Shown here piece after piece: positions 1 through 35,138 of a stretch of 35,138 nt of DNA (position 1 is its first letter; each line of letters begins with the position of its first letter). Made by a program: the position numbers and the translations under genes. The notes beneath the pieces were generated by a model, which saw nothing but the letters and a program-made list of their open reading frames with translations, was not told the DNA's origin and made no database searches. This DNA comes from Candidatus Iainarchaeum sp. GTDB lineage: Archaea; Iainarchaeota; Iainarchaeia; Iainarchaeales; Iainarchaeaceae. The stretch is taken from assembly GCA_016202305.1 (NCBI GenBank), contig JACQPB010000042.1:1-35138 (forward strand), written 5' to 3'.

Positions 1-2
1 GC

Positions 3-131
3 AAAATCTATGGCTGCCTCCGCAACCAAAAAGGGACCCGCAACCATGACGTACTAACAAGCCTGATAGCCACATGGGAACAAAGAAACCTCAACCCATA
101 CACCCAACTCCAGCAAGCCCTAAGGGGCTAA
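3..131 (+). CDS. Transposase, C-terminal fragment (cut by window edge)
   Basis: An open frame enters from the left edge and stops at TAA 129-131, giving about 42 residues. It reads KIYGCLRNQKGTRNHD followed by VLTSLIATWEQRNLNPY. The pattern 'basic KG-x-R-x-H, then a hydrophobic SL-x-ATW-x-x-x-x-LNPY segment' resembles the C-terminus of IS66-like and related transposases, where a catalytic Glu lies upstream; that part is outside the window. It may be the end of an intact insertion sequence or a remnant. The family call rests on a short motif only. The 23-bp inverted repeat at 150-172 lies just downstream and may belong to the same element. Confidence 0.5.
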   Translation, partial: KIYGCLRNQKGTRNHDVLTSLIATWEQRNLNPYTQLQQALRG

Positions 132-149
132 ACACGTACCAGTGCCCTA

Positions 150-172
150 TTATGTAGCTAAATTCTACATAA
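150..172. repeat. Inverted repeat, 8-bp arms, 7-nt loop
   Basis: TTATGTAG (150-157) and CTACATAA (165-172) are perfect reverse complements around the loop CTAAATT. It sits 18 nt after the transposase-like stop codon. It could be a terminator stem or part of an insertion-sequence end. No second copy was noticed in the window. Confidence 0.5.
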
Positions 173-247
173 CGCATTCATGTCAGCGCTCCAGCACGGT
201 TGGCAAATCACCGCTCCGCCATGATGGCTTTTCCCCTTCAGTTACGC

Positions 248-256
248 TTTAAATAT
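248..256 (+). promoter_or_regulatory. TATA box for the gene starting at 278
   Basis: TTTAAATAT is centred at 252, 26 nt before ATG 278. That is the archaeal TATA-to-start spacing expected for a leaderless transcript. It argues against the upstream in-frame ATG at 200. Confidence 0.55.
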
Positions 257-277
257 CTTTTCACTCCTTTTCCGTGC

Positions 278-895
278 ATGTTCCATCTGCGCGCGCTCTT
301 TGACATATTCACCGGCCGCAAGCCTGTCGAGGCCCTTTCCGACCAGAGGGTCGACATCAAGACTGGCCTGCTCGCTTTTGCGCTCGCCTTCTTCGTGACT
401 TTTTTCCTTCTGGGCATCGAGGTTTTCGTCTTCGAGATTTTCTACGGGGTCATGAGCAAGCAGGGCCTCGTTTCAATCATTCTCACGCTTGTCGGCATCA
501 TGATCGGCACTGTTGTCGGCGGCGTCATCCTTTACGTGCTCCTCGTGGTTTTCTCCTACATATACGGGGCCATGCATTATGCGATAATAAAGCACTACAC
601 CAATACCCCCGAGACGCTCAATGACTTCAACGGCGCGCTGCTCGTGATTTTTTCTTCGGTGCGCCTCGTGCAGGGTCTCTTGTTCCTCATTCCTGTCATC
701 GGGTGGCTGCTTGCCGGGCTTGTCCAGATTTACAGTCTGATTCCGGTTTACAAGTTCATCAAGAACAGGTTCAGCCTCTCCGAGGCGAAGGCCGTGATAG
801 TCCTTCTATTGCCCGTAACCCTGCTGGTTGTCGGCCTGTTCGTGCTGTCGGTAATCGCGGCCGCTTTCATAACCGTGCCGGTCATAGGGAAATGA
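278..895 (+). CDS. Yip1-like multi-pass membrane protein
   Basis: About 205 residues with roughly five hydrophobic segments: near 25-50, 58-95 (two runs in tandem), 118-150 and 172-200. After a short soluble N-terminus (MFHLRALFDIFTGRKPVEAL) come Gly-rich membrane spans. The 'short amphipathic head, five spans, helical loop NTPETLNDF before span 4' layout is what is seen in archaeal and bacterial Yip1-domain proteins, whose biochemical role is mostly unknown. I chose ATG 278 rather than the longer reading from 200 because a TATA-like box lies exactly 26 nt upstream and the extra 26 residues look non-native. It is convergent with the nnrD gene (15 nt gap). The family assignment is moderate; a generic polytopic membrane protein is the fallback. 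Confidence 0.6.
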   Translation: MFHLRALFDIFTGRKPVEALSDQRVDIKTGLLAFALAFFVTFFLLGIEVFVFEIFYGVMSKQGLVSIILTLVGIMIGTVVGGVILYVLLVVFSYIYGAMHYAIIKHYTNTPETLNDFNGALLVIFSSVRLVQGLLFLIPVIGWLLAGLVQIYSLIPVYKFIKNRFSLSEAKAVIVLLLPVTLLVVGLFVLSVIAAAFITVPVIGK

Positions 896-910
896 CTTTT
901 TCTGGCCATC

Positions 911-1765
911 TCATTTCAGGATTCTCTTCACTTGCCGCGCTATTTCCGGCGCCATGTCGGATGCGATGAAAGTATATCCTACTTTCTTGAGGAGTGCGTC
1001 TCCCGCCATGCCGTTCACGAACGCCGCCGCGGCCGCCGCCTCCAGCGGCTCCGCTTTCAGGGCGAGGAACCCTGTGCATATTCCCGCGAGCAAATCACCC
1101 GTGCCGCCCACGGTCATCCTCGCGTTTCCCGTGCGGTTCAGCAGCACTTTTTTCCCGTCGCTGATAATGTCAATCCTGCCTTTCAGCAGCACGATGCACC
1201 TATGGCGCGCTGCCGCCATTTTCGCAAGGGCTTCCCTGTTACTTAATGCCTTTCCATCCACTTTCACCCCTGAAAACGCCTCGAATTCCTTCATGTGCGG
1301 CGTGATTATCGTTCCCGGGCGCAGCTTCATTCCGCGGCATGCGTGCAGGGCGTCCGCGTCGAGCACCATCCTTGCCCGGCACTTCTGCACAAATCGCCTT
1401 ATCATGTGCAGCGTTGCCTTTTCGCGCCCCATCCCGTTGCCTATGAGCACAGAGTCAGCTTTTTTCGCGAGCTTCAGGAGTGTTTTCAGGTGCTGCTGCC
1501 CCCATTCTCTCCCGGCAAGCTTCTTCACTATAAGGTCGGGTGAATAGGCGCTTATAGCCCATGCCGGCTTCTCCAGCGATGCGACAGTCACGAGGTCCAC
1601 TCCGCTCCGGAGGCATGCGATTGCCGCCATTGCCGCGAGCGCCGGTGCTCCTGTCAGGTCTTTGGAGCCTCCTATTACAAGTACCCTGCCGTTCTGGCCC
1701 TTGTGCGAATCCCTCTTCCTTTTCGGGAAGAATTTCCGCACTTCCGAAAGCGTTACAGTCCTCAT
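911..1765 (-). CDS. nnrD: ADP-dependent NAD(P)H-hydrate dehydratase (kinase-fold domain only)
   Basis: 284 residues with the ribokinase-like dehydratase fold. It dehydrates damaged NAD(P)H hydrates back to NAD(P)H using ADP. Visible motifs are the N-terminal VLVIGGSKDLTGAP (about 28-41), IGNGMGRE (108-115), LDADALHA (135-142), the TPHMKEFEAF substrate segment (155-164) and the nucleotide/catalytic GGTGD (220-224, catalytic Asp224). The N-terminal epimerase domain found in many archaeal fusions (YjeF_N, NnrE) is absent, so this is the stand-alone NnrD form. The gene starts inside the gatE stop codon (ATGA overlap at 1762-1765), so the two are cotranscribed and probably translationally coupled. 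The link to gatE looks like housekeeping clustering, not a shared pathway. Confidence 0.88.
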   Translation of the reverse strand: MRTVTLSEVRKFFPKRKRDSHKGQNGRVLVIGGSKDLTGAPALAAMAAIACLRSGVDLVTVASLEKPAWAISAYSPDLIVKKLAGREWGQQHLKTLLKLAKKADSVLIGNGMGREKATLHMIRRFVQKCRARMVLDADALHACRGMKLRPGTIITPHMKEFEAFSGVKVDGKALSNREALAKMAAARHRCIVLLKGRIDIISDGKKVLLNRTGNARMTVGGTGDLLAGICTGFLALKAEPLEAAAAAAFVNGMAGDALLKKVGYTFIASDMAPEIARQVKRILK

Positions 1766-3666
1766 GCTCTTGCCGCTTTTTCAATCTCTTTGCGCAGCGC
1801 TTCGCTGATTTCCTTTCCGGAGGCCTTTCCGCGAAGCTCCTTCATGACGTCTCCCATCAGGGCGGGAAGAGCGCCGAGCTTCTTTTCCTTCACGAGTGCA
1901 ATGTTCCTCTGCACCGCTTCCTGCACCGCCCTCTCTATGTCAGCGCTTCCCGCGGATTGGGCTCCGCGAGAGGAGAGGATTGCCCGGAGTGGCATGCCGG
2001 TGTTCCGGCACTTCTCAATTATGGTTTGCTTCTGCACTTCCTTCGCGAGTGCCCCTGTCCTGATTGCCTCGATGAACTCCAGCAGGTCGCTTTCATGCAG
2101 GGCATCAATAGCCGCGCCATCCCTTCTGGCTTCCACGAGGCCTTCAAGCAGGAATATTGCCGTCTTCCGCGCGTCAGCACCGCCATTAACAGCCCTTTCG
2201 AAAAGCCTCGCGTAATTGCTCAGCTTCATCTCATCAACGTGCTTTTGGTTCAGGCCCCATTTCGCGTAGAGCCTTTCCCTTTCCTCAACCGTCATCGGCA
2301 GGCCCTTGCGTATTTCCCGCAGCATCTTTTCATCAGGCATGGTTGTTTCAAGGTCGGTTTCAGGGTACATCCTCGCGGCCCCGGGCAATGGCCTCAGGTA
2401 TTCCGTGTTTCCGCCATCCATTGCCCCGCGCGTCTCTTCCGGAACGCCGTCAAGGCACTGCAGCGCCCTCTCGAACACGGCTCTTGCCGCCGCTGCGGCC
2501 TTCTCTTTTTGGCCGGCGAGTATTACGAACGCATCGTGCGCGCCGCACCCCAGCTCGTCGCGCACTTTCGCAATCTCTTCACCGGTAATTCCGTAGTTCG
2601 GGAGCTCGTCGCTGTGGAAGAGGCCCTTCAGCCCTGTTTTTGTCTTGACATGGTCAGCGAACTCTGTTCCGAGGCGCCTGTCAGGCTGCAGCTCCTTTCC
2701 CAAGAACCCTGCAAACCCTTCAAGCTTGAACGCCAGCACGGTTTCGCCGCGCGAGATTGCGGACCTGATTATTTTGGCCTCCGTGCCACGGAATGCGGAG
2801 CTCGTTTCCTTCGGCTCAGCATGCACGCTTTCCTTCTTCACTCCTCTCTCGGCGAGCTCCTTTTTCACTTCTACGAGCATTGCCTGCCTCTGCACTTCGC
2901 GCCTCACGTACTCGTCTATCATCTCCAGCTCCTGCACGCCCTTTACCTCCACGCGCGCCCCTCCGCGTATCGAGATGTTCAGGTCCTGCCTTATGGTGCC
3001 GAGGCCGCGCTTCACCCTGCAAGTCCTCCTCAGCAGCGTGCCTATGGCACGCGCCGCCTCCTTCGCTTCCTCCGGCGTTTCTATTCCGGGTTCTGTCGCG
3101 AGCTCTATAAGAGGTATCCCGAGGCGGTCGAGCCTGTATGTTACCGTTGTGTCAGTCCTCTCCATCGGGCGCGCCGCATCCTCCTCCAGCACAATCGTCT
3201 GGATGCCGAGTTCCTTGCTTCCGATGCCTATGGAGCCGCCTGTCGCCACGAGCATGGTGCGCTGGAAGCCTGAGGTGTTGCTGCCGTCTATCACGAGCTT
3301 CCTCATGACATGCATCTCGTCAATCACCGCGCTTCTGCAGAGTATTGCCGCCTCTAGTATTGTACGGAACGCCTCCTTGTCAAGGGGCTGAGGCGGCTCC
3401 TCATCGAGCTCAACGAGTGAAATGGTGTCCTCGTATCCCTCATAAATGTAAGCGAGGCCCTTGTTGTATGCCTCAAGCGCGGCCTTGTCGTGCTCCCCGA
3501 GCTCTGATGCGGTAGGGCGCAGCCTCCTCCTCACTGTAAATCCGGGCCTGTCCTCCCTCAGGAGTGAAGGAGTCCTGCTGAAGAGCTTTCCTGTGTCAAG
3601 CTGCTGGTGCACTTCCAGGCCGCATTTCAGGCCGATGCCGCGGTAGTCAAAGTCCATTGGAAACAC
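1762..3666 (-). CDS. gatE: Glu-tRNA(Gln) amidotransferase subunit E
   Basis: 634 residues, the usual GatE length. GatE binds misacylated Glu-tRNA(Gln), activates the glutamyl group with ATP and amidates it with ammonia from GatD; this is the archaeal route to Gln-tRNA. The cradle domain shows GLEVHQQLDTGKLFSRTPS near the start, a SNTSGFQRT segment, the RLGIPLIELATEP metal/ATP region and IRQDLNISI. A bacterial AspRS-like (GAD) insertion follows at about 290-400, and the C-terminal YqeY-like tRNA-binding tail ends the protein. The TATA-like box at 3689-3697 lies 27 nt before the GTG at 3666, favouring that start; the ATG at 3657 is the alternative. gatD is encoded 8 kb away (11298-12611), not adjacent. 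Confidence 0.93.
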   Translation of the reverse strand: MFPMDFDYRGIGLKCGLEVHQQLDTGKLFSRTPSLLREDRPGFTVRRRLRPTASELGEHDKAALEAYNKGLAYIYEGYEDTISLVELDEEPPQPLDKEAFRTILEAAILCRSAVIDEMHVMRKLVIDGSNTSGFQRTMLVATGGSIGIGSKELGIQTIVLEEDAARPMERTDTTVTYRLDRLGIPLIELATEPGIETPEEAKEAARAIGTLLRRTCRVKRGLGTIRQDLNISIRGGARVEVKGVQELEMIDEYVRREVQRQAMLVEVKKELAERGVKKESVHAEPKETSSAFRGTEAKIIRSAISRGETVLAFKLEGFAGFLGKELQPDRRLGTEFADHVKTKTGLKGLFHSDELPNYGITGEEIAKVRDELGCGAHDAFVILAGQKEKAAAAARAVFERALQCLDGVPEETRGAMDGGNTEYLRPLPGAARMYPETDLETTMPDEKMLREIRKGLPMTVEERERLYAKWGLNQKHVDEMKLSNYARLFERAVNGGADARKTAIFLLEGLVEARRDGAAIDALHESDLLEFIEAIRTGALAKEVQKQTIIEKCRNTGMPLRAILSSRGAQSAGSADIERAVQEAVQRNIALVKEKKLGALPALMGDVMKELRGKASGKEISEALRKEIEKAARA

Positions 3667-3688
3667 GATAATAAGGCGTCATTAAAGT

Positions 3689-3697
3689 GATTTAAAC
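3689..3697 (-). promoter_or_regulatory. TATA box for gatE-nnrD
   Basis: On the minus strand GTTTAAATC is centred at 3693, 27 nt upstream of the GTG start at 3666 and 36 nt upstream of the ATG at 3657. The rest of the gap 3667-3808 shows nothing else recognisable. Confidence 0.5.
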
Positions 3698-3808
3698 CTT
3701 AGCTGTGGCGAGGATTGCCCTCTGTGCACCATTACAACACTGCCGGCAGAGTGCGCAGGCACGGGGTCGGTTTACATTTCGAGCTGTCTTTCGCTATCAT
3801 CCAGATTT

Positions 3809-5263
3809 CTATTTCGGGTTAAGGAACATATGGATTACCCTCTTATCCCGTAACGCCATTTCCCTGTTCACTGTTTTTATTCTTGCCAGTGCCTTTTGGT
3901 CAATTTGCTCCAGCTCCGGGACGTAACTATTATACCCTATAGGGTATTGTATCTCCACTACCGCCGGAATCATTCGGCCGATTATGTCGTTTGTTCCGGT
4001 TATGTCGACCGCGAGAATCCGCGGGTAAATGTAGCCTGAATGAAATCCTCCCGCCCCGGTCATTTGTGCCCTTGACCTGCCGATAGCGCCCCTCATTATT
4101 CCTGTCAGTACTTCTGTGGATCTGATTGCTATCCTTTCGCTCTGTTTCAGGAAGTCCGTCGTCCTATTTTTGGCTCCGCTTTCTGAAAGTTTGAAAATGG
4201 GGTCATAATCCATTGCTGTTGGAGGTTCCGGGGGAAGAGGCTTTCCAAATATTTGTGCGAATATAGTGGCTATTGTGTGCGGTGCTCTGCTAAGAGCCTC
4301 GTGGTGCGATTTCTTCATCACGGCTTCCACAACGCTCTCGGGCTTTTCAGGATGCCCGCCCAAAAATATGTTGGCGAATTTTATGTCCTTGCCGACCTTT
4401 GCATATTTTGCCGTGACTTGGGGGATTCCGTTGGGGCACTGGATTATATGGCGGATTTCCCATGCTTTGCCGTTATATGGCGGTATATGCATGGTTTGTT
4501 CAATTAAATATCTCCCGCGGGGCACCACCCTTGAAAAAAGGGTTTCTATTGTCTTTTCTACAGGTTGTTCTCCTAATTTGATGACTTTTCCCGGTATTAT
4601 TATTTCCCTTTCGTCACTGCCATGTCCTGCGTGGAACCAGAGAGCTTCATTAGTTTTACTAAGTTCATCCATCTTACGTTTTATTTCCATCCTGAAATTT
4701 TCCGCCGGTATAGTCATCTTCAGTCCTGTCCCATACATGTCAAACCGTATCAGGTCTGCTCCAACTCCGACTGTCGACTCCCCTTTCAGGTAAAAACTCC
4801 CGTGTTTAGTGAGCATGTTTATTGCAAGGAGTTCTGGATGTGCGTTCTGAGGTCTTTCACTCCCATGCGGCTGATATCCTATGTACGTCTCGTGGGATTC
4901 CGGTCTTGGTGTGTAATATCTAATGTTCGGGAATTTATGGCCCCCATAGTGGAGCTCACTTCTTCGAGGCGTGGCAAGCCTGTCGTAAGCCTCTCCCATT
5001 ATCCAAGGTTTCGTAAAAATGTGAGATAATTCACTTCCAACAGTCTTCATGAATAATTCGTCAAAAAGTCTGGGCGTTTCGCCGCTCCTCCTTATTTGTT
5101 CGAGCCTTGCGTTAAGCCTTGCGGCCATTTCCGGGTCAACTTCATGCCTGATGCTATCGATTCCTATTTCTGCGACCTGTCCCGGTGTCCGGCGTTCTGC
5201 AAATCCGTGCTCTTCCACGAAACGTGTTTTTGGATAACCGCTGTGCCTTGGTGGAGTTTTCAT
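3809..5263 (-). CDS. ATP-grasp-like protein of unknown substrate
   Basis: About 484 residues from ATG 5263. No named family is certain, but the second half reads like an ATP-grasp enzyme. An N-terminal nucleotide-binding stretch (SFYLKGESTVGVGADLIRF) has a Lys and a Gly-rich turn. Then comes LIEQTMHIP, then WEIRHIIQ followed by an AKYAKVG strand and FANIFLGG. Near the C-terminus is an ILAVDITG segment, then PAVVEIQYPIGYNSYVPEL, at the place of the metal-binding D...ExN of the fold, with Gln where Asn is usual. YheC/YheD-type ATP-grasps have the same order. ATP-grasps ligate a carboxylate to an amine or thiol; the substrate here is unknown. The reading frame can be extended to 5308, but a TATA-like box (5288-5296) lies inside that extension, 29 nt before ATG 5263. 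Codon use is more AT-rich than in neighbours. Confidence 0.5.
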   Translation of the reverse strand: MKTPPRHSGYPKTRFVEEHGFAERRTPGQVAEIGIDSIRHEVDPEMAARLNARLEQIRRSGETPRLFDELFMKTVGSELSHIFTKPWIMGEAYDRLATPRRSELHYGGHKFPNIRYYTPRPESHETYIGYQPHGSERPQNAHPELLAINMLTKHGSFYLKGESTVGVGADLIRFDMYGTGLKMTIPAENFRMEIKRKMDELSKTNEALWFHAGHGSDEREIIIPGKVIKLGEQPVEKTIETLFSRVVPRGRYLIEQTMHIPPYNGKAWEIRHIIQCPNGIPQVTAKYAKVGKDIKFANIFLGGHPEKPESVVEAVMKKSHHEALSRAPHTIATIFAQIFGKPLPPEPPTAMDYDPIFKLSESGAKNRTTDFLKQSERIAIRSTEVLTGIMRGAIGRSRAQMTGAGGFHSGYIYPRILAVDITGTNDIIGRMIPAVVEIQYPIGYNSYVPELEQIDQKALARIKTVNREMALRDKRVIHMFLNPK

Positions 5264-5287
5264 GATAATCATTTTGTTTTTTGGAAG

Positions 5288-5296
5288 TATAAAATA
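5288..5296 (-). promoter_or_regulatory. TATA box for the ATP-grasp-like gene
   Basis: TATTTTATA on the minus strand is centred at 5292. Transcription would begin near 5266, almost at ATG 5263. This gives the gene its own promoter although it directly follows the Lrp gene. Confidence 0.5.
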
Positions 5297-5308
5297 GTGC
5301 CCTATCAT

Positions 5309-5761
5309 CTACACCTGCGTCAGAACAATCATGGTCTGCGTCTTGTCAACGCCATCTATGTCGCGCAGCTTTTCCGTCACAATCTCGTTGAGGTCGTCAA
5401 TGTCCTTTGCCATGACCTTCACGATTATGTCCAGCCCGCCAGTGAGGATGGTGACTTCGCGCACGCCTTCGAGCTTCTTGATTTGCCGCGCGATTTCCGG
5501 CTGCTTTATTTTCCTTCCCTCGACATTGTAGTTCACTGTTATGCCGATGTATGCCATCACGGGCCTGCCGAGCTTCTTGTAGTCAATTTCGGCGGTGTAG
5601 TTGCGGATGATGCCGTGCTGCTCCAGCTTCTTTATCCTGTTGTGGATAGTGGTGGGCGGCATGCCGATTTTCTTTGCGAGCTGGCCGACGGTCTGGCGGC
5701 TGTTGCTTATGAGCTCGGTTATTATCTCGCGGTCCTTCTGGTCTATTTTTTCGGGTTCCAT
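5309..5761 (-). CDS. Lrp/AsnC-family transcriptional regulator
   Basis: 150 residues, typical for the family. The N-terminal winged HTH covers about 6-55 (IDQKDREIITELISNSRQ, then VGQLAKKIGMPPTTIHNRIKKLEQHGII). The C-terminal RAM ligand-binding/oligomerisation domain covers about 70-150 with the Gly-containing ILTGGLDIIVKV strand. Archaeal homologues bind amino acids, glutamine among them in several cases, and act as octamers on AT-rich palindromes. It is divergent from the glutaminase-like/asparaginase block across a gap with two inverted repeats, so control of that block and of itself is a reasonable inference. ATG 5761 lies about 29 nt after an AT-rich box within the palindrome at 5784-5802. 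Confidence 0.9.
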   Translation of the reverse strand: MEPEKIDQKDREIITELISNSRQTVGQLAKKIGMPPTTIHNRIKKLEQHGIIRNYTAEIDYKKLGRPVMAYIGITVNYNVEGRKIKQPEIARQIKKLEGVREVTILTGGLDIIVKVMAKDIDDLNEIVTEKLRDIDGVDKTQTMIVLTQV

Positions 5762-5783
5762 CTCTATTATTTCCGCCGGTCAA

Positions 5784-5802
5784 CCTTTATTAACTAATAA
5801 GG
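5784..5802. promoter_or_regulatory. Near-palindrome over the Lrp-gene promoter
   Basis: CCTTTATTAACTAATAAGG is an imperfect 19-bp palindrome that also contains the AT-rich box of the Lrp gene. Its position suits an autoregulatory operator; this is inference. Confidence 0.4.
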
Positions 5803-5819
5803 TGCAATTCGGCATTTTA

Positions 5820-5873
5820 TACAAGAAATGGTAAAATATCCCATTTTTTGATTTTTTAGGCGAATTTCTTGTA
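5820..5873. repeat. Spaced inverted repeat in the Lrp/glutaminase-like intergenic gap
   Basis: TACAAGAAAT (5820-5829) and ATTTCTTGTA (5864-5873) are perfect reverse complements separated by 34 nt of very AT-rich sequence. A dimer-of-dimers regulator such as Lrp could contact both halves. The pair sits 27 nt upstream of the TATA box of the 5943 gene. Confidence 0.4.
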
Positions 5874-5899
5874 ATTTTTACGATAATTATTGGAATAGG

Positions 5900-5910
5900 T
5901 TTATATTTTT
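5900..5910 (+). promoter_or_regulatory. TATA box of the glutaminase-like operon
   Basis: TTTATATTTTT lies where transcription would start near 5930. That leaves a short leader holding AGGTG (5933-5937), 5 nt before ATG 5943. This decides against the TTG at 5910 (inside the box) and the out-of-frame ATG at 5927. Confidence 0.55.
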
Positions 5911-5942
5911 TGGAACACGATAAGTCATGTGCAGGTGCTGGA

Positions 5943-7484
5943 ATGAACGCCAAAGAAAAAGCCAAAAAAAGGGACGTCATTGACAACCTCTTTGACTCGC
6001 TGGACGTCAAATCAAAGGGTCAGATTCTGCGCGAAGACATTATTGAAACGCTCCGGGCAAAGGGCATTTTGGAAGATGATTTGAGGATACGGGAAACCGT
6101 GAAGGCCCTGAAAGCCTATGAGACCAGGCCTATTTCCTCCAGGGATTTCCGGGAAATCATAGGCCAGAATGTCATGATTATCGAGAAGGCGCTGGCTGGT
6201 GGCCTTGTAATCCCGGATTTCAAGAACTTCTGCAGCTTTATAGTGAACATGCACAACCGCACGCTCCTGAATAAGGCCGGGGCGGTTTCCGGCCACACGC
6301 CGGTCCTCAAGGCGGTCAATCCGGAACAGTTTGCCATTTCAGTCTGCACGGTGGACGGCCAGCGCTTCAGCATAGGCGACTCCGATGCCTCTTTTTCCAT
6401 ACAGGGTATAGCCAAGGCGATTGCCTACTGCATAATCCTCGAAGAGCTAAAGGAGGAGGAAGTGCGCAAGCACATAGGCCGCGAGCAGGAGACGAGGGTG
6501 CTCGACGGTCTGATGCTCAATAAGGAGGGCTTGCCGCACAACGCCCTGGATGATGCTGGCGCGCTCGTCGGAATTTCCCTTATCGAGCCTCACAAGCCCA
6601 TTGATGCGCGGCGAAAAATCATGCTTGATGTCTTGAGGGCAATGAGCGGGGGCGCTGGCATGGCCGTAAATGAGCAGGCTTATGCCGCAGAAAAGAATTT
6701 CGCGAACAAGTATTCGGCGCTTACATATTTCATGCAGGAAAAGAAACTGTTCCCGAAAGGGGCGGATTTCATGAGCCATCTTGACCTCTTTCTCCAGTGC
6801 CTGTCCGTGGATGTAACCGCCGATTCTTTGGCTGCAATTGCGGCAACCCTTGCCGGTGCCGGAATATGCCCCCTGACGGGGCAGGCCGTCTTCAAGCCGA
6901 TAACTGTCCGCAACTGCCTCTCCACACTCTACTTTTGCGGAATGGGGGCGGAGGGTGGCGATTTCTCTTTCACTGTAGGCCTGCCGGCCATCGGCGGAAA
7001 GTCTGGCGGGATGTTGGTAGTCATACCGAACGTGATGGGGATAGCCATTTGGTCTCCGCGGGTCAATGATTTCGAAAACAGCGCCCGCGGGATGGATTTC
7101 TGCCACAAGCTGATTGAGCAGTTTAATTTCCATCCGTATGACAGCACGGTGCGCTCTCTGAACAAGGCCGATCCGCGCCTCATCAAGAATACGGAAAAGA
7201 TGCGCGGCATCATGGCTGCGGTTGATGCGGCTTCGCGCGGCGATTTGTATGAGCTCAAACGTCTGGTCGCTAACGGCGTTGACCTCAACGAAGGGGACTA
7301 TGATTTGCGAACCCCCATGCACCTTGCGGCCGCAGAGGGCCATGCCGAAGCCATGCTATATTTCATATCCTTAAAGCTGGACATGAGCCCGAAAGACAGG
7401 TGGGGCGGAACGCCCATGCGGGACGCCGAGAATGGCAACCACAAGGAAATAATCGCATTGCTGCAGAAAAACGGGGGGAGGTGA
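5943..7484 (+). CDS. Glutaminase-fold protein of KGA architecture, active site degenerate (probable pseudoenzyme)
   Basis: 513 residues with the three parts of animal kidney-type glutaminase: an EF-hand-like helical N-domain (about 10-88, ending GLVIPDF), a beta-lactamase-like glutaminase domain (about 92-400; AISVCTVDGQRFSIGD, VGLPAIGGKSGG, VVIPNVMGIAIWSP) and C-terminal ankyrin repeats (about 420-513). Aligned without gaps from 118 to 353 to human GLS as I remember it (offset 131), most catalytic and substrate residues are changed: Tyr249 is His118, Ser286 is Gly155, Asn335 is Asp204, Asn388 is Tyr257, Tyr394 is Phe263, Tyr414 is Phe283, Tyr466 is Gly335 and Val484 is Lys353. Lys289 (Lys158) and Glu381 (Glu250) remain. 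Without the Ser nucleophile hydrolysis of glutamine is unlikely; a sensing or scaffold role is inferred. It heads a tight operon with an ankyrin protein and an asparaginase. Confidence 0.85.
   Translation: MNAKEKAKKRDVIDNLFDSLDVKSKGQILREDIIETLRAKGILEDDLRIRETVKALKAYETRPISSRDFREIIGQNVMIIEKALAGGLVIPDFKNFCSFIVNMHNRTLLNKAGAVSGHTPVLKAVNPEQFAISVCTVDGQRFSIGDSDASFSIQGIAKAIAYCIILEELKEEEVRKHIGREQETRVLDGLMLNKEGLPHNALDDAGALVGISLIEPHKPIDARRKIMLDVLRAMSGGAGMAVNEQAYAAEKNFANKYSALTYFMQEKKLFPKGADFMSHLDLFLQCLSVDVTADSLAAIAATLAGAGICPLTGQAVFKPITVRNCLSTLYFCGMGAEGGDFSFTVGLPAIGGKSGGMLVVIPNVMGIAIWSPRVNDFENSARGMDFCHKLIEQFNFHPYDSTVRSLNKADPRLIKNTEKMRGIMAAVDAASRGDLYELKRLVANGVDLNEGDYDLRTPMHLAAAEGHAEAMLYFISLKLDMSPKDRWGGTPMRDAENGNHKEIIALLQKNGGR
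7477..7483 (+). promoter_or_regulatory. Strong Shine-Dalgarno site for the ankyrin protein
   Basis: GGAGGTG ends 6 nt before ATG 7490 and overlaps the TGA stop of the preceding gene (7482-7484). This fixes the start at 7490 and indicates translational coupling. Confidence 0.75.
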
Positions 7485-7489
7485 CCTAT

Positions 7490-7789
7490 ATGGCGGACAA
7501 AATGAATTCGGTTCTTGCGGTGTGCTGGGCCGCAGCGCAGGGCGACATAAACGAGCTGCGGCGCCTGGTCGCTTCGGGCGTTGACCTTAACGTCGGCGAT
7601 TATGACAATCGCACAGGCCTCCATCTGGCCGCGTCCGAGGGCAAGCTCGAAGCCGTGAAGTTCTTTATATCAAAAGGGGTCAACCTCAGCCCGAAGGACA
7701 GGTTTGGCGGAACGCCGCTGGTTGATGCCAAGCGGGGGGACCACCGCCAGGTTGTGGCGCTGCTTGAGAAGCACGGGGTAAAGGAGTAA
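7490..7789 (+). CDS. Small ankyrin-repeat protein, duplicate of the upstream C-terminal domain
   Basis: 99 residues that are essentially one copy of the ankyrin module ending the preceding glutaminase-like protein. About 50 of 84 aligned residues are identical without a gap, including GDYD-x-RT-x-x-HLAA, SPKDR-x-GGTP and ALL-x-K. At least two ankyrin units are visible (helix pairs around 10-27 and 38-58, plus a third beginning at SPKDRFGGTP). It probably binds another protein; a competing or bridging role with the glutaminase-like ankyrin tail is inference. A longer frame reaches back to 7400, but the strong SD site fixes ATG 7490. Its TAA stop overlaps the next gene's ATG by one base (TAATG at 7787-7791). 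Confidence 0.8.
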   Translation: MADKMNSVLAVCWAAAQGDINELRRLVASGVDLNVGDYDNRTGLHLAASEGKLEAVKFFISKGVNLSPKDRFGGTPLVDAKRGDHRQVVALLEKHGVKE

Positions 7790-8883
7790 TGGTATCGATG
7801 GAAAAAATCAAAGTGTTTGTATTGAACACCGGCGGAACGCTCGGCTCGGTCGGCAAGCCCTTGCGGCCGGCAAAGTCCGCGGCAGAGCTTTTGCATGGCA
7901 TCCGCATTCCGGTAGAAATTGAGCTGACACTGAAGGATTTCAAGTACCGGCTGGACTCCTCTAACATCATGCACCGCGAGCGCGTCCTGATGGCGCGTGA
8001 CATAGCGGCGGCCTATGCGACGCATGATGCGTTCATCATTCTGCACGGTACAGACAGCCTGGCGGAGACATGCGCCGCATTCTGCCTGTTCTTCAAGCAT
8101 TCATTGCAGAAATCCATTATCGTGATTGGCGCGCAGATGGCTTCGGACGAGCCCGGCTCTGACGTGCAGCTCCAGCTCACGAACGCCTTCAGGGTCGCAT
8201 CGTCTTTTGCCCGCCACGATGTGGTTGGGGTCTACAACGTGTGCATTGGCGATGTTTGGGACGGGAGCAGGGTCAGGAAGAGGGCTGAATCCAACTTCAT
8301 GGCATTTTACACTCCGGGGCGCTACCCGGTCGCGCGCGTGTGGCCGCACATACACTTCGATGAAGGCCTGCGTTATAAGGACCCGGTGCAGGCCATTCAG
8401 GGCCTCAAGATTGACAGCGCGCTCGAGCCTAACGTGGCCTATTTCAGGGTCTCTGCGGACACGCCGCCCTGGATTGTAATGGACCTTGTCAAAAGCAACC
8501 GCATCAAGGGGGCCATACTGGAATGCAAGGGCGCGGGTGGAATTCCGGAGCGCGAGTGGAAGGATTACCAGAATGATGAAACGTACTCATGGATTGATGT
8601 CATAGGCGCTGCCACCAAGGCCGGAATACACGTTGGCGTCATATCCCCTTTCGAAGACGGAAGGGTCATCCTGGAGCGTTATGAGCCCGGCATGAAGGCC
8701 AAGGAAGCCGGAGCCATAAGCCTTGAGAGCCTCACCCCGGACATGGCCGACCTAAAGTTCCGGCAAGCGATAGCCATGTTCCCGGACAATAGGGAGAAAA
8801 TCCAGGAATTCATTTCCACAAATGTCGCGGGCGAACTGCTCACTGGCACCGAGGACACGGAAGAATTTGTTGATACTCATTAA
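7789..8883 (+). CDS. Type I (bacterial-type) L-asparaginase family enzyme
   Basis: 364 residues (361 if the ATG at 7798 is used). It is predicted to hydrolyse L-asparagine, and perhaps glutamine, to the acid and ammonia in the cytoplasm, as there is no signal peptide. Conserved elements are the nucleophile-loop VLNTGGTLG (first catalytic Thr), LDSSNI (substrate-binding Asp-Ser), ILHGTDSLAET (second Thr-Asp pair) and a Lys in GSRVRKRAESNFMAF at the place of the catalytic Lys. The triads therefore look intact, unlike the glutaminase-like protein upstream. It lacks the extra N-terminal domain of GatD, so it is not the tRNA amidotransferase subunit. It lies third in the operon, with a one-base overlap upstream. 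GGAG at 7783-7786 may serve either ATG. Confidence 0.85.
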   Translation: MVSMEKIKVFVLNTGGTLGSVGKPLRPAKSAAELLHGIRIPVEIELTLKDFKYRLDSSNIMHRERVLMARDIAAAYATHDAFIILHGTDSLAETCAAFCLFFKHSLQKSIIVIGAQMASDEPGSDVQLQLTNAFRVASSFARHDVVGVYNVCIGDVWDGSRVRKRAESNFMAFYTPGRYPVARVWPHIHFDEGLRYKDPVQAIQGLKIDSALEPNVAYFRVSADTPPWIVMDLVKSNRIKGAILECKGAGGIPEREWKDYQNDETYSWIDVIGAATKAGIHVGVISPFEDGRVILERYEPGMKAKEAGAISLESLTPDMADLKFRQAIAMFPDNREKIQEFISTNVAGELLTGTEDTEEFVDTH

Positions 8884-8961
8884 AAATTTCTTTCCGGATG
8901 CGTGTTTAACTGGCATTGAATCATGGAATCCGAAAATGCTGCGGATGTGGGTTGGCTTTTC

Positions 8962-9462
8962 ATGGAAATCATAGAAACCCCGCTCATGCGGATGCTGTAT
9001 GCAAAGGAAATAGAGCACCGGGTGATTATTCACAAAAAGCCCGCATATTCATGTGAGGATGTTTCGCGCGAGCGCAATATCCCGGTCGCCGATATTTTAA
9101 AGTGCATCCTTGTCGCGGATAAGTGGCACAAGCACTGCCTCTTCTGCCTTCCGGGGGATTGCGCGCTCGACCTTGAGAAGGCGCGGGCTTTCCTTGGCAC
9201 GACGCGCCTGAGCTTTGCAACCAGGGAAGAGGCAGAAGCCGTGACCGGTCAGAAGCCCGGTACCATCAATCCCTTTTTCCACACCGTTAAAGTCCCGATA
9301 GTGTTCGACAAATCAATCCTCTCGAAAACGGCCATGGATATCAGCAGCGGAAATCCCAATGCGGGTGTGCAGATGCAGGCGCAGATGCTCGTGCTCCTTG
9401 TGAACCCCAAGTTTGCCGATGTTCTAGCTTCCATGCCGGAGGTAAAAAATACGTGGAAGTAG
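8962..9462 (+). CDS. YbaK/ProX-like aminoacyl-tRNA deacylase
   Basis: 166 residues from ATG 8962. The family folds into a mixed alpha/beta domain that hydrolyses mischarged aminoacyl-tRNAs (Cys-, Ala- or Ser-tRNA(Pro) and others). Visible are the N-terminal helix TPLMRMLYAKEIEHRVI, the HKKPAYSCEDV segment, the invariant-Lys motif DILKCILVAD (Lys47), a TVKVPIVFDKSI strand and SSGNPNAGVQM near the end. An in-frame ATG at 8923 would add 13 residues; I prefer 8962 because homologues begin with the TP-x-x-R-x-L helix, although no clear SD or TATA decides it. It sits 78 nt after the asparaginase gene on the same strand. The window also holds both tRNA-Pro genes and proS, which would fit a prolyl-tRNA editing role, but the specificity cannot be read from sequence. 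Confidence 0.75.
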   Translation: MEIIETPLMRMLYAKEIEHRVIIHKKPAYSCEDVSRERNIPVADILKCILVADKWHKHCLFCLPGDCALDLEKARAFLGTTRLSFATREEAEAVTGQKPGTINPFFHTVKVPIVFDKSILSKTAMDISSGNPNAGVQMQAQMLVLLVNPKFADVLASMPEVKNTWK

Positions 9463-9506
9463 GAAAGCTGAAAATGGGATTGGGTGTTGGTAAATAAGGC
9501 GTAGTT

Positions 9507-10628
9507 ATGAAAAAATCGAAGAATGCAATCAAACGAAAACCGCGAGAAGAAAGCGCTGCTGTTGGTAAACTCAAAAGAGCCGCAGGAGTACAAACTTCTC
9601 AGAAGGGTAGTTTGGCCCCAAGGCCAAATTTTGATTTTATTGAAAGGCATGAATATAAACCAGTTCTAACTGCAACAAAAATAACGAGGGTTAATTGGGA
9701 ATCAATGAGTTTATATGATCATTTAAAAAGATTCAGCCAAAATGTTACAGGGGATGCGGATTTCAGGCTGTACGCCGTCCATGTATTGGGTTACTTGTGT
9801 TCTGGTAAAAGGAAATACTCGGATGGTTTGTACCGATACGAATTTAATTTATCCAAAGAAACATACCCTATAGTGAAAGACATTGCTGTCCAGGCCAGTA
9901 CTGCCGCGTTGCGCGACCCATGGTGGAAAGTTCAGCAATCTGCATTCCACAATCTTGCTGTTGTTGGCGACCCGCGCTCACAACAAATTTTTACGAGTGT
10001 ATTGAGAGGCAAAGCCGATTGGATTTTCCAGAACTTAAGCGAAAATTTTATTGGCGCGCCGTTATTGAGGCATTCGGGTGAATATACTGCTGCGGATAGG
10101 CGTGTCGAAAGTCTTAGTGGTATTAGACGTCCGACAAAAGCCCAATATTTAGCTTATTTGCAAATTGATGCATTGGATGGACTTGCAAAAATTGGCGGAA
10201 AGGGCAATATTTCAAGGTTACTAGGGATAATGAATGGGGAGAACAAATGGCTCTATAGGTATGCAAGGCACGCTCTTGCCGAGCACTCAGACCCCGAACT
10301 AATGCGATTACTCATAAAAACCGTTGATTTTCAAAAAATGACCGAGGATGATGCCCGCATTCTGATTAAGACTTCAAAAAAAATAATGAATCCAACTCAG
10401 CCCCACTGGCCGACCCCAGCAGAATCGGCATTCAGTCCACTTCCCCCTGAGTCTGACCCACATAATCTTGATAAGAGAAATCTTTTGCCAGAAACCAAAG
10501 TTGCTGTGCTGTCTGCAGCAAATGCATTAGGCACCTTGCCTGCCCAATTTGACTGGCCAAAAATTTATGATTTTGCAAATAGCTCAAGCGAATTCAAACT
10601 TGCAAAACATTATGGCTTAGTAAAATAA
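9507..10628 (+). CDS. HEAT-repeat-like protein of unknown function
   Basis: 373 residues; I do not recognise a named family. Helical pairs of the HEAT type are visible: RLYAVHVLGYL (about 90-100), QQSAFHNLAVVGD with IFTSVL (about 150-175), then IDALDGLAKIGG, followed by RYARHALAEHSD with LMRLLI (about 225-275). The first 45 residues are Lys/Arg-rich and probably disordered. Proteins of this layout usually act as protein-binding scaffolds. The coding sequence is clearly more AT-rich than the asparaginase and deacylase genes before it, with many AAT, TTA and AAA codons, which hints at a different origin. TAAATAAGG at 9491-9499 lies too near the ATG for a leaderless start, so the promoter is uncertain. 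Confidence 0.6.
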   Translation: MKKSKNAIKRKPREESAAVGKLKRAAGVQTSQKGSLAPRPNFDFIERHEYKPVLTATKITRVNWESMSLYDHLKRFSQNVTGDADFRLYAVHVLGYLCSGKRKYSDGLYRYEFNLSKETYPIVKDIAVQASTAALRDPWWKVQQSAFHNLAVVGDPRSQQIFTSVLRGKADWIFQNLSENFIGAPLLRHSGEYTAADRRVESLSGIRRPTKAQYLAYLQIDALDGLAKIGGKGNISRLLGIMNGENKWLYRYARHALAEHSDPELMRLLIKTVDFQKMTEDDARILIKTSKKIMNPTQPHWPTPAESAFSPLPPESDPHNLDKRNLLPETKVAVLSAANALGTLPAQFDWPKIYDFANSSSEFKLAKHYGLVK

Positions 10629-10659
10629 ACATTTAATGAAAAGGCAAATGTCTTGCATG

Positions 10660-11022
10660 TTATTTGGCATATTCTACATTCGGCAGCCGCTCGAACTGCC
10701 TGTCGCCTGTGAGGAATTTAAGGCCGTGCCTTTTGGCATAAATGTAGCCTATGCAGTCCGCATATGAGATGCCTTTTTTCTTATGCTCTTTCCTGAACCT
10801 TATGGCTTCCATGAATGCTTCGTCATCCGGCTCTACAACCGCTTTTCTGTATGTGCCATAAATCATTTGCGCCTCCTTCTCCCCGTACTCGTGCATGGCA
10901 TGCCAGTATATTTCGACGAGGTTGAAAACAGTAATCATTATCTCTTCAGATGAATATTTGGCGTAGTTCGCATTCCCGGACATCAGCTCTATCACCGCGT
11001 AGCTGTCCCAGAAATAGCTCAT
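10660..11022 (-). CDS. vapC: PIN-domain ribonuclease toxin (VapC-like)
   Basis: 120 residues from ATG 11022. PIN-domain acidic residues are in place: Asp6 (FWDSYAV), Glu37 (FNLVEIYW), Asp89 (SYADCIGY) and Asp107 (LTGDRQF). These bind Mg/Mn for cleavage of RNA; VapC toxins commonly cut tRNA or rRNA. The start overlaps the stop of the RHH-type gene upstream (ATGA at 11019-11022), the standard antitoxin-toxin arrangement. A frame extending to 11151 is merely the antitoxin region read in another frame. Confidence 0.85.
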   Translation of the reverse strand: MSYFWDSYAVIELMSGNANYAKYSSEEIMITVFNLVEIYWHAMHEYGEKEAQMIYGTYRKAVVEPDDEAFMEAIRFRKEHKKKGISYADCIGYIYAKRHGLKFLTGDRQFERLPNVEYAK

Positions 11023-11255
11023 GCCCAGCCCGCCCTCATTTCGTCCTTTATCTGCTGGGCGGTTTTTCCGGAAAAGCGCGGGAACCTGCCGAACATATCG
11101 GCTGCAATAACGCCTTTTTTGGAGAGGAGCTTTTCCTGCGCCAGCTTCCATATAATGTCGTTGTAGGTGTCCCTCGGGTGGTCCTTTACCCTTTTCAGCA
11201 GCTCTATGACCTTCCTTTCCAGGAGGATTGTTGACTGGTCTTTTGCAGCAGGCAT
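11019..11255 (-). CDS. vapB: VapB-like antitoxin
   Basis: 78 residues from ATG 11255. The N-terminal STILLERKVIELLKRV strand-helix followed by DTYNDIIWKLA is typical of ribbon-helix-helix dimers that bind DNA. The C-terminal FPRFSGKTAQQIKDEM tail would wrap the PIN toxin. An in-frame ATG at 11273 exists, but a TATA-like box at 11277-11285 is centred 26 nt before 11255, so the leaderless start is 11255. The palindrome at 11254-11273 covers the transcription start and is the likely autoregulatory operator. Confidence 0.75.
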   Translation of the reverse strand: MPAAKDQSTILLERKVIELLKRVKDHPRDTYNDIIWKLAQEKLLSKKGVIAADMFGRFPRFSGKTAQQIKDEMRAGWA

Positions 11256-11273
11256 GTATAATGTATTATACAT
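11254..11273. promoter_or_regulatory. Perfect 9-bp-arm palindrome at the vapBC start (operator)
   Basis: ATGTATAAT and ATTATACAT flank a central GT, giving a 20-bp palindrome with no mismatch. It occupies exactly the stretch between the TATA-like box (11277-11285) and the initiating ATG. Binding of the VapBC complex there would block transcription initiation. The function is inferred from position. Confidence 0.65.
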
Positions 11274-11276
11274 TAG

Positions 11277-11285
11277 TATATAAAA
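11277..11285 (-). promoter_or_regulatory. TATA box of vapBC
   Basis: TTTTATATA on the minus strand is centred at 11281, 26 nt upstream of ATG 11255. Only 12 nt separate the box from the gatD stop region at 11298. Confidence 0.55.
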
Positions 11286-11297
11286 ATCTTCCTTTCG

Positions 11298-12611
11298 TCA
11301 ACCTTCGTATCGCGTGAATTCGCTTATCTCCCCCCGCAGGTTCTTCCCAATCAGCTCTTTCACCTGCGCGGGCTTGTAGTTTCCCAAGAGCCATGCAAGC
11401 TTTATGAACGCTGTTTCAGGAGTCATGTCCTCCGCGGGAATCACTCCCATGTTGAGGAGGTCAATGCCCGGCGAGTACACGTGCATGTGCACCCTCCCGA
11501 ATATTGTCTGGCTGGCCATGACCACGATTGTGCCTGAATCGCAGATTCTCTTTATGGCCCTGAAAATCTTCTCGTTGTATTTGCTGTTCTCGTCGCTCAC
11601 CCCTATTTCCGTGTGGCCCAGGCCGGTTCCCTCAATCACAAGCCCGGAGAACTTGTGCTTTATGACGTAGTCGAACTGCTCTGCCCTCATGTTCGTGTGG
11701 GTTTTTATGATGCTGACGTTGCGGTCCATCTTGTCGCGCAGCTTGAGTTTTTTCGACGGGTCATGCCTCGGGTAATCCTTTTTAATGAACTCTATGCGCC
11801 TTGTCTCGAAATTCACCCTTGCAATGGGCGTATCGTTCACGGCCTTGAATGCATCTCTTCTGCTCGAGTGCATCTTCCTCGTCTTGCATGCCGGCAGCAG
11901 CACGCAGTTGTCGTCTTCGACGCTTTCGTGCATGCATATCGCCACGCCCGCGAAGTCGGTTTTCACTATGAATTCGCATGCGCACACTAGGTTCATTGCC
12001 GCATCGGAGCTGGGCCTGTCGGAGCTGCGCTGCGCCCCCACGAGTATCACTGGCACTTGTATGTCCTCCAGCATGAATGCGAGGGCCGCGGAAGTGTAGT
12101 GTATCGTGTCGGTGCCGTGGGGCAGGAGTATCCCTTTCACGCTCCTGTCCTGCGCGGCTTTCGCTATTTCGCGTGCAATCAGCCCGTAATGCTCGACTCT
12201 CATGTTTTCAGATGCTATCTGCGTGATTTTCTTGGAAGTGAATCTGGCGATTTTCGTGACTTCCGGGAACATTTCCAGGAGGTCTTCTGGCTCGAAGCCC
12301 GCTGTCACGGCGCCGGTCCTGTAATCCACCCTGCTGGCTATCGTGCCGCCTATGTGCAGTATGGCTATTTTGGGGAGTTCATTGCCCTGCTCTGTGCGAT
12401 GCCTCGCGCCTTTTCCGACTTTTTGCGCCTGGCCGAGTTTTTCTATCGCGGTTTTTGCAGATATTCTGGCCCCGATGTTGTAGCCCGACTTGAGCTTGAG
12501 CCGTATCACGCCCTTGTCCTCGGGTGATGGCGGGAGCACGCTGCCGACATATTCCCTTGGGCCGTCCCTGAGCCTTATCATTTCCCCTTCCTGCAGGCGG
12601 TTCTTTTTCAT
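11298..12611 (-). CDS. gatD: Glu-tRNA(Gln) amidotransferase subunit D
   Basis: 437 residues. GatD is the asparaginase-like subunit that releases ammonia from glutamine or asparagine and channels it to GatE. Unlike plain asparaginases it has the N-terminal all-beta domain (about 5-70, with GDMI-like EGEMIRLRDG and LKSGYNIGARIS). The asparaginase part carries ILHIGGTIAS (first Thr), LLPHGTDTIHYTSAAL (Thr-Asp pair), GAQRSSDRPSSDAAMNL and KMHSSRRDAF (catalytic Lys region). It ends with the usual MTPETAFIKLAWLLG helix. The start ATG 12611 follows an AT-rich box (12621-12630) that is closer than the usual 26 nt. A 10-bp hairpin (12634-12657) lies upstream. The partner gatE is at 1762-3666. Confidence 0.92.
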   Translation of the reverse strand: MKKNRLQEGEMIRLRDGPREYVGSVLPPSPEDKGVIRLKLKSGYNIGARISAKTAIEKLGQAQKVGKGARHRTEQGNELPKIAILHIGGTIASRVDYRTGAVTAGFEPEDLLEMFPEVTKIARFTSKKITQIASENMRVEHYGLIAREIAKAAQDRSVKGILLPHGTDTIHYTSAALAFMLEDIQVPVILVGAQRSSDRPSSDAAMNLVCACEFIVKTDFAGVAICMHESVEDDNCVLLPACKTRKMHSSRRDAFKAVNDTPIARVNFETRRIEFIKKDYPRHDPSKKLKLRDKMDRNVSIIKTHTNMRAEQFDYVIKHKFSGLVIEGTGLGHTEIGVSDENSKYNEKIFRAIKRICDSGTIVVMASQTIFGRVHMHVYSPGIDLLNMGVIPAEDMTPETAFIKLAWLLGNYKPAQVKELIGKNLRGEISEFTRYEG

Positions 12612-12633
12612 AGTAATCCCTTAATTATATGGC

Positions 12634-12657
12634 CTATCTCGGCCCAAGCCGAGATAG
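12634..12657. terminator. 10-bp hairpin between the asparaginase paralogue and gatD
   Basis: CTATCTCGGC and GCCGAGATAG pair perfectly around the loop CCAA. On the minus strand it follows the asparaginase-like gene and precedes gatD by 23 nt. It has no U-tract directly after it, so it may be a terminator, an RNA-processing signal or a leader structure for gatD. Confidence 0.5.
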
Positions 12658-12667
12658 CCGTCGCTCC

Positions 12668-12685
12668 CAACCGCCGAAACGGTTG
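12668..12685. repeat. Second small hairpin in the same gap
   Basis: CAACCG (12668-12673) and CGGTTG (12680-12685) pair around CCGAAA. On the plus strand it is followed by TTTT. Together with the neighbouring 10-bp stem it fills most of the 103-nt gap. Confidence 0.4.
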
Positions 12686-12714
12686 TTTTCATGAATTTCA
12701 GGGTTTCCATCGTT

Positions 12715-13758
12715 TCACTTCATCGTATCGATTTTGTTCTTGGAGAACGGCGTTATTTCCCCCGCATAGCTCTTCTGCATCATGCTTTTCACTTTCTTGT
12801 AGTCGGTTGTCTGTGCGAGCACCCACATGAGCTTCACGTATGCTGTTTCAGGCAGCATGTCATATACTGGTATCGCCCTGAGGCCCCTGAGGCGGTTCCC
12901 TATTTCGGCTTCGTAGATGCGTTGCCAGTGCTTTCCGAGGTAGCAGTTGCTTGCAATCACTACTGCCGCGTTTTTGCTGTTCGCGTATGCGATGGCCTCC
13001 TTCATGCCGTTGTCCAGCACGGGTATGTTTCCGAGGCCGAATCCTTCGAGGACCATGCCTTTCACGGGGTAATCGACGAGGTTCTTTATCCTGTTGCCAT
13101 CGAAGCCAGGGTAGACTTTTACCGTGGCGACGTCGGTTTCGAGCTTGTTGTAGAGTTTTGGCTTCGACCTCGACCTTTTCCTGTAGGGCGTGTTCAGGCT
13201 TATGAACTGCTGTATGTCGCCGAGCGGGTAGGAAGTTTCGAAGCTCCCGAATCCGCCGAGCTCGGAGGCGTTCACTTTCTTGGTGCGTGTGGCCCTCATT
13301 ATTTTTCCATTGAATACAATGAGGGTTTCGGCGATATCGGCGCGGCCTGCAACCGTGATTGCATCGCGCAGGTTCACTTCCGCGTCGGTGTTGAGCTGCT
13401 CCGGGTGCATCAGGGCGCTCGTGAACACTACTGGTATATTGAGCTCCTGTATGAGGAACGAGACCGCGGTAGCTGCATAGGCCGCGGTGTCGCTGCCTAT
13501 CGTGACGACTATGCCGTCATAATCGTTCATGGCGTAATAAATGGTGTTTGCCAGCGTGAGCCAGTTATCCGGCTTCATGTCGGCGCTGTCCATCCTGAAA
13601 AGATTGGTCGTGGAAACTTCAAAATGCTCTTTCACCCTGGGCGTGCTGTTCACAAGGGTTTCCATGGTTATTTCGCCGTATTTCCATATGCCGTCCACCA
13701 GCTTCGCGCCCATGGTGCCGCCGGTTCCGATTACAAGCACCCTCGGTTTCCTTGCCAT
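12715..13758 (-). CDS. Asparaginase-family paralogue with altered second catalytic motif
   Basis: 347 residues of type I asparaginase fold without the GatD N-terminal domain. Conserved: VIGTGGTMG (Thr12), MDSADM (Ser58), Lys160/161 in RATRTKKVNAS and the C-terminal MLPETAYVKLMWVLA helix shared with GatD. The second motif, normally H-G-T-D, reads IGSD (Ile87-Gly88-Ser89-Asp90). Ser could replace the Thr chemically, but the change and the lost His suggest altered substrate or activity. An insertion rich in Arg/Lys (YRKRSRSKPK, about 190-200) is unusual and could contact RNA. It is transcribed toward gatD, 103 nt away. A TATA-like box at 13781-13790 is 28 nt before ATG 13758. It may be an asparaginase or a GatD-like accessory; the sequence does not decide. 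Confidence 0.75.
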   Translation of the reverse strand: MARKPRVLVIGTGGTMGAKLVDGIWKYGEITMETLVNSTPRVKEHFEVSTTNLFRMDSADMKPDNWLTLANTIYYAMNDYDGIVVTIGSDTAAYAATAVSFLIQELNIPVVFTSALMHPEQLNTDAEVNLRDAITVAGRADIAETLIVFNGKIMRATRTKKVNASELGGFGSFETSYPLGDIQQFISLNTPYRKRSRSKPKLYNKLETDVATVKVYPGFDGNRIKNLVDYPVKGMVLEGFGLGNIPVLDNGMKEAIAYANSKNAAVVIASNCYLGKHWQRIYEAEIGNRLRGLRAIPVYDMLPETAYVKLMWVLAQTTDYKKVKSMMQKSYAGEITPFSKNKIDTMK

Positions 13759-13829
13759 GAATGGACTTGTTGGAAGGTCTTTTTTTATTCGTTTCTGCCG
13801 CCAATTTAATCACTTTTGGGGGCCTTTTG
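13759..13829. promoter_or_regulatory. Divergent promoter region, asparaginase paralogue / fbp
   Basis: On the minus strand GAATAAAAAA (13781-13790) is 28 nt before ATG 13758. On the plus strand AATTTAATC (13803-13811) is 23 nt before TTG 13830. The two boxes lie back to back, so an in-frame ATG at 13761 for fbp would lie upstream of its own promoter and is rejected. Confidence 0.5.
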
Positions 13830-14726
13830 TTGGATTTTGCTCGGCATTTGAGGAAAAGTGGCGTAGACCATGACATGGCCGCGATAATGCTACTGCTCGC
13901 GGACAAGAGCAGGCTTGTGCAGAAGGCCTTCTTCACCCATTCGGGCGTGGCCCAGACTAGGAACATCCATGGCGAGCAGCAGATGGAGCTCGACACCTAT
14001 TCTGACGCGGTTTTCATGAAGGCGATGGAAAAGTCGAGGCTCGTGAAGACCGTTGCCTCCGAAGAGCAGGATGACATCGTGGAGATAAAGAAGGCAAAAG
14101 GCTCTTACGGGGTCACGCTCGACCCGCTCGACGGCAGCTCTCTCATCAAGACGAATCTTGCTGTCGGCACGATTGCCGGCTTCTTCAACGAGGGCGACGT
14201 CATGGAAAAAGGTTCGCGCATGGACGGCGCCATGTTCATACTTTACGGGCCAATCACTTCGCTGGTTTACACCGCGAAGAAGGGCGTGCACGAGTTCGTG
14301 CTAAATCCCAAAGGGAAGTTCGTGCTCAAGCGCGAGGGCATCCAGATTCCCGGCGGAAAAATATATTGCCCCGGTGGCCTTCGTTCGGAGTGGGCGGAGC
14401 CGCACAGGAGTTTCATCGAGGACTTGGAGGGGCAGGGCTACAAGCTGCGCTTCTCTGGCGGTTTCGTGCCGGACTTCCAGCAGATACTAAACTACGGCGG
14501 GCTCTTCACATACCCTGCCCTCTCAACGGCCCCGCAAGGGAAGCTGCGCCTCGTTTTCGAGGCCAACCCGATGGCGCTCATAGCGGAGCAGGCAGGCGGT
14601 GCCGGCACCAATGGCGTGCAGAATTTGCATGGCATCAAGCCAGAATCGCTTTCGCAGCGAACGCCTCTATACCTGGGTGGGAAGAGGGAGATTGAGCTGG
14701 CGCGCAAGCACTTGGCGTTGCATTGA
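13830..14726 (+). CDS. fbp: Fructose-1,6-bisphosphatase, class I type
   Basis: 298 residues from TTG 13830. It dephosphorylates fructose-1,6-bisphosphate in gluconeogenesis. Metal-binding motif LDPLDGSSLI is followed by VGTIAGFF. Further along are LYGPITSLVYTAKKG, GKFVLKREGIQIPGGKIY, the RFSGGFVPDFQQIL and GGLFTYPA segment, LRLVFEANPMALIAEQAGG and LSQRTPLYLGG. This order matches class I FBPases and not the archaeal bifunctional class V enzyme. An ATG at 13761 is in frame but would place the promoter inside the coding region, and its residues are hydrophobic and not family-like; the TTG has a TATA-like box 23 nt upstream. It ends 2 nt from the convergent gene at 14729. Confidence 0.82.
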   Translation: MDFARHLRKSGVDHDMAAIMLLLADKSRLVQKAFFTHSGVAQTRNIHGEQQMELDTYSDAVFMKAMEKSRLVKTVASEEQDDIVEIKKAKGSYGVTLDPLDGSSLIKTNLAVGTIAGFFNEGDVMEKGSRMDGAMFILYGPITSLVYTAKKGVHEFVLNPKGKFVLKREGIQIPGGKIYCPGGLRSEWAEPHRSFIEDLEGQGYKLRFSGGFVPDFQQILNYGGLFTYPALSTAPQGKLRLVFEANPMALIAEQAGGAGTNGVQNLHGIKPESLSQRTPLYLGGKREIELARKHLALH

Positions 14727-14728
14727 AG

Positions 14729-15712
14729 TCATGTTCTAAGCAATTTTACCGTTCGGTGGTTTATGGCAATGGTATTGCCATTCTTAGTAACTATTTCTGC
14801 TTCCTCGAGCTTTGCGGTTAGTTTGAGAACCCTTTCTTGTGTAATGCCATAAATTTGTGAAATTATTCTCTGGCTAACTTGCATTGAGGGGGCTGCAACT
14901 ATCCCGTCCACTATGCCTTTAGCAATTAATGCATCGGCAGAATTACCATTCCACCCAATCAAATCAACAGCTTTCTTTAAACTTTGCCCGAGTTCTGCCT
15001 TTTTGCCCAAGTTAAGGTTACGCAGCCTCTCCATATTTCTTTGTTCCTCTTCCACTCTCAATTTCCTCACTTGTTCCCTTGCCTCGGCGTAAAGCTCCCT
15101 TACCGTCTGCCTCTTCATTCTTCTGAACCTATCTGCAGTTTCTTCTCCCTCTTCAGGGGGCCTTATTTGGCTTGGGCTATTATTTGCCCTCCTTACTGTC
15201 ATTTCTCTCACTTCAAATACTGTTGCAATCATCTGCTTGGAATACCGGAATGAGCCATCCGGATTCTTTATGGCGAGAATTTTCCTTATGAGCGGTCGCT
15301 CTTCATGGGTCTTGGCTTGCGACCTCAAACTGGCCTCGAGCTCATGCCTGGTTCTTTCGTGAAGATGCCGTGTGTCCCACATCTGGCCTGTCGAAAAGCT
15401 GACTCCCACCCTCCTTGCGGCTGATGCAATGGATGACCCAGACCTTCTGAATTCCAGGTATTTTGCAACCAATTCAGGCTCTTTTGATGCCAGGGCTTTT
15501 GTTTTGGGAACGGTGAGGCCTACTTCCCCCGCTATTTTATTTATGAGGCGCGGATATGTCCCAGGAACTTCTCTTGCTATATCTGTGGCGCCATGGGTGC
15601 CTTTGTCCGCGAGCTCAAGAACTCTTGCAAAACTATTTAGCGGAAGCGACTTTTTCAATTTATTTTTTGCAAGAAATTGTATATGCAATATTCTTGTACT
15701 ATTCGGATTCAT
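14729..15712 (-). CDS. Multi-HTH DNA-binding-like protein, unrecognised
   Basis: 327 residues; I do not recognise a family. Three helix-turn-helix-like segments can be seen: GATDIAREVPGTYPRLINKI (about 40-60), SSIASAARRVGVSFSTGQMW (about 93-112) and, near the C-terminus, VSQRIISQIYGITQERVLKL (about 280-300). A charged coiled-coil stretch rich in Arg/Glu (about 195-240) links them. The arrangement suggests a sequence-specific DNA binder, possibly a regulator or a recombination accessory protein. Codon use is more AT-rich than in the flanking fbp and Lrp genes. An AT-rich box AGTTTAATATT (about 15740-15750) inside the end of the upstream gene is roughly 33 nt before ATG 15712. Confidence 0.5.
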   Translation of the reverse strand: MNPNSTRILHIQFLAKNKLKKSLPLNSFARVLELADKGTHGATDIAREVPGTYPRLINKIAGEVGLTVPKTKALASKEPELVAKYLEFRRSGSSIASAARRVGVSFSTGQMWDTRHLHERTRHELEASLRSQAKTHEERPLIRKILAIKNPDGSFRYSKQMIATVFEVREMTVRRANNSPSQIRPPEEGEETADRFRRMKRQTVRELYAEAREQVRKLRVEEEQRNMERLRNLNLGKKAELGQSLKKAVDLIGWNGNSADALIAKGIVDGIVAAPSMQVSQRIISQIYGITQERVLKLTAKLEEAEIVTKNGNTIAINHRTVKLLRT

Positions 15713-15741
15713 GTAATATAATGACTGATTTAGGGCGAATA

Positions 15742-16728
15742 TTAAACTTTCTCCATCCGGTAAGGGAACCAGTTGATTGAGTGCTCCTGCATCGTGAAGA
15801 TGTCCTCGTTTGTTATGTCATGTGAGAACCTTTCCTTCACCTGACCGAGGATTTTGCGCAGTTCCTTCATGTCCCTTACCGCGAATTCCACCGCGAGGTC
15901 ATATTTTCCCAGCGTTATTGTTGCGAATGTCGATTTCGGGTTTTGCGCCACGAATCCAATCAGCTTGCCGGTCACGGAGTGGTCCTTTAGGGTGAAGTCC
16001 ACCTGCACCAACTGCGCGCCGAACCTCTCGAAGTCCACGTCAAGCACATTGGCCCCCAATATTCCGGCCTTCAGCAGCTTCCTTATCCTGTATTTTACCA
16101 CGTTCGTCTCCGTGCCTGTGATTTTTGCGAGTTCGATTAGGGGAATGCGGGAGTTCTTCGCAAGGTTTGCGATTATCTGGTAATCAACCTCATCAATGTC
16201 CGGCTCTTTTATCTCTTCGGGGTATTTTGTGTCCATCAGTTCGGCTTCGCCTTCGAAGAAGAACCTGAAGTTGAACCTGTGCGTGGACGTCAGAGTAAGT
16301 ATTTCCTGCTCGAGTATGTACTCGCCGAATTTTTCCCTGAACGGGACGAGGAAGCTGTATAGGTCGTGGAAGTTTTTCGAGAGCAGCAGGAATGTGAGGT
16401 CATACCTCCCCTCAAGGCTTGCAAAGTATGCTGTTGACTTGTAGCCGCTTATGAATTTTACAATGTCCGCATCGATTTGTGGGGTTGTGCGGTGGAACTT
16501 GTAGAATAACTTGTAGTAGAACCTGTTCAGGGCCGAGGTGTGGATGGTAGTCAGGAAGTTCTTGATGTATCCTTCCTTGACAAGCCGCTTGACCCGGAAC
16601 GCGGCGGTTTCTTTTGAGATGCGCACGCGCTTGCCGAGTTCCTTGAACGTCATCCTGCTGTTGCGGTCAAGCTCGTAGAGTATTTTGCGGTCCTGCAAAT
16701 CAATGGCATTTTCCATCGCTTTTTCCAT
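15742..16728 (-). CDS. Tandem Lrp/AsnC-type regulator (two HTH-RAM units in one chain)
   Basis: 328 residues from ATG 16728, about twice the normal Lrp length. Unit 1 has the winged HTH IDLQDRKILYELDRNSRMTF with ETAAFRVKRLVKEGYIKN (about 8-58) and a RAM-like domain with LEGRYDLTFLLLS. Unit 2 repeats the pattern: IDEVDYQIIANLAKNSRIP, ETNVVKYRIRKLLKAGIL, then a RAM-like domain with TLGKYDLAVEF. Two-headed archaeal Lrp proteins of this kind exist, but their ligands are mostly unknown. Starting at 16845 would add 39 residues containing an AT-rich promoter; TTTATATTAT (16751-16760) is about 27 nt before ATG 16728. It is divergent from the membrane cassette at 16846. Confidence 0.82.
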   Translation of the reverse strand: MEKAMENAIDLQDRKILYELDRNSRMTFKELGKRVRISKETAAFRVKRLVKEGYIKNFLTTIHTSALNRFYYKLFYKFHRTTPQIDADIVKFISGYKSTAYFASLEGRYDLTFLLLSKNFHDLYSFLVPFREKFGEYILEQEILTLTSTHRFNFRFFFEGEAELMDTKYPEEIKEPDIDEVDYQIIANLAKNSRIPLIELAKITGTETNVVKYRIRKLLKAGILGANVLDVDFERFGAQLVQVDFTLKDHSVTGKLIGFVAQNPKSTFATITLGKYDLAVEFAVRDMKELRKILGQVKERFSHDITNEDIFTMQEHSINWFPYRMEKV

Positions 16729-16845
16729 ATTAATACTATATGAAATTAATAATATAAATTTTTGCATTTTGCGTAAAAAATTATCAAAATACATTATATT
16801 ATTGAAAAGCACTAATTTACTTTGTAACGTTAAAACGGTGTCCAT

Positions 16846-17208
16846 ATGCTTTTTTTTGATGCGCTCAGTGCTCTATTCTCCGTTGATATTGGATATTTTG
16901 TGGATATAGTGCTGGGCAACATATTCTGGGCTTTCGCTTTCTATGCGACTATCCACATGCTTGTAGGAGGGAAGGATGTCCCTTTCCACTTCGTGATTTT
17001 TGCAGGATATGCGTGGATTTTCCTAGACTTCAATTCAATCACCGGGATTTCATTGCATGGGGCGTTCGGCTTCTTCCTTTGGATTGTTTTGAGGGTGTCC
17101 CTGGCCTCTTTCTCGAAAGGGGTTCCTTTCCTTGAAAGGAATTTCACGGCAATATGGGGCGCTCTCTCTTACGCTATTCTGATATTCATGACTTTCTTTT
17201 GGGGATGA
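16846..17208 (+). CDS. Small polytopic membrane protein, cassette copy 1 (first gene)
   Basis: 120 residues with about four hydrophobic spans (near 17-40, 45-62, 70-88 and 100-119). No known family. It is a paralogue of the 120-residue protein at 21394-21756: same length, same span spacing, and shared features such as the FV-x5-FWAF/LLWVF first span, FHFVIFAGYAWIFLDF versus VFVAVYLFATFDF, and a charged loop before the last span. GGTG at 16837-16840, 5 nt before the ATG, serves as ribosome binding site. The next gene starts 1 nt after the stop. The function is unknown; a two-component membrane complex with the following small protein is a guess from the conserved pairing. Confidence 0.65.
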   Translation: MLFFDALSALFSVDIGYFVDIVLGNIFWAFAFYATIHMLVGGKDVPFHFVIFAGYAWIFLDFNSITGISLHGAFGFFLWIVLRVSLASFSKGVPFLERNFTAIWGALSYAILIFMTFFWG

Positions 17209-17209
17209 A

Positions 17210-17398
17210 ATGGGTTACTTCGGGCTGGCTGTGAAAGGGCTGTGGTGCGGGGCAATATTTACCTTTATTGCAGTATTCTTGGATTCGGTTTTTCCCGGGC
17301 GCTTGGCCGAGATGGCGCTTTCGGATTTAGGGGTGCTGGTAATCCTCATTCTCCTGGTTTTTGAGATGCTCTTGGGCTATGCAGAGCCGCCGAAATGA
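17210..17398 (+). CDS. Tiny membrane protein, cassette copy 1 (second gene)
   Basis: 62 residues, two predicted spans (about 5-25 and 38-55) with a short loop VFPGRLAEMALSD. The corresponding position in the second cassette is taken by the 51-residue protein at 21767-21922, also two spans and ending in a similar F-E-x-LLG / FLEIFGN segment. It starts 1 nt after the stop of the first cassette gene, with GGGG 5 nt upstream as a weak ribosome site. No function can be assigned. Confidence 0.6.
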   Translation: MGYFGLAVKGLWCGAIFTFIAVFLDSVFPGRLAEMALSDLGVLVILILLVFEMLLGYAEPPK

Positions 17399-17497
17399 AA
17401 ACCTTTCGGCCATTTGAAAAACTTCCTCCGCTTTATCCGTTGGGAAGTCTACATGGATATTTTCCGCGCTTATTCCCTCCAATTTTTCAGGGTTTTC

Positions 17498-17608
17498 TCA
17501 AAAACACTCATAGCAGGCATGCTTTTCCGAGTTTAGCATATTTTCCGGGCACTCGATTTCTTTTCCGCAGAAATCGCATTTCACGTTTACAATGTTTTCG
17601 CCGTCCAT
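17498..17608 (-). CDS. 36-residue zinc-ribbon microprotein
   Basis: A 37-codon frame starts at ATG 17608, 1 nt after the TGA of the aldolase gene (17610-17612), and ends at TGA 17498-17500. It encodes MDGENIVNVKCDFCGKEIEC followed by PENMLNSEKHACYECF. The Cys11-x2-Cys14 and Cys32-x2-Cys35 pairs with a conserved-looking Gly after the first form a minimal treble-clef/zinc-ribbon pattern; Cys20 is extra. The coupling to the aldolase stop and the coherent Cys pairs argue that it is a real gene despite its size. It could bind nucleic acid or protein. The opposite-strand frame over this stretch (17395-17652) has no such signs and is rejected. Confidence 0.6.
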   Translation of the reverse strand: MDGENIVNVKCDFCGKEIECPENMLNSEKHACYECF

Positions 17609-17609
17609 G

Positions 17610-18518
17610 TCAATCCCTTTCCCCGTTCCACAAATCAACCAGCGTCTTGTAATTCTCCGCGACCTGCCTTGCCGCCTGCTCGCGCGTGAGCCTCTTCTCG
17701 TGCAGCGCCTTCATTGGCTCCCAGAAAACCGTTCTGCCGACAGCGAACCCTATGATGCCATTCACTTTCGCCCCAACCTTGAGCCATTCCTTGACCTTCT
17801 CAGGGTCCTCCCCGCGGCCGAGCGTTATGATTCCGGCCCTGCGCCCGCCCTCATGCGCCTGCCTGACCAGCGCTTTCGAGTCCTCTATCCTGTCCACGCC
17901 TTCGAGCTTCCAGATGTCCGGCTCGACGCCCGCCTTTTGTATTTCTTCCATGGCGCGGACCATAAGCATCGGCCTCATGTTGCGGTCATATCTTCCCTTA
18001 TCGCCGCCCACAACCTCGAGCTGCCTTGAGGTCGCTGGAACAAGAAGCTCGAACATGAACTTCTTGCCTGTTTCGTGCGCAAAATCGGAAATACTCTTGA
18101 GCCTGCCAAGCTGCCTCTCGTTCAACGCGCTGTCGCCTTCAGGATTGTAGCGCACCAGCACCTTCACTATCGCGGGGTCGATTTTTTTTATGTGCTCCTT
18201 GTAGTCGGAGTGCTCGAAGTCAAACTCGTCCTGGCCGCTCTTCTCGGTCGGCATCGCGGTAATGAACCCTTTCGCCTTCGCGTCCTTGAGGATTTTCGCG
18301 CCGAACTCCTCGTCAACAAGGACGGCGGCGCCGTCCTTCGGCACGCCGAGCTTCACGCTTTCAAGGAATCCATCGTATACCATTTCCTTCAATGAGGCAT
18401 ACTCCCGTGCCTCGGCCTCTGTCGGTTTCCTTCCCTCTATGCCGAAAAGCTTCTTGAGCAGCGAGCCCCTGTGGTCGAACGGCAGCACAAGCAAATCGTT
18501 CTCGTAACCAATCTCCAT
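17610..18518 (-). CDS. IolC C-terminal-like (DUF2090) class I aldolase
   Basis: 302 residues from ATG 18518. The protein is a stand-alone TIM-barrel of the DUF2090 / tagatose-bisphosphate-aldolase type. It has LLVLPFDHRGS near the start (Asp15, Arg17 for phosphate binding), VKVLVRYNP (Lys119), FMFELLVP (about 154-161), WKLEGVD with probable Schiff-base Lys204, TLGRG and the C-terminal VGRTVFWEPM segment. The family cleaves deoxy-ketogluconate-6-phosphate or ketose bisphosphates; with fbp nearby a role in hexose-phosphate metabolism is plausible, but the substrate is not determined. A TTG-initiated longer frame (to 18590) contains the TATA-like box TATATAAGG (18564-18572), so 18518 is preferred; GAGGT upstream serves as SD. 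Confidence 0.8.
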   Translation of the reverse strand: MEIGYENDLLVLPFDHRGSLLKKLFGIEGRKPTEAEAREYASLKEMVYDGFLESVKLGVPKDGAAVLVDEEFGAKILKDAKAKGFITAMPTEKSGQDEFDFEHSDYKEHIKKIDPAIVKVLVRYNPEGDSALNERQLGRLKSISDFAHETGKKFMFELLVPATSRQLEVVGGDKGRYDRNMRPMLMVRAMEEIQKAGVEPDIWKLEGVDRIEDSKALVRQAHEGGRRAGIITLGRGEDPEKVKEWLKVGAKVNGIIGFAVGRTVFWEPMKALHEKRLTREQAARQVAENYKTLVDLWNGERD

Positions 18519-18563
18519 GTCAACAACCTCTGACTGGCCCCTGATTGGAATTGGCAGGAACTC

Positions 18564-18572
18564 CTTATATAT
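18564..18572 (-). promoter_or_regulatory. TATA box of the aldolase/zinc-ribbon operon
   Basis: TATATAAGG on the minus strand predicts transcription from about 18543. That leaves a leader of about 25 nt with a GAGGT ribosome site before ATG 18518. Confidence 0.5.
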
Positions 18573-18649
18573 CGAACCGCGCAAACCCAACCTTTAAAAC
18601 AATTTATGGACAGTCTCGCCGTTGCGGCCTCTCGATGGGCGTGCATAGT

Positions 18650-19738
18650 TCATTTTGCCGTTATTGCGTATATGCCGTCGTCGCCTTTTTTCGGGTTTCC
18701 CCTGCCGTCCGTGTTGTTGGTGGCGAAGTAGAGCCTGCCGTCGGGCCCTTCCTGTATGTCGCGGATTCTTCCGTATCCGTCGAGGAGTTTTTCATCCTTC
18801 ACGAGTTTTCCGCCTTCGATGTATGCTGCCCTGATTTGCTCTCCGCGCAGGCCGGCGTATACAAATGCGTTTTTCAGTTGCTGCTTGCCGCCTGAATAGA
18901 ATGCCGCGCCGCTAGGCGCCATTGTCCATTCGCCGAAGCAGACTATCGCCTCGGAAAACCCTTTTTCCGTATTTGCTTCGCCGCAGAGTTTTTCCGGCCA
19001 CCCGTAGTTGGCGCCTTTCTCTATTATGTTGACCTCGTCATTCTTGCTTGGCCCGTGCTCCGTAGACACGAGCGTGCCGCTTTGGGGGTGCCAGTCGAAT
19101 CCCTGGGGGTTCCTGTGCCCGTATGAATAAACGTAGTTTCCGAATGGGTTGTCGCCCGGCATCGAGCCGTCCTTGTTGAGGCGGAGCATTTTCCCCGCAA
19201 GCGAGTTCTTGTCCTGCGAGCTTTCCGGGTTTCCGGAGTCTCCTGTGGAGGCGTAGAGTTTTCCGTCGGGGCCGAAGCCGAGCCTTCCGCCATCGTGGTA
19301 AACGTTTCCGGGTATGCCTTCCAGCAGGGTTGTTTCGTTTTCAAGGGAATCGTTTTTCAGCGCGAACCTCGAAATCCTGTTCAGCAGGGCGCTGTTTTCG
19401 GTGTAGGTGTAGTAAAGGTAAATGTATCCGTTTTCCGCGAATTCCGGGTCGACCGCGATTCCCTGGAGGCCGCTCTCCCCGAGGTGCACCACCCCTTTGA
19501 TTTCATGGGCGGAGCCGTTTTCAAGCACTTTTACCCTTCCGGGCCGCTCGGTAAAAATCATCCTGCCGTCAGGCAGGAAGCCTATTGCCCAGGGTATTTC
19601 CAGGTTTTCCGCTATCCTCTCGACAACAATTCCATGGTTTTGCGGGGAATCTTCGCTCTTGGGGCTGTCCGGCTCGAACGGAATGCTGCAGCCGGAAACC
19701 GCAACCAGGATGAAAATGGCAAGGGCGTTTTTGTACAT
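18650..19738 (-). CDS. PQQ-dependent aldose dehydrogenase-like lipoprotein (GSDH family)
   Basis: 362 residues. A short hydrophobic signal (MYKNALAIFILVAVSGCS) has a lipobox-like V-S-G-C, so the protein is probably exported and lipid-anchored. The rest is a six-bladed beta-propeller of the soluble glucose/sorbosone dehydrogenase family: NLEIPWAIGFLPDGR, ERPGRV, GLQGIAVDPEFAENGYIYLYYT, HDGGRLGFGPDGKLYASTGD (catalytic His with PQQ/calcium region), AGKMLRLNKDG, SYGHRNPQGFDW, STEHGPSKNDEVN, GANYGWP and a final GRIRDIQEGPDGRLYF. Homologues in archaea oxidise aldoses at C1 with PQQ. No PQQ synthesis genes are in this window. The TATA-like box TTTTAAAGC (19763-19771) is about 28 nt before ATG 19738, so the transcript is leaderless. 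Confidence 0.87.
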   Translation of the reverse strand: MYKNALAIFILVAVSGCSIPFEPDSPKSEDSPQNHGIVVERIAENLEIPWAIGFLPDGRMIFTERPGRVKVLENGSAHEIKGVVHLGESGLQGIAVDPEFAENGYIYLYYTYTENSALLNRISRFALKNDSLENETTLLEGIPGNVYHDGGRLGFGPDGKLYASTGDSGNPESSQDKNSLAGKMLRLNKDGSMPGDNPFGNYVYSYGHRNPQGFDWHPQSGTLVSTEHGPSKNDEVNIIEKGANYGWPEKLCGEANTEKGFSEAIVCFGEWTMAPSGAAFYSGGKQQLKNAFVYAGLRGEQIRAAYIEGGKLVKDEKLLDGYGRIRDIQEGPDGRLYFATNNTDGRGNPKKGDDGIYAITAK

Positions 19739-19864
19739 ACCCTAAACCCTGCATTGATGTCGCTTTAAAACGCTTGCTTTTTTGGAGGTTGCCGGGAAAC
19801 AGCGTATCGTGAAGTGGCCGCAGGGCAATTCATTAATTAAGTGTTATTTTGCATGGGTTATTTG

Positions 19865-20548
19865 ATGCTAGGCATACTTTTCTCCGGCGGCAAGGACTCG
19901 GTCTTCACGGCTTATTACTATCTGGAGCAGGGCTGGGACGTGAAATGCCTCATTTCCCTGCGCTCGAAAAATCCGGATAGCTGGATGTTCCACACTCCGG
20001 CCATTGAAATGACGCAATTGCAGTCAGAGGCCCTCGGAATACCCATTGTTTCTGTCGAAACAGGCGGCGAGAAAGAGGAGGAGCTCAGGGACCTTGAAGA
20101 GGCATTGAAAATCGCGAAGGAAAAGCACGGAATCCGCGCAGTCGCGGTAGGCGCCCTCCTTTCCGATTACCAGCACGAGCGCGTCAACAGGGTTTGCCAC
20201 TCTCTTGGCCTGAAGTGCTTTGCTCCTCTCTGGCACAAAGACCAGGGGCGTCTCCTCCGGGAAATAATTTCGCTGGGCTTTGATGTCAGGCTTGTGGGGA
20301 TTGCGGCGCATGGCCTCGACGAAAGTTTTTTGGGGGCGCGGATAGACCGCGGAGTTTTGGCCAGGTTCATGGAATTGCACGGGAAGTATGGTTTCCATGT
20401 CGGCGGCGAGGGAGGCGAGTACGAGAGCCTTGTGGCGGACTGCCCGGTTTTCAGGAAGAGAATCGAACTGCTCGAAACGGAAAAGTTGATGGGCGGAGAT
20501 GATGCCGGCAGGCTTGAAATACGGGTGGCGCGCCTCGCCCCGAAGTGA
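19865..20548 (+). CDS. dph6: Diphthine-ammonia ligase (Dph6-type PP-loop ATPase)
   Basis: 227 residues from ATG 19865. It catalyses the last step of diphthamide synthesis on elongation factor 2, amidating diphthine with ATP and ammonia. The PP-loop is at the start (LFSGGKDS). Further family motifs are VAVGALLSDYQHERVN, LKCFAPLWHKDQGRLLREII, GIAAHGLDESFLG and the C-terminal GGEGGEYESLVADCP. Upstream in-frame GTG 19841 and ATG 19853 are less likely: the box TTAATTAA (19833-19840) is about 28 nt from ATG 19865, and homologues begin with the PP-loop strand. It is convergent with the TrmB-like gene (3 nt gap). It is one more ammonia-consuming ligase in an amide-rich region, though this is probably coincidence. 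Confidence 0.88.
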   Translation: MLGILFSGGKDSVFTAYYYLEQGWDVKCLISLRSKNPDSWMFHTPAIEMTQLQSEALGIPIVSVETGGEKEEELRDLEEALKIAKEKHGIRAVAVGALLSDYQHERVNRVCHSLGLKCFAPLWHKDQGRLLREIISLGFDVRLVGIAAHGLDESFLGARIDRGVLARFMELHGKYGFHVGGEGGEYESLVADCPVFRKRIELLETEKLMGGDDAGRLEIRVARLAPK

Positions 20549-20551
20549 CGG

Positions 20552-21274
20552 TCATTCCTTCGCCCTCTGCCAGAGCAACTGGAAGTATTTTTCGTATGAG
20601 TCGGCCAGGGGCCTGTCCCGTACGAGTATGCCGGTAGGTTTTTCCGTCCAAAGAAGTATGCCTACCGTGTCGTTCCTGATTATTGTCTCGGTGAGCGGCT
20701 CCACGCCTGCATCCAGGAACCTCAGGTCGCGCTTGGGGTACGTGACCTTTTCTGTCCATCCGCGGAGAGACTCATTGAATATGAGCTTTGCCCATATCCC
20801 TTTCCTGGCCCTCTTCCTGTGGTAATCTGCCCAAAATGCTTCGCCCATCATCACGGATTCCACGGGCGAGCCTATTGTATGGTGCTCCATGCCGCCGGCT
20901 CCGAGGAGCTCATAAAGTATCTGCCGCATGCCCTTTACGCCCCTGTAAGTCTCCACTCCAGCCTTTGTTTCCGCGCTCTCCCGCCTGAGGAGGAGCTCTG
21001 GCAGCAGCCTTTCGAGCCTGTCCTTCTTTTCCCCTATGTAATCCAGCAGATGCTTGGGGTTCGAGGCCTGGTAATGCGTCCTCTTGCCCTCCATGTAATA
21101 TGACGCGAAACCCTTGTCCAGGAGCCTGTGAAGCGTCATGTGGACTACGGAATTCTGCAGGCCCGTGCGGTCAATAAGCGGCCCGGCAGTGGTGCTCCCG
21201 AGCTCCAGCAGCGCGATATAAACCTTTATTTCCGCGTTCGTGAGGCCTATGTCCTCGAGTATCTGCGTGTCCAT
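20552..21274 (-). CDS. TrmB-family transcriptional regulator
   Basis: 240 residues. The winged HTH at about 1-80 (ILEDIGLTNAEIKVYIALLE, then NSVVHMTLHRLLDKGF) is typical of TrmB proteins. The rest has the PLD-like effector-binding fold seen in the family (YRGVKGMRQILYELL, WADYHRKRARKGI, a DTVGILLWTEKPTGILVRD segment). TrmB proteins sense sugars or other metabolites and control transport and sugar metabolism. TTTATAAGG (21297-21305) is centred about 27 nt before ATG 21274, giving a leaderless mRNA. A 24-bp imperfect palindrome (21311-21334) lies between this promoter and that of the divergent membrane cassette and is a natural candidate operator. Confidence 0.85.
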   Translation of the reverse strand: MDTQILEDIGLTNAEIKVYIALLELGSTTAGPLIDRTGLQNSVVHMTLHRLLDKGFASYYMEGKRTHYQASNPKHLLDYIGEKKDRLERLLPELLLRRESAETKAGVETYRGVKGMRQILYELLGAGGMEHHTIGSPVESVMMGEAFWADYHRKRARKGIWAKLIFNESLRGWTEKVTYPKRDLRFLDAGVEPLTETIIRNDTVGILLWTEKPTGILVRDRPLADSYEKYFQLLWQRAKE

Positions 21275-21310
21275 GCAAGTACGGCTGCAGAACTCCTTAT
21301 AAATGCATTT

Positions 21311-21334
21311 TTATCCTCCATTTTTGGAGAATAA
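21311..21334. promoter_or_regulatory. Palindromic candidate operator between TrmB-like gene and membrane cassette
   Basis: TTATCCTCCA (21311-21320) and TGGAGAATAA (21325-21334) match as inverted repeats with one mismatch around TTTT. It sits between the TATA boxes of the two divergent transcripts (21297-21305 on minus; about 21338-21346 on plus). It could serve the TrmB-like protein for both. Confidence 0.5.
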
Positions 21335-21393
21335 TTGAATAAATACACGGCTTGCGCCAATTTGTATGGTGAAGGGGCCTTTAGGTGTGATGT

Positions 21394-21756
21394 ATGCTTG
21401 CTGATGTGCTTTCGCATGTTATTGCGCTCGATGTGCAGTGGCTCGTCCCTTTCGTAATGGACAATCTCCTGTGGGTGTTCCTGTTCGCCTGCCTTGCGCA
21501 TTTCATTTATGGGAAGGGGCTGGTGATAGGCACGGTTTTTGTGGCAGTTTACCTTTTCGCGACATTCGATTTTGCGGGTGCGCTCGGCTGGGTGTTCAGG
21601 AAGGGCTTCTTCTGGGCTCCTATACTGGGTTTTCTTGCACTGGCTTCATATGACGCCTTTTTTGGCAGGCAGGGCCTCAAGTCATTCAAGAGGCCATGGT
21701 TTGCAAGTGCCGTATTCTACCTGGGCCTGTTCTTCATAAACGTGATTCTGCCGTGA
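21394..21756 (+). CDS. Small polytopic membrane protein, cassette copy 2 (first gene)
   Basis: 120 residues, about four spans (near 17-40, 46-63, 70-90 and 102-119), a paralogue of the protein at 16846-17208 by length, span placement and local similarity. AGGTG (21383-21387) lies 6 nt before the ATG, and a TATA-like GAATAAATAC near 21337-21346 would start the mRNA about 25 nt upstream. It is divergent from the TrmB-like regulator, as copy 1 is divergent from the tandem-Lrp regulator. The function is unknown. Confidence 0.65.
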   Translation: MLADVLSHVIALDVQWLVPFVMDNLLWVFLFACLAHFIYGKGLVIGTVFVAVYLFATFDFAGALGWVFRKGFFWAPILGFLALASYDAFFGRQGLKSFKRPWFASAVFYLGLFFINVILP

Positions 21757-21766
21757 GGTGTCCGCC

Positions 21767-21922
21767 ATGCTGCTGAGGAGTTTCGTGGAAGCCGCTATGC
21801 TGTCAATGGTATTGATTTTGGCAGGCATCGCTTTCGGGGCGAATGACATGGTTTTTTCGCCCATGGGCTTTGGAGCGATTCTTGTCACTTTTTTCCTCGA
21901 GATTTTCGGGAACAGGTGGTGA
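21767..21922 (+). CDS. Tiny membrane protein, cassette copy 2 (second gene)
   Basis: 51 residues beginning MLLRSFVEAAMLSMVLIL and ending FLEIFGNRW. Two spans (about 6-25 and 33-48) flank a short loop with Asp27. The SD GAGGTG (21755-21760) is 6 nt upstream and overlaps the stop of the first cassette gene, so translation is coupled. It is the positional and structural counterpart of the 62-residue protein at 17210-17398. The next gene is convergent, ending at 21941. Confidence 0.6.
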   Translation: MLLRSFVEAAMLSMVLILAGIAFGANDMVFSPMGFGAILVTFFLEIFGNRW

Positions 21923-21940
21923 TTCCATGCGTTTGCCGCG

Positions 21941-23140
21941 CTACCGGAGCTTTCCGTTTCGCATCACGATATTTCCGCCTATGATGGAATCTTCTACATT
22001 CATCCCTTGTGCCGCAAAGACGATGTTCGAAACAACGTCATTCATCGGCCGCAGGTTTTCGCCAATGCTGAGCGTGATTATGTCCGCGTAATTCCCTTCC
22101 TCAATGCTCCCGGCTTTCTCCAGCCCGAGGCATTTCGCCCCGTTCACGGTGGCCATGTCAAGCACCTGCTGGCAGCTCAGGGCTCCGGCGTCCCACTTGT
22201 GGTGCCGGTGCAGCAGGGCGGCCGTCTTCATTTCCTCGAACATGTCGAGGTTGTTGTTGCTTGCCACACTGTCGGTTCCGAGGCCCACAATCGCGCCTTC
22301 CGCAAGCATTTCCGTGAGCGGCATCACTCCTCCTGAAGCCAGCTTCATGTTGGAAACCGGGTTGTGCGAAACCTTCGTTCCTGACTGCGAGATTTTCCTT
22401 ATTTCGCCCTTGGTTATCCAGATGCAGTGCACCAGGAGGCAGTTCTGCGAGAGGAACCCGATAGAGTCAAGGTACTCGACCGCGAGCTTGCCGTGCCTTT
22501 GCAGGGTGTCAAACCTGTCCTTGCGCGTCTCGCCGACATGTATCCTGCGAAGCATCATATTAGCATCGCTGTAATCAATCACCCTGCGCAGTGTTTCCTC
22601 ATCACAGCTATACACCGCGTTCGCCGCAATCGCTCCATTCACGAGGCCTTTGCCGTTTTTTATGGAGCCCAAAAAAGCCGCGGACTCCTTGAATGTTTCG
22701 CCGTCTTTCACGGTAGATGATAACAGGCCGCGGACGCCGGTTTGCGCAAATGCCTCCAGCCTATGCTCCGGGAACCTGTACGAATCATAAATGGCCGTGG
22801 TTCCGAAGCGGATGGCCTCCCTGAGGCCGTCAAGCGTGTTTTGCTTCACCTGCCTCGGCGTGAGTTTCCTTTCCAGCGGCCAGATTTCCGCGAGCCAGTC
22901 AAGGAGTTCCCTGTCGTCGCATTTTCCCCGCAGTGAATGCATTCCGAGGTGTGTATGCGTGTTCACGAGCCCCGGCATCACTATTTTTCTGGAGCAATCG
23001 AGCTTCTCCTCCCCCCTCGTGGATTTGAGGCCCTTCCCTATCCCCATGATTTTGTCGCCGTCTATCCGCACGTCGTGTCCCTGGAGAACCCTGCGCCTCG
23101 CGTCCTGTGTTACTAAATAGCGGCAGTTTTTCAGCAGCAT
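21941..23140 (-). CDS. MTA/SAH deaminase-like amidohydrolase
   Basis: 399 residues of the metal-dependent amidohydrolase superfamily, closest in look to 5-methylthioadenosine/S-adenosylhomocysteine deaminase and related aminohydrolases. It deaminates the adenine-type ring with a zinc-activated water. Metal ligands are His62 and His64 (VNTHTHLGMHSLRG), a His in RRIHVGET, a His in LLVHCIWI and the Asp in GLGTDSVASNNNLDMFEEMK. The SHNPVSNMKLASG loop is diagnostic of the MTA/SAH deaminase and TrzA/AtzA-like group. The C-terminal composite-sandwich strand ends in NIVMRNGKLR. A TATA-like CTATAAAAA near 23164-23172 is about 28 nt before ATG 23140. Guanine-type or other aminohydrolase specificity cannot be excluded. 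Confidence 0.83.
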   Translation of the reverse strand: MLLKNCRYLVTQDARRRVLQGHDVRIDGDKIMGIGKGLKSTRGEEKLDCSRKIVMPGLVNTHTHLGMHSLRGKCDDRELLDWLAEIWPLERKLTPRQVKQNTLDGLREAIRFGTTAIYDSYRFPEHRLEAFAQTGVRGLLSSTVKDGETFKESAAFLGSIKNGKGLVNGAIAANAVYSCDEETLRRVIDYSDANMMLRRIHVGETRKDRFDTLQRHGKLAVEYLDSIGFLSQNCLLVHCIWITKGEIRKISQSGTKVSHNPVSNMKLASGGVMPLTEMLAEGAIVGLGTDSVASNNNLDMFEEMKTAALLHRHHKWDAGALSCQQVLDMATVNGAKCLGLEKAGSIEEGNYADIITLSIGENLRPMNDVVSNIVFAAQGMNVEDSIIGGNIVMRNGKLR

Positions 23141-23198
23141 AAGACAATTGCCGCTGAATCGGTTTTTATAGTTGCTTGAAAGCGGTCATTCGGCCAGG

Positions 23199-24131
23199 TT
23201 ATACACAGGTGCCGCCGATTGGTTCGGATTCCACTACTATGCCCTTCTCATCGCCAGTATACACGTTTCCTGTGTCTATTCCCTTCTCCCTCCATTTGCT
23301 GATGCATTCATATTCAAAACTGCATCCTCCGCACAGGTATTCTGTCCTGCATTTTCCTTCTTCGAGCGTTATGGCGCCTTTTTCCGTGGCCTTGCAGGCG
23401 GCGTTTACGGTGTCAATTACCGTGAATTCCTTTTCCTGCTTCGCTTCCCCTGATTCCTTCCCTTTCGCGGTTGCCCTCAGGACGTATTTGCCAGGGGAAT
23501 CCACGGAAAGTCTGACTGAAATCTTTCTCGAGTCCGAAGGGGCAATCCTGCCGAGGGATTCTTTCAGTTCCTTCTTGAGCGTTTCCAATGGCTTGCCGTT
23601 TTCAGTTGACCTGAGGAACACGCCCACATCGTATTCCCCCTCCACGGAATCGAGGCTCCCGGTGTTTTTCACCCCGAACGAAACATCGAACGCCTCCCCG
23701 CTCTCGACCTGCGCATCCACCGCGAGGCCGCTCAATTCCAGCTGTGCGGGCTCCGCGCCGATGTATGCCGTGCAGCTGTCTATGCCTCCCGAGCGCACGC
23801 ACCTGAAGTGCACCTTTGCCCTGATGTCGCTCCTCACTACCATCTGCCTTACCATGACCTCGACCGCATCTCCGAGGCATGCTTGCTCCGATGTGCACTG
23901 GAATCTCACGCTCCTCGTTGCAGTGTCGAGCCCATCTGCCTTCATTGCCGTGCCTCCCTTGAGCAGGATGTCCGCAGAATGGAAGCTCCCTTCCGTCGCC
24001 TCCGCGAGGTCAAGCTCCCTGGAGAATTTCTCGAAGGCACCGGCTTCCTGCGGGGAGAAGTACGCGAGCGCGGCATAAAGCAATGCAGCCGCTACGACTG
24101 CCGCCACGAGCAGGCTGAAAGGCGAGGCCAT
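23199..24131 (-). CDS. Membrane-anchored extracellular protein with CARDB-like domain and Cys-rich tail
   Basis: 310 residues. One N-terminal hydrophobic segment (MASPFSLLVAAVVAAALLYA) would anchor or export the protein. The middle (about 130-245) shows the beta-rich 'VKNTGSLDS...YDVGVFLRS...RKISVRLSVDSPGKYVLRATAKG' pattern of CARDB/DUF11-like adhesion domains. Earlier Cys residues (Cys79, Cys85, Cys110, Cys119) and a C-terminal set (CKATEKG, KCRTEYLCGGC, YECISKW) suggest disulfides or metal binding. No known family is certain. It directly follows a small membrane protein gene without any gap, so the two are cotranscribed. A role at the cell surface is inferred. Confidence 0.55.
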   Translation of the reverse strand: MASPFSLLVAAVVAAALLYAALAYFSPQEAGAFEKFSRELDLAEATEGSFHSADILLKGGTAMKADGLDTATRSVRFQCTSEQACLGDAVEVMVRQMVVRSDIRAKVHFRCVRSGGIDSCTAYIGAEPAQLELSGLAVDAQVESGEAFDVSFGVKNTGSLDSVEGEYDVGVFLRSTENGKPLETLKKELKESLGRIAPSDSRKISVRLSVDSPGKYVLRATAKGKESGEAKQEKEFTVIDTVNAACKATEKGAITLEEGKCRTEYLCGGCSFEYECISKWREKGIDTGNVYTGDEKGIVVESEPIGGTCV

Positions 24132-24362
24132 TCACTTTCCCCTCTTCTGGCCGAACAGCATATGGACTTCCGTTTTCCAGAGCTTTTTCACTAGCCACCC
24201 GAAAAACAGTATTACCGCGAGCACTATCGCGGCGCTCTGGGTGTCTCCCACGAAAATGAAATAGCCGAGCTTGCCGTCTGCCCATATCTTGAAGAGCAAA
24301 TAGAACGCTATCCCTATTGCGGCGAATGCCGCCAGGAGCGTGAGCGACCTTGCCATGCCCAT
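24132..24362 (-). CDS. Small two-span membrane protein
   Basis: 76 residues with two hydrophobic spans (about 7-26 and 38-60) and a basic C-terminus (KKLWKTEV, QKRGK), so both termini are probably cytoplasmic. No known family. Its stop abuts the ATG of the exported CARDB-like protein at 24131, which implies a common operon. An AT-rich box TTTTAATAAC near 24384-24393 lies 26 nt upstream of ATG 24362. Confidence 0.6.
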   Translation of the reverse strand: MGMARSLTLLAAFAAIGIAFYLLFKIWADGKLGYFIFVGDTQSAAIVLAVILFFGWLVKKLWKTEVHMLFGQKRGK

Positions 24363-24415
24363 GCGTTAAATAACCGCATTCCGGTTATTAAAACGTTGCC
24401 GGCGGGAAGCGGGTT

Positions 24416-24934
24416 TTAAACAAAGTGTTTTCTGGCAAGTTTTTTGGAGAATTTTACCCCAATTTCTCTCAGTTCATCTCTGTAATATCTCCGATTTCCT
24501 GGCGGGGCAAAATATGCTGTGAATGCGCCCTCCAAAAGATAAATTTCAGCATCCGGAAAATCGTTTCTTATCTCAATTATCCCGCTATGCACGCATATGT
24601 CCCTGAAATGCCCTGCAACTACAAACCTTTTGGGGTTTACCATATTTTCTTTCAGGGCTGCACGGATGCCTTCCGGCCTTTCCACCCAAATAATTCTTGG
24701 CTTGTTTTTTATTCCTGAAACGAATTTTTGAAGCCGCTCTTTGTCTCTGTCAAAATGGCCTGTTTCGTACACCACGGGTATTTTCATTAGTCCGGCTTTT
24801 TCCAGCGCGCCACGGATTTTTTTCATGTTAGCAATGTATACTGCTTCATTCAATGCATTAGTTTCTGGTTTTTCGTGTGTGAACAGCGGTCCATGGACAA
24901 CATAGAATACCGGGCCAGTGTAAGATTCACCCAT
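24416..24934 (-). CDS. Cysteine-hydrolase (isochorismatase)-like protein
   Basis: 172 residues with a Rossmann-like alpha/beta hydrolase pattern. The best landmark is FVVAGHFRDICVHSGI (about 104-119), which fits the nucleophile elbow of isochorismatase/nicotinamidase-like proteins, with the Cys in DICVHSG as probable nucleophile; EIYLLEGAFTAYF fits the following strand. At the N-terminus the usual catalytic Asp of the 'DMQ' motif is replaced (VFYVVHGPLF), so standard chemistry may be lost. The substrate is unknown. It starts 4 nt after the DNA ligase gene, so the two are cotranscribed. Its codon use is more AT-rich than the ligase gene's. Confidence 0.5.
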   Translation of the reverse strand: MGESYTGPVFYVVHGPLFTHEKPETNALNEAVYIANMKKIRGALEKAGLMKIPVVYETGHFDRDKERLQKFVSGIKNKPRIIWVERPEGIRAALKENMVNPKRFVVAGHFRDICVHSGIIEIRNDFPDAEIYLLEGAFTAYFAPPGNRRYYRDELREIGVKFSKKLARKHFV

Positions 24935-24938
24935 GCTC

Positions 24939-26795
24939 TCAACTCTCCGCCACCGTTCCCTCTACCTGCACGCTCGGCTGCTTCCTGTACATTGCGATTA
25001 TTTCCTCGACGGTTGTGCTCTCCTCGGGCCTCTTTTCCCTGAACTTTATCATCCGCGGGAACCTTAGTGCATACCCTGTGCCGCCCTTGTCCCTTCCGGC
25101 CGTGTGCATGGGGCTTCTAGTGATTTCGTCCGCGCGCACTTCTATCACGTATAATGGCTCCACCCAAATGTGCGGCTCGATTTCGGAATCCACGCGCGAT
25201 GGCCTTTGCTTCACGCTGGTTTTGCTCAGCTTCGACTCTAGCTCGGACAGCATTTCCTCGCTCATGCCGGTCCCGATTTTTGCGACCGACTTGAACGTGT
25301 CGCTTTCCCTGTCATAAACCGCGGTCAGCAGGCCGCCGAGGCCGAATTGCGTCCGCTTTCCCCTGCCCTTGAAGTAGCCTATTATTGTCACATCCACGGA
25401 GTCCGAGAGTTCGCCCTTGTAGCTCCTCTTGAGCTTTATCCACGCGAACTTCCTCGCCCCGGCTATATACGGTGAGTTCAGGTCCTTAGCTATTATGCCT
25501 TCAAGGCCACTCTCTATGCTTTCCAGGAAAAACTGGTTGATTTTTTCCGGGCTGTCGGTTTCAATGCTCTTTGTGAGGGCTATCGCCTCTCCCTTCCCTA
25601 TTATTTTACCGAGGATTTGCCTGCGCTCGCGGAAAGGCCTTGCCATGAGGTTCTTCCCGTCAAGGTACATTATGTCAAAGGCAAAGAGGCGCAGCGGGAA
25701 CTCCTCCGCCTTCTTGGCGATGTCATATTTCCTCTTGCGCTGTATTGTCACCTGGAAAGGGAAGTACTGCTGCGTCTCCTCGCTGTATGCAAGCGCCTCG
25801 CCCTCGAAAATCGCTTTCCGCGCCTTGATTTGCTTTCTCACCGCTTCTACAAGGTCCGGGAACATTTCCGTCATGTTTTCCGATTGCCTTGAAAAGATTG
25901 TGACTTCATTCCCGTTTTTGTGCATGGCCAGCCTGAACCCGTCATATTTGGTCTCCACCGCGCACTTCCCGAGCTTTTTGACAATCTCCTCTGCCGATGG
26001 AAGCCTCTCGGCAAGCGTCGGCCTTATCGGCGCGCCTGGCATCATGTCAATCTCGTCAAGGCCCCGGAGCCCTTTTGCCTTGAGCTTTTCCGCGATTGCC
26101 CCCAAATCCGAGAAGATGTTGTATTTTGCCTCGATGACTTCGCGCAGGCCCTGCCTTGCGCGAAGGCGGAACTCCTCCTTCCTTTTCTCCTCATTCTTTT
26201 CCTTGAGGCCCTTCTCTATCGCCTTCCGGGTTTTTTTATTTTCCGTGAATTCATCGAGGTAGTTGAGCGCGAGCGCGTCCATCAGCGTCGGGTCGCCGAC
26301 ACCGAGCCTTAGGTTTCCGAGCGGCACCCTTGCGATGTACCGCGCCTCAACTTTAGACGCGCTGTTCAGCAGCTCCGCAAACATGCCGAGCTTCGAGTCC
26401 TGGCTGCCCTTGCCTCCGGCCTGCGCGATTTTCACGAAATTGCCGAACACTTTTGCAATAGTGAGCTTCTCGGAGAAAAGGGAGCCCTGCTTCCTGCCCT
26501 CCACGAGCTTTTCCGCGACAAGGCCGAGGTCGCCCATCTGCTTGTACAGCTTTGCCACCTCGTCTTTCGTGTAGCCTGTCGCCTTCGCGATTCCCTGCTC
26601 GAGAAGCCCCTCCCCGATGCCGACCTCGAGCGCCTTGTGCCGCGGGCCGAGGGCGCCCTGCGAGAGGTAGATGACCATCCCGATTTCCTTTTCCTCCGCC
26701 TTCGAGAGCATTTCGGCGAGGATTGTGGACATTTCAAGGCGCGAGGAGATGTTCTCTATGCTGTCAAAATAGGCCGCGAGTTCGGAGAAGAGCAT
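24939..26795 (-). CDS. lig: ATP-dependent DNA ligase, archaeal replicative type
   Basis: 618 residues. It seals nicks using ATP through an AMP-lysine intermediate. The N-terminal DNA-binding domain (about 1-240; ALGPRHKALEVGIGEGL) precedes the adenylation domain with ETKYDGFRLA (nucleophile Lys283), TIFSRQSENMTEMFPD, FEGEALAY and an IIAKDLNSPY motif. The final Lys motif WIKLKRSY is followed by the OB domain with VTIIGYFKGRG and FGLGGLLTAVYD, and PHIWVEPLYVIEVRADEIT closes the core. The length and order are those of euryarchaeal and DPANN ligases. A TATA-like region (about 26820-26830) lies some 26-30 nt before ATG 26795. Confidence 0.95.
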   Translation of the reverse strand: MLFSELAAYFDSIENISSRLEMSTILAEMLSKAEEKEIGMVIYLSQGALGPRHKALEVGIGEGLLEQGIAKATGYTKDEVAKLYKQMGDLGLVAEKLVEGRKQGSLFSEKLTIAKVFGNFVKIAQAGGKGSQDSKLGMFAELLNSASKVEARYIARVPLGNLRLGVGDPTLMDALALNYLDEFTENKKTRKAIEKGLKEKNEEKRKEEFRLRARQGLREVIEAKYNIFSDLGAIAEKLKAKGLRGLDEIDMMPGAPIRPTLAERLPSAEEIVKKLGKCAVETKYDGFRLAMHKNGNEVTIFSRQSENMTEMFPDLVEAVRKQIKARKAIFEGEALAYSEETQQYFPFQVTIQRKRKYDIAKKAEEFPLRLFAFDIMYLDGKNLMARPFRERRQILGKIIGKGEAIALTKSIETDSPEKINQFFLESIESGLEGIIAKDLNSPYIAGARKFAWIKLKRSYKGELSDSVDVTIIGYFKGRGKRTQFGLGGLLTAVYDRESDTFKSVAKIGTGMSEEMLSELESKLSKTSVKQRPSRVDSEIEPHIWVEPLYVIEVRADEITRSPMHTAGRDKGGTGYALRFPRMIKFREKRPEESTTVEEIIAMYRKQPSVQVEGTVAES

Positions 26796-26859
26796 GAGTA
26801 AAATAATGGGTTGAACTGTTAAAATAGGTTTTTATTCGGCCCCCATACAGGTTGCTTCA

Positions 26860-26867
26860 TTTAAAAA
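26860..26867 (+). promoter_or_regulatory. TATA box of tRNA-Pro(UGG)
   Basis: TTTAAAAA is centred about 30 nt before the first base of the tRNA at 26894. Transcription from about 26890 fits a short 5' leader. Confidence 0.5.
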
Positions 26868-26893
26868 CAATTCCTCCAATCATTGGTTGTGCT

Positions 26894-27059
26894 GGGGTTG
26901 TGGTGTAGCCTGGTCCAGCATACAAGCTTTGGGCAACCCTTTTCTTTCTCCCGGAAAGAGAAAGAAAAGCGTTGACGGAAAAGAAAGAGAGGCCGCTTCG
27001 CTGACTTTTGTCGGGATTCAAACCAGCTTGCGACCCCGGTTCGAATCCGGGCAACCCCA
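26894..27059 (+). tRNA. tRNA-Pro (anticodon UGG) with 91-nt intron
   Basis: Acceptor stem GGGGTTG pairs with CAACCCC (27052-27058), followed by discriminator A at 27059. D-arm is GTGTAGCC...AGCAT. Anticodon stem CAAGC (26923-26927) pairs with GCTTG (27026-27030), with loop T-T-TGG-G and A38. T-arm is CCCGG-TTCGAAT-CCGGG. Anticodon TGG is at 26930-26932. The intron is 26934-27024, between positions 37 and 38. The BHB motif is exact: TTTG (26928-26931) pairs with CAAA (27019-27022), bulges GG|C and CC|A are cut after the second base, and the anticodon stem forms the outer helix. The intron holds a long pyrimidine-purine hairpin. CCA is not encoded. Confidence 0.93.
26939..26990 (+). repeat. Tripartite pyrimidine-purine-purine element inside the tRNA intron
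   Basis: The pyrimidine arm CTTTTCTTTCTC (26939-26950) pairs perfectly with the purine arm GAGAAAGAAAAG (26958-26969) around a 7-nt loop. After 8 nt (CGTTGACG) a second purine run GAAAAGAAAGAGA (26978-26990) is the mirror image of the first purine arm and its flank, 13 of 13 bases. A hairpin whose purine strand is mirrored nearby can fold a purine-motif triple helix (A on A-U, G on G-C, antiparallel third strand). A similar element with different bases lies at 27066-27119. Confidence 0.7.
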
Positions 27060-27065
27060 TTTCAC

Positions 27066-27119
27066 CTTTTTTCTTTTCTTGCAAAGAAAAGAAAAAAGCT
27101 GAGCCAAAAAAGAAAAGAA
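27066..27119 (+). repeat. Second tripartite pyrimidine-purine-purine element, after the tRNA
   Basis: The pyrimidine arm (27066-27080) pairs over 15 bp with the purine arm (27084-27098) around the loop GCA. After an 8-nt spacer (27098-27105) a purine run (27106-27119) mirrors the purine arm over 14 of 14 bases. The sequence differs from the intron element in both arms, while both symmetries and the spacer length are kept. It ends 9 nt before ATG 27129. It could act as tRNA terminator or 3'-end protector, or regulate the next gene. Confidence 0.7.
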
Positions 27120-27128
27120 GCAATCACC

Positions 27129-27329
27129 ATGAACTGCGCGGTGTGCGGAAAAACGGCTACCTCATACAATAAGCAGAAGCAGCCCGTGTGCTCTGCACAC
27201 CTCAAGTCAGAGGCGAAGGCGCCCGCGTGCCCTGATTGCGGCCTGCCCATGCTCGTGCGGCATGGCAAGTACGGCTCTTTCTGGGGTTGCATGGCGTTCC
27301 CCTCGTGCAGCGGAATCAGGAAGATTTAG
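27129..27329 (+). CDS. Small protein with topoisomerase-type zinc ribbon
   Basis: 66 residues. The C-terminal half, CPDCGLPMLVRHGKYGSFWG followed by CMAFPSCSGIRKI, is the four-Cys zinc ribbon found in tandem at the C-terminus of bacterial topoisomerase I (zf-C4_Topoisom); it binds single-stranded DNA there. The N-terminal MNCAVCGK...VCSAH offers a second Cys/His site. It is a free-standing ribbon, as seen in many archaeal genomes, and a nucleic-acid-binding role is likely. The triplex-capable repeat ends 9 nt upstream, and no separate TATA box is clear. It overlaps the convergent acetyltransferase gene by 14 bp. Confidence 0.7.
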   Translation: MNCAVCGKTATSYNKQKQPVCSAHLKSEAKAPACPDCGLPMLVRHGKYGSFWGCMAFPSCSGIRKI

Positions 27330-27771
27330 CGCCTGCCTTTATCGCTTTGTACTCCATGTCCACGTGCATTTTCCCGTAAACCTCGAATGGCCCGCCCATC
27401 ACCCGAAAGCCGTTCTTTTCGTAGAATCCTCTTGCCTGTTCCTGGCTCCTCAGCCAGATTTTCTCTGGGTTCCTCTTCATTATGTCCTTGAGCATGAACT
27501 CCAGCAGTTTTGTGGCCGCGCCCCTGCCGCGCATTTCCTTTCTCGTGGCCATCCTCTCAATCTTGAACTCTCCCTTTGCGGCTTCCCTGCACCTCGCGGT
27601 CGCGACGACTTTCCCGTCAGCGAGGGCGATGAAGTGCTCCGCGTCCTTGTCATCCTCGTCCGGCTCCCAGCCGGGGGCGAAGCCCTGCTCCTTTATGAAG
27701 ACGTCCACGCGGAGCCTTACCGAATCCACGAATTCCGGCACTGTTTGGACGCGCTTGCAGTGCAGTTTCAT
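27316..27771 (-). CDS. GNAT-family N-acetyltransferase
   Basis: 151 residues from ATG 27771. The GNAT fold is visible: an N-terminal strand-helix with RLRVDVFIKEQGF (similar to ElaA-like acetyltransferases), ADGKVVATARCR, IERMATRKEMRGRGAATKLL (acetyl-CoA loop R-x-x-G-x-G/A), and FYEKNGFRVMGGPF with HVDMEYKA at the end. It transfers an acetyl group from acetyl-CoA to an amine; the acceptor is unknown. A longer frame (27816) is less likely because CCTTATTAG (about 27791-27800) lies 26 nt upstream of 27771, giving a leaderless start. Confidence 0.8.
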   Translation of the reverse strand: MKLHCKRVQTVPEFVDSVRLRVDVFIKEQGFAPGWEPDEDDKDAEHFIALADGKVVATARCREAAKGEFKIERMATRKEMRGRGAATKLLEFMLKDIMKRNPEKIWLRSQEQARGFYEKNGFRVMGGPFEVYGKMHVDMEYKAIKAGAKSS

Positions 27772-27819
27772 TTCATGATTTGGGAAGCAAACTAATAAGG
27801 CGCTTGCGGTGGCCATCGT

Positions 27820-28452
27820 TTACCTGAAAATCCACTTAATGCGCTCCTTGCCAATGTCTATTTCATAGCCCCGAATTGCCGTTTTTCCTTCTGGTGTTTC
27901 CACTGTTCTGAGTGTAACCGGAGTTTTCTTGCAGAACCTGTCTCTGGTACTGGCCACGGTTTCATGGTGTTTTGGGTCGTCAAGTATGTACATTTTTACG
28001 CCTTTCAAGAGTTCCTCCTTGTGGAGGTATATGAATTCCGACATGAGGAACTCATCGGCGTTGATTCCGGTTTTTCCCTTGAATTCATCCGCCAGCCTCT
28101 TTGCCTCCTGTGTCAGCCGCCGGTTATTTCCGTCCTTTTGGACGTCTCTCTGCAAATTTTGTATTTCTATGTGCTTCTGTGTCCCGCTGAACATATGTGG
28201 CGGTAAATATCCAAGCACAAAAAGTGTCCTCCCTGCAGCGTCATTGAGGACAAGGTGGGGATAAGAAATTTCGTGCTGACCATAATAAATGTGAGACGGC
28301 TTGGATTGGAAAGTGTAGTGTTCCCTGTTCCTTGCCTTGAAGTCCTTCCATGTGCCTAACCTTGCATTTGCAGGAATTGCCCTGACAGTCCCGCTTTTAA
28401 TTATCTCCGGTCTAAACTTGTGGCTCTTCCAGTTGTGAATTTTGATTTGCAT
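27820..28452 (-). CDS. Conserved-looking protein of unknown function
   Basis: 210 residues from ATG 28452. I do not recognise a family. The sequence is mixed alpha/beta with many His, Tyr and Lys residues (YTFQSKPSHIYYGQHEIS, YPHLVLNDAAGRTLFVLGYLP), a helical charged centre (RRLTQEAKRLADEFKGKTG) and a basic tail ending KERIKWIFR. The basic character would suit nucleic-acid binding, but this is not evidence of function. It is AT-richer than the methyltransferase gene opposite. In-frame upstream ATGs (28491/28494) lie beyond its TATA box, so 28452 is preferred. It shares a symmetric promoter with the divergent gene at 28504. Confidence 0.5.
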   Translation of the reverse strand: MQIKIHNWKSHKFRPEIIKSGTVRAIPANARLGTWKDFKARNREHYTFQSKPSHIYYGQHEISYPHLVLNDAAGRTLFVLGYLPPHMFSGTQKHIEIQNLQRDVQKDGNNRRLTQEAKRLADEFKGKTGINADEFLMSEFIYLHKEELLKGVKMYILDDPKHHETVASTRDRFCKKTPVTLRTVETPEGKTAIRGYEIDIGKERIKWIFR

Positions 28453-28473
28453 GAAGAATGTTTCTTTTCCGGA

Positions 28474-28482
28474 GTTAAAAGC
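28474..28482. promoter_or_regulatory. Shared bidirectional TATA box
   Basis: The AT core GTTAAAAGC is centred at 28478, exactly 26 nt from ATG 28504 on the plus strand and 26 nt from ATG 28452 on the minus strand. The surrounding AAAAGCTTTT is palindromic, so one TBP site could start both leaderless transcripts. Confidence 0.6.
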
Positions 28483-28503
28483 TTTTTGCATCATAACTTC
28501 CGG

Positions 28504-29718
28504 ATGGACAGCCCAAAAGCGCAGCAGAAAGGCGAAATACCGAAACTTTTCGTGGCGCGCGATGCCGAGGCGAGGGTGAGAGAGGGCCTGCGCCTGCTCC
28601 AGAAGCGGCATGTCCGCAAGCTCAAGGGCGCCCCGAACGCAGGCGATATTGCGTGGGTCGTGGACGAGAACGGCAAGTTCATTGCGCAGTGCTTCTGCAA
28701 TCCGAGCGCGGAGCCTATTGCGCAGGTCATTTCGCTGAAGGAGAAGGAGGCCATTGACGCGGCTTTCTTTTCGAGGAAGGTCATTGCAGCCGATTCTTTC
28801 AGGCGTGCAGTGCTCGGGTTCAGCGGCTCTTATCGGCTTTTCTACGGCGAGGCAGACGGGATTCCCGGCCTCGTGGTGGACAGGTTCTGCGGCATTTGCT
28901 CAATGCAGGTCTCGTGCCCCGGAGTAGAGCGCTTCAAGGACGCGATTGCGGCCGCGCTGCTCGGCATTGACGGAATTGTCACTGTCGTGGAGCGCAACGA
29001 TTCGAGGAGCCGTGAGAGGCTCGGGCTTCCGCTGAAGAAAGGCGTGCTGGCCGGAAAGTCCAAGACACAGGCCGTCATAGAGGAAGGGGCCGTAAAATTC
29101 GAGGTGGATGTCCTGCGTGGCCACAAGACGGGCTTTTACCTGGACCAGTCCGAGAACAGGGTTGCCGCAGCGAAATACTGCCGCGCAGGCTCCGAAATGC
29201 TTGATGTGTTCTCCTACACCGGCGGCTTCGGGCTGCACGCGGCAGCTGCCGGTGCCAATGTGCTGATGCTTGACATGAAGGACGCAATCGCCCAGGCGAG
29301 GCGGAACGTGAAGCTCAACGGCCTCGAGTCGAGGGTTTCTTTCCTAGAGGGCAAGGCTTTCGAGGAAACGAAAAAAATGCTCTCCCGGCCCAAGAGGTTC
29401 GACGTGGTTAGCGTCGACCCGCCGGCCTTTGCCCAGAGGCCAGCGGACTTGAAGCGTGCCGCGAGGGCTTACCACCAGATAAACTACAACTGCATGAAGC
29501 TGCTGAAGGATGACGGCATACTCATCACAAGCTCGTGCAGCAGCTACGTTTCGCCGGAGGGCTTCCTGAAAATACTTTCCGACGCGGCGAACCACGCTGG
29601 CAAGGAAGTCTCGGTCATTGAGCAGCGCTCCGCCTCTCGCGACCATCCCGTGCCGGCGCATTCCGGGAGCGCGGGCTCATACCTCAAGTGCGTGTTCCTG
29701 CGCGTGCGCTCGAAATAG
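28504..29718 (+). CDS. Class I rRNA (cytosine-C5) methyltransferase, RlmI-like
   Basis: 404 residues from ATG 28504. The N-terminal PUA-like RNA-binding domain (RHVRKLKGAPNAGDIAWVVD) is followed by an EEHUD-like middle part (GEADGIPGLVVDRF) and a Rossmann methyltransferase domain with DVFSYTGGFGLHAAAAGA (SAM loop), LNGLESRVSFLEGKAF and VDPPAFA. The order is that of RlmI (YccW), which methylates C1962 of E. coli 23S rRNA, and of archaeal homologues. A Cys in SSCSSYVSPEGF is at the place of the second catalytic Cys. The same-strand gene following starts 44 nt later with its own promoter. The exact target base is not proven by sequence. Confidence 0.85.
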   Translation: MDSPKAQQKGEIPKLFVARDAEARVREGLRLLQKRHVRKLKGAPNAGDIAWVVDENGKFIAQCFCNPSAEPIAQVISLKEKEAIDAAFFSRKVIAADSFRRAVLGFSGSYRLFYGEADGIPGLVVDRFCGICSMQVSCPGVERFKDAIAAALLGIDGIVTVVERNDSRSRERLGLPLKKGVLAGKSKTQAVIEEGAVKFEVDVLRGHKTGFYLDQSENRVAAAKYCRAGSEMLDVFSYTGGFGLHAAAAGANVLMLDMKDAIAQARRNVKLNGLESRVSFLEGKAFEETKKMLSRPKRFDVVSVDPPAFAQRPADLKRAARAYHQINYNCMKLLKDDGILITSSCSSYVSPEGFLKILSDAANHAGKEVSVIEQRSASRDHPVPAHSGSAGSYLKCVFLRVRSK

Positions 29719-29762
29719 CGGACGGCGCAAGGGATATATTCTCTTTGCCTGCACAAGCTATC

Positions 29763-30155
29763 ATGAAGACGAAAACCATTAGGCAGTCTGTCACTTTCAG
29801 GGCCGCTCCCATGGAAGTGTACGATGCCCTCATGGACTCGGATAAACACTCTGCATTCACGCAAAGTGAGTGTAAAATCGGGAGGAAAGCCGGGGAGAGG
29901 TTCACTGCTTACGATGGCTATTGTGAAGGGGAAAACATCGAGCTCGTGCCGGGCAGGAAAATAGTCCAGGCATGGCGGGCTTCTGACTGGCCCGAAGGGC
30001 ACTACTCGAAGGCCGCCTTCATGATGGCGCCGGCAAAAGGCGGCACAAAGCTCTCATTCACGCAGACAGGCGTCCCGCAGGAGTTCGCGGAAGAAATAAG
30101 CGAAGGGTGGAAGCAGCATTATTGGGAAAAAATGAGGAAGATGCTGGAGAAATGA
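29763..30155 (+). CDS. SRPBCC (AHSA1-like) domain protein
   Basis: 130 residues from ATG 29763. The START-like helix-grip fold is visible: TIRQSVTFRAAPMEVYDALMD, FTAYDGYCEGENIELVPGRK and IVQAWRASDWPEGHYSKAAFMM, then TKLSFTQTGVPQEFAEEISEGWKQHYW. This is the AHSA1 (Aha1 C-domain) pattern. Family members bind hydrophobic ligands or modulate Hsp90; many archaeal ones are uncharacterised. The TATA-like GGGATATATT (29731-29740) is about 27 nt before ATG 29763, so the start is leaderless. Longer readings reach into the methyltransferase gene and are rejected. Confidence 0.82.
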   Translation: MKTKTIRQSVTFRAAPMEVYDALMDSDKHSAFTQSECKIGRKAGERFTAYDGYCEGENIELVPGRKIVQAWRASDWPEGHYSKAAFMMAPAKGGTKLSFTQTGVPQEFAEEISEGWKQHYWEKMRKMLEK

Positions 30156-30177
30156 TTCCCCCAGCCTTTATTCAAAT

Positions 30178-30561
30178 TCACGTCTTCTTGACGTCCTGCC
30201 ACACGCTCACTACATTTCCTTCGCTATCCTTTATGCGGCAGAGCTTGCCGAAATCCCCGACCGGTATTACGGGCGTCAGTGCCTCGCCGCCGTTGGCCCT
30301 GACTTTTTTCAGGGTTTCATCTATATTCTCCACATTCATGACTACCTGCGGGTAAGGGGCTGATTCGTCGCGCATCATCATGCCGCCGTTTATCGCGTTC
30401 ATTTCCGCGCCCCTTCCGTTCTTGTCTACCTTGCCGGTTATCGCCATGTGGTAATCCATGTTCGGCACTTTGTCGATTTTCCAGCCGAATACTTTTTCGT
30501 AGAAGGCCTTTCCGCGCTCCATGTCATCTGCCGGTATCTCGAAATGCACTACCTTGTCCAA
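30178..30561 (-). CDS. VOC-superfamily (glyoxalase-like) protein
   Basis: 127 residues, two beta-alpha-beta-beta-beta modules of the vicinal-oxygen-chelate fold: VVHFEIPADDMERGKAFYEKVFGWKI and YPQVVMNVENIDETLKKVRANGGEAL, ending GKLCRIKDSEGNVVSVWQ. Proteins with this pattern bind a metal or a small molecule; the common 'glyoxalase-like' archaeal proteins have no proven substrate. His6, Glu8 and the Glu of DSEGN could be metal ligands. The start codon is TTG (30559-30561), with GGAGAGGTGG (30566-30575) a few nucleotides upstream as a strong ribosome site. It is convergent with the SRPBCC gene. Confidence 0.82.
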   Translation of the reverse strand: MDKVVHFEIPADDMERGKAFYEKVFGWKIDKVPNMDYHMAITGKVDKNGRGAEMNAINGGMMMRDESAPYPQVVMNVENIDETLKKVRANGGEALTPVIPVGDFGKLCRIKDSEGNVVSVWQDVKKT

Positions 30562-30657
30562 GGGACCACCTCTCCAAAAGACGGCCGCGGAATCCTTTAA
30601 AATGGAAAGGGAGCGTTAATGCCGGCGCCGGGCGGCTCAGCTTCCCCTGTGTGGAAA

Positions 30658-30666
30658 TTTATAATA
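30658..30666 (+). promoter_or_regulatory. TATA box of tRNA-Pro(GGG)
   Basis: TTTATAATA lies about 34 nt before the first tRNA base at 30696, compatible with transcription start near 30688. Confidence 0.45.
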
Positions 30667-30695
30667 CCTTCCAAGCCAAAATATAATGTTTTCAA

Positions 30696-30789
30696 GGGGG
30701 AGTAGTATAGCTTGGTCCAGTATGATACCTTGGGGAAAGCAAAAGCTTCCGATTTGGTATTGACCCCGGTTCGAATCCGGGCTCTCCCA
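30696..30789 (+). tRNA. tRNA-Pro (anticodon GGG) with 19-nt intron
   Basis: Acceptor GGGGGAG (30696-30702) pairs with CTCTCCC (30782-30788) with one G-U; discriminator A is 30789. D-arm is GTATAGCTTGG...AGTAT. Anticodon stem ATACC (30725-30729) pairs with GGTAT (30756-30760), and the loop reads T-T-GGG-G ... T. T-arm is CCCGG-TTCGAAT-CCGGG. Anticodon GGG is 30732-30734. The 19-nt intron (30736-30754) sits between 37 and 38. Its BHB is perfect: TTGG pairs with CCGA (one G-U), bulges GG|A and TT|T, and the intron closes on itself as AAGC-AAAA-GCTT. This is close to the smallest intron that can still form a BHB. Confidence 0.93.
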
Positions 30790-30796
30790 CCTGCCA

Positions 30797-31351
30797 TCAC
30801 ACGGCCGTGCCGATGTAGAGTATGACGAATATGCCTATTGTGTTCAGGGCGAAAGAGAAGAACGTGAACGCTTTTCCGGAAACGTTGCTCGAGGCCGCGA
30901 GGAGGATGACGCCTATCTCGTCCGGCAGGGGCGAGGCTATTATGAAGCCCGCGAGCATCGGGACGAGGTACTTGAGGGCTGGCTTCGGTATTCTCTCTAT
31001 GACATAGGTGACGCTTTTTTCCCGTGAGAGGCTCTTCACTTCATCCTCGAAGGAGTGCCTCACGACCCTGAATATTATGGTGTCTGCTATGAGGGCCCCG
31101 AGTCCAGCAATGAGCGAAGCCAACAGTATGTTCTGGTGCCTGCCGAGGACGAGAAGCGCCGCGGTAGCGGGGGCCGCGGTGAAGCCGTACGAAAAAAACA
31201 GTCCTGCTGCAAACGTGCCAGCATAGCCGGTGCTTTCGAGGGAGTTGCGGATACTTTCAAACTCCCCGTTGCTTGCAAAAACGTATGCGGCGGCAAAAGT
31301 CAGCAGGAGGGCCGCGAGTTTCGGGTACTTCATCTTCATTCGGATGGCCAT
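30797..31351 (-). CDS. Membrane protein of VTT/SNARE-associated-like type
   Basis: 184 residues from ATG 31351. A short N-terminal span (YPKLAALLLTFAAAYVFAS) is followed by a re-entrant/span cluster (AGTFAAGLFFSYGFTAAPATAALLVLG, then ILLASLIAGLGALIADTIIFRVV), a charged cytoplasmic segment, and two C-terminal spans (YLVPMLAGFIIASPLPDEIG and FTFFSFALNTIGIFVILYIG). The 'GxxLGDxxxY-like plus SPLPDE' layout recalls DedA/VTT proteins, putative lipid or small-molecule transporters or scramblases. A TATA-like ATTTAAAAG (about 31375-31384) is 28 nt before ATG 31351; the frame to 31489 is rejected on that ground. The gene ends 7 nt from the tRNA. Confidence 0.55.
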   Translation of the reverse strand: MAIRMKMKYPKLAALLLTFAAAYVFASNGEFESIRNSLESTGYAGTFAAGLFFSYGFTAAPATAALLVLGRHQNILLASLIAGLGALIADTIIFRVVRHSFEDEVKSLSREKSVTYVIERIPKPALKYLVPMLAGFIIASPLPDEIGVILLAASSNVSGKAFTFFSFALNTIGIFVILYIGTAV

Positions 31352-31531
31352 AACATACGATTGCAGGTACGTGACTTTTAAATGGGCTGCTGGGAAAATC
31401 CGCGGGTTTCGGCCCGCTGCCAGCATGAATCCGTGGTCCATAATGGGTGCAGGCCGGCAATGCCGTCTGCTCTCGGCGGTCGCGAACAAACCCTTTTATT
31501 CCCTCTTTATTCTAGTATTTAAGTGGTTTTG

Positions 31532-33043
31532 ATGGTCGTGGCCGATGCGGGCGGGAAGGGGCGGAAGCAGGGTTCCGTGGCGAAGGCCGTTTCCGGCCAG
31601 GGGGAGAATACGCTCGGCATCACCGTGAAGAAGTCTGATGATTTCGTCGAGTGGTACAACCAGGTCGTGCTCAAGGCCGGCCTCGCGGATTATGCGCCTA
31701 TACGCGGCTTCATGGTCATGAGGCCTAACGGGTACGCCATCTGGGAGAGGATACAGCGCCACTTCGACAAGGTCATCGAGGGGCACGGCGTCGAGAACGC
31801 CTATTTCCCCCTGCTGATTCCGAAGAGCTTTTTCGAGAAGGAGGCCGAGCACGCGCAGGGCTTCGAGCCGGAGCTGGCGTGGGTCGAGTCAAGGCAGGGT
31901 GAAGGCGCGGGCGAAGCCGAGGAGAGGCTCGCAATAAGGCCGACCTCCGAAACCATAATGTATGACTCTTACGCTAAGTGGGTGCGCTCGTGGCGCGACC
32001 TTCCATTGCGCATAAACCAATGGTGCAATGTGCTGAGGTGGGAAGTGAAGCAGACAAAGCTCTTCCTGCGTACGCGCGAGTTCCTCTGGCAGGAAGGCCA
32101 CTGCGTGTACGCGACGAAAGAGGAGTGCGACAGGGAAGTGCGCATGATACTAGATGATTACCGCGACCTCGTGCAGGACCTGCTCGCGATTCCTGTCGTT
32201 GCCGGGCAGAAGACCAAGTCGGAGACTTTTGCCGGCGCACTCTACACAACGACCATTGAGGCCCTCATGCCTGACGGCCGCGCGCTCCAGATGGGCACTT
32301 CGCACAATCTCGGGCAGGGCTTCGCCAGTGCTTTCGGCATAAGGTTCACTGACGAGCAGAAAAAAGAGCAGCTCCCCTGGCAGTCCAGCTGGGGCTTCTC
32401 GACAAGGCTGATTGGCGCGATTGTGATGGTCCACGGCGACGACAAGGGCCTCGTGCTACCTCCGCGCGTCGCGAAGCGCAAGATTGTGGTGGTGCCGATT
32501 GTTTTCGAGGATTCGCGTGAGAAGGTGCTGAAGAAGGCGCGCGAAATAGGCAAGGCGCTCTCGGAGCACGGCGCGTTCGTCGATGACAGGGACAATTACA
32601 ATCCAGGGTGGAAGTACAATGAATGGGAGCTGAAAGGGGTTCCCCTGCGCATCGAAGTCGGGCCAAAGGACGTCGAGAAGGGCCATGTCGTCGTAGTGAG
32701 GCGCGATACAGGGGCGAAGGAATTCGTCAAGGACAAGGACATAGCAGGGCGCATTCCTCAGTTGCTCGAGGAAATGCACAAGGCCATGTTCGCGAAGGCG
32801 AAGAAGTTCCTAGATGACAGCACTGCCGAGGCGAAGTCGGAGGAGGAGTTCTCGAAGCTGGTTGCGCAGAGGAAGATGGTGCTCGCGCAGTTCTGCTGCC
32901 TGCCTGAATGCGAACAGAAACTCAAGGAAAAGACAGGCATAACCTCGAGGTGCATACCTTTCAATGTGAAAGGCGCAGGCTCGAAGTGCATTTTCTGCGG
33001 GGAAAAGGCCGAAAGCAAGGCCCTTTTCGCGAAGGCTTACTAG
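31532..33043 (+). CDS. proS: Prolyl-tRNA synthetase, archaeal/eukaryotic type
   Basis: 503 residues from ATG 31532 (an in-frame GTG at 31523 is possible). It charges tRNA-Pro with proline. Class II core: motif 1 region GVENAYFPLLIPKSFFEKEAEH, proline-pocket AIRPTSETIMYDSYAKWVRSWRDLP, motif 2 with LRTREFLWQEGHCVY and motif 3 TRLIGAIVMVHGDDKGLVLPP. The anticodon-binding domain (VVVVRRDTGAKEFV) and the C-terminal zinc-like domain with CCLPEC and CIFCG, ending in the conserved KAY, are of the archaeal/eukaryotic class; the bacterial INS editing domain is absent. Both tRNA-Pro genes lie within 5 kb upstream. Confidence 0.95.
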   Translation: MVVADAGGKGRKQGSVAKAVSGQGENTLGITVKKSDDFVEWYNQVVLKAGLADYAPIRGFMVMRPNGYAIWERIQRHFDKVIEGHGVENAYFPLLIPKSFFEKEAEHAQGFEPELAWVESRQGEGAGEAEERLAIRPTSETIMYDSYAKWVRSWRDLPLRINQWCNVLRWEVKQTKLFLRTREFLWQEGHCVYATKEECDREVRMILDDYRDLVQDLLAIPVVAGQKTKSETFAGALYTTTIEALMPDGRALQMGTSHNLGQGFASAFGIRFTDEQKKEQLPWQSSWGFSTRLIGAIVMVHGDDKGLVLPPRVAKRKIVVVPIVFEDSREKVLKKAREIGKALSEHGAFVDDRDNYNPGWKYNEWELKGVPLRIEVGPKDVEKGHVVVVRRDTGAKEFVKDKDIAGRIPQLLEEMHKAMFAKAKKFLDDSTAEAKSEEEFSKLVAQRKMVLAQFCCLPECEQKLKEKTGITSRCIPFNVKGAGSKCIFCGEKAESKALFAKAY

Positions 33044-33504
33044 TTAAAGCCGCGGACTTCGTGCGGGTTTCCGGCAAGCTCTTTTTCCCACACTTCTATT
33101 TTCTCCCCCTCTATATCCTTTTCGTGCATTTTGGTGAAGGAGAACCCTGCATTGGCGTAGATTTTTTTCGCACGCTTGTTGGTTTTTTTCACGAGGAGAA
33201 ACGCTTTTTTCACCCCATGCACTTCCATGTGGGCCATTGCCGATTCGAGGAGCTCCCTTGCGCGCCCTTTTCCCCTTTCTTCCGGAAGGACGCTGATTGC
33301 CATGAACATTCCCCCGCTTCCGCGGATTTCAACTTCTGCAAAGCCTATCACCCTGCCCTCTACCGTGCTCTTGAACACAGTTGTTCCCGGCCTCTTCATC
33401 CTCTCGGAAATCTTTTCCCTGGTGAGCATCTTGTAGGGAAAATCCGCGGATATTATTTTCTCCAGCTGCTCCGCATCCTCCGCGGAAGCTATTTCGATGC
33501 TCAC
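33040..33504 (-). CDS. GNAT-family N-acetyltransferase
   Basis: 154 residues. GNAT landmarks: IEIASAEDAEQLEKIISADF at the start, GRVIGFAEVEIRGSGGMFMAISVLPEERGKGRARELL with the acetyl-CoA loop R-G-K-G-R-A, then AFLLVKKTNKRAKKIYANAGF with the typical Asn and Gly of GNAT motif B. It could act on ribosomal proteins or small amines; the acceptor is unknown. It is the last gene of a three-gene operon with ATGA overlaps at both junctions (33501-33504 and 34253-34256). Its end overlaps the stop of proS by 4 nt in convergent orientation. Confidence 0.82.
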   Translation of the reverse strand: MSIEIASAEDAEQLEKIISADFPYKMLTREKISERMKRPGTTVFKSTVEGRVIGFAEVEIRGSGGMFMAISVLPEERGKGRARELLESAMAHMEVHGVKKAFLLVKKTNKRAKKIYANAGFSFTKMHEKDIEGEKIEVWEKELAGNPHEVRGFN

Positions 33505-34256
33505 TTGTTCATCTCCCTCATGTAGCGCTGTATCTCGTCAAAGGAAACCGCGCAGCCGGCGAACTTCGCCGCGTAGAGCGCCGCTTCCAGTGCCTGCCTT
33601 GAGCGGCTGACCTCGCTGTCGAGCGAGCCGTCCTCGTACGCGAGCGCAATGAGCTCCACGGAGCGCACTATCTTGACGTCGCCGTACAGCTGCCTGAACC
33701 GCTTCACGGCTCCGGGGTTTATCGTGACTTTCCCCTCCAGCCTCCTCTGCAGGAACGCGAAGAGGTCTTCCGGGTCCTCCACGAGCATCCTCGTGGTCCT
33801 TTCGTCTATCACGAGGCAGTCCGCGCCGGTTTCCTTCACCAGCGCGAGGGTTTCGGATTCGCCGAGCTGCACTATCTGTGTAGGCTTCCCGTTTACCGTG
33901 CACAGGCTGCGCGTGATGGCGTCAAGCTCCGCGAGCCGCCTCTTTACGCCCGGCGTCGTCCTGGAGACGCTGATATACCCTTCGTTGACCGCATCCCTTA
34001 TCCTTATGGCGTTCAGCTCGAACCTTTTTATCCTCAGCGGCCTTTCGACGCTTTCCTCGTAAACAGACTCCGGTATCATGAATGATATTTTTTCCGCGTC
34101 GGAGAGGTGCCGCATGACCTTTATGAGGCAGTTGTCGGATATGGTTATGACGCTGCTCGAATCGAGCACGAACTTCTTTCCCCGCTCTCTCGCATTGCCT
34201 TCGGTGCTGGTCACGGTGCCGTCGCCGCTGAAGTGGAAAGTTTTCCCGTTGTTCAT
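33501..34256 (-). CDS. PIN-like domain protein
   Basis: 251 residues. The first part reads FVLDSSSVITISDNCLIKVMRHL (about 30-52), which has the Asp of a PIN fold, then FMIPESVYEESVERPL with the second acidic position. LGESETLALVKETGADCLVIDERTTRMLVED (about 128-158) contributes the third and fourth acidic residues. The remainder is helical (SRSRQALEAALYAAKFAG). It is therefore a predicted metal-dependent nuclease of the archaeal large-PIN type and not a toxin with a linked antitoxin. Its function may be in RNA processing. It is overlapped on both sides by operon partners, a 186-residue unknown protein upstream and an acetyltransferase downstream. Confidence 0.68.
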   Translation of the reverse strand: MNNGKTFHFSGDGTVTSTEGNARERGKKFVLDSSSVITISDNCLIKVMRHLSDAEKISFMIPESVYEESVERPLRIKRFELNAIRIRDAVNEGYISVSRTTPGVKRRLAELDAITRSLCTVNGKPTQIVQLGESETLALVKETGADCLVIDERTTRMLVEDPEDLFAFLQRRLEGKVTINPGAVKRFRQLYGDVKIVRSVELIALAYEDGSLDSEVSRSRQALEAALYAAKFAGCAVSFDEIQRYMREMNK

Positions 34257-34813
34257 TTCGCAAGCAGCTCCCTGAGCATTTTCATCCTCTGCCCTATGTT
34301 CATTTTCACCGGCTGCTCGTCGTGTATCTTGGTGGCGCCTATGTATTTTTGCAGCTCTTTCCTGTCCGAGCCGGTAAGGGAAGCGGACTGGTTGAGGCTT
34401 AGCCCCATTGCGTACGCCGTAGAGGCCTGCTTTATCTTGGCCTTCTCGAATATGTTCCGGGCGAAATTGCTGAGCTGGTCGTCCGCGCCCTCTATGCGGT
34501 GCACCGCGTCCTCAAGGCTCTTGGAGAAGCCCCCGACGTCATTCCTCTGGAGTGCCTGCGTGCTTCTTGTCAGCGACGAGGTTATGCTCCGGCTTATGGT
34601 GGGCCAGCGGGGGCTTTTCACGAAATGCTCTTTTGAAAGCATCTTGTATAGTGAGTACGCTACCACGGATATTTTTGCAAGCGCCTTGTCGTCCTGCGAA
34701 ACCGCCTGCTCTATGAAGTTCCTTCCGAGGCTCTTGACGTCCTGGCTGTTGCCGGCGGAGAATGCCGCAATCAGTGATTCGAGGCGCCTCACGGTCAGCG
34801 GGTTTATTGTCAT
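34253..34813 (-). CDS. Helical protein of unknown function, first gene of a PIN operon
   Basis: 186 residues, almost entirely predicted helix, with no recognised family. It looks like a helical bundle (LTVRRLESLIAAFSAG, DDKALAKISVVAYSLYKML, QALQRNDVGGFSKSLEDAV, KMNIGQRMKMLRELL) and could bind the PIN protein encoded next. AAATTAAATACG (about 34835-34846) is about 26 nt before ATG 34813, so the operon starts here with a leaderless mRNA. Stop and start overlap with the PIN gene (ATGA at 34253-34256). Confidence 0.55.
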   Translation of the reverse strand: MTINPLTVRRLESLIAAFSAGNSQDVKSLGRNFIEQAVSQDDKALAKISVVAYSLYKMLSKEHFVKSPRWPTISRSITSSLTRSTQALQRNDVGGFSKSLEDAVHRIEGADDQLSNFARNIFEKAKIKQASTAYAMGLSLNQSASLTGSDRKELQKYIGATKIHDEQPVKMNIGQRMKMLRELLAK

Positions 34814-34870
34814 GTTTATTATTAGAAGCGCCGCGTATTTAATTTTTTGCGCGGTGAAAAAAAGCAGGTT

Positions 34871-34888
34871 TGCCCGGCTGGCCGGGCA
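34871..34888. terminator. GC-rich hairpin followed by T-run on plus strand
   Basis: TGCCCGGC (34871-34878) and GCCGGGCA (34881-34888) pair perfectly, followed by GC and TTTT. It has the form of an intrinsic terminator for plus-strand transcription, but no plus-strand gene precedes it, so it may be part of a mobile-element end. Confidence 0.4.
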
Positions 34889-34921
34889 GCTTTTCCGGTT
34901 TTACTCTTCTTTAGTGCGCTG

Positions 34922-34962
34922 GCCGAGAAACCCTATGGGCTTTAGCCCGTAGATGAATCGGC
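34922..34962 (+). mobile_element. IS200/IS605-end-like hairpin (omega-RNA 3'-end-like), no tnpB seen
   Basis: The inner stem CTATGGGC (34933-34940) pairs with GCCCGTAG (34945-34952) around TTTA, and GCCGA (34922-34926) pairs with TCGGC (34958-34962) outside it. The 'AAACC-C-x-x-x-GGGC-TTTA-GCCC-GTxGATGAATC' layout is very common at right ends of archaeal IS605-family elements, just before the guide part of the TnpB-associated RNA. No TnpB-like frame is present on its left, so this may be a decayed or non-autonomous copy. The call rests on resemblance only. Confidence 0.4.
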
Positions 34963-35138
34963 TATGTTGAAATGTCGCTTTGAGTAATCATTTTAACCTC
35001 CATTGTTATTAAAACTGTTTGGGGAGTGCCTCCAACATGCTGTGTTGCATAACTCATGGTTTTGTTGAGCCTGTCGGCTCACTATGCGCTATTCAGAGTA
35101 GTTGGTTGTAGAGTTGTGCTTTGAAGAGCATTTCATGC
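34963..35138. other. Unassigned right edge with a TATA-like box and small hairpins
   Basis: No convincing gene is visible in this stretch. TTATTAAAA (35007-35015) is a possible TATA box whose start would fall near 35037. From there only a 24-codon frame (ATG 35037) exists. Small hairpins follow: GGAG/CTCC (35023-35033), ATGC/GCAT (35037-35050) and GAGCC/GGCTC (35067-35080). A non-coding RNA running off the window is possible but unproven. Together with the two hairpins to the left this accounts for the gap 34814-35138. Confidence 0.25.

Follow-up and report, generated by a model that had tools for sequence, protein, structure and literature searches.

The window, as we call the whole 35,138-nucleotide stretch of Candidatus Iainarchaeum DNA that we analyzed, encodes a KGA-type glutaminase homologue whose nucleophile and most of whose amide-binding residues, judging from its sequence, are lost. 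The gene (positions 5943 to 7484, forward strand, 513 amino acids) is the first of a three-gene operon that also encodes a stand-alone ankyrin protein and an asparaginase-family protein. We conclude with moderate confidence that its product is a pseudo-glutaminase, a former enzyme that was retained to serve as a structural or regulatory subunit together with the linked asparaginase-family protein. Its standing as a pseudoenzyme is well supported by alignment and structure prediction, in that catalytic residues have been lost and the predicted fold and open reading frame appear to be maintained by selection.

Pfam recognized an EF-hand_14 domain (PF17959) at residues 14 to 91, a glutaminase domain (PF04960, 250 bits) at residues 113 to 398, and ankyrin repeats at residues 428 to 510; this combination, together with a predicted glutaminase fold, assigns the protein to the KGA type. 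Its top phmmer matches among solved structures were the human kidney- and liver-type glutaminases (E ~1e-103), and the alignment with human KGA (8gwr and 5uqe) extends over nearly the full length and is free of gaps through the catalytic domain, at an offset of 131. The original prediction had proposed these gene coordinates, the three-part architecture, and the gap-free offset, all of which proved correct. The score against the NCBIfam equivalog TIGR03814 (Gln_ase) was 196.4 bits, below the cut-off of 255.4. The AF2 model, a prediction from eight aligned sequences, had a mean pLDDT of 80 and a pTM of 0.83, with low confidence at residues 331 to 353, a segment that is part of the pocket. Foldseek returned human KGA, GLS2, and GAC as the top matches to this model (TMt 0.91 to 0.95 and ~2.4 A rmsd over ~400 residues for human GAC), so the glutaminase fold is predicted to be intact.

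We compared the active site with those of 13 reference glutaminases, namely, 5 bacterial KGA-type proteins, human GLS and GLS2, and 6 GlsA-type enzymes. All 13 are invariant at human positions 249, 285, 286, 289, 315, 319, 335, 381, 388, 414, and 466, where the window protein has His, Gln, Gly, Lys, Thr, Asp, Asp, Glu, Tyr, Phe, and Gly, respectively. It thus keeps Gln285, Lys289, and Glu381, the last two as originally predicted, and departs from the references at 249, 286, 315, 319, 335, 388, 414, and 466. Ser286 and Lys289 form the catalytic Ser-x-x-Lys dyad (PMC10912226, PMC13204110), which in the window protein reads Gly-x-x-Lys: Gly155 (codon GGT, positions 6405 to 6407) stands at the position of the nucleophile, and Lys158 (6414 to 6416) is retained. 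All five of the substrate-binding residues Tyr249, Asn335, Asn388, Tyr414, and Tyr466 are changed, through His118 (6294 to 6296), Asp204 (6552 to 6554), Tyr257 (6711 to 6713), Tyr414Phe, and Tyr466Gly, the last of these opening the Gly335-Lys353 loop (6945 to 7001), which corresponds to human Tyr466-Val484 and is modeled with low confidence. Asn319 is likewise replaced, by Asp188 (6504 to 6506). The original prediction had listed eight substitutions, and all eight are present, but Tyr394Phe is no loss, since Phe occupies this position in all five bacterial KGA-type proteins, and position 484 is variable, with Ile in one bacterial reference. Asn319Asp, Ser314Glu/Gly315Thr, and Arg387Lys were absent from that list.

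Changes in the window protein affect 6 of 9 pocket positions versus 28 of 89 other KGA-invariant positions (Fisher p=0.04), a concentration that, for this protein alone, appears real but moderate; the same test gave p=0.002 and 0.015 in its two archaeal homologues. In filament-forming GAC and GLS2, the activation loop has an Arg317-Glu325 salt bridge and a Phe318/Tyr249 lock (PMC10912226). Both are absent in the archaeal proteins, and the salt-bridge residues vary in the bacterial enzymes too.

Those two homologues, L049 and L050, were the only other full-length ones among 684 archaeal genomes. They belong to genomes G225 and G222, from another phylum, and are 51% identical to the window protein; the carriers are therefore three small-genome archaea in two phyla. 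Both retain Ser286 and have Lys289Thr, which turns the dyad into Ser-x-x-Thr, so the dyad has been broken differently in each lineage. They further carry Gln285Arg, Asn319His, Asn335Ala, Asn388Glu, and Tyr466Glu, as well as a Cys at position 288, and Tyr414 is retained only in L050. Tyr249His, Asp at 334 (Asp203 in the window protein), and Glu381 are common to all three archaeal proteins, whose glutaminase domains open with a clade-specific segment, SFIxNxxNRTxLN, that is a candidate contact surface. The original prediction had treated a serine at position 286 in related genomes as grounds for suspecting sequencing errors. L049 and L050 literally have such a serine, but it occurs without Lys289 and alongside Tyr249His, Asn335Ala, Asn388Glu, and Tyr466Glu, and since Lys289 and these other pocket residues are lost, it does not rescue the active site. 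Sequencing or assembly error is itself ruled out by two independent genomes with the operon and the same class of losses. As for other candidates, a PF04960 match in G013 (20 bits, below the cut-off) was an SMC-like coiled-coil protein, and the remaining matches in the phylum of G092 were generic ankyrin repeats only. Another archaeal phylum contains a GlsA-like protein (L077 in G318, 1128 to 2300, forward strand) with an intact Ser-Lys dyad and a C-terminal extension.

KGA-type three-domain glutaminases are already known in kind from animals and bacteria. Like human KGA/GLS and GLS2 (5uqe, 8gwr, 8szl), the window protein has three domains, a gap-free glutaminase domain (~39 to 41% identity), and the corresponding predicted fold; unlike them, it is without the Ser286-Lys289 dyad, has Tyr249, Asn319, Asn335, Asn388, and Tyr466 replaced, and is encoded alongside a free ankyrin paralogue and an asparaginase-like gene. 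Its closest three-domain relatives are the bacterial KGA-type proteins L005 to L009 (35 to 42% identical overall), from the phylum of the MAG "Zetaproteobacteria bacterium." In contrast to the window protein, all five keep the dyad and the substrate residues, and the genes at L005 to L008 adjoin a glutamine-synthetase-like gene rather than an asparaginase gene. At these four loci (L005, L006, L007, and L008), the two genes are directly side by side, which places opposing reactions at one locus. The L007 protein (196 to 1842, reverse strand) also has a canonical-looking calcium-binding EF-hand loop (DSDSDGLIDKHE), and the window protein's N-domain is without such a loop. GlsA-type bacterial enzymes and the archaeal L077 protein share the Pfam fold; unlike the window protein, they have no EF-hand or ankyrin domain and an intact dyad (QSVIKP and NNAGA in L077).

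We compared pairwise identity at 12 pocket positions with that of the rest of the protein and found that active glutaminase pairs of 40 to 60% overall identity were identical at 11 or 12 of the 12 positions in every pair tested (p 0.02 to 6e-5). The window protein and L049/L050, in contrast, are identical at 2 of 12 versus ~50% elsewhere (p=0.02), in a test that amounts to one contrast between two lineages, represented by three sequences of which two are close. This reversal of pocket constraint, with the rest of the protein maintained, argues for a noncatalytic role. Between L049 and L050, the one pair on which our dN/dS values rest, the glutaminase domain has a dN of 0.165 and a dN/dS of ~0.07, and the free ankyrin protein has a dN/dS of ~0.05; dS is near saturation in both, so the ratios are rough. 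The ankyrin tails of this pair are 90% identical, and the reading frames have stayed open at ~50% identity across two phyla. The sequences thus indicate, within the roughness of dN/dS, that the protein is under purifying selection. The original idea of a pseudoenzyme with a preserved scaffold is thus well supported, by the homologues from a second phylum, whose dyad is broken in another way, by the intact predicted fold, and by low dN/dS.

These pocket data also bear on the possibility that the old pocket was remodeled into a sensor, binding another small molecule or a metal and relaying the signal to the asparaginase-like enzyme via the ankyrin tail. Such a role would fit the His249 and Asp334 that all three proteins have in common, the acidic or His residues gained at 319, 335, 388, and 466, and the conservation of the pocket between L049 and L050 (10/12 identical). 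However, with 2 of 12 positions identical between the window protein and L049/L050, the comparison argues against a single new ligand site conserved throughout the clade, and we regard this explanation as unlikely. The original prediction had offered a ligand sensor and a polymer-forming scaffold as examples of a new role; a single conserved ligand sensor is disfavored, and a scaffold or regulatory role fits better.

It is less likely still that the archaeal proteins are working enzymes with altered chemistry or substrate, in which another residue of the same cleft serves as nucleophile or general base. Half of the dyad is left in each lineage (Lys289 in the window protein, Ser286 in L049/L050, with Glu381 in all), Lys353 and His118 are new in the window protein, and L049/L050 have their Cys at 288; weak or altered activity may thus persist. 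Against this, no new nucleophile is common to all three proteins, and the substrate-binding Asn and Tyr residues are gone along with the dyad. We infer that the window protein does not hydrolyze glutamine.

The pseudo-glutaminase gene does not stand alone. In the window, G225, and G222, the same three genes follow one another, encoding the glutaminase-like protein, an ankyrin protein of ~100 amino acids, and an asparaginase-family protein of ~360 amino acids, and the ankyrin and asparaginase neighbors pointed out in the original prediction are thus present in three of three genomes. In the window, an AT-rich stretch with a TATA-like TTTATATTTTTT (5880 to 5942) is likely the operon promoter, and the pseudo-glutaminase gene is followed on the same strand by genes for the free ankyrin protein (7490 to 7789, 99 amino acids) and the asparaginase-family protein (7789 to 8883, 364 amino acids). 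In each of the three genomes, the ankyrin stop codon and the asparaginase start codon overlap (TAATG in the window and TTGA in the other two). The fused tail and the free ankyrin protein are paralogues (54% identity in the window), and copies of the free protein are orthologous in the three genomes (63 to 65% identity between phyla), so that a single duplication appears to have preceded their divergence. A "CWAA" segment that typifies bacterial tails is still present in the free copy but has been lost from the fused archaeal tail.

The third protein matches the type I asparaginase/GatD domain over its full length (PF00710; 1zq1, 5ot0) and retains the Thr17 nucleophile, the Thr-Asp of an HGTD motif, and Lys164, so that, on alignment, its catalytic core is intact. 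It nevertheless represents a distinct subfamily: its scores against the NCBIfam models for type I asparaginase and GatD fall well short of the cut-offs (135.8/260.5 and 108.4/324 bits), it is without the GatD_N domain, and its lid loop is shortened (GSxGKPLRPAKSAAEL) and without the usual Tyr. We set its AF2 model aside because of low quality (pLDDT 59). Among 229 genomes, this subfamily occurs only in the three with the glutaminase-like gene, and all other matches have at most about 38% identity (at most 32% for full-length ones). Identity across phyla falls from 73% for the asparaginase-family protein, through 63 to 65% for the free ankyrin protein, to 50% for the glutaminase domain, as expected if the enzyme bears the main constraint. 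Gene order and co-occurrence suggest that the three proteins are physical partners.

A maximum-likelihood tree placed the three archaeal proteins in a single clade (100/99) nested among the KGA-type proteins, a group that was split from the GlsA enzymes at 100/100; the window protein's branch has a length of 0.84. No glutaminase-like gene was found in the other genomes of the window's phylum (n=87). The 73% identity of the asparaginase-like protein across phyla, compared with 45% for GatD between the window genome and G225 (69% within the genus), suggests horizontal transfer of the operon between phyla. Third-position GC of the operon is close to that of host genes in each case (0.68 to 0.74 in the window, 0.17 to 0.22 for L049, and 0.38 to 0.45 for L050), which points to a transfer long ago. 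The window genome (1.04 Mb, 56 contigs, about 80% complete) is archaeal, as first assumed: the contig carries GatD, GatE, diphthamide synthase, ATP-dependent DNA ligase, and family I ProRS. Bacterial contamination is ruled out by contigs with archaeal genes and host-like operon composition. We likewise reject a viral origin, as the viral-contig scan was empty and phage records gave only GlsA-type or ankyrin matches. No plasmid record matched the glutaminase-like protein at 80% coverage or the asparaginase-like protein at 60% identity or more.

In the window, the operon lies between GatE and GatD and beside a YbaK-like tRNA-editing protein, which raises the possibility of a role connected with the Glu-tRNA(Gln) amidotransferase (GatDE) or with tRNA amidation. 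However, the operon is located elsewhere in G225 and G222, among ribosomal protein and RNA polymerase genes (L049) or next to methionine aminopeptidase (L050), and the GatE-to-GatD interval, 7.6 kb in the window (3666 to 11298), is 1.9 kb in same-genus G001, with other genes and without the operon. A role around GatDE is therefore very improbable. Glutamine synthetase is present in G000 and was not found in the incomplete genomes G222 and G225, so the operon is not clearly tied to it. Least probable of all is functionless decay of a former glutaminase, to which the long branch and the losses outside the pocket (28/89) might point, given that the frames are open in all three genomes and both phyla, that dN/dS is low, that the operon is preserved, that the ankyrin tails of L049 and L050 are 90% identical, and that codon composition is adapted to each host.

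The surrounding sequence offered several further observations. The genes at 3809 to 5308 (reverse), 9507 to 10628 (forward), and 14729 to 15712 (reverse) encode sizeable proteins with no family match or a weak, sub-cut-off HEAT match, and the first two have third-position GC of 0.48 and 0.36, compared with ~0.7 in their neighbors, which suggests that they entered the GatE-GatD interval more recently. Next to GatD lies another asparaginase-family gene, an ordinary one (12718 to 13758, reverse), and the two are adjacent in G001 (L038) too. The 367-amino-acid protein at 15745 to 16845 (reverse) has two AsnC/Lrp-type DNA-binding domains (two HTH_24 stretches) in one chain, apparently from internal duplication or fusion.

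To return to the pseudo-glutaminase as a structural or regulatory subunit, we propose that archaea acquired a KGA-type protein from bacteria or from a source not yet sampled, and that this protein lost its Ser-Lys dyad and amide-binding residues and was then kept as such a subunit. It would be made together with the asparaginase-family protein and the free ankyrin protein, a copy of its own tail, and it would oligomerize as KGA does. Regulation of the catalytic domain by ankyrin repeats has a precedent in human GLS2 and KGA (PMC10912226). Here, the ankyrin tail and the free ankyrin protein might bridge the pseudo-glutaminase to the asparaginase-like enzyme or to a shared target, so that the module would position or regulate an amidohydrolase, with the asparaginase-like protein as the working enzyme. 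More tentatively, the operon may encode an amidohydrolase complex of a new kind, an archaeal module exchanged horizontally and made up of a dead KGA-type scaffold, an ankyrin adaptor, and an asparaginase-family working subunit. In open-licence papers, we found neither the terms pseudo-glutaminase, pseudoglutaminase, and glutaminase pseudoenzyme nor a catalytically broken archaeal KGA-type clade in a conserved operon.

If the complex exists as proposed, the substitutions by which its scaffold dispensed with the active site would differ between the two lineages. A set of KGA-type proteins that has the fold and the EF-hand-like and ankyrin domains but no catalytic site would separate the roles of tail and assembly from those of the active site, a matter of current interest for human KGA and GLS2, and the linked asparaginase-like gene provides a specific, testable partner.
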